A stretch of 64,000 nt of DNA. Source: Paramarasmius palmivorus (taxonomy: Eukaryota; Basidiomycota; Agaricomycetes; Agaricales; Marasmiaceae). Shown here in pieces: positions 1 through 64,000 of this stretch. The DNA lies in NCBI GenBank assembly GCA_037176845.1, contig JAYKXP010000012.1, positions 831,988 to 895,987 of the forward strand. The letters run 5' to 3'. Made by a program: the position numbers and the translations under genes. Every line of letters starts with the position of its first letter. The stretch's first letter is position 1. The notes beneath the pieces were generated by a model. It saw only the letters and a program-made list of their open reading frames with translations. It was not told the DNA's origin and made no database searches.

Positions 1-32
1 ACGTTGATGTCGTCGTTAGCCCTATATGATTG

Positions 33-447
33 TATTAGCAGCAATAATCTAAGCGAGTGATGAAGCGCCTAACACTTGATGCCAAATCAAGCGGACCGTG
101 ATCGACGCCTAAGCGAATCAGCAAGGTCTAAGGACAGCGATTGGTGATCGAAAGACTTGTGAAAAGCCTTGAGACTGTGTTTAGCAGTGCTGATACAAGA
201 CAATAGCAAGAGACGATGATATTTAGCAGTAGGTATGTACAGTTTATATATAGACCAATGTTCAACAGCATAATACGAATATGTACTAATGAAGATGCCA
301 CACCGACACGATGGTATGAGAATAAGAAGCATAGAAACTGCAAGGAACTGATGAGACAATAAAGGATGGTCCGATTAAAGAACAAGGACAATAGATATGC
401 TGAAGAGATAGACAAATAATACTATAAAAGGATTAATTATTCTAACA
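33..447 (-). repeat. 3' LTR of the copia element
   Basis: Second 415-bp copy of the LTR, bounded outside by GATTG at 28-32 and inside by the purine tract at 448-456. Short open frames inside both LTRs are identical in both copies and are not genes. Confidence 0.95.
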
Positions 448-456
448 CTCCCCTTC
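448..456 (-). other. Polypurine tract of the copia element
   Basis: On the minus strand the run GAAGGGGAG directly abuts the 3' LTR and overlaps the end of the polyprotein frame. This is where plus-strand DNA synthesis would start. Confidence 0.8.
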
Positions 457-3400
457 AAACCGAGCATAGTCCCATCTGACTTGCGAAGTGTTTGACCTTT
501 GCAGAGGGTAATCCTTTTGTTAATGGGTCAGCCAACATGTCTTCGGTTGGACAATACCCTAGCACAATCTTTCCCTTCTCGACCGTATAGCGAATAAAAT
601 GGAACTGTATGTCGATGTGTTTCGTTCTCGCATGGAAGCGGTCTCCTAGAGATAAGGAAATTGCTCCTTGGTTGTCTGTTTTTAGTAACAGCGGTTCCTC
701 CTTTCCTCCAAAAATTTCGGACATAAAAGACCGAATCCATAAGGCCTCCTTTGCCGCGTGTGTGAGCGCGACGTATTCGGCTTCTGTTGTGGAGAGAGCT
801 ACTAGAGGTTGCCTTTTCGACGACCATGATAGAGCCCCACCGTTTAGCATGAACACGTATCCTGAGATAGCTCTCCGTCCCTCTGTAGTCATTCCATCCG
901 CATCCGAATACCCTACTACCCTTTGCTGGTCTTCCTTCTTTTCGTTTGTTTGCCCGTATGATAGCCAGTAATGCATGGTCCCCTTTAAATATCCGCAAAT
1001 CCTCAGCAGCGCATTCCAATCCTCTCTTGTCGGTTGTTGTAGGTTGGTAGAGGACTGTGAGAGCGCATATGTGATGTCTGGCCTGGTTGCTATGGATATA
1101 TACTGTAGTGCTCCGACTAATTCTCGAAATGGCATTGGGAAGGGAGCATTCATGGTACTGGTCCCAGTTTCGAAGGATGGGTTCAAGTGTTTTCCAGCAC
1201 TCTTTGCATTCAGTTCCTCGTGGGTGGTTGCATCTGTTGACGCGCCAATCTTTGTCTCCGTAGAGAAGGGCTGCTTGGGCTGCTTTGTGGTCGAATGAGG
1301 GGTTTCGTCGTTTGGCTGCTTTGACAAGCCAGGTAATGGGGGAATAGACGAAGGGGCTACGTGAGTTAAGATCTTCGAGTTGTTGTGTAGACATGATTTT
1401 GGTTTGAAAGGGGCAGAGGTGGGTTTGATGTTGCTTAGACCGAAACGTTCCAGTACAGCTTTTATGTATGATGTTTGGCGTAGCCGAATTATTCCATGTT
1501 CCTGCTGGATCTCGATGCCTAGTAACCAATTGATTTGTCCTTCATCGGTGACTTCCATTTTGGATTTAATTTCGCTCTTGGCTTTCGTCATTTTCTTTTC
1601 ATCTTCTGCCACAATGGTCATGTCGTCAACGTGGATGAATATGATGGTGAAGGGATTTTTCCGATAGAACACCGCGTGATCATGTTCGGATCGTGTGTAT
1701 CCTAGTTCTTTCATCCATTGAACGAATTTTTCGTTCCATCGTTTTCCTGCTTGGTGGAGTCCATATAGTGCCACTTTTAGTTCCATTGCTTCCCCTGGTT
1801 TGGCTCCGATATCTAATCCTGGTGGGAGTTTCATGAATACCCTTTCTTCAGGTTTTAGTCTTCCGTAAAGGTATGCGGATTTTACGTCCATTTGATGGAT
1901 GGTCATGTTGTGATGTGCTGCTACTGATAGGATGGTTCTGATGGAAGTGAATTTTGCCACTGATGCGAATGTGTCATCCAGCGAGTAATCTATCCCTGGT
2001 ATTTGGCGAAACCCTTTTACCACAAGTCTGGCTCTGTACCTGTCTACATTGCCTTCCTTGTTACACTTGGATCTGTATACCCATTTATTTGGAAGAACGT
2101 TCGTTCCGGGAGGGGGTGTGGATAAGGAGTACGAATCTCGGTTCTTTAGTCGGGTGATTTCATCTTTCATCGCTTCTAGCCATTTTTCTTTATTTGGTCC
2201 TTCTAGTGCTTGTTGGTGTGTAAATGGATCTGATTTTTCCATCTCGCTGGTGACTTTGGCTATGCTGGCAGTTAGGTGTTTTTCGATGATTCGGATTTCT
2301 TTTCCCCCTTCTGCAGTTCCTTGTTGGATTCGTTTGACTTTGTCTGTGGGTTGTCGTCTTCGTTTTCCCACTATTACTTCGGGATCAAGAAACTCCATTT
2401 CTTCTTGTGTAGCTTCGTTGATAGGAGGACCAGTTTCAGCGACAGATTTTAACAATCCTTCTAATTGTTCTTGCTCCCCTTCGCTGATACTTGTCTTCCT
2501 ATCTGAGAAGTATATGCTCCGTTCCACTGTTACAGATCTGGTCTTTGGCCAGTAGACTCTGAATCCATTGGATTCTTTGTCTGGGCCTAGCCAATGTCCG
2601 TCTACGGTCATTGGGCCAAGTTTGTCTGGTTGATCTTCTCGCTTCACGAAAACGTTGCAACCCCATGATCTGATGTATAATCCATTTGGGTGTTGTTTGT
2701 ATCTTCTCCAATATGGTGTGTCACCTTGTATCGCTTTATGAGGAACTCTGTTCCATAAGAATACACCGTAGTCAACGGCATATCCCCACAGCCATTTTGG
2801 TAATGATGATCCGATCAGCATCACTCTGATGTAATTGAGTAATGTAAGGTGTGCTCGTTCAGCATCTCCATTGTGCTCGGATGTATCGTGAACTGTGAGT
2901 CTTCGAATGGTGCCTTTGCTTTCCAAATAATCCGAAAATTCTTCTGATAAGAATTCTCCTCCTCGATCGGAATGTAAGATCTTAATCTTTATGTCTTCCT
3001 GGGTGAGAAGTCGTTCTTGGTGAATGACATATTTGGAGAAGGCTTCTCCTTTGGATCGCAGGAGTACTTCTGTCAACCAATGTGTGTGGCTATCTAGGAG
3101 GGTTAAGGCATATTCGCCTCCTTTATATGTTTTGATTGAGGCCAGTCCCCATACATCCATGTGAATGATGTCACCAAATTTTTCAGCGACTGGGTGTTCG
3201 TTCGACTTTCCTACAGGATGACATTTCCCTTTTGCAGCTAGGCATATGTCGCATGATTTTGGTCGTTCCATTTGTTTGGGATCTAGTTTTAGTCCTGTGA
3301 TTTTTCCTTCGGTGATCAATCTAGCGACGTATTCGTAATTTGTATGTCCGAAAATGTCATGAGCTTCTTGTAGGGATATGATTCGTATCTTGGTCGCTGA

Positions 3401-5950
3401 CAACGCGTATTCATTGTGACCGTTCCATTGATATAATCCATCTATTTTGGGAATTTGTTGGATTAAGCGTCCTTTTTGATAGATGTTCATCTTTCCATGT
3501 TCTATGATGATGCGGTGACCATCATCATCTAACATTCCAAGACTAACCAGAGTGCATTCCATTTTAGGAACTAGCATTGTATTCGGAAGTTTTAGGTTTC
3601 CGAATCGCATTGTTCCTTCTTGAGATGACTTTAGAATACCTCCATTGGCTGCTGTGATGCATTTATCTTCTGTAGATGAGATGTTGGAAAGGAAGTTGGG
3701 ATTAGGGGTCATATGTTTAGAAGCTCCTGAGTCGAATAGAGTTGTTTCTCCGATATGATCACTCGAGGCATAGGCTGAAGAAATGGAATTGGGGGCACTC
3801 TTAGGTGCTGCTGAGTCTACAATTCTGTGTTCTATGTTTGTTGTATCAAGAATTGTCCCTTTTGTGTCGGCATCGTCTATATCACTACTATTTTCACCTC
3901 CACCCTCATATCCCTCTGCAATGACCTTTTCCGTGGATATTGTACTTTCTTCCCATTGGACTGCTGGTCCGAAAGTAGCTGAGTCGTCCCATGGGGTAGC
4001 GACGTAGCTTGGCCATGCTTCGGAGTTGTTCCATGGGTCGTCAGGCATGTCGTCCCATTCGGAAGGAGGGAGAGGGGCTAATGGTGGGTTGTCAATTTCG
4101 CGAATGAGTGATTGATGCTTTTCGTCCTCGTACCAGTCGGCTACAAGCTGTTTGATGTAGGCATCAGAGTGCTCTTCCATCTGAGCTCGATATGGGACTG
4201 CTGTACCGTCCCTAGCCTCCTCTGTCGTCTGTCCCTTCTTATATGGTGTCCTGGCGATGACCTGTCCACCCATCAAGGTCTTGTTGGCCGACCTATAACA
4301 CGTTTTGCAGCAGTGGAACTCCATGAAATCGTCATCGCCATCGTCGTCCATGCTGTCGTCGAAGAGTACTCTGACGATCCCTACTGGTCTGCGATCTCCC
4401 CCTTTGGGAGTGTGACAAGTGCCACAGTCGCACTCTAGGTTCATGTGAGGAAGGTGGTTGTTGTTGTTGTTGGATGACGTCCAGAGATCTTCTGCAGGTA
4501 GATTCGCAAAAGAGTAAGTGGTCTGTGAAGGGATTGGACTTTGGGTCTCATTGGTGGTCATTTCCTTTTGAAGTTGGTTCGTGCTGCTGTCAGAGCCGGC
4601 CCAACGAGTTTCATCGAGGTTGATGTGTGGAAAGGGGTTGGTTGGTGAAATGGTGGCTGCCCAGGTTCCAGCATCGCTTTGCCAGTCTAGACGTTCGAAT
4701 CTGGCTACTGCGGCGACCTCAGGCTTTTGTCCTTGGCTAGTGGTTATATTTCTTGCAACTGGTTCGTTGGTACAGTTGCGTGCAATGTGCCCTAGTTGTT
4801 GGCACTTATAGCAGGTAATACTGCCATCGCTGTTGCGGTAGCCACCACGACCTCCTCCGCGACCGCGGCCTCTGACGCCTCCTCGCTCGAAAGCTTGGTG
4901 AGCCCTGTTCCTTCTGTTTTGGAGAACCATTCCTTGGGCTTCTGCTTGTACGGTGGATAGGACTTCGTTGAGTTTTGGGACTTCGTTTCCTTGGGAGCTA
5001 AGAGAGAAGATGGCGATGATGGTCGAGAGCTGGTGAGGAAGGGAGGAAAGGATGGTGTTTATAAACTGTTTCTCTGGTACATCTCCTCTCTTATTTGTGA
5101 TCATGCTTCTCAGTTCTAGAAGCTTGTCCAGATGCGCATCCACCTTTGATATGTCGTCACAGGTGAGAGAATGCATGGTTTTGAATAGATATGCTTCTGT
5201 CAATGCATTTCTGGTGTCAAAGTCTCCTTTTAGAGCCTTCCATAACTCCGCAGACGATTTTATGTCCTTGTATCTTAGGACTATGCTGTTGGGTATTTTG
5301 ATGATAATAGCCCAACGCAATGCTTTATCGTCATCGGAGTCAGTAACTGTTTCCAACAAATCTCCGCATCCAACGGCTTGTGCTGCGCTTTCTACTCGGA
5401 ATTTCCATGATGCCCAGTTTTGGTCTGTTCCATCAGGTATGAGTCCTTCAATCTTTGAGAATGTTTTGGCGATAGACATCTCGTATTCGTAATAATCCTC
5501 TTCTTCGTCTTCGCTGGGTTCTTCTTTGGGGTTCTCCTCTTTTGGTTGAGCGAAAGGTGTGACAGGAGAAATTTCTTGTTCTCCGTCGTCGTCTGATGCT
5601 TCTGTTTCTTCAACAGTTATTACGTATCCTTTTGCGTTCTCGATGAGCTCTTTGTTCTCGTCGGAAGTCTTCTCAAACCCTTGTGGTTTTCTTCCAGTTG
5701 CTCTAAATTCTCTGTTTGGGCACGGTTGGGCAATGCACTGTCTCCACTCGGCTTTGTTTCCTTCTTGTTTTACTCTATGGCGATCTCTCCCTGAGTTTGT
5801 GTCGTAAGCGTGCCCGAATGTTTGGCAAGCTAATACTGATGGGGATTGGGTTGGAGATAATGATGTTCCTAATGGAGCAGCTGTAATAGGAGGAGTGATC
5901 GGGGCTTGTCTACTTGGGCCTTCTGCTTTGTCGTCTGATGTTGATGACAT
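455..5950 (-). CDS. Copia gag-pol polyprotein, 1831 aa, intact
   Basis: One uninterrupted frame encodes all retrotransposon proteins. The order is that of Ty1/copia (integrase before reverse transcriptase). It has a gag-like N-terminus, a CCHC zinc knuckle (CYKCQQLGHIARNC, residues about 380-393), an aspartic protease motif DSGA at 740, a GAG pre-integrase His/Cys region near 870-910, an integrase with catalytic D932, D995 and E1031 (D-x35-E), a reverse transcriptase with VDD at 1441-1443, and an RNase H beginning near D1683. Between knuckle and protease lies an unusual second cysteine cluster (CDCGTC near 507, CCKTC near 547) with acidic stretches around it. The start is the first ATG after the primer site, about 28 bases inside the LTR. 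No frameshift or stop was seen, so the protein may still be made. Confidence 0.96.
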   Translation of the reverse strand: MSSTSDDKAEGPSRQAPITPPITAAPLGTSLSPTQSPSVLACQTFGHAYDTNSGRDRHRVKQEGNKAEWRQCIAQPCPNREFRATGRKPQGFEKTSDENKELIENAKGYVITVEETEASDDDGEQEISPVTPFAQPKEENPKEEPSEDEEEDYYEYEMSIAKTFSKIEGLIPDGTDQNWASWKFRVESAAQAVGCGDLLETVTDSDDDKALRWAIIIKIPNSIVLRYKDIKSSAELWKALKGDFDTRNALTEAYLFKTMHSLTCDDISKVDAHLDKLLELRSMITNKRGDVPEKQFINTILSSLPHQLSTIIAIFSLSSQGNEVPKLNEVLSTVQAEAQGMVLQNRRNRAHQAFERGGVRGRGRGGGRGGYRNSDGSITCYKCQQLGHIARNCTNEPVARNITTSQGQKPEVAAVARFERLDWQSDAGTWAATISPTNPFPHINLDETRWAGSDSSTNQLQKEMTTNETQSPIPSQTTYSFANLPAEDLWTSSNNNNNHLPHMNLECDCGTCHTPKGGDRRPVGIVRVLFDDSMDDDGDDDFMEFHCCKTCYRSANKTLMGGQVIARTPYKKGQTTEEARDGTAVPYRAQMEEHSDAYIKQLVADWYEDEKHQSLIREIDNPPLAPLPPSEWDDMPDDPWNNSEAWPSYVATPWDDSATFGPAVQWEESTISTEKVIAEGYEGGGENSSDIDDADTKGTILDTTNIEHRIVDSAAPKSAPNSISSAYASSDHIGETTLFDSGASKHMTPNPNFLSNISSTEDKCITAANGGILKSSQEGTMRFGNLKLPNTMLVPKMECTLVSLGMLDDDGHRIIIEHGKMNIYQKGRLIQQIPKIDGLYQWNGHNEYALSATKIRIISLQEAHDIFGHTNYEYVARLITEGKITGLKLDPKQMERPKSCDICLAAKGKCHPVGKSNEHPVAEKFGDIIHMDVWGLASIKTYKGGEYALTLLDSHTHWLTEVLLRSKGEAFSKYVIHQERLLTQEDIKIKILHSDRGGEFLSEEFSDYLESKGTIRRLTVHDTSEHNGDAERAHLTLLNYIRVMLIGSSLPKWLWGYAVDYGVFLWNRVPHKAIQGDTPYWRRYKQHPNGLYIRSWGCNVFVKREDQPDKLGPMTVDGHWLGPDKESNGFRVYWPKTRSVTVERSIYFSDRKTSISEGEQEQLEGLLKSVAETGPPINEATQEEMEFLDPEVIVGKRRRQPTDKVKRIQQGTAEGGKEIRIIEKHLTASIAKVTSEMEKSDPFTHQQALEGPNKEKWLEAMKDEITRLKNRDSYSLSTPPPGTNVLPNKWVYRSKCNKEGNVDRYRARLVVKGFRQIPGIDYSLDDTFASVAKFTSIRTILSVAAHHNMTIHQMDVKSAYLYGRLKPEERVFMKLPPGLDIGAKPGEAMELKVALYGLHQAGKRWNEKFVQWMKELGYTRSEHDHAVFYRKNPFTIIFIHVDDMTIVAEDEKKMTKAKSEIKSKMEVTDEGQINWLLGIEIQQEHGIIRLRQTSYIKAVLERFGLSNIKPTSAPFKPKSCLHNNSKILTHVAPSSIPPLPGLSKQPNDETPHSTTKQPKQPFSTETKIGASTDATTHEELNAKSAGKHLNPSFETGTSTMNAPFPMPFRELVGALQYISIATRPDITYALSQSSTNLQQPTREDWNALLRICGYLKGTMHYWLSYGQTNEKKEDQQRVVGYSDADGMTTEGRRAISGYVFMLNGGALSWSSKRQPLVALSTTEAEYVALTHAAKEALWIRSFMSEIFGGKEEPLLLKTDNQGAISLSLGDRFHARTKHIDIQFHFIRYTVEKGKIVLGYCPTEDMLADPLTKGLPSAKVKHFASQMGLCSV

Positions 5951-5962
5951 GCAAGTTTACAG

Positions 5963-5978
5963 ACCGGGGCCCATAACC
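5963..5978 (-). other. Primer-binding site, half-tRNA type
   Basis: The base next to the 5' LTR begins the minus-strand run GGTTATGGGCCC. On the plus strand this reads GGGCCCATAACC, the anticodon arm of initiator methionine tRNA with anticodon CAT. Drosophila copia and relatives are known to prime from a cleaved initiator tRNA at this position instead of the tRNA 3' end. The assignment rests on that match and on the exact position beside the LTR. Confidence 0.8.
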
Positions 5979-6393
5979 TATTAGCAGCAATAATCTAAGC
6001 GAGTGATGAAGCGCCTAACACTTGATGCCAAATCAAGCGGACCGTGATCGACGCCTAAGCGAATCAGCAAGGTCTAAGGACAGCGATTGGTGATCGAAAG
6101 ACTTGTGAAAAGCCTTGAGACTGTGTTTAGCAGTGCTGATACAAGACAATAGCAAGAGACGATGATATTTAGCAGTAGGTATGTACAGTTTATATATAGA
6201 CCAATGTTCAACAGCATAATACGAATATGTACTAATGAAGATGCCACACCGACACGATGGTATGAGAATAAGAAGCATAGAAACTGCAAGGAACTGATGA
6301 GACAATAAAGGATGGTCCGATTAAAGAACAAGGACAATAGATATGCTGAAGAGATAGACAAATAATACTATAAAAGGATTAATTATTCTAACA
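5979..6393 (-). repeat. 5' LTR of the copia element
   Basis: This 415-bp repeat matches 33-447 at a fixed offset of 5946 bases; I saw no mismatch in the parts compared. It is the upstream LTR for the minus-strand element, so it should hold the promoter. It contains the A/T-rich stretch TATAGTATTA near its outer end. The outer boundary is fixed by the GATTG target duplication at 6394-6398. Confidence 0.95.
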
Positions 6394-6398
6394 GATTG

Positions 6399-7468
6399 CG
6401 CTAGGATACGCGTCGAAACCTGTAGACCGTATCTATACTCTATTACCAGGCTGGACCCTTACGAGGACATGCTACTGTACATGGTAGACTTCCTAGTAGG
6501 TCATATGGCTACACTATACTCGCGCTATGGGACATATGAGATGGGATAGTGAACGAGGACCAACTACCACAGCATAGAAGGACCCTAGGGGACGAATCAG
6601 AGCTATATACCAAATACGGTAGAAGCTGGAGGTGCGAGTCACCTTCGAGAGCAGAGTTACCAGGATTAGAGATGTCCGAGTAACCGGGTCATCGATATGA
6701 GGACCATATGGGGGCTTAACAGCTTTCCCATATCGATCGGAATATCCCTCGAGCTTCGAGTTGGGATTCCTACTGCTAGTACAGACACTAGTAGGGGACA
6801 TATAGTCCTATAACCAGGGAACAGATAGGATTCTGTACCAGGACTGTCCTAGGACATAGAAAATATAATATAGAACTACACGGGCATGGAGCCTACCTTC
6901 CTCGGATACGAATCCGAAGCGTTTCGGTCTAGATCGGACTCCTAGCAAGTTCCGAGCGGAATAACTATGTCCTAGCACCGATATCCGAAACGCACCATGC
7001 GGAACAGCGCATCCGCGCGCCACTTCCTAGCAACCAAAAAGCAATATGACTCGCAGTCCTGCAAAATAATGTCGAATTCCGACCAATATATATCCAAACC
7101 TTCCTTTTCTGGTAGATACTTACTTCATATGGACAGAATCCTCTCCTCGTTCTCATTTCTTGCATAGTTACTATTACTTTATCGTGTCCACTTTCACTTA
7201 TATGTAAAATATGTATGCTCGCGGGTATATAAGCAGCAGGGTTTCCCCTAGGAAGCTCCAAGCAATTACCCCGCTATATACGTAGCCCTAGTGCACCAAT
7301 AGCAGAGTTCTTGTCTTCTATCGTTGACCATAGAGGCGACATGTGCTTAGAAAATAACTTGGAAAATAAAACCTTGAAAAGCCCTTCTCTATATTGAACT
7401 AGAGTCGTGAAATTAAGAACTTTGAGATACCCATAGGACAGAGCTAGTTCATCTAGACTCTTTGGATA
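6399..7468. other. No recognisable gene (1.07 kb)
   Basis: Only short frames without family features occur here. The sequence keeps many CpG sites and has LTR-like TATA stretches near 6857-6866, but I could not pair it with any other part of the window. It is the right-hand flank of the copia target site and may be an older, unrecognised repeat. Confidence 0.4.
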
Positions 7469-8403
7469 GGATTGATTGTTTCAGGACTAGTGTGGAGCCC
7501 CACCAGTGATCGTTAAAGCTTAGTGTGGAGCCCCACTAGCTTATAGGTGGCCTGATTGTCGTGCTAGTTCGACTAGTGTAATCAGTGCCTTTGGTTGTCG
7601 TGCTAGTTCGACTAGTGTAACCATAGCCTTCATAGGAACAATAGGTCTTTACCCTTGTTGGGTTTGATAGGTTATTTTGCGTCATAGGAACGTATAGGAA
7701 TAGTTATAGATAGGTTTATAGGTTGGCTCGCGTTGTCTTGATCATATTGAGACTATATTACCATATTACATTGTTTCATTCATCGCTCGTACACTTCCCT
7801 TGTGTCCTAGTGATTTGTAGACGTTCAACTAGTGTGCTAGTTGATTTCTTGTGTCGATTGTACGGATCCTTTGACAACGTCGAACCCCGCTCGCACAACT
7901 TGGCATATTATTTCGCTCGTTCGCAAGCGTTTTATAAGCCTCACAACGCTTGTGTACGAGCGAAATATATATGCCAAGTTGTGTGAGTGGGGTTCAACGT
8001 TGTCAAAGGATCTGTACAATTGACACAAGAAACCAACTAGCACACTAGTTGAACGTCTACAAATCACTAGGACACAAGGGAAGTGTACAAGTAATGAATG
8101 AAACAATGTAATATGATAATATAGCCTCGATATGATCAAGACAACGCAAGCCAACCTATAAACCTATCTATAACTATTCCTATACGTTCCTATGACGCAA
8201 AATAACCTATCAAACCCAACAAGGGTAAAGACCTATTGTTCCTATGAAAGGCACTGGTTACACTAGTCGAACTAGCACGACAACACAGGCCAACTATAAG
8301 CTAGTGGGGCTCCACACTAAGCTTTAACGATCACTGGTGGGGCTCCACACCAAGTGAAAAGGGATCTAGTGGGGCTCCACACTAGTCCAGAAACAATCAA
8401 TCC
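7469..8403. repeat. 935-bp near-perfect palindrome (foldback element)
   Basis: The left arm (about 7469-7929) is the reverse complement of the right arm (about 7947-8403), with a 17-base loop near 7930-7946. The outer ends carry several copies of CTAGTGGGGCTCCACAC, two in the left arm and three in the right. A short block containing GTGCTAGTTCGACTAGTG is present twice in the left arm (near 7560 and 7600) and once in the right. It has no coding capacity; frames read across it are arm images of each other. I could not find a clear target duplication. It resembles a foldback or hairpin-type MITE. Confidence 0.85.
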
Positions 8404-8439
8404 AGCTGATGTTGTAACTTATTTGTAAAAGTGACTGAC

Positions 8440-9141
8440 AGTTATCAGAACGACTTTTGCAATAATCTGTAACAAGGGCTTTTGCAAAAGTCGGAGACAA
8501 GTAATCAAGGCAGATAAGAGGTACTGTCCGCTTTGGGTGCTTCCAAATAGGGAAGGATCATTCCCACACCGCTTTTGGCATCCCAAAATGGAAGGTGCTC
8601 TTTCCATGATGTAACAGTGCGCTTTTTGGGCGCTTTTTTTGCGGAAAAATTATTCCCACACCTCCTGACATCATCTGGGTACCTCCCTACTCCGCTTTTG
8701 GGTTCCCAAAATGGAAGGTGGCCTTACCTCATTATTTTCCACCTGGAATCAATGCATTGGGGGGCTATTGGGGCATGCTGGGGGGCTATAAAAATCGCAT
8801 TTTTGAGGGAATATGTTCTAATATGTTCTAAAAGCATGCCCCTGCAATTGGGGGGCAGGGGAATGCAAAAAAAGCGGGCCAAATATGGTAATTCAGGAAA
8901 ATGGCCTATTGAATCTTGGGCTACAGGCCAGATATTGACATGGGGTAAGTTGGAGGACCTAGATACATTAAATACAAGCCTGGGGGCACCCAATAGTACA
9001 TAGATTAGTGGGATAATGGTGCTTAAATATCAAAAATACTGAAAATCTCCGAAATTGGGGGAATAAAATTACAGGATAGGATGTAGTGCAGCTGGAGCTT
9101 AGATATTGTGAATCAGAGATGATATATATGTCCCCTTGCTT
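8440..9141 (+). repeat. Left long inverted-repeat arm
   Basis: 702-bp arm, reverse complement of 9741-10494 apart from a missing 52-bp block. Open frames in it (for example 8575-9003) occur in mirror image in the other arm and are not treated as genes. Confidence 0.85.
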
Positions 9142-9740
9142 CGTTTACAATCCTGGAGAGCTGCCTATTTTTCCAGATTTACTACAGCTAAATTCGCTTT
9201 TTTTGGACATTGGTAATACTATACCACAGGGAATGATTGTGATGGGCTAATTCTTGTTCATAACCCACTCTATGGTGTATAGATGATGAATATATACTTG
9301 CCCAAGCACTCCTGTATGTGCAACACCTTATTCAATCCAATGTATTGTACAGTTATGTAACACAGGCAGTAATATATGAATAGCACCTCAGGGAAGCATC
9401 CCAGCACCAAGGGGAGTTTAGAGTTGAGTTCCATCCTAAATTTGATTTTGAGGTTCCCCAAGCCCCCAGATCACTCCTTGCAATACTACATCCATAGTAC
9501 ATGTTTTCTGTAATTGTGCAGGAATTGATGCATCTGGCATATGAGTTCCTGTCATGGGATTTATGGAGGCAATTGATATTCCTGTTCTATGCATAGTGAA
9601 CAGTCTCTCATTCATTTTTGGTGATTTTAGGAGCAATCCCCATGCTCCAGTACAAAAAAACCCCTAAAAATGCGATTTTTTATGTATTTTTTATGTAGCA
9701 ACATACAGATGTATTCAAAAAATGTGCTTTCATGGTAGGA

Positions 9741-10494
9741 AAGCAAGGGGACATATATATCATCTCTGATTCACAATATCTAAGCTCCAGCTGCACTACA
9801 TCCTATCCTGTAATTTTATTCCCCCAATTTCGGAGATTTTCAGTATTTTTGATATTTAAGCACCATTATCCCACTAATCTATGTACTATTGGGTGCCCCC
9901 AGGCTTGTATTTAATGTATCTAGGTCCTCCAACTTACCCCATGTCAATATCTGGCCTGTAGCCCAAGATTCAATAGGCCATTTTCCTGAATTACCATATT
10001 TGGCCCGCTTTTTTTGCATTCCCCTGCCCCCCAATTGCAGGGGCATGCTTTTAGAACATATTAGAACATATTCCCTCAAAAATGCGATTTTTATAGCCCC
10101 CCAGCATGCCCCAATAGCCCCCCAATGCATTGATTCCAGGTGGAAAATAATGAGGTAAGGCCACCTTCCATTTTGGGAACCCAAAAGCGGAGTAGGGAGG
10201 TACCCAGATGATGTCAGGAGGTGTGGGAATAATTTTTCCGCAAAAAAAGCGCCCAAAAAGCGCACTGTTACATCATGGAAAGAGCACCTTCCATTTTGGG
10301 ATGCCAAAAGCGGTGTGGGAACATCTCCAGATCTCAAAAAAGCGGCCTGTTCCCTTTCCAGAAGGTGTGGGAATGATCCTTCCCTATTTGGAAGCACCCA
10401 AAGCGGACAGTACCTCTTATCTGCCTTGATTACTTGTCTCCGACTTTTGCAAAAGCCCTTGTCACAGATTATTGCAAAAGTCGTTCTGATAACT
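9741..10494 (-). repeat. Right long inverted-repeat arm
   Basis: 754-bp arm. It contains two direct copies of GGTGTGGGAA, starting at 10312 and 10364; the left arm has only one, so a 52-bp deletion between these copies explains the length difference. Confidence 0.85.
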
Positions 10495-10524
10495 ATTGCA
10501 TGTTTTTGTAAAAGTATCGGTACA

Positions 10525-11578
10525 TCTGGTGAACAACATTGCACTGGAACCGCTCCTCTCCTCTATCAATCATCTCACTAAATGCCTTGCATAAGGATAC
10601 ACCATCCTTCTTCCAATGATTCGTCCGAATGACTTCAATCAAAAAAGACTAGAAATGGAAAGTGAGTACGATGTCAATTGGGCTTTTACTTTCTGACTTA
10701 CTTGTGAAGCTCGGCTCAGATGGACACCCGTCACCGCATTCCGTGAGTTACAACACCAGCCCTCGGTACTTAAACCTTGTCAGCATGGCTTTCAGTATAA
10801 ATAGGTGAGTAACGGTACCTCAGTGTTGCCATGAGCCCCTTGAAAAGCTTCACTAGCATGTCCTCCACATTGTCATGGGCATTATCCAGAAGCTTTCCCA
10901 ACAGATACTTGCGTTCAGGAATCACATCGCAGGCCATGGATCTGAACATCAAGAAGAGGGTGATCACTTCTGGGTCCTCTACCCAGTGAAAGGGCAGGTT
11001 TGCAGAGAGTGTCGCACGTAGGAATTGGGCAAGAAGTTGGGGGATTTGGTCGGCCGTGAATGGTATGTCGAGTCCTTTGAAAGGCTTTAACTCCGTCTGT
11101 TTTAAAATTTTTTCCGCTGTCTCCTCTAGCCTTCGCTTCTTCAAACACTCGGCCTCATCATCACTATCATCGTTGGCACCTAACACCCTTTTCCCATTGG
11201 ATTTTGAAGGAACCTCACGCTCCGCAACCTTTTTCGCAGCCTTTGTCACATGAAGACATTTTTTCAAGTGAGCGGCCATCGCAGTTTTTTCTCCAAGGAC
11301 CGACTTTGTTTTTGCAATAGCTATAGCCCTAGGTCAGTCTCGCAAATCATCTGGGAACTGGCACGCTAGTACTCACCATCGTTGAACCAGGTCTCTGCCT
11401 TCATCAATTCATCAGTCACATCCACATTGATCGGTGCATCAGCAGGGCGGTGTTGTTTGAGACATTCGTAGCAGTAAGCCTTGTACTGAGAAGAGTTTTG
11501 CTTCTCTCCTTGGTGGAAATACACCCATAGTGGTCCTTTAGTGGGCGGCATACTGGATGTTGTGTGATTTCGCGGCAC
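10525..11578 (-). pseudogene. hAT-family transposase, truncated
   Basis: The pieces fit the N-terminal part of a fungal hAT transposase. Exon 1 (11377-11578) has the first half of a BED zinc finger (CYEC). An intron at 11321-11376 (GTGAGT..AG, 56 nt) joins it in phase to exon 2 (to about 10800), which supplies the second half (HLKKC) and a hAT-like region with PEVITLFLMFR. A further exon starts at 10648 after a CTAG acceptor and encodes VIRTNHWKKDG..., which resembles the region leading into the catalytic core. The reading is lost at about 10520, where the long inverted-repeat element begins, and I found no continuation on its far side. The catalytic domain is therefore absent. Confidence 0.75.
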
Positions 11579-11714
11579 CTCAATGGTGCATCAAGAAATT
11601 TTGGTCTTGTCACGTGAAAGTTATTTATTAGGGCCTAATTAACGCTTTGAATACAAAAAATTATCGTTAACCCTTCACTTAAGAACGTTGTTAGGTCCTA
11701 AACCTAATTAGGTA

Positions 11715-12440
11715 TTAGGGCCTAAGTCCAACACTGCGATCGCCTAGGCGATGTCTGAGGATGTCGTGCTGAAACCACTTGGCAGCGTTGCCACGGAGGA
11801 AGGAAAGTGCGAACCGGATTTTGGCGGGAGAGTTGCAGAAGATATCCGGCTGGTCATTGAAATGTAGGGTGAGGGACGCACACCAGGGTTTAAGTTGTTT
11901 CGGGTTACTACCGTCGAAAGTATCGGGATCCTTGAGTTTGGACTTAGCGCGAGGCTTGTCCCGAGGAGCGCTCATGACGCGCGCCGTGAGGGCAGTGAGC
12001 AACCTAGTAATGTCAGCGAAGGTGTCGAAGTGATCATCGTCCTCAGGAGGATTCCTCGGTGGACTCGGACCACCAGGAGGAGGACCAGGAGGAGGAGGTG
12101 GACCACCAGGAGGACCCCCGCCGCCACCGCCAGGATCGCTCCCATCATCATCGTCGCCAGAACCGTCTCCATCATCACCCAGAGGTAAATCAGGGTCCTG
12201 TCCTTGGGGTAAGTCTGTTGCTTCGCCCTCGTCTCCGGCGGCATTGTTGTTCCCACCGCCCGCCTCACCTGAGACGTTCGGATGAGTAACTCTGCCAGCT
12301 GCACCAGAGCCTTCTCCGTGCCCGCTTCGTCTCCTGGGTTCCGGTGTACGAGGCCCGGAAGCACTCGTTCTTGCAGGAGAGACTAAGGGAGCAGGAGGAT
12401 TAGAGGATAGGGAATAATGATTAACAGAATCGGCCGACAA
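11715..12440 (-). pseudogene. Ty3/gypsy gag, 5' fragment
   Basis: The translation has an acidic, Gly/Pro-rich N-terminus (runs of Asp, Gly and Pro near residues 85-130) followed by the start of a gypsy capsid domain ([15 protein letters not shown], then [19 protein letters not shown] and AAKWFQHD). It stops short of the rest of capsid, and no zinc knuckle, protease or reverse transcriptase follows. The frame opens with TTG where an ATG is expected, with an in-frame stop four codons upstream, so the start codon is probably lost. With the LTR at 12813-13334 this is the 5' end of a truncated minus-strand element. Confidence 0.8.
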
Positions 12441-12812
12441 GTACGATTGTCACTTGCAGCGTGAAGTAGATTGTAGGAGGTGGGCTGTGATGGAGCCTTC
12501 CTCGAGGATGCGTTGGAGATCTGCATCAGTCTGAGGCTCCTCCAGCAACTCGTTACAGAGTGAGTCGATAATGAGGTCGCCCTGCGTTACGAAGATATTA
12601 GCTTTGCATGCAGCTCGCGTGACCTTTCCGATTGCAGCAGGGATGCCTTGAGCTCGGCGATTAGCTCAGTCATCACGCGAGGTTGACTTGTGGGATGTGG
12701 GTTTCATGGTGAGAGTAGTAACAGGGATTTCGTTGCGATATTTGAAGTCGACGTGTGGACGATAGTTGAAGTCGGTATGGGACATAGAGCAACAGTTCGA
12801 AGTAGAAAATAC
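12441..12812 (-). other. Leader of the truncated gypsy element
   Basis: 372 bases between the gag fragment and the LTR, the place for the untranslated leader and primer site. I could not match the sequence beside the LTR to a tRNA end with confidence. Confidence 0.5.
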
Positions 12813-13334
12813 TGTTAGGACTATGCAAGAAGAGAGCAAGAGGGCACGGCCGACGACGGACGGAACGTCGTACGAGGAGAAGACTGTGCGAGGAGAGTTA
12901 TCGCTGAAGCTATCGGCAACAGCACTGATGCACTATGCAGGATGAGAGCATACGAGGGAGATGCCCCATATGGAGAGTAAGATATAGAGACAGCAGAGAC
13001 CAAGTGTCTCGGCCGTAGAGCAAGAGGATGATAGAGATGAGAGTAGCAGAGAACAACGTTAATTTTCTACTTGAGTTACTCAGTCTAATACATCTAGGTT
13101 ATATACTATGGATATACGCGGGCGCATGGGTATCATGTGTAGTCCACGAGGTATATGTGTCAAGAAGGCACAAGCAAGAAACAGATATTAATAGCAACGT
13201 GGAATATGATAGCGAGATGAAACGGAGATGAAGATGTCGGGCCGAGTACGACGTACGAAGCACATGAGGTCGGATGAGTGGATGAGTTGGCCATCGTCAG
13301 ATGAGATCCCGTCCAAAGTCGTACGGATGTAACA
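12813..13334 (-). repeat. LTR of the truncated gypsy element
   Basis: On the plus strand the block starts TGTTAGGACT and ends GGATGTAACA, giving TG..CA ends with a short TGTTA/TAACA inverted repeat. It lies upstream of the gag fragment in the minus-strand sense. Only one copy is in the window, so the 522-bp length rests on the end motifs. Confidence 0.6.
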
Positions 13335-14030
13335 ATGTACCATGATCCACTAATATAACCACCTAAAACACCTTCTGTCCAATGACTAGCTATTCAGGGC
13401 TCATACTAGTCCTTCTATAACTATTATGGGTTTATGCAACAATGATAAAGTGCAAAACTAGCATATCTGCATTTGAAAATGAAGTGATTAAAGTCAGGTG
13501 TGTCACTGGATCATGGGATATGTTGGACTGGATCATGGGATATGTCGGACATCGCAGTCTTAAAAGATGGGCATCTGATCAGACGAGCATAGGAAAAGAA
13601 GTGCTGTCATCATGTGACTGTCTGAAAAGACACGTTGCCGATGTTGTCTTTTCAGACAACCTTAATCCCCATGATATTCCTTGTTTTCCCTCTATTCATT
13701 ACTTTCCCTCTGCCCATTACTTCTCTCCATTACTTTCCTTCCGTAGCTTGATGCTTTACATTGCTAATCTTCACGTCAGGTTAGAAACCTGGAGCAGGAA
13801 GGGAACCCAAAATGGTATGATGCATCACATAAATCCATGTCTGATCAGATTGATTTGGGTCCAAAGGCTTCAAGCAGCAGCCAATTGAGAGGACCTGTCT
13901 GACAGACGGATGTCTAGGATACCTAGGTGTTCTTTTCAGAGGGCTACATTTACTGTTGCTATTCCCAATTCAAGACCAAACCCATATGAACCTTTAATCC
14001 TTTGAAGTTCTGAAAGTGCCAATCCAACTG
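13335..14030. other. No recognisable gene; short tandem repeat and hairpin
   Basis: A 22-bp unit containing CTGGATCATGGGATATGT is repeated in tandem at 13506 and 13528. A perfect 14-bp inverted repeat, TGTCTGAAAAGACA at 13619-13632 and its complement at 13645-13658, could form a hairpin. A 148-codon frame at 13442-13888 has no recognisable features and is not called as a gene. Confidence 0.5.
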
Positions 14031-14153
14031 TTGCAGCAAGCTGCTGGTCGAGAAGTTGTCTGCCTTATACATCTTGAGGGATTGCTATCCTATCCTTCCA
14101 CACTGATTGTCCAACTTGAGTACAGAAAGAAAATGTAGAACAACAAAACATAC

Positions 14154-14811
14154 CCATGTCTTAGTTAGTTCATGAAGCACTTCAGCAGCTGTTGGGCGCA
14201 AATCACTAGTGAATGCTCCCAAGGTGTATTGTTTGTAGCTCTTGGTATATCCCAAAACATTCAAAGCAGCTGGTAGCCTGAGGTAAACATTAACCTCAAC
14301 ATACTCAGTTACTCAAGGAGCCAAATGGGACACACCCAAGTAAGACCTGCTTGTAAAAGTATAGGCCAAGGGTGAGCAGGTGTGGCTTCATATTGGGTTT
14401 CTGCTTGGGCTGATTGCTGTATTTCTCCAAGCTGTTCATTGGCCCCAGTACATGAGCCAATACCAGAGAATACAACATAGACAATGAACTTTAAACTATC
14501 TCTCTCTAAACCCAGAATTGAGAATCAGAGACAAGAAAAATGAAGCTGCCCACATCCTCAAGTCCACAGTACTGATAAACCTCTGTATATGAAAAAGATA
14601 TCAACAACTACAAAAGGAACAGCCAGCTGAACAACTTGCCTATCTGCAGCTTCATTAAAACAACACCTGGTTGTATTTGAGGCACCTCATTATGTGGAAG
14701 TGTAATTAACTCAGCACACAGAGTATTCAAGCTCTGATATGCCTTGGCTCCTGGAGTCTGATAGGATTTGTACACAACAGTAATCTCAAGAGGATTGTGA
14801 AGAGTGGCCAT
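14154..14811 (-). CDS. Uncharacterised multi-exon gene fragment
   Basis: At least two coding-like stretches sit on the minus strand. One (about 14610-14811) starts with ATG and reads MATLHNPLEITVVYKSYQTP and on. The other (about 14154-14300) reads LNVLGYTKSYKQY and ends at a GTATGT donor at 14153-14148. Between them a stretch reading LGEIQQSAQ is homologous to 29455-29560, and the 14154-14300 exon is homologous to 25097-25225, where the frame is broken. The copies are therefore members of the module family seen across 18.7-36 kb and 63-64 kb. The function is unknown. The first exon could belong to a different gene, and the 3' end was not found. Confidence 0.4.
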
Positions 14812-15051
14812 GCTGCACCATCCAGGGAGGAACAGGATTTAGATGATGTTGAGATGTCTGAGGGCTACAATAACATAGATCTTGACCAAAGTAATGATGA
14901 GTCAGTTGAGGATGCTGGTAAGGGGAAAGAGCAGGTTGAGGATGAGGGTTTTAGTTTTATTGATTATGTCAAGTTTTCCTTTCCTTCTAGCAAAGACAAC
15001 AAGGATGAATCTGAGTGATGGCATTGTGTATGTATTTTGCATAGTAATGTT

Positions 15052-18000
15052 TTATACTATATTTGCACTCTTCCATTGTACCTCTACAAGTCCATAGATT
15101 CCCCACAATTGACAATTGTTGGGTGCTTCAATTGTAATCTCCCTAACACCTTCCTGCACCACAGAAAACACAAACACAACATCCTGTAGCTTATCCTTTC
15201 CTTTCTCTTGACCTGTAAAGACTTTCTGTGTCTTGATAGCTGGTCTTCTATCCACATCCAACTTCAGAGTTGCCTGAAGCTCGATTTCCTGGTCATGTCT
15301 GTTATGTACAGATAACATAACAGTAACCTCTCCTCCACTTGGTGCATAAAACAACACTAGGGCTCTTCCTGTATTCCATAATTGAATGTAATCTCCTTTA
15401 GCTTGGACATCCATACCATAATAGCCCTCAAATCCCACCCAATACATAAAACCTGACCCCTTTTCCACACTATTCTTCCATGCCTCCTGATTTGTAAGAA
15501 TTGCCTTGCAATGTGGCTCTTCACAGGATTCTCCTGGCCTATGGCACCATAATCCAGCAAGACAGAGAATGTTTGGGTGTTTAATGATGTGGTCAGTGAG
15601 TGCTGATTTGAGGTCAGATGAGTTGGAGTCAAAGGATCGAAGGATGAGGGTTGTTGTATAGGTTGTATTTTGGTTGGGATATATAATGGAGGAGAGATGT
15701 TCTCTAAAGGATTTCTTATTCATATAGAATAGAGATATTTCAAAGGCACAGAGATTTTCCATCCTTTGAATATATGGAATTGCTGAGAAGCTGTTGATAG
15801 CAATGTAGGGTACTGTATTGGATGGTGGAGCAGCAGGCATGTATTCAAGTGCAAGCGATAAATGGTAGAGGCACTCCTCTTGTAGAGTCTTGCTATCAGA
15901 ACAGGGAATATCACTGATAATCATGTTATGTAGAGAAGCAGGTAAAAGATGGGTGCCTAGCTTCATTATTGAATCTGCTCAGCTAAAATGAAGGTTATGG
16001 ATATTATGATAATGCTGTTTGACTTTCTGATGGATATTGTCTGTTGATCTAGGATTCCTAAGCCTTTGCAAGGTATCTAGCAGATGATCCCATGTCTTCC
16101 TGAGTTGTACATGCCTTGACTCTGATAGCTCCTGTGGCTGTGCCTCAGAAGGGATAGAATCTGGGCTGCTCCATTCTACATATTTCTGGTATCGCTGTAG
16201 TGCACCTGTTCTCTGCCTTTCCATGCGAGTTTCCATTGCACGAGAACATTCAGGATAGAGCTGCAGTCTCAGCTTACTATCCTGTTCCCGGATTTCCAAA
16301 AAATCAAGTTCCTGACCCCAAATGTATACTTCAAGGACAGTGATCTCGAATATCAAGAATATTTCATAATGAAAATCAACAATAGACCGATCCTGAGACA
16401 CAGTATCAGTATCTGAATGCTGGTCCATGGAATGTCGATCTAGGATATGTGTGTATGTATAATCCCATAATTGACGTAGGCCAATGTATTTGGTGTCATG
16501 GGATGATAATAAAGCATGGGGGGTAACAGTAGTGGGGTTGTTTGTTTGAGCATTAAGGTTCCATGTCAGGTGTACAAGGTTCTTCTGCTCAAGACTCGAT
16601 ATCCGGACACACAGACTCTGAGCATGATTTATCACTTCTGTGAATAGTGGACTCTGTAGAAATCCATCATTCTCTTGGACCATCATCATATCTGCAAGCA
16701 GAACTTGATGATAAGAAGAGCTGCCCTGTGTGTCCTTCTTCTCTAACTTTGATGAGAAGACAGTGATTGAATCCTTCAAGTTGCTGTCCTTACAGCAAAG
16801 GAATGTAAATGAACGTGAATCTGAGAGAAGCACTGTGACACAGAGTTCTTTGTACATCATGGAATCATCACTGGAACCACCTCTTGATGTAGGTTGTTTT
16901 TGACAGGGAAGCAATGCATAATAGAGTGTGATTGCATTTGCTCCAAGCTGTTGAATAGGCCCAATCCATGATGTTGCCATTGCAAAGAATTCTGCTTCAC
17001 TGAAAACAGTGAATGGCTTTGGAGAAGATAGCTTCTCTACAAAGCCAAGTTCTGCACTGTCATATGGTGATGTGATAAGGGGATAATAGGAATCTTGTGA
17101 ATTATGAAGTTTGAGCTTCATAGTCAGCCCTGTACTCTCGTCCCATGATGGGTTTGACCCCCACAGCACCATCCGAAGCAGAGAGAGAAAGGCCTCCATC
17201 CCAAACCAAATATAAGGACCAGCTGGAGCATCACTGTTTTTGACAATGCTGAAGCAGCCAACATATCCAACAATAATCATTGCCATGCCAGTAGCAATCA
17301 AGAGCTGGTAGGTGATGAGCAGTGGGTTGATGGCTAGCAGGTGCTCAAGTGACTTGTGTGTGTCTTCTGGGATTTCTTCTTGAGCTTCCTCCAAGCTTGT
17401 AGAGACAAGGTGCTCACAGACACGCTGCTCTAGTAGTAACACTTTTTGCCCATGTGTCTCCTCAAGCACACCAGTCTTCTTGTATCTGACTTTCATCCAT
17501 TCTAGGCTTGTGTTTGTGATGTGATGTATTCGAAGCTGTAATGCTAATTGAATACATACAGCACATAAAAATGAGCCAAAGGAACGGAGGATAGGATAAA
17601 TCCACAATAAGGGATTATTCCACTGGCAGCTGGCAAGGTAGATGTAGGGGGTGATGCTGAGGATTGCACATAGGAAAGATGCAAGTATTAACAATACATT
17701 CCATGGCATTAGATACTAACAAGAGAAGGATCATGAGACTGCATACAGTAGGCCAATGTAGAACATACCATTCTGATTATATGGGGAATCTGGAAACCTA
17801 TAAACCTCTTCACTGCCCCCTTGACATTATGAACAACTTCATGATACTCTCGTTCCCAAAGATCTGAAGTTACAAACCCCCAATAGTGCTATATCCAGTA
17901 TTAATGCACCATCAGCAAAGGAGATACACCTCACTTACCAAAAAGGGTTGACCACCATCTCTCCAGTTCCATGTGTTCCATTGCTCTAGCACTGCTGCTA

Positions 18001-18430
18001 CATCATATTCTCTCTCTGAGCATCTCCACCCCGACCATTCAAACCCTGAAATTAAGTTTGGATCATTGATATGCTGCTCCTCAAGCAGCTTCTTCAGCTT
18101 GACCTCTGCACCATATAGCCCAGTGTCTTTGTCTATTGTCACCATTGACGTGACAGACCCAGCTGTACTGAAACCTGCATTGTCTAACCACTGGCCTCCA
18201 TAGAACCTGCGGTGCGTGATAGTCCCCACACACGTTGCAAAGGCTGCCTTGGCACTTCCGAGGCTACCAAATAGCGACAGGTTGGAGGCAGCAGCGTATA
18301 GGTAGCCCTTTTCAAGAGCGGAGCCAACATGACACTCGACTTGTTCAGTTCCAAGAAGGGGAAGAAGGGCAGAGACGTCTTGGATGCCATTGGCAAGGGT
18401 GGTGCCAATGTTTTCTGGCATATTGGACAT
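15052..18430 (-). pseudogene. Membrane protein gene copy A, in-frame stop
   Basis: Inverted paralogue of the gene at 36306-39747. The exons are 18430-17939, 17888-17769 and 17715-15052; the introns of 50 nt (17889-17938) and 53 nt (17716-17768) equal those of copy B in position, phase and length. Exon 1 encodes a soluble N-terminus beginning MSNMPENIGTT; exon 3 begins with four predicted membrane spans followed by a long hydrophilic part. A TGA at 15979-15981 interrupts exon 3, after which the same frame continues for more than 300 codons with clear similarity to copy B, including the Cys/His segment CHRPGESCEEPHC. I call it a pseudogene because of that single stop; stop readthrough or a missed intron cannot be excluded. 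It has fewer CpG sites than copy B in the first exon (CCAATATGCC against CCGATACGCC). Confidence 0.7.
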
Positions 18431-18690
18431 TGTGAGATGAAGCAAAGACAACAAAGAGCAAGGATGTAACAATAGCTCCTCTCCTGAACAAAATGGCGAC
18501 TGCGAGTGAATAAAATGGATTGTGGATGGAAAGGAAGTGGGGGTTGATGGGGATTGCAAGGAGAGCAGTCGCACAGATGTCAGACGCATGCAGGTTCTTC
18601 ATATATGGCTGCGATTGTGCTTCTATTCGGATGCCAACACAGCCAGAATTCAATGAGCACCCCAAAATCAACGGATGGGCTCAGCATCAA
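18431..18690 (-). promoter_or_regulatory. Conserved upstream region of copy A
   Basis: About 250 bases upstream of the start codon match the region upstream of copy B (36045-36305, opposite strand). A shared block contains AAAATGGATTGTGGATGGAA, and the outer end has CCAGAATTCA followed by GAGCACCCCAAAATCAAC. The similarity stops at about 18690 and 36045. This could be promoter and 5' untranslated sequence kept in both copies, or simply the edge of the duplicated block. Confidence 0.55.
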
Positions 18691-21600
18691 GATGCTACCC
18701 ACTGGTAGACAGATTCAGGACAGCTTTACTAACAAAACTCGTTGCTCATATGTAACGATGAAACAAAAGTTGTCAGAATGCCTTTGCCTGTGCGTGAGTA
18801 CTATTTGTAACCCAAAACAGCTTGATAACTCGCACAGATACATTGAAAAGATGTACGCTCAATCCAAGTGAACCCTTTCATATCCTTGGGTGTTTGATGA
18901 GCTCTGCCTGAGATTTCCTCTTTTGAATGTTGCCCTTGAGACGTCGAAAGATGCAAAGGGTGCGATGTCATCGAGGAACCATGATGGGTGGAGAAAAGGC
19001 GGAGAGATGACCGTGATGGTCTCGAAGGAAGTGCATCAGTGATCAAGCAACGACGCGTCTGTTGTTCTTACTGATCACCATCACCATCACCATGTTCCAC
19101 CCAGATCGTTCTCTGCTCCTCAGTCTGCCTTTGTAATCCCAATTCACCATTTAGTGCTGCCTAAGGACTGGTCAATGGTACGTCTTCGTCACTCTCGATG
19201 CTGGCGGACTCACCTAATACCCATCCTGCAGACTCCCAACACAGCATCCTAGGCTTGTTTCTTCCCTCAAACAGGTATTCCGGTTCCCTCAATCAAGATC
19301 CATCATTGACCCACCGCCATTCTGTCATCCACTCTCCACCAAGCACATTTCGGTGCCGTGGTACAACAACACCTCAGCAGCTCTCCATATTCGATGCCGT
19401 GCCTACTTTCCATCCTTACTCTCAGGACAAGATCAAGCAGTAGAGATCCACAATTCGCTTACATTGGCATCGGGCTATGAGAGAGGAGGAGATTTGGTTG
19501 GAACGACTAGTTGAAAACAGGCACGCTCCGATCACCTGCGGCTCTCACACCAAGGGCTTCCAACGCTGTATCATCCTCAACTTCGACCAACACGGCAATG
19601 AACCGTTCTTACGACACGAAACTCTCTCCGCTATCCTCAAGAGCCAGATGGAAAGCAAAGCCGGGTCGAATGCGGGTATCGTTGATAATGGTACAGTGGG
19701 TTTTCGCTACTGTATCTTTCGGTTTAACGACGGTGCTCACGCAGATTGTAGGACATCCCGCAGCATACAAAGTCTGTGCATCATGGAGAGTACTGTGAGG
19801 TGCTGTACATATAGCTGTGAGTTTACCTTTGATTTTTCCCGTTGAACTGGGTCGCTCATAGTCACCAGATACAGTATACACACTTGGCATCGACGACAAA
19901 TTCACTCTAGAAGACCGAAGACATGTACAGGACGTGTTCAATACGGTACCAGCAGCCTATATCGTCGGCTAGGATGGGCAGCTTCTGGACGAAGAGATAC
20001 TCTCAGGCTTGCAAGTTCCCCAGTCGTTTCTCCTCTCGATACCTGCGCAAAGTTACTCTAGACCAAAGAGATCGCAGCTGTCGGTAGCACGGACACTACT
20101 GGGCTCGAACATGTGAATAGTTTTCATCTCCTTATCATTTCACTCCTTGCTCATCCTCATGATGCCTAGTTCAACGCCAGCTCTTTCTCTACAACACATT
20201 CACTCGCTCCGCATTCGAGGGCGGCAGCTCAGCAAAATTGGATATGACACAGTGCAGCAACCGCCGATCCGAAACCAGGATAGCATCAACCCAAGCATGC
20301 GGACGACCATCTAGCGCTCCACGTTCCACATCGACTCGTACCGGAACCGTTGCACCCCTTCAACCTCTGCCTTTGCCAGCTGGCAGTACAATTCATTAGG
20401 CCAGAAGTTGGTCTCAATCTCCAGTACGGTAACGGGTTCTTCCAGCGGCTTTCAATGCTGACGAAGACTCTAGTTCTCATACCATTCATCCAAGAACCAA
20501 GATCGCGGTAGTGTTGCCAGTGCTTTTCGGTCCAAAGGTCGGAGTTCATCTGGTAATCTTGCCTTTGATAAGGTAGCTCCAAGTAGCCAGCCAGCATCGT
20601 CGGTTCTGGCTCAACAATGAAGGCTGTCCAGTTTTGGTCTCTTGAGTATGTTGTTGTCATCTCGTTCTGCTCCATTTTTGTTCTGACTTCAACTTCTTCT
20701 CAGGTACCAACGATTGTTGCTACTAGAGCTTGTTCAAAGCTGCAACTTGAAAGGGCAGAGCAGGTTCCGTGTAGGCTCGTGGTTGGATACACAACGGACA
20801 GATGTACATGTTAGAAAGAGCATCGAGGCATGCTTTGCTATTCTGCCTGGTATATCAATCGCCGATCATGATTATACTCTACAGGTTCGAAGAACACGTC
20901 TTTGCAATAAATCCGCACCAGAACCCCTCACTCTCGCTCTCGGCCAAATCCACTTTCAGCATTCCGAACGCAAAGAAAGAACCGAGATTCCATCTTCCTC
21001 GATCTTCATGTGTTCGTATCCAGCACGAGGCACCCAAAGGGTCGAGGAGATAGCGAGAACAAGGGTTTCTGTACATGTAGACGTCGACGTTGAGGTGCCA
21101 TGTACAATGTTCTACAACTGTAATGCGATGATGCCATCTGGTATCCACTCTAGAATGGTCAGCTTCCAGCTTTTGATGTCGATTTAGCGTAGGGCGGACA
21201 AATAGTATCAGTGGAAACCTATCGCGTAGCCGCCAATCCAAAAGACAGGCTACATCGATATTCAGTACGAGAAACGCAGATAGAACTGGAAGTGGACGTA
21301 CCCGTGAAGTTGTTCGTGTTGCGAGTCAAAGCTTTATGAATATTGGGGCTCCTTGATCGTATCCTGGTCTGGGAGAGTGTGAGTAGGTCATGTAAAACTG
21401 GACAGAAGGAATAGACGCACCTTTGGTATTCAATAGCAAAGTTGGATGAGGTTGGAGAACGCACGACATGGTTTGCTGAAGGTATTCCACCCCGTCGAGC
21501 TCTCCGGTGCGCTTTTTGTTTCTGATAAGGATACACAGTTGCCATACATGACCGTTATGAGACTTCTGAGAGACCAATTCATGTCATAGTGTGAGCTCAA

Positions 21601-23911
21601 GCCTCACAACTTCGAAGGATAGCCTGCAGACTCACCTGGCTCTAGATAGCCAATATCTAGTGCAAATCATCTTCTGCCCGAAATGCTTCAGATGGTATCT
21701 TCACTGCCGTTCATTGAGAACGTGAGAAGCAATAGATATCTTGTGTCAGAGAGGATGATGGTGGTTTCGGACCAAGGTGCACGACGCGCTCCTGTTGAAT
21801 GACCACCATCTACCACTTTACCACCTCGTCTTCCAGCAAGCATTCTTGGCCAAGCAACCTATACAGTCGAAGGAGAGATTAGATGTCAACGATAGGTAAG
21901 TCCTGTTCATCTGAGTATTGCCGATGGAATTGAAAACCGTCGTTTTATTTCTGCAGGATTTTTTTACCACAACGCAGCCAGACTCGAACGTTGATATCCA
22001 TCCTTCAAATCCCTCAAGCCTATCAAGCCAACCTACAGCCGCACGGTCTCATATTTGCCAACTTCCCCCTCCAGTGTCGTACTCAAGATCGCACAACACC
22101 AACCACACGTCCCATTCGTAGGTTCCCTGTCCAATATCCTTCACGTCCTGTTAACCCACATTATCATCCTGGATAAGCTGAAAAACAAAAACTCGCAACA
22201 CCGTCACTCAGAACCTCCACAAAGATCGAGAATGTCCTTCCTCAATCCCACAACGCTGCATCCACCACCTACCTTGTCGTCTCCGAACTACCAAGCTCAT
22301 ACGACGGCAACTTCATCCTATACCCAGCTTTTGGAGCCCCTCAAGACTATAGCATCGCGCCCACATCATCATCATCGACATTATCAACACGCCTTCTCTG
22401 TTGTCCGCTCCCTTATCGGCGAGCCTATACAACACGGTCGTCCTGAAGAATCCACGCAGAGAAACTTGCTGAGCGGTACTAGCTACCTTTTTGGACACTC
22501 CAACATTGCTTCCGCCGACACCGTTAACCACAAATAAAGCCTAATGCAGTGCGCTTCGCAACGTCAGGTACCTGACATGGGCACTCGCGCTCTGTCCGCC
22601 TCCTCCTCCTTCCACTCCATCCCGTACCTTTGGACTTCACCGCATTCTCCCCTCACGCTTTCAAACGGAAGCTATCCTTCCAAGCATACAGGCACGTTGC
22701 CTTGAGCTGGCGGACTCTGGAGCTAAAGTTTATCTTTCTGTGCGTATGTTCCTTCTCCCCAGCATGGCTCCACTGACGCTCAACATCCAGTTCCAAGGAC
22801 CGGAATGGATAGTCTTTTGATGCATGGTATTGGCTAGCCAGAGCTGTGGATGGGACGGGTAAGAGGCGAGTGGAAGGACCGGGATATCAAAGTGAGCTCT
22901 CTTTCTTTTCTTCATGCACCACTTAACCTAATCTCAGATTCCAGAACCACGACAACATCTTCAACATGATCCCTGAAATCTACCGTCTCCCTCTTTGGCC
23001 TCTCTATCGTCTACCGTGGCCCGTGTATGCCTTCACCAGCGAAGAAATTGCCGCTGACTCAACGCTCGTCAGGCCAACCGCTTATCATGCTCAGCAAGTC
23101 CTCTTCATTTCGTCATGGCTATCAAGATTGACGACTGTTTTAGGGCGTATACTAGAAGACTAGCGTTGGGATGTGCTCTGAACACGGTTGTCGGTGTATC
23201 TGCACTCACTCAGTAGCTGATTCATTGAGATGTACAGCAAATCTAATCGGTGCCGAACGACATCCGAACTGTTTGAACTGTAACCTCAGTATGTACGTCT
23301 TCATTGTACCCTTCGCCTTCATTCCCTCACACTTCAAAGTTGCAGGCGTCGACCCAGAGACTCAAGCTACCAGAGTCATTGCCTTTGGACCTCGGCACCT
23401 CCCCAGATTCTCGTTTACTCGAAAGCTCGGATCGAGAGTTCAAACTCGCCTGTGTAGTCTAGGCTGCAGCGGATGTACATAACGCCGGGTAGACGGTGTT
23501 GAAGGTATGCTCGCCCATTTTCATCTCGGTTGGCCGACGATCGCTCACTGTTTTACTCTACAGGAACCGTGAACACTACAAGTACGATGCTGTACACCTC
23601 GTTAATCAAAGGTACACGAATGGCTGTTCCGGTGAAAGGACATACGACGAAACAGGCAGACGTGGCTGGTACGTTGTTCCCCAATCTGTCTTTTCATCGC
23701 ACTGACTCTGGGCGGCTAGCAAGCTGAACCAACGGCCATTGGTCAGGCATAGTCCGAGGTGGTTTGAAGCGCAAGGGATACACGTAAACGCAAATGCCGT
23801 TGTGTATTGCCAATAGAATCGGCAATACGACGATGTACATTAGCATCGACCTTGCCATTTGCCAAGCCGCGCAAGATTGTCTGTGTACTTTTTACTACCA
23901 TAAGACCACCA
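18691..23911. other. Degraded region, left part (5.2 kb)
   Basis: No gene could be read with confidence. Many short frames, splice-like GTAAGT and CTCACC signals and a CpG-rich composition suggest decayed genes with many introns. A stretch at 20800-21200 is homologous in inverted orientation to 33718-34240. A stretch near 21746-21800, read on the minus strand, resembles the module ends at 26700, 30970 and 63940 (they share AAACCACCATCATC). A low-complexity CACCAT run lies near 19076-19092. Confidence 0.5.
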
Positions 23912-24410
23912 TTACTCTATCTTATGACGGAGGTTCCAAGTAGTCACACCACGCCAAATTCCCTTCGTCTCCACCTTTGTACCAGTGCTCTTGGAGCTCA
24001 TGTAAATCGTATACGGAACGTCGAGATCGCACTTGTTGACAGTCGAGACAGCGCGGACGGTTTGTTTTGGGCCAGCCTTTACTGGGAACGTCGCCGTGTA
24101 CGATTTGGCAACCGAATCCTCCTTGCCCCATGTCCATTCATTGCTAAAGGACCTGTCGAGTGTTAACCCGATCTCTCCCACGCCAGGGATACCAGCTATA
24201 ACAAAAGAGCAAATTACTCATCGATGGGAAAAGCATGAATAGCTGTGACACTGGCCTACCTGAGAACGTGCTGCCAATCGTGATCGTGAAACCAGTTGTG
24301 TACTGGAAGCTACTGGTATGTGTCACGGTCTTGTTGAGCGCAAACGACATCTCCTGTTCGTGGTCCGACTTGTTCTCGAGTGTCTGGTTGGTGAGGACCA
24401 TCGGAGTCAT
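23912..24410 (-). pseudogene. Aerolysin-fold (pore-forming lectin-like) gene fragment
   Basis: Two coding stretches, 24410 to about 24260 and about 24193-23912, are separated by an intron of about 65 nt with GTAGGC and TATAG ends and join in phase. Long runs of alternating Ser/Thr and hydrophobic residues, a Gly-containing turn at the exon junction and the later segments NEWTWGK and GIWRGVTTW fit the C-terminal pore-forming module of aerolysin-type proteins (fungal hemolytic lectins, natterin-like proteins), which oligomerise on membranes. A stop follows at 23912, a plausible natural end. No N-terminal lectin domain could be read upstream; 24437-24860 is open only in pieces. It is therefore a partial gene or pseudogene in a degraded region. 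Family membership is my recognition of the pattern, not an alignment. Confidence 0.5.
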
Positions 24411-27400
24411 TCAATTGCAGATACCACTAAGAACCTTCACTCGGAAGATACGATGCTCGCTTGTCCAGTACTCTTACTGGCATGACCTTCGTAGGTTCGG
24501 TCATTAAGGGGGATGTGATAGATTGAATAGTCAAACGTAGATGCTATATCATTGATGCCTGTCCAATACACATGATATTGTTTACATCTACATGCATATG
24601 TCTTGTCCTTTGAAGCTTGTGCGATACTGGATGAGAGGAAGGTATTAGTACCATGAAAAGGAAGAATGAAGGGGAACAAGATGACACCTTTGCTCGCCGT
24701 GTAATTGACACACTGAGCTTGCTCTTTCTTTGGTACGCCATGAGCATTTGTTGACCTCATCGAAAGTCGGGGCATCGTGTAAGGTATACCCCAGTCTCTC
24801 ATGTTCAGGCTCAAAGTCCGGCCGTGCACACTGTTGACAATAAGCTACACCCTCAAACACAAGAATCAGACAAGTTTACCGCTACAATAGTCTCTCAATC
24901 CCGTATGTCCGCTGTACATTACCATTACGAGTCTTCAAAATCGCCAATCCGACTGCTACAACGGGTTTCTGGAGGCGAAATTTCGCAAAGTATAGCTCCG
25001 TTGTCCGCCTTATATGTGTTGAGGAATGGATATCCTAACCTTACACGCTAATTGTCAAGCTTAAGTATGATACGAAAACAAAAAACGACAAAACATACCA
25101 ATGTTTCAGTCAGTTCATGAAGCACTTCAGCAGCTGTTGGGCGCGAATCACTAGTGGATGCTTCACGCCCCGAGGTGCATCATTCGTGGCTCTTGATACA
25201 TCCCAAAGCGTTGGCAGTGGACAACAGACTGGAGTATAGGTTAGCCTTGACATGTTCAATTACTCGAGGAGCCGACGAGGACGTACCCGAACGAGAGCTT
25301 ACTTCTGAAAGTAGAGGTCAGCAGGTGTAGCTTCATTCTGGACGCGTCATCCTAGACTAGCACTTCAAATAGTTGGCGGAACATTTGATGAGAATGAATG
25401 AGCTCACCTCCTCGAGTTTGCTTCCTTGCCAACAAAGCCAAAACTCTAGTTTTCAATACCATGCAACGAGAAGCCACTCGTATCGAAATATGAGGGTCTA
25501 AAAGTAGACATCAATGACATGTTCCTTAAGAACGAGAGATCAGTACTCACCGAATGAAACCACGGAAACGCTGCTTTCTTCGATGCGAGCTTTTGACGTG
25601 CCGCTCGCTGTACCGAGAGAGGAAAGGTTGGCGTTAAGGGCGAAGTGTGGGCCTTCCATTGCCGTACGTGAAGGTGAGTCTAAAAATCCAGACACGATCC
25701 TGGCGGTCCCTGTCCTGCTGCAGAGAACTGCGCCGACGCAATCCAACCCCCGAGTTCTATGTCTCTTGGGCTTAGGGGAACGTCTGCAGGTGTTTGTAGG
25801 CCCATGACGCCAGAGACGCTGGAGTCATGGAGAACCAGGGATGATTGGAAGTGGAAAGGTCGTAGTTAGAGCTGGAGGTTCGACTCAGGGACGGGGGTGT
25901 GGCAGCGCAGTCAAGGCTCTGAGGGATATTCTACGTCAATAATGGTTCATGCCCAAAAAGATCGTGTACATACCGAGTAGGAGTCGAATTTTTAGCCATG
26001 ATGGTTGAAATTCTGGCATCGAGAGAGTATGTATCCCGACGTAGAAAAAGAGGCGGGATGACGAAGCAGATGCGTCTGCGGTTTGATCATGGAAGTCAAA
26101 AGGACATTCGTGCGCCGCATTGCACTTTGCGTTCCTGATTCTGGAGGAGGGAGAGGAGGGAAGGGGCCGGTCCGAGCTGAAGACGCGGATGGGGAAGGAG
26201 TAAGGGCTGCGATGGAAAGAAACCCCAACTGGGTATCGATGAGACGCGTCGATAGCTCGGGGGTGTTGTATACCGGCTTTTGGGATAGCAAAGACGCTGA
26301 ATATAGTTTCTGGGCCTTGAGTGAATGTCAAATGGGTATGGAGGACGGATCCCAGCGGTATGGGCGTACAGAAGGCGAAGGACGTTGGCGTATGGTAACC
26401 CCGGCTTAGTCTACGACGCTGCATGCTAGAGCACCCAAAGGACGGCCATATACCGGACAGAATGAGCCTGTATGTTTGGTTTGCTAGATGTGGGGGCGTA
26501 TATCTTGCTGTCTGGGTCGAGTGAAATGGGAAGCTCTGCGAAAAGGATATCGAGCGTGTCAGCGAACTGAGTTGGCCGGAAGCCTTAGAATAAACGGAAC
26601 ACACCTTTTACTTGCTCCTTGAACGATGGCCAAGGGTATTGGAAACAGTATGCTTGCAGGGAGGCGAGAAGAAGATGAGGAACATGGTCGTCGGCAACAG
26701 AGACGCGTCGCGACACCTTGTTCCCAAACCACCATCATCACACTCTTCAAACTCTCCGATACACTCTTCAAAACACTCAACAAGACTAAAAGACGTGGTT
26801 GACTGCTCTCTGTGGGATTTGAATGGGAATTGTAACGTCGGGACGTCGATATAGAGTCGGTGAGTTTGTAGTCCACTCCTCAGAAAACTTACACTTACCA
26901 TTAGACAGAGTCAGTCCTTCAACCACCGTATGGCATGGATTTCGCGCCATCTTTGACTTGGGAAAGCCTCGGAAGGTACATATAGTCGCACACAGTACGT
27001 CTCTAAATTCTGTTCAACCTCTACACATCACTAACCTCAATGTAATGCCCACAAGAGTCTTCCTGGCACCGTCAAATCTGATCCCTGGCACTTTGACAGA
27101 CCCTAACAACGAGACTCCATTCACAGCGCGACGCCCCTGCAGACTCTCGAAAAAAAATCCTCGTTCGCAGCCTCACTACAAAAAGGTAGACCATCTCATT
27201 CGCAATTCGTTTATCAGGCTAACTGATAGTTCAGAATGTCCAAAGCGTGTCAGGAGAGCGGTTACAACAAGTATGATAGAGGCAAACCACGTCGGATGAA
27301 GCACAGAAACGGGATCCGGTACGCAAGCTCATTTGGGAGCTCCTGCTTGGTGTTCAGCAGCGCCCGTTTCTTTCCTTTCGGGAATACCCTATTCATGCAC

Positions 27401-29879
27401 CAAAATCTACGCTCAGATATCCATCGCGTGGAACGTTGGCTTTCGACGTCACCTATCAATGTGTTCTTCGATTCCGCGATTCCAGTACAGCAGCGTCTTC
27501 GATGGAACAAAGGTACGTCCTTTCCGCAGCAAGTTCCTTCACCGTGCTTATCATTTACCCTCTGTTACTCGTAGATTTTGTTGATATTGCCTACGATATA
27601 ACATAGGCTATGCTTGATACCGAGCGTTCTTCGATAGCAAGGTACGTCTCTGTCAAGCTGCGTTTGCCTTTCTCTGACGCTTCAAGTCAAGGTTTCGATA
27701 TCAGAGCTTGAACTGCGGGGAACGGTCAAGTGTTCAAGTTATGTCTATCACCTACGAGTTTGAAGGCTTCGCCCCATCCTATGGTAAGTCATCTTGCTGA
27801 ACATTCGTTTGCACGAGTATCTGATGCTGTACCTCCTCTAGGCCAGCCCTCAAAGGCACCAGAAACGGTGCTACAACGTCAACTACAAGCCCTAAGAGTC
27901 ATAGTCCAATGTCGTTCAAACTGAATGTGCGCCGTTCAAATGAGTAATAGCGATTCGTCCTTATATTTACGTTGAGCAGGTACTAGCTACTTCGACTCCT
28001 CTGCTCGCCAACCATTTGCAAACATGCCATCTCTGTCAAGGTCTGTTTTTTTGTCGGAGTCGGGCAACCACGGTAGTTCGAAGTTGACTCGACTATCCTT
28101 GAAGAACGGGACCGCTAGTCGACCAGTCAAAGCCTCTCAAGTCACTTGTCAGTCTGTTACTCCTCTGGTCCCCTGTTTACACGAGCTGATTGTTCCTCTT
28201 TTGCAGATACTACCACGCCTAATCACTTTTCAACTTTCCGCTTCAAAGACAGGAAGAGCCTCGACGTTGTATGTCCACCCAGAATTCCATTTGCTCGGCT
28301 CTTACTTACTGTATCGTGCTTAGGTCTAGTTACAACGGGTTACTAGTTATACCGCCAGGCTGAGCGCTAGCGTTTGGGTTTACTTGGGCTAGAAGGTTCA
28401 CGATGGATAATTGGATTCTGATTGACTACCTTTCGGTCGTGCACGCATGTACATACACCGTCGCTAACCAATACATTCAATAATTCCCACTCAACTATCC
28501 TTCAAAGTAATCTTCGGCGCCCCGAGGTTTTAGAGTGAAAGGCTATTCGTTTTCAGTGAATTCCTGCGAAGAAAGTCTTTATGAGACCCATAGAAGGACA
28601 CGAATGAACTAGAACAATGTACCCGTCACATCGGTGGTATCGCGCACATTTGTGTTCTTCACGGCGCCGATACTTCCGCTCTATCGCAAACTGGGTGTCT
28701 GATGGATCTGTACACTATGAGCATGGCTGGCTATATCGAAAACGATGAACAAGCTCACCTGAACACCATACCTGAACACCACTATCATCGCATTGACACT
28801 GGGGGTCCATTATAGTTGTTCGGTATACATGATACCCGCAACGTTTTGCTTGTCCCTTCCGAGCTTCAACGTTAAAGGCTCATCGGCCTGAGGCTCCTAA
28901 CCCTCGGTAGGCTTGACCTAAAGACAAGGCATCCATCAGTATAGGAAAAGTAGAGGCAAAGGACAAAGGACATACCATTGCCAATCGACAAGTCCTCTTT
29001 GCCTTCAGTCACTTCGAAGAATGGCACAGCGCAAAATGCATCGAACATGTTCTTCACAGTGCTAAGGATGCTATGAACAACGAACGTGAATAACAGCTAG
29101 TCTCCTTGGACGAGATACAAGAGCTGACATTCAAGTTGATCTCCTTCAAACCTGTCTTGAACAATCCGAATACGAAAAGGTACTGATAGGCCTCGGGCCG
29201 CTTGATACACCGCTCTCGATACCTAGCGCATCACATTCAATACGGAAAGAACGGACAGGTCAACGAAAACGCACCCAGAACCGCTTATACCTTTCCTGGT
29301 CAGCTGGCGAACTGAACGACCCCGACCCCAAAAGCACCAAAACCGCTCCTACTGTGCATGTCAGCATCGAAGTTCAGTACGCCTACCTTCTTCGACAATG
29401 ACAGAAGCCGCCTTATTGGCAAAACAAGGATCTCAACTCGATAGCTTGAGGTATCGCAAGAGTTTTGGGTCGTCTGCTCGGGCTGATTGTTGTATTTCAC
29501 CGAGAGCGCTAGCACCCGCACTTGAACTGAAAGCAGGGGAACACGACGTAGACGGTGGACTGTCGCTAAACCCAGAAATGAGGATCAGCAAAGGATGAGA
29601 TGAAAAGACAAAACGCCGCTTACACGTGTTTCGAGCCCACTAGTGACGATCGAGATACTCTGTAGACCAGAAGGATATTAGCATTCGCAAACGGAAAAAG
29701 ATGGCCAGAGAACACACCTGTCTCTGACTTTTGTTGAAAAGAGGCGTCCGTAGCTCAACATGTTGGTGACTAGTGCTTTACAGGGTGTATGTCCGACGCA
29801 CGTTGAGTCTTCCAAGGAGAAAGGGGTGTATAGCCTAAATCGTCGACTATGAGTGACCAAAGTGAACGGGGAAACCGAG

Positions 29880-31060
29880 AGATAGACTTACCGTATACAT
29901 GACACCTTCGTAGTATCCTCTGCCAGAACGAGCGGGATCATAAGCTTCGGCACGTTCTTCGGAGTACCATCATCTTCGAGAAGACAACGAAAAGCCCGCT
30001 TTATACGGCTGCCTGCAACACCCAAGTAGACCCTAGGCATGTGAGACTCTGTTATGGTTCGCGTTGCTGGCCCGAGTGAGGTATCCTAGTCCCTGGAAAC
30101 GGCGGAGGGAGGCTTGATAGGAGGAAGGGGTTTTTCGCGTCCGGTGGAGTTGAGGAGGATAGGGCGCTGGAGCAGCGGTGGGTGTTAGATCGTGTACCAC
30201 TCCAAGTCATTCCACCCAAATGCTCTTCCATCCGACCACAGCGCCAAAATCAGCGAAACGTACACCTCCATATCGTCCTCTTGTCCTGAGAGCTGGGATG
30301 AAGGACAGGCGGAAGACACCGTACAGGGAGAGGAATGGCGGAGGTGCTGTTGCTTTGGCTTTCGGCGCAGGGTGTTGGAGGACCGGGGGAGTAGATGGGG
30401 ATATATATGTAGGATGGGCTTGTGTCTTTGGCGGGAGGATGGGAATGGTTGTGGGAGTTGAGTGGGATATTACACAGAAGGTGTGTTCAGCGCTCTACGG
30501 GAAAGGTGTATCAGTGAGATGAGTTTTTGAGGACCATGAGTGAACAAAGACGCGACGTACCGTTCAATAGTCCTTGGACAGAGCGAAACCAACGAATGCA
30601 GATAAAAGGTGGACGGAATGGCGATGGATAACTTGGGTAGCACCGGTGGTGGTCAAGGAGAATGACAGACCCGTTTCATAGGGCTGAAGCGTGTTCTTTG
30701 GACAGTGGGGGTCGGAGAAGTCGTTGGGAATGGGCCATGCGCTGGGTTCGCAGAATGGCTTGATGAACGAAATCGACGGCTAGGTTGGGTCGAATGAATG
30801 GCGTTGCAAAAGCCTGCAGAAAGAAGCGATTCAATTCCGTCGTTAGTGGCCAGATGAAAACGACGTACCATTTATCGGTTTCTAATCGCTCCTTGAAGGA
30901 GAAAGCTGGACATTGGACTGAGAGAGCTACACAAGGTGGTGAAGGGGAACATGGTAGTCAGGTCAAAAAGACGCGTCGCACATCTTGCTCCCAAACCACC
31001 ATCATCTACCTCTTCACGACAACCATTCTCACCGATACGCGCTCCCAAGTCTTCTTCAAG
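29880..31060 (-). repeat. Module copy C1 of an unknown dispersed family
   Basis: Shares long interrupted similarity with 62990-64000, for example GGATGAAGGACAGGCGG at about 30296 and about 63432, and GGGCTTGTG/GGGCTTGAG further on. Minus-strand reading gives coding-like pieces separated by GTACGTCG-type donors, but with frame breaks. The function is unknown. Confidence 0.6.
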
Positions 31061-33717
31061 CTATATACGAGTGGTAGCGGAGCTCTGTATGAAAGATTTC
31101 AAATAGGAAAGGCCACTGGACCTGGTTATTGGCTGGTTACAACGAGGTGAGTTTGCGGGCTATTCTCAGAGATTGCGAGCTCACACTACGGCAGAACTCT
31201 ACCTCTTAAATCTTAGGGTCGACTCTATGGACGTTAAGACGCGCTTCTGTGAGCTCGATACACACAGGGAACCACGTCTTACGTTTTCATCCATCATTCA
31301 ACGTCAATACTCCTAACACGGCATACCAGAAACGTCTCAGGCGTTTTATTGACACCTCGTCTCGCTCAATTCAGCATTGATACTGTCGTATTCCAAGCCA
31401 GATTACTTACCAACACAGCGGGCTTCGCGTGAATCCCCAAAGACGATCAGCGAAGAACTGTTTTGGTTCTTCTCTACGCTCTCGTGAAGATAGGTACCTT
31501 ACTTTCCTTACTTATCGGGCTTATGCTGGACTGACCGTTTGACTCCTTCTAGTTCTTGCAATCGTCAAGGATGGATATCCATAATACATCTGGTCAGAGT
31601 ACGTCGCCAATCTCATCGACATTGTTACTACTAACCAGCGATCTTCAATAGGGATTGGTACATTTCCCGTGTAAGGATCATCGAACTAGACTCTGTCTTC
31701 AGACAAAGGGCTTAATCTCTGCAGCTTCGAAGGCTCACGGTGTGCGAGGAAAACACTCGCCCTAGATCCAGGTATGTCTGATGTATCCGTTCATAAAGCT
31801 CCCAGCCTTGCGTATGCTGACCACCATCTTCACAGGTGCTTCTGCTATGATCGAGGGTGCCCGAGGTGGCGAACGTTGGCGAACGTACAACTCATTTCGA
31901 ACACCGACCCCCTCTTACTGACGTCCAGCCAGTGTACAATTCGGTATGTTTCCGTTACTCTTACTCGCATCGCTGTACTGAGACATGCGTTAGGAACACG
32001 GTACTGCGCAGTATATACTCGACTCGTGTATTCATATCTGCCCAATACACATGCTAGCCTCTACATTTAGACATGTCTGCCCATCGACCTGGATCCTCGC
32101 TTTCTTCGCACAAAGCTATTTTGATCTTGAGGTCAGCGCATCCTGTGTGCTTTGATCATTATAAGTAAACGATATCGAACAAGCCGAATAACAAGCTTAC
32201 CTGTCTGTCACTGAACTGATACATTCGCTCTTCAAGTATTCATGTAAATGTAAATCGATGCCTTCTCCAACTTCAGTCTTGAACGAAACTCATGTAGCCT
32301 GACCAAAGGCGCGCGTGTGTTGATAAGAGCATCAATCGCTTGTGCTTCAATCTTCAATATAAGCATGATTTGCCGTATCAAAAGCGTTGAACAGGCTTAC
32401 CTTGCCAATAGTTCTTCGTCGCTATCCGTCCGCCGTATATCCCAGTCTCCAGACCGCTCCCTCAATATGACGAGTCCAGCAAACTCTCGATCTTAACGAC
32501 GAAACCGATGATGCATCGGCTCTGTATCTGGTGAGCCTTTGGAATTAGATAGTGTTGCAGCTAGCATATCGACAGTAGAACCTCATTTTGGAAAAGAACT
32601 ACAGGTTTGCGGAAACGAACGTGTACAAGTAAGCCGATGTCGATAGTCAGCGAGCACCATGCCCACGCATTTGGTGTTTGTGAGATAGTCGTAGATCCTG
32701 TAGAACGAAACGGCAATTGAGTATGACCATCCCACAGAGGAGATGGACGAACATACCTTTGATACCGTCTACCTGACATCCGAGCTTCGAGGTTTTGGCG
32801 TCCGAAAACGTCGTCTCTGGTAGCTGCTCAAAGCACCTTGAAGCTCGGAGGCTCAGAGCTGTGATCTATAATCCTGAAACTTCAGAAAATGACGAGCGAG
32901 GCACGAACGAGAACATACCCAATGAATGAACGTCGTTTGGAACCTGTCGGACGAACTAAACATTTTGAGAGTGTATCAATTACCGAGCAATACAGATGGA
33001 AGGCGACATACCTATTCCGAGTTCATGGCACCATAACTCTGACTCGCAGCCCTTGGGTGTCGTGTAGACGAGTATAACGCTTTAGGAGTTCAGGGGTGGT
33101 TGTGGAGGCATTCGTGGTCGTGTGTATTCCATAGCGAGCTTATAGAAGGGGCGTCGATAAAAGATGATGGTTGTCGTGGTAGACGGTATGGACCGAAACC
33201 ATGATTGGTGTACCTGACCTTCGGGTCGTCAACGTTTCAACCACCTGCGGTATACAACCACTAGCAACCAGAGGTTCGACATCCTGTCCTCGAGCGTAGT
33301 CATTTGAGAGCTAGATTCTATCTTGAGCGAGGTCAGCAAGTTGGCATGGCATGGCGTCACACATGAAAGAACACATACCTCACACACACAGAAACACAAC
33401 CGCAACGTCCGCGTCAAGACATGACGTGCCGGTTCATCGTCTCCAGTCAACGACTCATTGTCCCAAATCTTCACCTCTGGAGCTCCGATGTGCGCCTTGA
33501 GGGCTGACTGATTGATGTCTTCTGTTTCGTTTCTGGTACTAGCAGTGAACCGGCTCGTGTTGCTCGCCATCATTGGAGAGCTAAACATGTCTTTTGTTCA
33601 GAAACAATGCCTATGCCAAAGAAATGACATTGCTCACCTCGATATCACCACTCTTCCTCTCCTTCAGCCCATGCGCCCGATAACATGCACCGCAAGATCG
33701 CCCTCAATTGGGATATT

Positions 33718-34240
33718 CTAGGCGTCGATGTTAATGAGCATTTTGGAACTGATTATACAGGCAATAACCCACGGGCTTCCACCGATACCTGATCGAGGTA
33801 ACGTGGTATCGAGACGATGGACCAAAGACGGGTTTTGGGGGTAGTATCGAGAGCAGCGGGTCAGAAGGCTTTGGACACTCTTTTCCCTTCGAGACGTACT
33901 GGATACAAGGTATTCATCAGCGTGAAGGACCCAAGGAAGAGGAACAGAGACGACGTGCCAGCTCATCTTTCTAGTCATTTCTTTGCGTTCAGAATGCCAA
34001 ACATGGCCTTGACCAATAGCGAAAGCGAGAGGTTCTAGGGTGTTGAGGATGTTGCGCAAACTCTGGAGGTTCGTTACAAAGACATATGGGTCCTGTAAAG
34101 TATCGACATGCTTGGCAATTGGCATACCCAGACAAAACAGAAGAGCTTGCCTCGGTGCTCTTTCTGACGTGTTCAACCATTCGCAGTGTGTTCGACCACG
34201 AGCCTACGCAAGAGCTGCTCCCAACGATCCAAGCGTCCAA
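33718..34240 (-). repeat. Inverted partner of 20800-21200
   Basis: Minus-strand sequence here resembles plus-strand sequence at 20800-21200; both carry GAAAGAGCA followed by CGAGGCA and later a block containing CATTC.GAACGCAAAGAAA. A 152-codon minus frame spans it, but the partner has no matching intact frame, so coding is unproven. Confidence 0.5.
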
Positions 34241-34899
34241 GTTGACATTTTACGGGGTTCTGGTAGTGACGACTTTCATGACCTAAGAAGTTGAAGTCAG
34301 GACAGAAACGGTGCACAACGAGGTGACAGAAACATACCCAAGAAACTAAAACCCCCAAGCCTTCATCATCGAATGAACTGACGAGGTTGGCTGGATACTT
34401 CGAGTGGTCAGGTACCGATTAAGTGATATCAGAGCGAGGCTTACTGTCGACAAAATCCGACCACTTGGGCCGAGAAGCGCCAACAACACTACCACGATCT
34501 CAATTCCTGCATGAACGGTACGCGAGCTAAGTTTCTGTCAGTATCGATAACTGTAACTTGAACAACCTGGTCGCTTGCCGGAAGTCGAGATTACCAAGTC
34601 CCGAATCTGCTGGCATCTGGTGGGCTGCGGCGTTCTGACCTAAGACCAGGTGGATCGGTGGTAGCTGGAGATAAATCTCAACGGCATGAGAGTATGAACA
34701 AAGGGGAAACCAAGAGACAAGAAAGTACTCGCATTGTCGAGGTTATCGATGTTCGAGTGACCGACAACCTGTTCCCAGATACTGTTCATCCTAGCTGATG
34801 ACGACGGTTGCTGGTACTGTCTTGGATGCGCTCCGTACGCTTATTCGGCTTTCTGGGTTGACTTGTCGCAGCTATTGGGTAGTTGGTGACTATGAGTGA

Positions 34900-35770
34900 A
34901 CGAAGTTAGCGGGAAAATTGAGGGGTGAACTTACAGCTGCATGTCACCTCACAGTACTCTTACCCAAGTTGAACGAACTTTGGTACGTTCTGCAATCAGC
35001 GCGAGCAGTCTTCAAGAAGGAAGATTGCAAAACCCCACTTTCTACCGGCGTCCATGACACCCACGACAACCAAGTAGGTCTTTTGTTCGGCTTTGCGTTG
35101 CTGGCATCATTGGCGTGAGCAATCTATGCGGCTCCTGGGGATAGCGGAGAGGGTTTCGTGTCGGGATGGGGGCATATTTTCGAATTGACTGGAGCTGAAG
35201 GTGATACGCTATTGAGGGAGCAGTGGAAAAAGGGTCGGAACGTGCGTGTTTTCATCCTTCAACCCACTCCGGGTTATTCCCCCCTAAGACTCTCCAATAC
35301 GAATGAAAAATGGATCTCTGATTCTTGATATTGCCATGAAGGTGCCGCGGACGGAAGCGGGTAAGGTATCGAATAGGGCGAAGAGTCGCAGAAGTTGGTT
35401 TGGCGGGCGCAAAACATCGAGATATTGCTGGGATTGAATAGAGTGGTGATGGCAAGGCGATCATCTTCATGTAGCTTGAGTGGGAGGGCCTCGGTAAAGT
35501 CGGGAGGAGGGCAAAGACTGATGTAGTGCAATGAGAATTCTGCGAGATGGTATCAACACGATCGTGGGTAACAAAAGCGAGGAAGGCGTGCCATTCATCG
35601 GACCTTTAGCAAGAGTAGATTATGGCTGGAGATAGGAAGGAGGCTGGAGGACGGGAGGACGGTGGAGGGCGGAGCGCATATTGGTAGAAACGGATGACGG
35701 TGGTTGGGGAGAACGACAGACGCGTCGCCGCCTTGATCACAAACCAGACGCTCTTGGGCTGTACATCTCA
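34900..35770 (-). repeat. Module copy C2 of the unknown family
   Basis: Matches C1 at both ends (a block around GACACCCACGACAACCAAGTAG near 35070, and GACGCGTCGCCGCCTTGATC near 35718). The middle is diverged. Same orientation as C1. Confidence 0.5.
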
Positions 35771-36044
35771 AGCGCTAAGCTCAAGATTGACGACGGCATC
35801 TCAACGTTCCAAGAAATTCGAACAGAAGAGGCTGCAATGGGACTGGGATGGGAGAAGAGAACAAGGACGAGGACGAGTAGGAGTACTCGTGTTGTTCCCG
35901 GATCACCAGTTCGTTATCTCTCATCAATGGTTCTGGGTTTACTTGTTCATATAGCTGGAGGAATTGTCCTTTGGGTCGAGTAGGAAGATTGTCGACATAC
36001 CATTTCAGATATTGGCGGATATAGAGCATTTATGAAAGCTGTTG

Positions 36045-36305
36045 AGTGACGTGTTGATTTTGGGGTGCTCACTGAATTCTGGCTGTGTTAACAGTGAGAA
36101 TAGAAGCGTTCTCAGCTGTCATATATGAGAACGTTGCATGCGTCCGAAATCCTTGTGGCTGCTCTCTCACTTGAACCCCCATCATCCCCTACTTCCACTT
36201 CCACTTCCTTTCCATCCACAATCCATTTTACTCGATTGCAGCCGCCCTTTCTTTCAGGAGCTTTCACTACGTCCGTGCTCTTCCTCGTCTTTGCTGCATC
36301 CAACG
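36045..36305 (+). promoter_or_regulatory. Conserved upstream region of copy B
   Basis: Counterpart of 18431-18690 on the opposite strand. It carries the complement of the shared block (TTCCATCCACAATCCATTTT) roughly 80-100 bases before the start codon and TTGGGGTGCTCACTGAATTC at the far end. No TATA box could be assigned with confidence. Confidence 0.5.
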
Positions 36306-39300
36306 ATGTCCGATACGCCAGAAAACATTGGCACTACCCTTGCCGGCGGCATCCAAGATGTCTCCGCCCTTCTTCCCCTTCTTGGAACTGAACAAGTCGA
36401 GCGTCACGTCGGCTCCGCACTCGAAAAAGGATACCTCTACGCCGCCGCTTCCAACTTGTCGCTATTCGGTAGCCTTGGAAGTGCCAAGGCAGCCTTTGCG
36501 ACGTGCGTCGGCACTATCACGCACCGCAGGTTTTATGGAGGCCAGTGGTTAGATGACGCAGGGTTTGGTACAGCTGGGTCTGTCACGTCGATGGTGACGA
36601 TTGACAAGGACACAGGGCTGTATGGTGCGGAGGCCAAGCTGAAGCTGCTGCTGGAGGAGCAGCATATTGATGATCCAAACCTGGTTTCAGGGTTTGAATG
36701 GTCTGGGTGGAGACGTGCAGAGGGAGAATATGATGCAGTCAAGGCTGAGAATCAATGGAGTTTTGGGCGAGATTATCCAGAAGGAAGTTTGTCCTTTTCA
36801 GTATGTGAAGTACATTGCTACTGCAATTGATGCCTGAAAACTGGACACAGAACTATTGGGAGTGCATAATCAATGATCTCCAAGAACGAGACTATCGAGA
36901 GCTCGGTCGTGATGTTAAGGGTGCATTCAAGAGGTTTACAGGTTTCCAAATCCCCCATGTAATCAGAATGGTATGTTCCATGCTAGCTGACTGTACAAAA
37001 TCTCACAATCCTTCCCTTGGTAGTATCTAATGTCATGGAATGTATTGTTAATACTGGCATCTTCCCTATGTGCCATCTTCAGCATCACCCCCTACATCTA
37101 CCTTGCCAGCCAACAGTGGAATAATCCCTTGTCATGGGTTTATCCTGTCCTCCGTTCCTTTGGCTCATTCCTATGTGCTGTATGTATCCAGTTAGCATTA
37201 CAGCTCCGAATACACCGCATCACCAACACAAGCCTTAAATGGATGAAAGCCAAATACAAGAAAGACAGTGTTCTTGAGGGAACATACACACAAAAAGTGC
37301 AGCCCCTTGAACAGCGTATTCGTGCTTATCTTCATCAGCATGAACCACCTTCCAGCACAGAGCAAGGGAGAGAAAATGTGCCAAATGATGAGCTAAAAGC
37401 TCTCTTGGCTGTTTCCCCTGTGCTTGTTATCTACCAACTCTTGATTGCTGCTGGCATGGTGATGATTGTTGTTGGCTATGTTGGCTGCTTCAGCATTGTC
37501 AAGAGCAGCAATGCTCCAGCTGGACCTTATGTGTGGTTTGGGATGGAGGCCTTCCTCTCCCTGCTTCGGATGGTGCTATGGGGGTTGAACCCATCATGGG
37601 ATGAGAGTACAGGCTTGACAATGAAGCTTAAACTCCATACTACTGATGATGATGATGATCCGTATTATCCCCTTATTACAACACCATATGACAGTGCAGA
37701 ACTTGGCTTTGTAGAGAAGTTGTCTTCTCCAAAGCCATTCACTGTCTTCAGTGAGGCTGAGTTCTTTGCAGCTGCAACTTCATGGATTGGACCTATCCAG
37801 CGACTTGGAGCAAATGCAATTACACTGTATTATGCACTGCTTCCTATTGCCAGCACAGAACCTCAAGATGGTTCAGCTAGGGCTGCATCTAAAGACCTCA
37901 GTATCACAATCCTTTTTACAGATTCACGCTCATTAACATTTCTGTGGAGTGGAAACACCAATCCTTCCAACAATGTCTTCTCATCTGAGCTGAAGATGGT
38001 CTCAGGTTCAAGCTCACACTACCAGGTTTTGCTTGGTGATCAAATTAAACAGGAAAATGATGGCTTTTTGCGTAGCCAGCTGTTTTATGAGGTTCAGGAG
38101 CATGCACAAGAACTACGTAGAAGACTCTTTTCATCTGAAGAGAAGCAGAATGATCTGCTTCTTGTTTGGAACCTCTCCCCCACTCCTCATGATCAGAAGC
38201 CTCATCCTTCTACTGGACTTATTCTTGCTAGTCCTAAGTTGTCAGATCATGACAACGAATACCTCAATCTGGCACAACTGCGGAATTCAGTGTTTCAATA
38301 CCTTGAGAGCCAGCAATGTGCACACAGGAACACTGTTACAGAAGCAGCAAATGGGACTTTGGAATTGCATGGTGTAGACTCAATGGTCTTGGAGACTGAA
38401 ATATCCAACATCATTGAGTGTGCTATTCTTGAGGTGTATATATGGGAAAGGGAATTGATGTTTGTTGATCACAGGAGATCAAAAGACAAAAGGCTTGCAT
38501 CCCAGCTTTACCCTGAGTGCTTGCAAGCAATGAATACACGGATTACAGCCCAAAAGGACAAAGCCTTTTTGCGATATAAGGAGCATGGATGGAAGGAGGC
38601 CAATGATCCTGAGTCAAAGTTGATAACAGAGTTGACAAAGGCTTGGGATCATCTACACGGCACATTACAATCATTGAGGTCCCATATTGATATCAATGAT
38701 CTTAGTCAAAGAATCCAGACAATACGTACATCAGCACAAATTGGAATGGAGTCTGCTGGAGCCCCAACCACATCAATTCAAAATCATTTTATAGAACTCA
38801 TTTCTAAGACAGTATCTGCAGTCTTTGATACTGAGGCCAATTGGAGTGGTGATGAACCTCGAGAAGAAAGGCTATCAAATCTATGGCTTTTGCTTACAGC
38901 AATAACAGTGGAGCCACTGATGCCTGATAATAGATGGTCATTATACACCTCTTTTACTCAGAAAAGCACTATTTCTTCTTTGGCCCTCACTTACACCTTC
39001 AACATTCAAAATGTCTGTGCACTTGAGGTGCAAGGAGATGCTTTGCAAAGGCAATATTTGAAACAGGCACTACACACACAACAGAACAGCAGTCAACAAA
39101 AACAACTGGCAACTCTTATCCTCCAATCTTTTAACTCCAACTCATCTGACCTCAAATCAGCCCTCACTAACTATATCACCAAACACCCAAGCATCCTCTG
39201 TCTTGCTGGAACAAAGTGCCATAAACCAGGAGAAGCCTGTGAAGAGCCACACTGCAAGGCAATTCTCACAAATCAGGAACTATGGAAGAAGAGTGTGGCA

Positions 39301-39747
39301 AAGGGGTTAGGTTTTGCATATCAGGTGGGATTTGAGGCCTGCGATAATTGGGATGTCCAAGCTAAAGGAGATTACATTCAATTGTGGGATACAGGAAGAG
39401 CCCTGGTGTTGTTTTATGCCCCAAGTGCAGGAGAGGTCACTATTATGTTATCTGTGCATAACAGATATGATGAGCCAATTGAGCTAGAGGCAACTCTAAA
39501 GTCAGATCTGGATGGGAGACCAGTTACAAAGACACAGGAAGTCTCTGCTGGTAAAAAAGAAAGGAAGAATGAGCAGGACAATGTTGTCTTTGTGTTTTCT
39601 GTGCAGGAGGGTGTTGAAGAGATTACAATCCAAGCCTATTGGCAGTATAAATGGGAGATCCATGGACTTGTAAAGGTCCAATGGAAGAGTAGGGATGAGG
39701 TAGAGCAAGGAGTGGAAAGTGGATTGGAGGACAGAGGGGGAGAGTAG
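36306..39747 (+). CDS. Large multi-pass membrane protein, copy B (1112 aa)
   Basis: Three exons, 36306-36800, 36851-36970 and 37024-39747, join in phase 0 across introns of 50 and 53 nt (GTATGT..CAG and GTATGT..TAG). Residues 1-205 form a soluble N-terminus (start MSDTPENIGTT, later GGQWLDDAGF). Exon 3 opens with hydrophobic spans at about 211-232, 245-266, 335-363 and 374-391, then a hydrophilic domain of about 700 residues with coiled-coil-like stretches. Near the C-terminus a Cys/His segment (CHKPGEACEEPHC) could bind a metal. I recognise the architecture as an uncharacterised family common in agaricomycetes; its function is unknown. The inverted copy A conserves exon lengths and the Cys/His segment. 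An upstream in-frame ATG at 36138 exists, but the start at 36306 is the one conserved in copy A. Confidence 0.85.
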
Positions 39748-40071
39748 GCATCTTGTGAATACTGTGGTGATGGAAGGTCAAGGTGTTAACAAGATCACAA
39801 ATAGTTTATTTTGCCACATGAAATATATAGAAAGATGATACATGGCATTGTTCTGAGATAGCAGTATATATTAGACATATGAAATAAGACTAAAATCCAG
39901 AATACTTATATGATCAAAACATAGGCTCTTCTTCTACAACATATTCACTTGCCAGAGCTCCACACAAGTACACCCATGGATTACTCATACCCATATTCAC
40001 AGATATTTGGGTGACAGAAGGTCATATCTGTATCCGTGTATACTTATCTCACAGATACAGATGTGCAGATA
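39748..40071. other. No gene seen (324 bp)
   Basis: A/T-rich 3' flank of the copy B gene, followed by the target site of the gypsy element. Confidence 0.5.
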
Positions 40072-40076
40072 TTTAC

Positions 40077-40521
40077 TGTGATGGAGCGTAGCTTTTTCCT
40101 TTCATTTCTCTAAGTCCCCTTATCTATTTTCTTATCTTCATCTTATCATTTTCCACTTATATCGCGTACAGCCTCTCATCCACCGGAACATTCCACATCA
40201 TTCTTCCATTGTTCTACATCTTTCCGTATCATTCTGATTGTTTACTTGTACAATTCTCGCTGAGACAGACTCTTCACATATAAACCATAGCTGTAGATGC
40301 CTAGTTCCCCATCTTGACCTCTTGGTCATTTGGGCTAGGCAAGTCATCTTGTATTTTATTCCTTTAGTTATGCTAACTTGGTCATTTGAGCTAGTATCTG
40401 ACTTGTGTCTGCCTGCTCAACGTCATATAGAGCCTTGTGCCTACGCCGGATCACCCCCTTTTCTCTTATCATCATCGCTCAGCACCGCTATCCGTAGAGA
40501 GGTAGTTGGTTTGCCCTCACA
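40077..40521 (+). repeat. 5' LTR of the gypsy element
   Basis: 445 bp, starting TGTGATGGAG and ending GCCCTCACA. Differs from the 3' LTR at seven positions that I could see, all transitions. Confidence 0.95.
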
Positions 40522-40790
40522 TTAGGTCAAGATCTCATTGAACACCATTGACCTGGTAGCGTCAACCTCGTTCAAGGTACACCCTGGCAGACACAGCAAC
40601 CATTACACCCCCACCCCCTTTTGACTGTTCCTCCTGCACACACTCCTATAACACTGATAACCAATGTGACAACCATCTCCACGACGACGACTACTGGTGG
40701 AACTGTGACACCAGCCCCTGCCCAAACCGACTGCACAATCCATTAGACTGGGCCGACGACATCTACAAAGACCCCCGCTTATTTCCTGCC

Positions 40791-42005
40791 ATGTCTGATA
40801 ACGCTCCTCCTGCACAATCCCAGAACAAGACCCTGCTGCAAGCACTGCTTGTCAGCCAAAAGGCACTCACTGACTTGATGGCCGTGCTCACCACCCAGAT
40901 GTCATCCAAAGCAGACCAGCGAAGCTGCTCCGAAAAGCCAGCAGTGTTCGCAGGAGATGGAGACAGCGCTGACACTCACCGATTCCTCGCGGCATTCTCA
41001 GTTTATGGATGGAACTCTAAGAGGGAGATGAACATCCAGGATGCAGATGGACAGTACTACCGCAACGACCGGGTGTGGATTAGTACAGCGCTGTCATTCA
41101 TGACAAAGGACACAGCTCTCTGGGCCACTCCTTACATGGAGGAGTACTCGTTGGGAAGGCCCATATTTGGTGACAACTGGGCCATGTTCGAGGCAGCTTT
41201 CAAGCTCTGCTTTGAGAGCGTAGACGAGAAGGAGGATGCCAAGCACCGCCTCAAGGCTCTCCATCAGGACAAGATGACGGTGGCAGAGTACACAGCCAAG
41301 TTCAAGGAGCTCATGGGACGCACCGGCTACTCCACAGAGGACCTCTGTGACCGGTTCTACGATAACCTCAGTCGTGCATTCCGCGACAAGTTGGTCCTTG
41401 CCATTGGAAGGAGCACCAAAACCTTCGACGAGTTGGTTCAGACATCAATCGAGGTCGACAACCACTTCCGTCAGTATGACGCTGAAAAGTGTTTGGAAGC
41501 ACAAGCTTGACCCCAAGGCCCATGACCCTTCTGGAGCAACCGCCAACTCCCCAATCCCCCACGTACCTTGCCCTTTCCTGCCGCTGCGCCAGCACCAACA
41601 TTTCCAACACGTGACCCCAATGCCATGGACATTGACGCTAATCGTACCTGTGCAGACTGGCTTCGCCTGATGAATGGCAAGTGCTTTGGCTGTGGTTCGA
41701 CAGAGCACCGGCAACGTGATGGGGGCCATGAAAGGGAGATTTGCAACTGGTGCCGCAGAAATGGACACCGGGAAGCAGTCTGTTTCAATAAGTGGCTGGG
41801 AAGGCCTCGTGGAACGAGTGGACAACGTGTTGCCGCCACTGAAACACCTGCCACTGAACAGGCGCTACCAACTCCACCTGCCGCAGCCCCAACAACCCCA
41901 ACTCCAGCTCGGACCACACCACCAACGGGTCTGGACGCTCTCATTGCGCAAATGGAGCAGCTCCAGATGCAAATCGCTACCATCCGTGCCGAGCAGCGTT
42001 TTTAG
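40791..42005 (+). pseudogene. Gypsy gag with two nonsense codons
   Basis: The capsid region (about 40920-41490) has the Ty3-type pattern, with FAGDGDSADTHRFLAAF early and a C-terminal helix-rich part. A Cys/His region follows at about 41680-41790 (CFGCGSTEH and CNWCRRNGHREAVC, the second a CCHC knuckle). The start is the first ATG after the leader. Two TGA codons, 41508-41510 and 41523-41525, break the frame; both fit CGA to TGA changes, after which the same frame continues to a TAG at 42003-42005. That last stop is probably the natural gag terminus, because pol continues in the -1 frame from there. Confidence 0.9.
41996..42005 (+). other. Candidate -1 frameshift site at the gag/pol junction
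   Basis: Gag ends CGT TTT TAG on a run of five T residues. Pol is open in the -1 frame across this point (GCG TTT TTA GAA GGG) and continues into the protease once the MITE is removed. A Phe tRNA on TTT can re-pair after slipping back one base. Ty3/gypsy elements often use a programmed shift here; in this case it is inferred from frame geometry only. Confidence 0.5.
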
Positions 42006-44998
42006 AAGGGGTGCCTCCTAAGGCTACGAGAGTCACACCCCCAAATACATCTTTTATCTCCGTCTCGCCGTCGTCGTATGATTCTGTTTCATCATGTACA
42101 ATATCTATCCCAGTTGTCGACAAAAATGAAAACTATTTTCACATACAGTGTATTACGGCTCCTTTACACACGGTGGTTCCTTTACACAGAATTTTATCCT
42201 GACCCTGTTTCTTTGTATTGTTGCTGGAAAAAAATCAAGTACATTGATTTAATGACTAGCTTGAGCTTGCAATTTTTTTCGAGAGAAACTGAGCACATCG
42301 AGGGGGTACAAAAATCGCATCCTTGTCGGTGAGACAAATTTGGGTTTGTGTGAACTTTGCGTGATTTTATGCAGCTCGTTTATATCATCTTATGAGCTCC
42401 AAAAAATTGTAGCATACTCTAGCAATCACTAGCTTTGGGATAAGCTAAAAATCAAGGGAAAAGGTCAGGAATTGACAGAGGTATAAATCATTTTGTTTTG
42501 AGCGTGACAGGTGCTTGCGCTTAACCATTTCCCACCATCTTTCACAGGCGGCGAGATAGTGTGAGTCACAGCTGTCACACGGCGTGTAAAGGAACCATTT
42601 TGCGTGACATTTCTACCCTCTTCAAATTTTGACGTCTCATATATCATCTACTTGTTCTAGGTCCACAAAAAAAAATGAGAAGGCTCTCAAGATGATTCAT
42701 AGTAAGCCTACGCAACAATTTTGGGATAATATTTAAGTTTGAGCTCATAATGAAAGAATTACAACTAGGTGTGTAAAGGAGCCGTAATACACTGTACGCG
42801 CGCGCTTGAAAGGACACAATCGAGAAAAGGATGTAGTAGCCATGATCGACAGTGGAGCTACTGGGCTGTTCATTGGGAAGAGATGGGTGGAGGAGCAACG
42901 TGTTGAAAGATACTGTCTGCGAAGGCAGATTTCACTCTACAATATCGACAGTAGTCAGAATCGTGCAGGGAGTATCGAGGAGTTTGCTAGATTGAGGATG
43001 AAGATTGGAGAGCATGAGGAGGAAGTAGAGTTGTTGATCACTGACCTAGGCCCTGAAGACGTAGTGCTAGGGCTGCCTTGGCTGAGAAAGGTGAACCCTG
43101 CCATTGACTGGGCTAAAGGTGTGATGAAAATCAAAATAGAGGAGGAGCAGGAAGAAGAGGCCCAGACAGAGGAGACAGAGCGGTGGGAGCAGATCAGAGG
43201 CAACAGAAGACAGCGTAGGCAGTGGCAGAAAGATGGTGTATTGGAGCATGCAAGCGACGAACTGTGGGTGGCAGCAGGAGTGACGTACGCAGCAGAGCTG
43301 GCATTTGAGGAGTCGAAAAGGAAGGAGAAGAAGAGCATGGAGGAGATCATGCCTGAGGAGTACCACCAATACCGCAAGGTGTTTTCGGAGGAAGAATCCC
43401 ATCGACTACCTGAGCACAAACCCTGGGACCACACCATTGACCTCAAACCCGATGCTCCAGAGACTATCCGATCCAAAGTATACCCCATGTCGGTCAACGA
43501 GCAGACCGAGTTGGATGCATTTCTGGAGGAAAACCTGCGCAAAGGATACATAGTTCCATCCAAGTCACCCCTCGCCTCTCCAGTCTTCTTTGTCAAGAAG
43601 AAGGATGGGAAACTTCGGTTCGTACAGGACTACCGCAAGCTCAATGAATTCACCGTCAAGAATCGATACCCCCTTCCTTTAGCTACCGACATCATCAACC
43701 GCCTGAAAGGTGCCAAGTACTTCACCAAGCTGGATGTTCGGTGGGGATACAACAACGTGCGCATCAAGGAAGGAGACGAGTGGAAGGCAGCATTCACCAC
43801 CAGTCGAGGACTGTTCGAACCACAAGTCATGTTCTTTGGCCTCACCAATTCTCCAGCAACATTCCAGGCCCTCATGAACTCCATCTTCGCAGACCTCATT
43901 GCCAAGGGCAAGGTAGCAGTATACCTGGATGACATCCTCATCTACAGTGCGACCATGGAGGAGCATCGTGCCACGACCCACAAAGTGCTGAAAAGACTTC
44001 AGGAGTATGACCTCTACCTTCGGCCAGAGAAGTGTGAATTCGACCAACAGCAGGTGGAATATCTCGGTATGGTAATATGGGAAGGCCAGGTCACCATGGA
44101 CCCAGTCAAAGTATGAGCAGTCAAAGAGTGGAGCACACCCCGCAACCTTTGTGAGCTTCGTGGATTCATCGGCTTTGCCAACTTCTACTGACGTTTCATC
44201 AAAGACTTCTCCAAGATTGCTCGACCCCTGCACGACCTCACCAAGAAAGAGCAACGGTGGGACTGGGGAAGGCGACATCAGGAAGCCTTTGATACCCTGA
44301 AGAAGGCTTTCACTGAGGAGCCAATACTGGTGATGTGGGATCCGGAACGGCCAATCCGAGTGGAAGTGGACGCCTCAGGCTACGCTACTGGCAGAGTTAT
44401 CCTTCAACAGCAGGATGATGGATTATGGCACCCAGTGGCATATCAATCAGAGAGCATGGCACCAGCTGAGAGGAACTACGAGATCTACGACCAAGAGATG
44501 TTAGCAATCATCCGAGCCCTTGAAGACTGGCGCCACTACTTGGAAGGACTTCCTCAGTCATTTGAGATAATCACCGACCACCGAAACCTGGAGTACTGGA
44601 GGACAGCTCAGGACCTGACTCGTCATCAAGCCCGATGGGCACTTTGGCTGTCACGGTTTGACTTCCGTCTGACACACAAACCTGGCAAAACGAACACTCA
44701 GGCAGACCCCCTGTCGTGAATCTCAGAGCTGCAGGTGTTGGATGCTGAGGACAATCGTGAGCAGGTAGTTCTGAAGCCAGAGATGTTTGCGAAGATTGGA
44801 GCTGCGCGAGTAGGAGGAGATGCCCTAGAGGAAAGAATACGCAGGGGAGTAGAGAGAGAAGCAGAGGTACTGCAGGCAGTAGAGGCGCTGGAGAAGGACG
44901 GGGCGAGGAAGTTGGCCAACAGTCTAGTGGAGTGGGAAGAAGACGACGGCCTGGTGTACTATAAGGGGAAGCTGTACATTCCGGCAGATGAAGGTTTG
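42006..44998 (+). pseudogene. Gypsy pol, protease to RNase H (broken)
   Basis: The protein region holds a protease (DSGATG near 42848), reverse transcriptase (LRFVQDYRKLN near 43612, FFGLTNSP near 43833, YLDD near 43921) and RNase H (EVDASG near 44360, ITDHRNLEYW near 44572). The frame is interrupted by the MITE at 42146-42794, which adds 651 bp with its target duplication and so keeps phase but brings stops. Three TGA codons (44114-44116, 44189-44191, 44717-44719) stand where arginine is expected, for example in NFY*RFIKDF and DPLS*I. Coding runs up to the KDZ insertion point and resumes at 58615. Confidence 0.92.
42146..42794. mobile_element. MITE, TA-flanked, 26-bp perfect terminal repeats
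   Basis: The element starts CAGTGTATTACGGC and ends with the exact complement; the terminal repeat is perfect over 26 bp. It is flanked by TA on both sides (42144-42145 and 42795-42796), as in Tc1/mariner-type insertions. A second inverted pair, TGGTTCCTTTACAC, lies inside (about 42174 and about 42577). It has no coding capacity. When it is removed, the pol frame reads through. Confidence 0.9.
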
Positions 44999-45070
44999 CA
45001 GCCTTAGAGGCTCCAGCAAGGCATGAGAGATGTTAATATCCAATCCAATTCCATGTGTCTCAGAGGGCAC
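44999..45070 (+). repeat. Left terminal inverted repeat of the KDZ element
   Basis: Imperfect match over about 65 bp to the complement of 58550-58614, with shared blocks AGAGGC, AGATGTTAAT and CATGTGTCTC. Confidence 0.8.
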
Positions 45071-45345
45071 TTACCAATGCCCAATAAGGGAAATGTAAGC
45101 CTGCGGACAGTGTGTAACAGCCAATTGCAACAACCAAAAAGCCAGTTGGGGGATTGAACACATACACAGGATTTAACACCTTTAATTCAGGTGATCAAAC
45201 CACTATACTAAGGAACTATGTTATAGTTAAGTTATATCTACGCTATTGCTACAAGATTCAATAAAAATAACAATACAATAAATGCCAGACAAAAAATACA
45301 TGAATAACACACTAACAATATCAGGGGAATAATGAAATCAGACTC
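45071..45345. other. Left subterminal region of the KDZ element, tRNA-like remnant
   Basis: Non-coding. Minus-strand bases around 45150-45215 contain a box A-like TATAGTGGTT, a perfect CACCT..AGGTG stem around a 7-base loop, and a box B-like GTTCAATCCC. The loop lacks the conserved U33 and the T-stem does not pair, so this is at most a tRNA-derived remnant. Confidence 0.3.
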
Positions 45346-48300
45346 CTACCATCCATGAACATCAGGATCCCTGTCTTTCTCACCTTCCTCACTCTCATCT
45401 CCGTCTACTCCGAGAGGGGAATCATCTGACAGGTCCGTGTTCTCACCGTTTCCACCATCCACATCATCCAAATCGTCCTCATAATCATCAACTTCCTCAT
45501 CCGGCATATCCGTGTGATCCTGATCCTCTGAGCACTCGATTTCCTCCACCTTTTCCAGTGGCATCTGCCATTCCAACTGGAACCTTGCTTTCAGGGATCG
45601 TTGTACAGACGCCTGCGACAGCGCATATGCTGTATATCCTTCGCGTTCAGTGCTCCGTAAGTCGAAATCGATTTCTGTGCACTCCTCCCACTGGATAGCC
45701 CGCCACTCCAAAAACGCCAGCGTGCGGCGCATCTCTTCTTGCACCAACGCAACCTCCTCAATGGCCCGCCTTGCACGTGCCCGACTCTTACACCACTCTA
45801 CTCGCAGAATCTCGTTCTCATTCTCGTCGGCTCCATCTTCAATATCAATCTTCCCACCAGCTGTCCAAATCCACGATAGGTCTTTGCGCGTCTCTCCAGT
45901 TCCATGCTTGCTCCGGTGTTCCCACTGCTGTCGATCAGGGGGAATGAGGTCTAGATCTCCGAGAGTTGTTTCTTCATTCTCCCATTCCTCCTCCTCCTCT
46001 TCCTCCTCCTGTCCCTCGTCTTTGTCTTTCTCCTCTCTAGCCACAATTTCCCTGAAAATCCGGAGCCGCTCTACTTCTCCCTGATCGTCCTCGTCGTTGC
46101 CTTTCTGTCCTGGACCGACTTTCAGTGAAGCAGGATCGCGATAACTTCTGATGTCTTCGCTTCTGAGGGGCCGCAGAACCATCTCCCAATCTCCTGGGCC
46201 CATGAGCTTGAGGTATGCACTGCGTGCCACCCTGTAGCGAGAGGCATACCACTTAGCACGACGTACGACGCGATTGATGATTTCCCGTGATTTCCCAGAC
46301 GCTCGCTGACCGCGTACGTTCCTGTTCTTGAACAGCACCATTCTTGTCTTGACCCGTAGCGTATGACGCACGCCATGCAGTGAGTTGAAGCATCTAGCAC
46401 GCTGAAGCTGGCCTTCCACTCGACGTAACCCAGACACGCACAGTCTATCGATGAGGTCTTCGGGCAGTTCCGACGGTAGCCACAATTTGACAGATTCTGG
46501 GTCCGAATCCATGGTGTCCTCGCTCTGGGCTGTGTCCGTGAGATGCTGCAACAAGCCAGGCATGTAAATCGGTTGAAGATCTTGATATGCTCGCAGCCTT
46601 CGACGCACGGCGTTGCGTTGATCCGTCAGTTTGCGAGACTGTCTGACCGTCTGCTCCCGCTTCTGCTCGTCCTTCAACTGCTTGAGTTTATCCCTATGAA
46701 TTGAACCAGAAACGAGGTTAGAATAAGCCGCAGGGGACGAGGGATAGTGACGTACTGCAAATCTCGAATTCCTAGACCCATGACGATGAAACCGGCCGCG
46801 CTGACAGAGTGATATTGGGTGCCACCCTGCTGGAGACGCTTTTCTTCCTCTAACGACAATTCTTGTAGTGCTTGTTCTTCACTAACAACTGCATGAACGA
46901 ATGTGTGAGCTCCTTCAGATAGAACTTTGACCACCGGTACTCACACTCCTCCTCAATATGATACGGGTTCGGTACGTTCTTCCTTGGATAGGCAGCTGCT
47001 TCCCAGTCCCTGCACATTTTATCCCACTTATCCGTTAGCTCCAGCGGTAGGTTCGAAGTTAGCGCCTCATGGGCAACGACCTGTAGGTCGCGATCCTTGA
47101 TTGCATCTTTACGTCTTCGAGCCAGAGCTTTCCCTGATATTCACATCAGCATCTCCAAGATCCTTAATACCAAGCCCAGGACTTACCCATCGTGATATAC
47201 TTGTCCCAGTTCCAGCCATTCGCATGCGAGTCGATAGTATCCTCTCTTGCGCCAGGCCCCATTGTCTTGGTTGTGTTCCCAAGGTTGTTGTGTTCTCCCC
47301 ATACCCTCTCCATACCCTCTCCATCAGTGTACCCACTGCCCTCTATCAAGTTGAGGTTGTATTGCTGGTGATCGCCTCCCTGCTTGTGCCCAGGTTCGTG
47401 CAGTTTACCTATAGCAGGTGTAACCTTCATGAAACTCGGAGATGGGAATACTATCTCCTCCGGCCAGCCAAGAACCCGACGATAAAGGTGTACGAACCAT
47501 TGACAGGCAATATCGTACACCAAGATAGCTTTCACCAACAAGAGAAAGCTGCGCATCGCAACACCGAGGATGTAGTCCATATTACGATATCTACGAACAG
47601 TCCGGCATTAGCTCGTGCTATATAAAAAGTTATATAATGACCTACCGTTCGCCCTTATGCAGATTCCCAAGCTTCGCGAACATGTCGGTATGGCCACAGC
47701 ACACACCTCCAACCCCCGTATATCGAAGTCCCTTGGAGAATTTGGTGTTTTGTTTGGCTAGAGCCGCTAGCGGGACACACGTTGTGATCTGGCCATTTGT
47801 CAGTAGTCCGCTTGAATTCTAGAAACAAAGCAGTCACCTCGTCGCCTTCTGGGTCCTGCAAGACATAGGTTTCATATTCTTTGCGTTTAACGAACAATCC
47901 CAGACCGTTATTCAATGACGGATCTCGAGAGTGCGACGATACCATTTGCTCCTTCAGCCTGAAATTCGCGTCCATGCACAAACACAGCTGATAGAGGAAG
48001 CTACAGACTTTTCAGCATACTGTTCGCATGGTAATGGCAAATTACTTACATTGCTCCTGCCCGCTCCCAGTTGTCTGGAAGGTTAATGCCTGGACGCGGA
48101 CATGAAGGACATTGGACAACGAGACGGCCTTCTTTCGATCGTTGATTCTCAACATCACCCTCGATACCTTCAATTCCATCGGGATCATGACCTGCGCCAC
48201 TCCAGATCACCATTTTCAGATGTCGCCACTGGCGAATCATCAACAACAAAGGCCAATAACGAGTCTTGGGTACCTTCATGCCAGTACCATCAGATAACTT

Positions 48301-49288
48301 CTCCAGAGCATGATAGAAATTGTGGGTCGACCCCTTCGTGGTGAAGGACATCTTGTGCAGAGCTTCCATGTAAGCGAATGTCGCACATGTAGTGATCCTT
48401 CCTTCCGTCGCTGTAGCTGGATATAGACCCCGTCTCATGAGTTGCTGGTAGTGCGGAATTTTGTTCGGACAGCCGCAGAACAATATATTGACCTGGTGTA
48501 TCCCATTTGTATGCAAGATTCGAAGTTTTGAGTGACATTGCACGGGTATAGGGCAAACGAAACCGGTATGATTCAACTGGAAGCATGAACCAAGTTTCCG
48601 CAGCGACATCGTAACAAAAAACGTGCCATTCCACTCCTAGAACTAATAAGCCAACGGTCAAACCTCCGTATAGTGAAAACAGCCACACCTCGATATGGTG
48701 AAAAGGAAGTCTACGATGCCTTCGGACACAGCATGGTGCACACACCAATTCTCCACCAAAGCAGTCCACACATCGATAACGAGGTTCTTGATATTCGCTT
48801 TCATCCTCAGACATAGAATGCTGCCCTCGACAGTCCGGACAGAGCTCCCGTTTTCGGGAATCGCCACGACCTTTGGCGCGTAACAGCTCTCGGACAAAGA
48901 GGTCCCGGTAATGTGTTTTCCAGTAGATATTGGGACGTTTCTGAATGCACCAAGTCAGTAATGTTGATAGCTAGGATTGTATGGCATGCACCGCACGCAT
49001 TGTTTTCCGTTTTCTCTTTTTACCAGCGGCGAGGTTTCCGGTCTGGGTTGAATCCAACGCGCCTTTATCCCAGAGACCATCCCATTCCCCGTCGTATAAT
49101 GCTTCCCCTCCATCCTGCATCCCTTGTAAAGCACTGTTAGCTCCGTCTTCATCCACCCAACTCCACTCATCCGTGCGATCCCAGTCTGAGCGACCCTTCC
49201 CAGGCGAGTAATTCAACACTCGGACGCTCCCATCCGAACGAACGCGCTCTTCTCGAGAAGGTATGATGCCTAGATCGAAATCGTCCAA
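45346..49288 (-). CDS. KDZ-family transposase (multi-exon)
   Basis: Open stretches chain across short introns: about 49288-48975 (acidic/aromatic N-terminus), 48900-48700 (CxC2-like cysteine cluster: RCVDCFGG, CAPCCVRRH, then HHIEVW), 48600-48050, 47980-47655 (MDANFRLK near the start, DPSLNNGLG), 47625-47164 (YDIACQW and DGEGMERVWGEHNN), about 46930-46755 (HSVSAAGFIVMGLGI) and 46677-45346. The last contains LRVEWCKSRARARR and FLEWRA, typical of KDZ C-termini, and an acidic tail. These blocks are the KDZ transposase signature; the enzyme should excise and insert the element. The start is unclear: no ATG is in frame before the first block and a TGA lies at 49304-49306. Apart from that I saw no break. 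Confidence 0.9.
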
Positions 49289-49306
49289 AGTTTCGATGCA
49301 CTCTCA

Positions 49307-50254
49307 ATATACTCGACCCGTGTTATTGCGTTGGCGACCCATGTTGGCGGTCAAGGCTGGTCAAGGGGAGTGACTGTAACTTGAGTCACAAGGTGTTACC
49401 TGTGACATTTTTTCATCTTGATATCTAACCACTATGAAGCGCCTTTTCCGTGAGTATGTTTTCATTTCTCCTAGCCTTCTGTACTTATTCCTACATCAGA
49501 TTACATCTTGACATGAATTCCACATGCTCAAGTATCCTCTACTGTATGTTGAATACCTTCTCGCGCAGCCTTCGGTACTTATGCCCGCATCCTGCCAGCA
49601 TCATCTTCAATCCCCTTTCTTACCATGAAAAGGTACTTGGTTCAGATACTGGGACTCACAGAACCTGATTTTTGGATTTTATTTTTAGCCTTTGCCGGTC
49701 AGGACTGCTTTCGCTATCGGGACTGCGATCCCACATTCAACGCTTCGAGACAGGTAGTGGATAGCGCCAAGAGGAGGAATAGAACGGCTTGAATGGGCAG
49801 GATGGGCTGAGATCAAGGTGAGTAAAGTTTTTGGCATCGAGACGTACAGAGGAAGGGAGCCTGGCGGATGTAAGGCTGTCTTGGCGACACTATCGTCTTG
49901 GGAACACCATCATTGCCCCCGTCTCGTCGCGTCTCATCTGTCACCGAACTCCTACTGATTCAACGACATCTTACAGATTTCTTCCGTTGATCACGAACAC
50001 ATAGGTCAAAATTTCCCTCAACCTTTTTTGTAGTCTATAACATTTCCATCGACCTCTCCTTCAAGTCTATAACTAGCGGTACCATCATACCAGTTACGTA
50101 GCATTGTTAATCTGATACTTCTGTCTGCCGTTTCCATTTCTCTTGTGCGAACCTCAATTGCCCCAACCAGTACTCTCTGTCCGAACCAATGAGCATTCTC
50201 TTGGTGTATCCAGCAGCCATTCCAACGAGTCTGCCCCTCTCAGTCAGCTTTCTG
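49307..50254. other. Upstream region between transposase and cargo, no gene called
   Basis: No convincing coding sequence. A minus-strand frame reaching from 50304 down to 50107 (with YWLGQLRFAQEKWKRQT) looks protein-like and may be a 3' exon of the small gene at 50255-50520. Confidence 0.4.
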
Positions 50255-50520
50255 CTAGCAAATCCAACAACAAACCCACATCTTGTACACTTGCCGAGCG
50301 TCATTCACGTCACCGTGGTCTATTCGCTGATGGAGCTGCTCTACGAGCAACGCATCGGATACAGTCCTACCTGCGTAGGACGCGTCCCACGTGTCCCAGC
50401 TCCTGATGAGAAAGTCAGTGCCGATGAGTCGGATGATCCACCAGACTCGAGTTCTTACTGGGCTATCTGCGCCTGCATAGTGCGGGTAATTCTGCGCTTG
50501 TGAAAGTCTTCCGAATACAT
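50255..50520 (-). CDS. Small Trp-rich KDZ cargo gene, 3' end uncertain
   Basis: Minus-strand exons join in phase through two introns (GTAAGA..CAG near 50459-50401, GTAGGA..TAG near 50368-50341). They give MYSEDFHKRRITRTMQAQIA and then SWDTWDASYAEQLHQRI, ending at a TAG at 50255-50257 or continuing through a GTTTGT donor into the frame at 50107-50250. It is a short charged protein with a likely helix and has no assigned family. It sits next to the basic-region gene and on the same strand. Coding potential is judged only from phase-consistent splicing. Confidence 0.45.
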
Positions 50521-50631
50521 ATGTACTGAGTACTGAATGGCTAGTTGGTCAGCGAGCGACAACCCAGAGGAAACCCGTATATATATTTGTCGAACGGTAA
50601 ATACATGGACTGTCGAGGTAAACGCTCGGAT

Positions 50632-51455
50632 TTACTCGGGCAAAGGTGCCTGCCCATCGATGTAAACACGATTTTCCGGATTCTGGAATATCAGCCTGCC
50701 TTCGGAGTAGCATTGCTCCAGAGATTGGTCAGGGTCCAGAACACGATACTCCATGTCGTCGCAACACCGGACAAGAAGTCGTATGCGTCGGGCGAATTGT
50801 TGGCCTCGCTGCCAATCCCCCTTTGCCCCATAAATATTGATCACCTTCTGGCACAGATCCTCGGATGAGTGTAGGAAAGAGAGAAATTTGGTTGCAGCTT
50901 CGTCCAGGGGGCATTTGCTCGAGGGAGCCGAAGAGGATATCCTTTGCTGATAGTTGTGATAGACACGATCGAGGTACCGGTACGCAGAGCTTCCAGTCCA
51001 TCGATCCAGGGCCGTTTGTAAGTTCACTAGCTGCCAGCGTAGGTCACTAGCGTTGGAGAAAATTGGCATTGCGACCTTCAATGATATAGAGTAGGAACGT
51101 ACTCTTTATGTTCATGTAGCTTGCAGTATTCCATTTCGCGTTGGTTTGCTGCTCTCCAGCGGGCATCTCGAGTTCCCTTCCGCTCGACAATCCTGTCCGA
51201 CACTGAGAACTGAACTGGACACCTCGAATGCCACAAAACCTACTCTGCCATCTCTGCTTCTCTCTTCTTCCTCGCTCGCTCCAAACGCATGTGTTCCTTG
51301 GCTCGACATTTGACCGCCTCGCGATTCCTAAAAATTAGTCCAGCAGTTGTTTCTCGCAATGGATTGGATGCTTACTTGAGGTAGTAGCGTGCAGACTTAG
51401 CACGATTGGCTCGAACTTTGTCCTCTTTCGTTTTATGCTTCTTGAGCCGGGGCAT
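50632..51455 (-). CDS. Basic-region/coiled-coil protein, 222 aa, KDZ cargo
   Basis: Four exons, 51376-51455, 51244-51327, 51103-51192 and 50632-51046, join in one frame (669 nt including stop). The N-terminus is very basic, with a pattern like a bZIP DNA-contact region (KVRANRAKSARYYLKNREA, then KEHMRLERARKKREAE). A 150-residue helical-looking part follows, with YGAKGDWQRGQQFARRIRLL. The basic stretch suggests nucleic acid binding, perhaps a regulator of the transposon. No leucine heptads are clear, so bZIP is not claimed. The start is the only ATG before the basic region. The open frame at 50632-51081 starts within what I read as the last intron; the exon 4 acceptor (CGCTAG) is chosen because it alone keeps phase. 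Confidence 0.65.
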
Positions 51456-52232
51456 GGGGCGTCAAAGAGGCAGGTGGAGAACAGAAAATATCTCGGCGTC
51501 TATCCAGTGCTTGATCCCCAGGCTTGATCAGGCGCCCATGACTTGCGGGTTGGTCCTCAGCTCAGTGCTCAACGGTCTGTCCAGACGTTCAATTGGTACA
51601 ACGAAATGTTACTGCTATTGGAGTGACCTTGTTTTGACCTAGCCTTTCAGTATTCGGTGCGATTTCCCGAGAGTCACTGTCACTCCTCACGCCCAGGAGG
51701 TTCGCGCTAGAAAAACACTGTGCCGACCCCTTCCAAAGCATCTGTTTCTTACCTTTTCAATTAGGAAGATTTTCAAGTATCCTATAGAATTGGTATCGGT
51801 GAGCATTTTCCCCAGGTACCAGTAGAAAATCTATGCAAATACGCCCTCAGCACCAGAAATATCCTGTGCATACGCGCTGATGTCAGACCAAGTAGACATC
51901 AATTCCACTTCCATTAGCTTCATTAGCAACGAATCAGTTCTAGTACATCAATTCAATCTCTATCAGTATCAATTCCAAGTTCGAACCATTCCGTTTAGGA
52001 TCAGTCGGCCAACACTTTTGACTTCACATAAGGGTATGTATCACAGTTGCTACATCTATCTCTACGCTACTTGGTGTTCATGTTCTCGCCAGAATTGGTC
52101 TGCTTCCTCCTTGGACGAAGCCACCATGATGTTTTCATTAGTAAGCCTCTCAAAATTGGCCAGTCCGATGGCGTGCATCAACGACAGTCTTCAAGAGAGC
52201 ATTGAGTTTGAGTGCCGATTTCAACAAATCAC
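51456..52232. other. No gene seen (777 bp)
   Basis: Intergenic within the KDZ element. The minus-strand region at 52150-52232 may be a 3' untranslated part or a further exon of the next gene. Confidence 0.4.
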
Positions 52233-53177
52233 TTACCGCTGGTGAATTCCCGGGATATCTCCAATTAGAAGAACGAACCACTCTTGACTGGGATTCCACG
52301 GGGTGCTGAGAGTTCCTGCCAGACCACTTTTGACGCAAGCATCGTACGCGGACTTGGCTTGGGTGTAATAGTCGAAGGAGCGGTGCATTGGATTCGAGAC
52401 TCCACTAATGAGGTTATTAGCCTCTGCCCTGTAGGACCATGTGAGAGACTAGTAACACAGATGGACACATACGTACCAATTAGTGAAGACACCATGTTGT
52501 CCATCGCGACCGGCAATGACCATATGACCCCCAGCACGCCTATTCCTTCTCCTGAGGGGAGACGCAGTTGCAGCGGGAGAGCTCGAAACGGTGCGGGAGC
52601 CTCGAGGAGTTGCTGGAATGGCATTGACTGGGGTGAGCTGTGGCACAGTCGCGTCCTCCTCTGACAAAGTCAGAACATGTCCTCCATTAGGGGACAACGG
52701 CGCTGAACGTATCAGTTCATCGATATCGGTGTCAGTTTCCATTTCACTGAAGGAGGAAGAACGTGAGAGAGTCGATGTCGATTTGCAGCACTTTGGACAG
52801 GTACTGGGAGCAGGAACGGGGGCAGTTGAGGCACGAGCTTGAAGTGTTGCTAGGGCTATATTAGAAACTCATGAGAGGTCTGATAGATGATAACGTGCCG
52901 TACCTAAGACTTCCCGGAGCGTATGAGCGGCCTTTTCGGCGGCTGAGATCGATTCCTCGATGCTAGAGTGGTGAGCGTTTGTTGTTTCCCCTACTTGCCG
53001 AAGAAGATCTCTAGCCGAGTCGCCGAGGGATCCCATTGACTCGATAAACTGGAACTGGCGGGTTCTGGCTTGTTCGAGGGCTAAATGAATATCTGGCAAG
53101 CCGTTGTAGTCAGCATTCAAGGCATGAAAAAATTGCAAATCACTCACTATTGAGCTCATTTTGAAGAACTGTCCCAT
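52233..53177 (-). CDS. RNase H1 N-terminal-like domain protein, 282 aa, KDZ cargo
   Basis: Exons 53177-52904, 52855-52477 and 52428-52233 join in phase across two 48-nt introns. The N-terminal 90 residues look helical (FIESMGSLGDSARDLL). A CPKCCKS pair and an acidic, Ser/Pro-rich linker follow. The C-terminus carries MVIAGRDGQHGVFTNW, then WAEANNLISGV and SFDYYTQAKSAYDACVKSG. This is the layout of the RNase H1 N-terminal/viroplasmin-like domain (Gly-rich V/IFT.W strand, xVxG strand, YxxFxxxxEA helix), which binds RNA:DNA hybrids in eukaryotic RNase H1. No RNase H catalytic domain is present. The intron assignment decides the domain, since TTG GCA spliced as TG|G GCA gives the conserved Trp. 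N-terminal alternative: a GTGAGT donor at 53150 could remove part of exon 1. Confidence 0.7.
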
Positions 53178-53543
53178 CTATCTGATTGAGTCAGTGAAAG
53201 ACCTCAAGGAAAACTCGTTGTGCCGCACCGGGTTCCTCGTCTGCAAGACTAGGTTGAGGAATTCGCATTTGAGAGACACGGTGATGGTGGTGGTTGGAAG
53301 AAGATGTTGCTACGGTGAATTGGAAAAACTGTCGCACATTCCCCGTGCGACTTCCATAGGCTGTTATCTGATGGCGGGTTTGAGGTTGAAGCGGCGGGTT
53401 TGAGACTGAAGCAGATCATGGTGTCGGTCAAAGACGCGTCTTGCTTAGATAACACACTCATTTTGGGAATTGAAACGATCAGCTTTTTTTGGCCTTTTAT
53501 GGAAACCGAGAAGAAAATTGTACATCGGAGTATCTACCTATTT
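53178..53543. other. No gene seen (366 bp) between the two cargo genes
   Basis: Holds the promoter side of the 52233-53177 gene and the 3' side of the next one. A 22-base imperfect repeat (GGCGGGTTTGAGRYTGAAGC) occurs twice near 53373-53412. Confidence 0.5.
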
Positions 53544-54301
53544 TCACTCAGAATCGGAATCACTGATCATAACTACATTGGAGGCAGGGACCGTAATAGT
53601 GCCATTGGCCCAAACCTCTCCTTCCAACGGATAGGCCACAGATGGCGGGTTGATGGTGGCGAGTTCCCATCCAGGCTTCGCACCGGAATAGGCGCGAGTG
53701 TACTCTGCGAGTGCCTCCTCCCACATTTTATATCCCTTGCTGAGGCAGTTGGGGACGCCAGATACTCGAGGGACAACCTCGCTGATGCTGGGAGAGGCTG
53801 TGAGTGACAATAAGAAGGGAAGTGATTGAGATAGACTTACGCGTCATAAAAGATGCCCACCTCACACCCTCGGAAGATAGTGTAAAACTTCCCCTGGTGA
53901 CGTTCCATTCCAGGGCGCAGTTCGAGTTCTGAGGGGTGTGGGATTACGCTGGAGTAGTTGCTGGTGGATGCAGGGGGAGCAGGAAGAGCCGGCGCGGTAG
54001 GTACATCTTCCCAGCTGATGGTGTTGGGTACACCAGCAACGTTGTTGTCACTGTTAGAGGAGTTGGCTGCAACACCCTCGACAGAGCCGGTGAGCCCGTC
54101 CCTTTCGATCCTGACGGTAGTGGTAATCGTCCAGCCTATCATGCAAATCAGTGGAATACCATATGAAGGCCTGATAAGTTCTTACCGGGAAGTTTTTCTA
54201 TGACCTCGCGAATGATTACTACGCATCATGTTAGCCTATTGTCATACAGAAAGTAAGGGAGGCGTACTGTGGTCCTGGGATACATGCTCTGGGCTTGCCA
54301 T
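53544..54301 (-). CDS. Second RNase H1 N-terminal-like protein, 201 aa, KDZ cargo
   Basis: Four exons, 54268-54301, 54186-54218, 53841-54135 and 53544-53787, give one frame of 606 nt with stop. Introns are 49, 50 and 53 nt. After an N-terminus with WTITTTVRIER and an Asn/Pro-rich linker, residues near 105-165 read GKFYTIFRGCEVGIFYDA, then VVPRVSGVPNCLSKGY and WEEALAEY. The G-x-F strand, VSGV strand and K-Y/W-EEALAEY helix match the RNase H1 N-terminal-like domain seen in the neighbour, with different flanks. No catalytic RNase H domain follows. The CCCAG acceptor at 53788 is chosen because the nearer CACAG shifts the frame. Two such genes side by side suggest duplication of a hybrid-binding module. 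Confidence 0.7.
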
Positions 54302-55020
54302 GATGGTGGTACAGAGGTAAGGAGCGAATGCGGTATTCTGATTCGGCAGAAAGTGACTCTGCAAGGAGATGATTTGGGAGCACTGAACATCTTTGAGCCT
54401 TATCGCGTGTAATCGGCCGTAAGATTCGGAACCAAGATGTCTGGCTGCTTCACAAGGGCGCGGTGCTCTGGAAATCCATAGTACCTGATTGGACGCCAGG
54501 AACGTCGGAAATCGGCCGGACGAGGTGTTGGGTAAGCCTGTGGTAAGTACCGTATGGCTGTCAAGGGGGAAACAGATTTGCCCTAACGCGTTGCTGTTGA
54601 GATGTTCTTGTCATTGGGTTTTGCCAACGGTGGGGCGGAGCATTCACTCAACATGAGGCCTGTTGAGATGTCAGACATTGCGTTTGAGGGTGACGATCTC
54701 CTGGAATAAGGATATTACCGTTGGGTGCGGGTGCGAAGACGACTGGCGGTAGTCAGCGTACAACCTGGAAATGCAGGCGCTAGAGTTGAATATTGGTAAT
54801 TGCTGAGTCGAGACGGCCGAGTAGGGACAAATTTGGCGGATTTAGATTGTCTGGCAGGAGCAGTTTGAGATTGGGTGTTAAAAGGCGAAGGAAATTGGCA
54901 AGTACCTTTTCCGAAACCTTCTGTCCCTGCTCAGCCAAAAAGGTACATCGAACTTGGCCTGTTTTCTCTTGTGAAAACGTCCTCACTTCTCCCTTTTTCC
55001 TTCCTAGGTCACCTCTCGTC
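54302..55020. other. Divergent intergenic region (719 bp)
   Basis: Separates the minus-strand cargo from the plus-strand gene at 55021. A CTAG acceptor-like site at 55004-55008 and an open frame upstream (from 54793) leave room for an earlier exon of that gene. Otherwise nothing is recognisable. Confidence 0.4.
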
Positions 55021-58000
55021 ATGCCCAATCCTGGTGTTTTCCATGGGGCTCAGCTCCGCTTGTTGGAGATGCGGCTCCCGGGGTACTTTGCTGCTGCTTG
55101 GGAAGGCTGGGGTGTGGATTATATTTCCCAAGTTCAGCGGGACTTCTTCAAGGTCTTCAAGCCTGGCACACCCGATAACTTCGATCCAACCAACGAAGAG
55201 ATGCTTGCAGCCATCGAGGCTGAAGCTGAAGAGTCGGATGAGCTGCTCGTGGAGCCTGTTCGCGAAAGGAGTCCCAGAGCCAGGAAGACTTTCAGCGTGA
55301 GTTGGAAGAGTTCAAGAAGCTGAGATCGTTGATAGGAACTAAATGTTCGGTACGTCACAAGTCACTGTGATGTGTGACTCTCATGACTCATTCTCAACCT
55401 CATGCCATGCCCAGCAAATGGATCGTTGGTTTCCCTATCGTTTTCGCAAAAGCCAGGAGGCTAATATGAAGGAGTCGGATGTCTATCGTCGACTCCTGAG
55501 TAAGCTCACTGGCATGGATGTTAGTGCTGGGCGACGTCGACCTCCTTACGTTCTATGGGCTCGTGAAAACGCTGGATTGGTAGAAGAGCTGGTTCGCGAG
55601 CGAATGAAGTTGAAACATCTGAAAGGTATGGGTTTTTCTGCGATGATGTTGGGGTTACTGACCAACTGTTCCCCTAATTCCTAGATGAAGATGCCCTGCG
55701 CCGTGGAGTCGTGGATTCAGCTTTCACGAAGCTACCAGCCGAGGAACAGATAGCCTGGGTTAAAGAAGCTCAAAAAGAGTTCGCAAAAGAAAGCCAGGAT
55801 GGATTTCTTGGTGCTCAGCGGTCGCCTCAAATGATGTGGGCGGTCCAAAATTCTCCAGTGGTAGATCAGTTGGTTGGCGCGGCTGTAGCTGAGAAGCAGG
55901 CTGTTCTGAAGTTCGAAAAAAAAGGTGCATCTTCCATTTGTGTCGATTTGAGTGTTTGTTTCTAAATTTCTTTGACAGGAGAAGATGCCTATGTTGCTAT
56001 TCGTCAGGACGTCGTTAGGCGAGAGTACGAGAAGCTGGCAGATAGCGTTAAACAATCTTGGGTCAAGAAGGCAAAGGAGGAACAAGAAGAACGTGTCAAA
56101 AAGATCAAGAAGGAGAAGAATGCACCATTCCCCACTGACCCGGAATCTCGTCAAAAGTATGTGCAAGCTTTGGAACCTTTGTTAGAACAGTTAGCTCCTT
56201 TCGTTTTCCGGTCGTTTATTGACCAGTAGTGGTATATCATGTAACTGGCTCTGTTTTTTCCTCAATAAAGCTTTTATCTCATGTTTCTTGAATCTGGTTG
56301 TGGTGCCTTTACTGACTCTCGCCATAGATCTATTGAACGCATCAGTCCATTCGTGACACCTATTCTGCAAGGCATGGCAGAGGCTACCGGTTGGAATTTC
56401 ACTCTGGTCGCTGGAGGACCCGAACCTGCGGATGGTGGACGTTTAAATATGACGGCGTAAGTGTGAAGTGTGTCTCGCTCGTTTCTTGTTATTAATCAAA
56501 CTGTCCAAGCATTCACATTGGGACCACTGTGGGGGCGGTACCTTTGACGTTTGGAGCGGCGTTCCGTCCCCAAATCAAGCAGCTCTTCAATCCTTTGTTT
56601 GCGAAATTCCTGAACCAATCGTTCTGTAAGTCAACTTGTCTCGGGAGTAGCTGTAATACTAACATTCTCCAGCTGTGGCCGAGTGCCAACGCAGGGCTTT
56701 AAAGTCACGGTCGATGCCGTGTCTTAGTGACTTGCTCGATGATTCATCGGATGTGGTCATTCACGAGCGCGTAGACGATCAAGAAGGCAACAACGTTCCT
56801 CAGGCCTCGACATCCAAGGTCTCAGTGGCTACGACTTCATCAAAGTCAGCAGCGGAGACCACCGATTCATCGACGCTATCGACCCCTGCCTCTCCTCCTC
56901 CAAGACCTCCTCATGCACGTATGAGGCCACCCTGTGGACCTCCACGCTTGGTATCAACCCTGCTGGCTGGTAGCAACGCCGTGCCTACTCTGAATGGACG
57001 TCGGCCTGCCGGTATAGGGAATGTCGAAGTACCGAATGCTCGCAGTGATCACCGGGCACAACCATCAAGGCTGCAGGTTAGCTCGCAACGGCTGATTGAC
57101 AGAACTCTCACTACTCTGTCTCCAACATCATCCACTCATTCTTCACCAGTATTAGCACCGCAGTATGCTTTCCACACCCCGCCATCTCCGTCATCTGCAG
57201 CTTCTTCTCCACCACCAGCATCGTCTCAGCATTCATCACCACCTCCAGCATCTCCAGCGTCCTCGGCACCTCCTGCTTCACCACCTCCAGCTTCATCACC
57301 ACCACCAGAGCTTGGTCCGGCCTCGGCTCCTAGTCCTCGCACATACAAGACCAAGAAGCGTACAGCTGCCTCGACACCTTCATCCTCAACTACCGCAAAG
57401 AGAGCTGGCGTCGCCTCTAGCAAACGTCAAGTGTTGGTCGGGGTGGTGTTACCTGTGAAGCGAACCGCTACCACTACGGATTCTAGAGAGCGGAAAAGGG
57501 CCAAACAGGACAAGGGGACTGATGAACAAGTGGTCGAGGTGTTTGAAGCTGAGGCTTCTACTAGCACCGGTGAGCGTCATTCAGGGACGTCAAAGAAGGC
57601 GGGCAAGCGTGCAGCGGAGGCATCAATCGATGCGGAGAGGGCTTCTACATCAGCCTCGAAACGACGCAAAACTGATAACACGTCTGCTGACCCAGTACCC
57701 GAGCATGTTCCCCATATGGTCAGCACTCCCGCCAACGCTCCCAAATACGTCCAGCACACGCTCTCTATCTGCCACGAGGTGCAAATGGATCGTGGTCTCC
57801 GCGATGTGGTCCAACTCTGGCTTCAGCTCGACGTCAAAGCCGGCTTTGTGGGTTCCCGATTGTGCTCGACTAATCGCCCGCGTGTTGTGCACGACTGGAT
57901 CGCACGCGCACGCGCCCCAGGCTTCAAGCCAAAGGTGGACAACTTGGACAAATATGCAGAGGATTTCGAAGCCTGGTATAAGGTGTGTTGCCCGTGGCGT

Positions 58001-58249
58001 AAGGATTGTGGACAGGGTATCAGGTTGACTAGGGAGAATGGGCAGGATTGGAGTGACTTGGCAGTATATGGTCCCAATGGGATTGTGAGCTTTGTAGTGG
58101 CATTGGCATGGTGGAAGAAGGCCGTACAGAGGCTTCCCTTTGGGACTCCCAGGCAGCGCCAAGAGAAGGAGGCGAAGAACGGCCTGTATCGCGCTGCGTT
58201 GGCCAAGATTGAGTATTCTTTTCGTTGTTTGAGGGATGGCGGTTCTTGA
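55021..58249 (+). CDS. Large uncharacterised KDZ cargo protein (probable frameshift)
   Basis: Exons 55021-55349, 55415-55625, 55685-55924, 55979-56156, 56327-56456, 56510-56625 and 56673-58249 connect phase-consistently from exon 2 on. The N-terminus (PGVFHGAQLRLLEMRLPGYF) is followed by a Lys/Glu-rich part with KQSWVKKAKEEQEERVKKIK and FTLVAGGPEP. The last exon adds a Pro/Ser-rich linker, Lys/Arg clusters (nuclear-localisation-like) and a C-terminal domain with KAGFVGSRLCS, VVHDWIARARAPGFKP and a Trp-rich end. I know similar architectures as uncharacterised agaricomycete proteins; the middle is vaguely HMG-like. Exon 1 changes frame between about 55240 and 55280, so either a short intron is missed or the gene carries a frameshift. 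The function is unknown; the basic regions suggest DNA or RNA binding. Confidence 0.65.
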
Positions 58250-58549
58250 AGGATAGGTAGATGATTACAGGACGTTTTTCCCTTGTTTAATAGGTTTTTG
58301 GTCCTGTATTTTAAATTGGCGGGCAGTAGTTATTAGGCAGCTAATCAAATGTGAAGGCCATATGGGATATATTGCTACGTAGGTAATATATGATCACTTG
58401 GCTCAGTTGTTAATGTGTCCGAATTATTAGTCGGATGATGTAAGCTGCTGTGTCGCTAGTTCAATTCTCGCTGTTGTCGGTATAATTTTAGCTGTACACT
58501 GGCAGTATTGCTACTTTAGCCCGCTTCAGCTTAACTGGCAACATGCGCT
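58250..58549. other. Right subterminal region of the KDZ element
   Basis: Non-coding, A/T-rich sequence between the last cargo gene and the right terminal repeat. Confidence 0.5.
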
Positions 58550-58614
58550 GGAGACACATGAAATTGAACTGGCAATTAACATCTATTGATGTGTGGCAGG
58601 TGCCTCTTCAGGTG
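58550..58614 (-). repeat. Right terminal inverted repeat of the KDZ element
   Basis: Partner of 44999-45070. It ends GGTG directly before the repeated AGGTTTG of the gypsy integrase frame. Confidence 0.8.
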
Positions 58615-60043
58615 AGGTTTGAGGAAGGAAATCCTAAAGCAGTGCCATGATGCGTCTACAGCGGGGCACCTGGGAAAACACGGGACACTAGAACAGGTGA
58701 AACGTTACTACTGGTGGCCTAACATGTCCTCTTTCATAGAGAAGTATGTTCAAGGGTGTGAGCGCTGCCAACGCACCAAACCAGCTGTTCATCCTGACGC
58801 AACACTCCAACCCATGGAAGTGCCAGAAGAACCTTGGTGTGTAGTAGGAGTTGACCTTATCACAGGACTCCCCCTCAGCAATGGTTACGATGCCATCATC
58901 ACCTACATCGACCTGTACAGCAAGCAAGTCCACATTCTCCCCACCACCACTACCCTTGATGCCAAAGGAGTCGCTGACCTTCATTACCGGGAGATCTTCC
59001 GTCTGCATGGGATTCCCCACAAGTTCGTATCTGACCGAGGCCCACAATTTGCAGCACAAGTAACCCGAGCTCTGTACAAGCAACTAGGACTACAGCCAGG
59101 ACTAACTACTGCCTACCACCCCGCTGCCAATGGCCAGACCAAAAGAGCCAACCAAGAGGTGGAACGGTTCTTACGCCTATTCGTGGATAAGCGTCAGGAC
59201 GACTGGTCAGACTGGCTCCCAACAGCAGAGTTTGTACTAAACTCCCGAGTCCACACAGCACACGACCGTAGTCCATTCGAAGTCATGTACGGCTACACAC
59301 CTGACTTCACCATCCCAGTAGGACGCCCAACCCGATTCCCAGCATTGAACACCTGGCTAGAGAAACTAAGGGAGGTGCGCAAAGAGGCAGAAGCAGCATT
59401 GTGCATGGGCAAGGAGCAGATGAAAGAGACATACAAGGCAGGAAAGAAGAAGGCACATGTGTTTGAAGTAGGAGACAAGGCGTGGCTGTCAGCAAAAGAC
59501 ATCAGAATCCACCAGGCAAGCCAGAAGCTGGGACCATGGCAACTAGGACCCTACGAAGTCATTGAAAAGGTTGGCAAACTGGACTACCGGCTTAAACTTC
59601 CTCCGGCCATGAAGGTACACAATGTCTTCCACGTCAACCGGCTCTCACCCTGGAAGGGCAATGATGTCAATGGATTACGACCACCACCACCTGAAGCAGT
59701 AGAAGTAGAAGGAGAAGAGGAGTTTGAGGTCGAGCAGATTCTGGACAGCAGGATATACCGAAGGGGGTTGCAGTATTTGGTGCGATGGGAAGGCTTTGGA
59801 GAGGAAGATGACAGTTGGGAACCAGCAGCCAACGTCAAGAATGCAGGTGAGAAGATAGCAGAATTCCACCAAAAGCATCCCAATGCGCCAAAGAAGATAG
59901 CAGCAGCCGTCTTCAGCTCACTACCCTGGCGCAAACTGGAAAATCTGACTGAAGGACAGTCCACGGATCTAGAATGGGAGGAGGGACGGATTGCAGGTTC
60001 TAGCCTATCGCGGACGATAGGCATTAGGAGGGGGGTAATGTGA
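58615..60043 (+). pseudogene. Gypsy integrase and chromodomain, catalytic Glu lost
   Basis: Continues the pol frame after the KDZ insertion; the first gypsy codons are GGT TTG AGG. Features are an HHCC zinc region (CHDASTAGHLGKHG, CERCQRTK), the integrase core with Asp in GVDLITGLP and in VSDRGPQF, a GPY-like region (LGPWQLGPYEVIEKVG near 59550) and a C-terminal chromodomain near 59725-59870 (EVEQILDSR, YLVRWEGF, DDSWEPAANV). The chromodomain targets new copies to chromatin marks in this clade. The third catalytic residue is changed: codon 59141-59143 reads AAA (Lys) in NGQTKRANQE, where the family has Glu. Translation from the marked TTG at 58619 is an artefact of the insertion junction. Confidence 0.92.
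60026..60038 (+). other. Polypurine tract of the gypsy element
   Basis: G-rich purine run directly before the 3' LTR and overlapping the end of the integrase frame, the expected site for plus-strand priming. Confidence 0.8.
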
Positions 60044-60483
60044 TGGAGCGTAGCTTTTTCCTTCCATTTCTCTAAGTCCCCTTATCTATTTTCTTATCTT
60101 CATCTTATCATTCTCCACTTATATCGCGTACAGCCTCTCATCCACCGGAACATTCCACATCATTCTTCCATTGTTCTACATCTTTCCGTATCATTCTGAT
60201 TGTTTACTTGTACAATTCTCGCTGAGACAGACTCTTCACATATAAACCATAGCTGTAGATGCCTAGTTCCCCATCTTGACCTCTTGGTCATTTGGGCTAG
60301 GCAAGTCATCTTGTATTTTATCCCTTTAGTTATGCTAACTTGGTCATTTGGGCTAGTATCTGACTTGTGTCTGCCTGCTCAACGTCATATAGAGCCTTGT
60401 GCCTATGCCGGATCACCCCCTTTTCCCTTATCATCATCGCTCAGCACCGCTATCCGTAGAGAGGTAGTTGGTTCGCCCTCACA
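60039..60483 (+). repeat. 3' LTR of the gypsy element
   Basis: 445 bp. A purine tract (AGGAGGGGGGTAA, 60026-60038) abuts its left end, and TTTAC follows at 60484-60488. Confidence 0.95.
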
Positions 60484-60598
60484 TTTACAGATACTAGCTT
60501 GGTGTGGGTCGGTGTGAGCTACTAACAGGAACAGGTTTGAGGCAAGGAGAATCAGACAAGAATGACATTCAGAATATGTATCTAATCACATTGACTAT

Positions 60599-60668
60599 TC
60601 ATGGAAAAAAGAAGCCATCACCAGTGGGAACAGGCTTGTAAGCAACAGCATGATCAGTGGTCACACAT
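60599..60668 (-). pseudogene. Displaced C-terminal end of the RING-like gene
   Basis: Read on the minus strand beyond the element, the frame resumes with VTTDHAVAYKPVPTGDGFFF and a TGA at 60599-60601, in phase with the exon ending near 61721 if one AT and the element are removed. Confidence 0.5.
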
Positions 60669-61719
60669 CACACAAAAGGGCAGGTGGTCATACCCCGGAT
60701 ATGACCTACCTTACCTGGAATGACTTCCCAATATCTGGAATACCCAGATATGGGGGTCATAATGGAGGTGGCTTGCTTTATTACCTGCTATGATACCTTA
60801 TTATTAGTCGTGAACTCATTAATTGGGTATAGCACGTTACCTGGTTATCATAACGGGTTTGAGTGTATAATGCCGGGTAATCATAGGTGAGCACAGGTTA
60901 TCAAGGTTACTACTAGTTATTGATGATATTACTAGTTACTGGAGTCATAACTACCATAACTCATCTTAACTAGTTATGAGGGGACAGTAGCGGCATATAA
61001 AAAGGATCTTTCTATCCGAGCCCTCTTTCCCCTTCTCTTACTCTTTTCGTAGGTGACTAGATTACTGACTTGTGTATTTACATGTTACATTACTGACTTG
61101 TGGTTTACATGTACTCGAACATACATCTATCTACGGACATCTAATCTAAAGTTGACAATCTCATCTATCTCCCGGAGAATAAATATGTAAATAAATGTCA
61201 CCATGGTGGATTGAACTTCGGACCTCAACGGCTTACCAACGTAGACCAAAAGTCCGGCGCACTAACCACTGAGCCAAAGCATCATTTATATTTCTACAAA
61301 CTCAATACAGTATATACCCCCGCCTCTCCAATATCTTAAGATATATTCTTGAGGCTCCAATGATTGTAGTTGTGTTCTTCCACTATTGTAGGTCGTTCAA
61401 TTAACATTATTTGTGCTTTTACAGCTACTCCAACAGCAAGAAAATAATGTCAGATAACTGGTTATAACAGATTAGGGAAAGTTATCACTGGGTTATAACT
61501 TTACGGTAACCTGTGATAGCAAGTTAGGGAAAGCTATTGCCGTGTTATAACTTTATGGTAACTTGTAAGTATCAGATATTGAAAGACATGATATTTATTA
61601 CTGGTTATGACTAGTTAAACAAAGTTCTATCTAAGATATTACTTACCGTAATTGGCAGTGACAGGTTTCACAAGGTATATCTGCCCATAACTAGTGATCA
61701 CCACTTGACATTTTGTGTG
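60669..61719. mobile_element. Non-autonomous element with CACACAAAA ends, AT-flanked
   Basis: The left end (CACACAAAAGGGCAGGTGGT) and the right end read inward (CACACAAAATGTCAAGTGGT) form imperfect inverted repeats. AT occurs on both sides (60667-60668 and 61720-61721). The interior is A/T-rich with repeated ACTAGTTA and GTTATAAC motifs, a direct repeat of about 43 bp at about 61473 and 61524, and a tRNA-like stretch. It splits the 3' end of a gene (next entries); joining the flanks across one AT restores the reading frame, which supports the boundaries. Confidence 0.65.
61200..61283 (-). other. tRNA-like sequence (possible SINE head)
   Basis: The minus strand has a good box A (TGGCTCAGTGGTTAG), a box B-like AGTTCAATCC about 50 bases later and a CGGAC/GTCCG stem that could be an anticodon stem around an intron-bearing loop. 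Acceptor and T-stems do not pair, so I do not call a functional tRNA. Confidence 0.35.
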
Positions 61720-62657
61720 ATGCAATGACACTGGCTTCCTTTGAGGAGAGGGCTAATAGGAAGGCCTTGTGCGCAGTCTTCTTAGAACTGTAGGCCACAT
61801 ATTTGTTCTTGCCAATGTGAAGCACAAGCTTCTTCATGTTGTCCCTGTGGTTGGCATTGAGCGAAACAGGCCTGAGGAAAGAGTGAGGTATAAAAAAAAT
61901 TGCTCACCAACCACAAACAAAGCCAATGCGTAGTCCTCTTGTAATGCAGTACCAGTGAGCATCAGACAGAGCCAAGGTGACAATGTGACTACAGTTCTGA
62001 CAGATGATGGTCATAGTAGGCAATACTTTAGCAGCAGGTGGATTATCTACAGAGACTTGATAATGTGTTTCAACGAAACACACAAGGTATGCTGGAGGAA
62101 AGTGAGCTGTTGAAGAACGCATAGCTTGTAATCATAGACCTTACTTTTCTTGACCAACATTGCAATAACAGAATCCCAAGTACTCATCTCTTTCTTGCTG
62201 AACATATCAAGAGCTTCTGTGTCTTGTACTAAAGGATAACTGTAAGCTATGGAGGTTGTTTGAGAAAATGTTCACTCACCGGTCAAAGAGCCAGTCATCA
62301 GGCCGTTGATGGTGTTGACAATAGCAGAGGAAGTGTCAATGAGCTGAGTGTCTGAAGACTGAGAATCCATAGGATGAAAAGAGGATGGAAGTGCTTGACA
62401 TTGGCCAGTGATTTTTATATGAAGGTTGAAGGCACAAATCGGACACTTACAAGCACTGTTTGTGCTGGATTTTCTGGAAAACAAGTCATTAACAGCCACC
62501 ACTCCATACAAGCATTTCCTGTGAGTGGCACCACAGTAAGGTACTTGCTGCTAGTAATACAATTGACGTGATGGACTGTACCTGAAAAATCCACATGGAT
62601 TGGCTTGTAGAGGGCTGCATACAAATCTCTATTCTTCAGAATTGAACAACAGCTCAA
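61691..62657 (-). pseudogene. RING-like gene, 3' end replaced by an insertion
   Basis: Exons (62657 or further)-62582, 62543-62280, 62228-62145, 62106-61908 and 61871-61691 join in phase. Introns are 38, 51, 38 and 36 nt. An early exon has CGATHRKC then ACKCPIC, like the second half of a RING finger (C.H..C....C..C); the first Cys pair was not found. Later exons have IICQNCSHIV (a second Cys pair) and VLHIGKNKYVAYSSKKTAHK. The last codons before the stop at 61691 come from the inserted element; the original C-terminus lies at 60599-60668. A RING would act as an E3 ubiquitin ligase, but this is tentative. The 5' end is not located. Confidence 0.5.
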
Positions 62658-62989
62658 TGTATTGTAGAAAGAGTGTCATTCAAGCTCTGAGCTGTAAAGG
62701 CCCAGCAGGCATCAGTATTGTTCAATGGTAAAAGTACACATGTCTGCTAAGTGCCCAAATGAACCAATATGTCAGAGTTCTATATCCAGCAGAGGTGAAC
62801 TGTCACAGGTTGCTGGAGAGGCTGTTAGCTTTAACATTCAAAGGGCCCACCTGTACCTCCATTAAAAAGATGTTCCACTAGCTGATGGCGGTGGCTAGTG
62901 CTGTATTGTATGCACATCTTGCACATGTTTGGTCTTGTGAGTATCTGACTCGATGCTGGTAAAGCTTATAGTAATAGACAATAAGTGAA
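62658..62989. other. No clear gene; possible 5' exons of the RING-like gene
   Basis: A minus-strand stretch near 62660-62710 (reading CWAFTAQSLNDTLS) looks coding-like but meets a stop before joining the next exon. Confidence 0.3.
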
Positions 62990-64000
62990 TGAAGTAAACT
63001 GGGAAGTAAGACCTAAACTCACGGATGAATGTCATCCTCACAGTTTCCACCACCAGAACGAGCAGAGTTCAAATGCTTCCTTTGTGCTTCAATACAGTTG
63101 ATGATCTTTGCGGAGAAGAGGGACAGCGAAAATATTGCTCTGTACTGCAGCCCACAACACCTACACAGGCTGTAGGCTTTATTTGATTTGGCTTGGCATT
63201 TCCAGATGTGCCATCGGGCTTTTGAAAACAGGATAGGGAGGTTTGGTGTTGGGAAGAGAGGGGGTAGAGCCATGGAGAATACAACGGCAGGGTAGCTGTG
63301 AGTGTCAGGCCGTGTACGGTTCAATCACCCCAAGCTGTTCCACCAAGATCCATTCTCTTCCAGTTTTTCAACCCTAACGCCAATATAAGCCCAATATAGA
63401 TTCATTGCTCTGCATGTTGTCCTGAGAGCTAGGATGAAGGACAGGCGGGTCGTATGGGGAGAGCAATGGCAGAGGTGCCGTTGGTCTGTTGTCCAGCCCA
63501 GAAAGTTGAAGACCAGAGGACTGGATAGGAGCATGGCTGTAGGATGGGCTTGAGGCATTGAAGGGAGGATTGCAGTGGTTGCACGAGTGAGTGGAAATTT
63601 ACATGGAAGGTGCTTTGAACGCTCTACGGAAAGGGTGTATCAGCGAAAGAGGTCTATGATCACCAAAGGTGACACAGATGCAACGTACCAATATTTTTAG
63701 TATTCCTAGTCTAGTATACGATATGTTGGGACATATGTTGTGGTATTGATAAAGGTGACTGCAATAGATTTGGATTTCTGTGAAAGGAAAATCAAGAATT
63801 TCTGTGCATGAGTAGACTAGCAATTACTTAAAAAGAATAGAACACACCAGTTTTGTGACTTTAGCTGCTTGAAGACAAGGGTAATGAGAAGAGTGTGTTT
63901 GTTGGGAGCCTATGAGAGGATGGGATCATGGTGGTTGGAGGCAGAGACATGTCACACACCTTAATCCTAGACCATCATCATCTGGCTCTTCAGTCCCGCT
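62990..64000 (-). repeat. Module copy C3 of the unknown dispersed family
   Basis: Homologous in order and orientation to 29880-31060. C3 has fewer CpG sites (GACATGTCACAC against GACGCGTCGCAC in C1). It runs off the window end. Minus-strand frames (for example 63019-63324) are coding-like but unrecognised. Confidence 0.6.

What the first reader, a model, noticed from the sequence alone, without database searches (positions are those of the whole stretch)
52233..54301. Two RNase H1 N-terminal-like (hybrid-binding) genes as transposon cargo
Both spliced proteins end in, or contain, a Gly..V/IF..W, V.GV, Y/W..A pattern typical of the RNase H1 N-terminal/viroplasmin-like domain, and neither has a catalytic RNase H. 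Hybrid-binding proteins on a DNA transposon could act on R-loops at the element, on its transcripts, or on host silencing. This is the strongest candidate for a new system in the window.
Basis: partly seen in the sequence, partly recalled or inferred. Interest (0 to 1): 0.8.

Follow-up and report, generated by a model that had tools for sequence, protein, structure and literature searches.

The report
RNase-H1-like binding-domain gene pair in transposon
A 13.6 kb fungal jumping gene carries, beside its transposase, two small proteins built around the part of RNase H1 that grips RNA:DNA duplexes but without the cutting part, and selection has kept both while the element multiplied, so the element probably needs them.

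Summary
The window is from the mushroom Paramarasmius palmivorus. Gene A (52062-~53268, minus) passes Pfam's cut-off for the RNase H1 N-terminal domain (PF01693, 30.5 bits). Gene B (53544-54301, minus) is just below it (18.5 against 21), but 10 of 15 B-family proteins pass, and B's model matches the human hybrid-binding domain over 49 residues. Neither has a catalytic domain. Both lie inside an exactly bounded KDZ element (44999-58614; CA..TG ends, 7-bp duplication AGGTTTG, imperfect inverted repeats), nested in a gypsy pol gene. Five copies in this genome keep the order E|B-A-D-transposase, and 30 of 32 B loci have gene E head-to-head. Between copies silent sites have largely turned over while the proteins are conserved, so A and B are element genes under selection, not passengers. 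What they do is not shown: one basic contact residue is kept in 19 of 19 proteins, the second is lost in all 19, and B mostly lacks the tryptophan. I favour binding of RNA-containing duplexes, perhaps against host silencing; a protein-interaction role (as in ANKLE2) is a close rival.

The parts
44999..58614 (.). Whole KDZ element (Kyakuja-like ends), 13,616 bp; ends CAGCCTTAGAG... and ...CTTCAGGTG; imperfect inverted repeats of about 57 bp starting 8 bp inside each end
   Evidence: shared ends with C193, C31 and C253 copies; exact 7-bp duplication; gypsy pol frame restored when the flanks are joined
44992..44998 (.). target-site duplication AGGTTTG, left copy
58615..58621 (.). target-site duplication AGGTTTG, right copy
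53544..54301 (-). Gene B: RNase H1 N-terminal-like domain protein (domain in exons 3-4), acidic C-terminal tail VVMISDSDSE; introns 54267-54219, 54185-54136, 53840-53788
52062..53268 (-). Gene A: long helix (coiled coil inferred), linker, RNase H1 N-terminal-like domain, conserved C-terminal extension; introns 53147-53093 (if used), 52903-52856, 52476-52429, 52236-52189; in-frame TGA 53193-53191
51240..51455 (-). Gene C: small basic protein MPRLKKHKT..., one likely intron
   Evidence: sequence only; not tested in other copies
50632..51081 (-). Gene D: 149-aa ORF, no Pfam family over cut-off, kept in other copies
47209..47993 (-). KDZ transposase core (PF18758), matched in three pieces in three frames
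48280..48603 (-). CxC2 cysteine cluster (PF18803) of the transposase
45346..46677 (-). ORF downstream of the KDZ core, presumably the transposase's C-terminal part; similar DNA in the sister copies
55021..58249 (+). Gene E: divergent multi-exon gene, head-to-head with B, no Pfam family over cut-off
54302..55020 (.). B-E intergenic stretch, presumably a two-way promoter
   Evidence: inference from gene order

Best explanation
Genes A and B are constituent accessory genes of a multi-gene KDZ transposon with Kyakuja-like ends and no TET/JBP gene found (shown). Each is a catalysis-free protein around an RNase H1 N-terminal (hybrid-binding-type) domain: A joins it to a long predicted helix, probably a coiled coil, and a conserved C-terminal piece; B joins it to an acidic tail (profile evidence for both, fold for B). 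I infer that they bind RNA-containing duplexes (RNA:DNA hybrids or dsRNA) formed by the element's own transcripts, A perhaps as a multimer, and so protect the element from RNA-guided host silencing or assist the transposase at transcribed DNA, much as the caulimovirus viroplasmin protein joins such a domain with silencing suppression.
Against: No binding data. The second lysine is lost in 19 of 19 and the tryptophan in 13 of 15 B proteins; W43A or KK59/60AA disrupts binding by the human domain (PMC10639055, passages). Both proteins are acidic overall; domain charge does not decide, since the window's A and B domains (-1, 0) and the apparent host RNase H1 domain (0) are alike. ANKLE2's similar domain binds no hybrids. 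Gene A's own model is poor in the domain (mean pLDDT 47.6) and gave no convincing structural match. No expression data.
Confidence: 0.42

Rival explanations
1. The fold is kept but now binds proteins: A and B are structural or adaptor subunits of the transposition complex or link the element to a host protein, as the ANKLE2 version has no nucleic-acid binding.
For: The KK pair is never complete and B mostly lacks W; acidic proteins; ANKLE2 precedent; long helix in A at pLDDT 76-88; invariant extra motifs outside the domain; SUMO-interaction-like tail in 6 of 15 B proteins against 0.49 expected from shuffled tails (motif seen by eye first, consensus recalled).
Against: One basic contact position is K/R in 19 of 19, A keeps W in 4 of 4, and the stretch at the RNA-binding loop has the same length as in yeast.
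Confidence: 0.36
2. The proteins act at the DNA level in transposition itself, for example on R-loops or nicked intermediates at the element ends, with no role in silencing.
For: Consistent linkage to the same transposase clade: 21 of 34 close KDZ exons have B within 15 kb, 19 in the expected place and orientation, against 10 and 1 of 107 more distant ones.
Against: Two copies with a large internal deletion that removed B, A, D and part of the transposase are still 98.8% identical to the window on the E side and 94.8-99.4% in the remaining transposase piece, so such copies were duplicated or moved not long ago, although possibly with help in trans or by other means.
Confidence: 0.15
3. Passenger genes picked up by chance, decaying.
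For: Transposons capture genes; a PF01693 gene rides a Pleurotus Helitron; the window copy of A has an in-frame TGA.
Against: Amino-acid conservation with high synonymous divergence and conserved order in divergent copies.
Confidence: 0.04

Closest known systems
Kyakuja DNA transposons (KDZ), e.g. of Laccaria bicolor (PMC12730594, passages)
   Same: KDZ transposase, CA..TG ends, 7-bp target-site duplications; carries extra genes
   Different: Reported Laccaria families have no TIRs, here imperfect inverted repeats are found at both ends; they carry a TET/JBP dioxygenase, while no such domain passes the cut-off in this genome; instead the A/B pair and gene E
RNase H1 N-terminal hybrid-binding domain (human 3bsu, yeast 1qhk; PF01693)
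   Same: Profile match; same fold for B
   Different: No catalytic domain; second contact lysine lost in 19 of 19, W lost in 13 of 15 B
Caulimovirus transactivator/viroplasmin (P6)
   Same: Shares the domain; best, though weak, viral structure match of B
   Different: No other similarity seen; silencing suppression not tested here
capE of Helitron HELPO1.3, Pleurotus ostreatus (PMC4289320, passages)
   Same: PF01693 gene inside a fungal DNA transposon
   Different: Helitron, one such gene, described as captured; here a pair kept in KDZ elements
ANKLE2 Caulimovirus-like domain (PMC13179284, passages)
   Same: RNase H1 HBD-like domain without nuclease
   Different: Animal protein; reported not to bind hybrids

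Membership tests
RNase H1 N-terminal domain (PF01693) | Profile score over the curated cut-off | tested here: met
   A 30.5 bits and 4 of 4 A proteins; 10 of 15 B proteins; the window's own B is below (18.5 against 21)
RNase H1 N-terminal domain (PF01693) | Compact b-b-a-b-a fold: gene B | tested here: met
RNase H1 N-terminal domain (PF01693) | Same fold: gene A | tested here: inconclusive
   Poor model from 4 sequences, no convincing structural match
RNase H1 N-terminal domain (PF01693) | Complete W + KK hybrid-contact set | tested here: not met
   Second lysine lost in 19 of 19; W kept in 4 of 4 A and 2 of 15 B
RNase H1 N-terminal domain (PF01693) | Binds RNA:DNA hybrid or dsRNA | not testable with these tools
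   Needs a binding assay
RNase H1 enzyme | Catalytic RNase H domain | tested here: not met
   No RNase H family matched in A or B
KDZ transposon superfamily | KDZ transposase | tested here: met
   PF18758 89.1 bits, CxC2 105.9 bits
Kyakuja group of KDZ | CA..TG ends and 7-bp duplication | tested here: met
   Window and C193 copies have an exact 7-bp duplication; C31 has both ends but no matching duplication; only one end was found for C253
Kyakuja group of KDZ | No terminal inverted repeats (as reported for Laccaria families) | tested here: not met
   Imperfect inverted repeats just inside the ends of the window and C193 copies, scores 47 and 55 against shuffle maxima of 27; C31 weaker, 28 against 27
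Kyakuja group of KDZ | Transposase groups with Kyakuja in a tree | not tested
Caulimovirus P6-like silencing suppressor | Suppression of RNA silencing | not testable with these tools
   Functional assay needed

The most novel reading that the evidence does not exclude
KDZ transposons of this fungus have evolved a two-part, nuclease-free RNA:DNA-hybrid (R-loop) binding system: a coiled-coil A protein that multimerises on hybrids and a B protein that joins hybrids to SUMO-modified host chromatin through its C-terminal motif, letting the element hold off or redirect host silencing where related KDZ elements use a TET/JBP dioxygenase.
Probability: 0.15. Interest if true: 0.87.

Novelty: new variant of a known kind. 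Interest (0 to 1): 0.6.

Why it matters
TET/JBP genes made KDZ elements known as transposons that may edit host epigenetic marks. Here related elements, in a genome where no TET/JBP domain passes the cut-off, keep two hybrid-binding-type proteins under selection. If they bind hybrids or dsRNA, a DNA transposon would be acting on R-loops or on silencing RNA, a route known from viral suppressors, and the many divergent natural pairs give ready material for testing. If they do not, they are a second case of this fold without nucleic-acid binding.

Tried and rejected
Finding the ends inside the window alone failed: the inverted-repeat search and the search for 8-bp duplications both stopped at 57500, short of the true right end at 58614, and assumed 8 bp; the ends came from comparing copies. 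I first took the element to lack inverted repeats; one search showed imperfect ones, so the Kyakuja label rests on ends and duplication only. My first splice choices for A (acceptors 52405, 52424, 52425) gave a broken frame or lost the domain; the acceptor at 52429 restores it and agrees with NCBI. TET/JBP as hidden cargo: no PF12851 match over the cut-off in the genome, two below it on C207. Searching the genome by PF01693 alone found two exons on C5, probably because the 44-residue domain is split by introns; one lies in what looks like the host's RNase H1 (L001). Structure search for A was uninformative. Neutral domain charge as an argument against binding was dropped: the apparent host RNase H1 domain is neutral too. 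Papers: on KDZ, Kyakuja, PF01693, viroplasmin and RNase H1 N-terminal gave only the Helitron report; their listings were partial (20 of 68, 10 of 12,046, 20 of 49), and word searches for RNase H in three fungal transposon papers found none. The founding KDZ paper (recalled) and the human HBD structure paper are not held, so earlier mention cannot be excluded. Other species: one partial Moniliophthora perniciosa protein (P0003) among B relatives, no A relative outside this fungus, within that tool's limited reach; no other basidiomycete genome could be searched for the gene order. Of 32 B loci, 6 had no KDZ exon within 15 kb and 9 had the nearest one in an unexpected place or strand; not followed.

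Full report
What is there. Protein matches name the organism as Paramarasmius palmivorus: gene B is NCBI VNI00_004658 and gene A VNI00_004657, both from an 895,987-base contig, the length of contig C12 on which the window lies. The two genes follow each other on the minus strand. At A's 5' side, the start that resembles relatives' (53268) is followed by an in-frame TGA (53193-53191); NCBI's model skips 21 nt there, too short for a normal intron (my judgement). So this copy of A may be damaged at its N-terminus or start further down.

The element. Comparing the window with four related loci gave common ends. In the window the element starts at 44999 (CAGCCTTAGAG) and ends at 58614 (TTCAGGTG), with AGGTTTG on both sides; joining the flanks restores the reading frame of a Ty3/gypsy pol gene. 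In C193 the element spans 31439-44480, flanked by CAGCCTG twice, and a copy of its target without the element lies in the window near 6447-6457. Of the copies with both ends found, two (window, C193) have an exact 7-bp duplication and one (C31) has none. CA..TG ends and 7-bp duplications are what was reported for Kyakuja elements of Laccaria, but those are said to have no TIRs (PMC12730594, passages), whereas here imperfect inverted repeats of about 57-65 bp lie just inside the ends of the window and C193 copies (local scores 47 and 55, best of 200 shuffles 27 each; C31 28 against 27). I therefore call the ends Kyakuja-like and did not place the transposase in a tree. The KDZ core and CxC2 cluster are strong (89.1 and 105.9 bits).

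Gene order elsewhere in the genome. Searching the genome with exons of B, A, D, E and the transposase and clustering gave 32 B loci, the window's own included. Of these, 31 have E within 15 kb, 30 of them head-to-head; 26 have a KDZ exon within 15 kb (the nearest is downstream on the same strand in 17, downstream opposite in 4, upstream same in 3, upstream opposite in 2); 13 have A (12 downstream, same strand); 15 have D (6 same strand, 9 opposite). Five loci (C12, C204, C193, C253, C31) share one layout with near-constant spacing (B to A 1.31-1.41 kb, B to D 2.87-2.94 kb, B to KDZ 6.02-6.43 kb). In others A lies about 2.5 kb before the transposase, or D is inverted. As an internal control for repeats clustering, B lies within 15 kb of 21 of 34 close KDZ exons (19 upstream on the same strand) but of 10 of 107 distant ones (1 upstream on the same strand). 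The E list used 53 of 108 rows, and the genome tool says its counts are lower bounds.

Selection. For A's domain exon in five copies, pS is 0.73-0.97 and pN 0.03-0.19 over 63-64 codons; for B's last exon in six loci pS 0.58-0.95 and pN 0.14-0.34; for B's N-terminal exon pS 0.65-0.90 and pN 0.11-0.40. dS is often beyond estimation, so ratios are not given, but the direction is plain: the proteins are conserved while silent sites have turned over. NCBI locus tags 018619/018620 and 017843/017844 show the same A-B neighbours annotated independently. Copies C175 and C217 lost the stretch 47512-54574 and are otherwise 98.8% identical to the window on the E side and 99.4% and 94.8% in the short transposase piece that remains. 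In C217 the likeness runs on into the gypsy flank, so it is a duplicate of this same insertion; in C175 it stops exactly at the element's end, so a shortened form seems to lie at another site, though I did not check for a duplication there.

What it does. Human RNase H1 HBD needs W43 and K59/K60: W43A or KK59/60AA disrupts hybrid binding (PMC10639055, passages). At the matching positions, A has W in 4 of 4; B has W in 2 of 15, F, Y or H in 7 and A, P, L or V in 6 (one of these, P0013, beside an insertion); the first lysine is K or R in 19 of 19; the second is G, V, A or S in 19 of 19. The host's apparent RNase H1 on C5 has W and KK (by eye). So the transposon proteins form their own variant. 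ANKLE2, with a similar domain but a changed RNA-binding loop, does not bind hybrids (PMC13179284, passages). I therefore put duplex binding only slightly ahead of a protein-interaction role. B's close relatives end in a motif like VVMISDSDSE or VVIISDTESE, which resembles a SUMO-interaction motif (recalled): 6 of 15 tails match a strict pattern against 0.49 expected from shuffles, but I saw it before testing it.

Known or new. UniRef already names 9 of the 15 B proteins and 4 of 4 A proteins 'Ribonuclease H1 N-terminal...', and a PF01693 gene was reported in a Pleurotus Helitron. I found no report of this pair in KDZ elements in the library searched (some with partial listings); the founding KDZ paper is not held. 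I rate it a new variant of a known kind.

Noticed in passing
window 44999-58614 within about 43800-60040: The KDZ element is nested in the pol gene of a Ty3/gypsy retrotransposon, whose frame is restored across the insertion (DEGL|RKEIL); the retrotransposon's integrase part ends in a chromodomain-like stretch (by eye).
   Followed up: partly
window 53193-53191: In-frame TGA in the N-terminal region of gene A that seems open in relatives; NCBI's model avoids it with a 21-nt gap.
   Followed up: partly
L042 (C175:54001-64000) and L043 (C217:31501-41500): Two shortened copies, 98.8% identical to the window on the E side, that share one internal deletion (window 47512-54574) removing genes B, A, C, D and part of the transposase.
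   Followed up: partly
G000:C110:67422-70011: Locus with E and B head-to-head and the element's KDZ-side end motif only about 0.9 kb beyond B: perhaps a shortened element keeping E and B without a transposase.
   Followed up: no
window about 6394-7017: A repeat whose copy in C193 holds an insertion of a sister element; the window copy is the empty site.
   Followed up: yes
P0001, P0002, P0003, P0014, P0016, P0018 C-termini: SUMO-interaction-like tails in 6 of 15 B proteins.
   Followed up: partly
G000:C5:1159245 (L001) and C5:1180556 (L002): Two RNase H1 N-terminal domains with W and KK; the first is followed by an RNase H-like catalytic stretch (by eye), so probably the host RNase H1; the second gene is unidentified.
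   Followed up: partly
window 55021-58249: Gene E, head-to-head with B in 30 of 32 loci, is the most constant partner and has no Pfam family over cut-off.
   Followed up: partly
G000 whole genome: No TET/JBP domain over cut-off (two weak matches on C207), although 142 clustered KDZ-like exon loci were found.
   Followed up: partly
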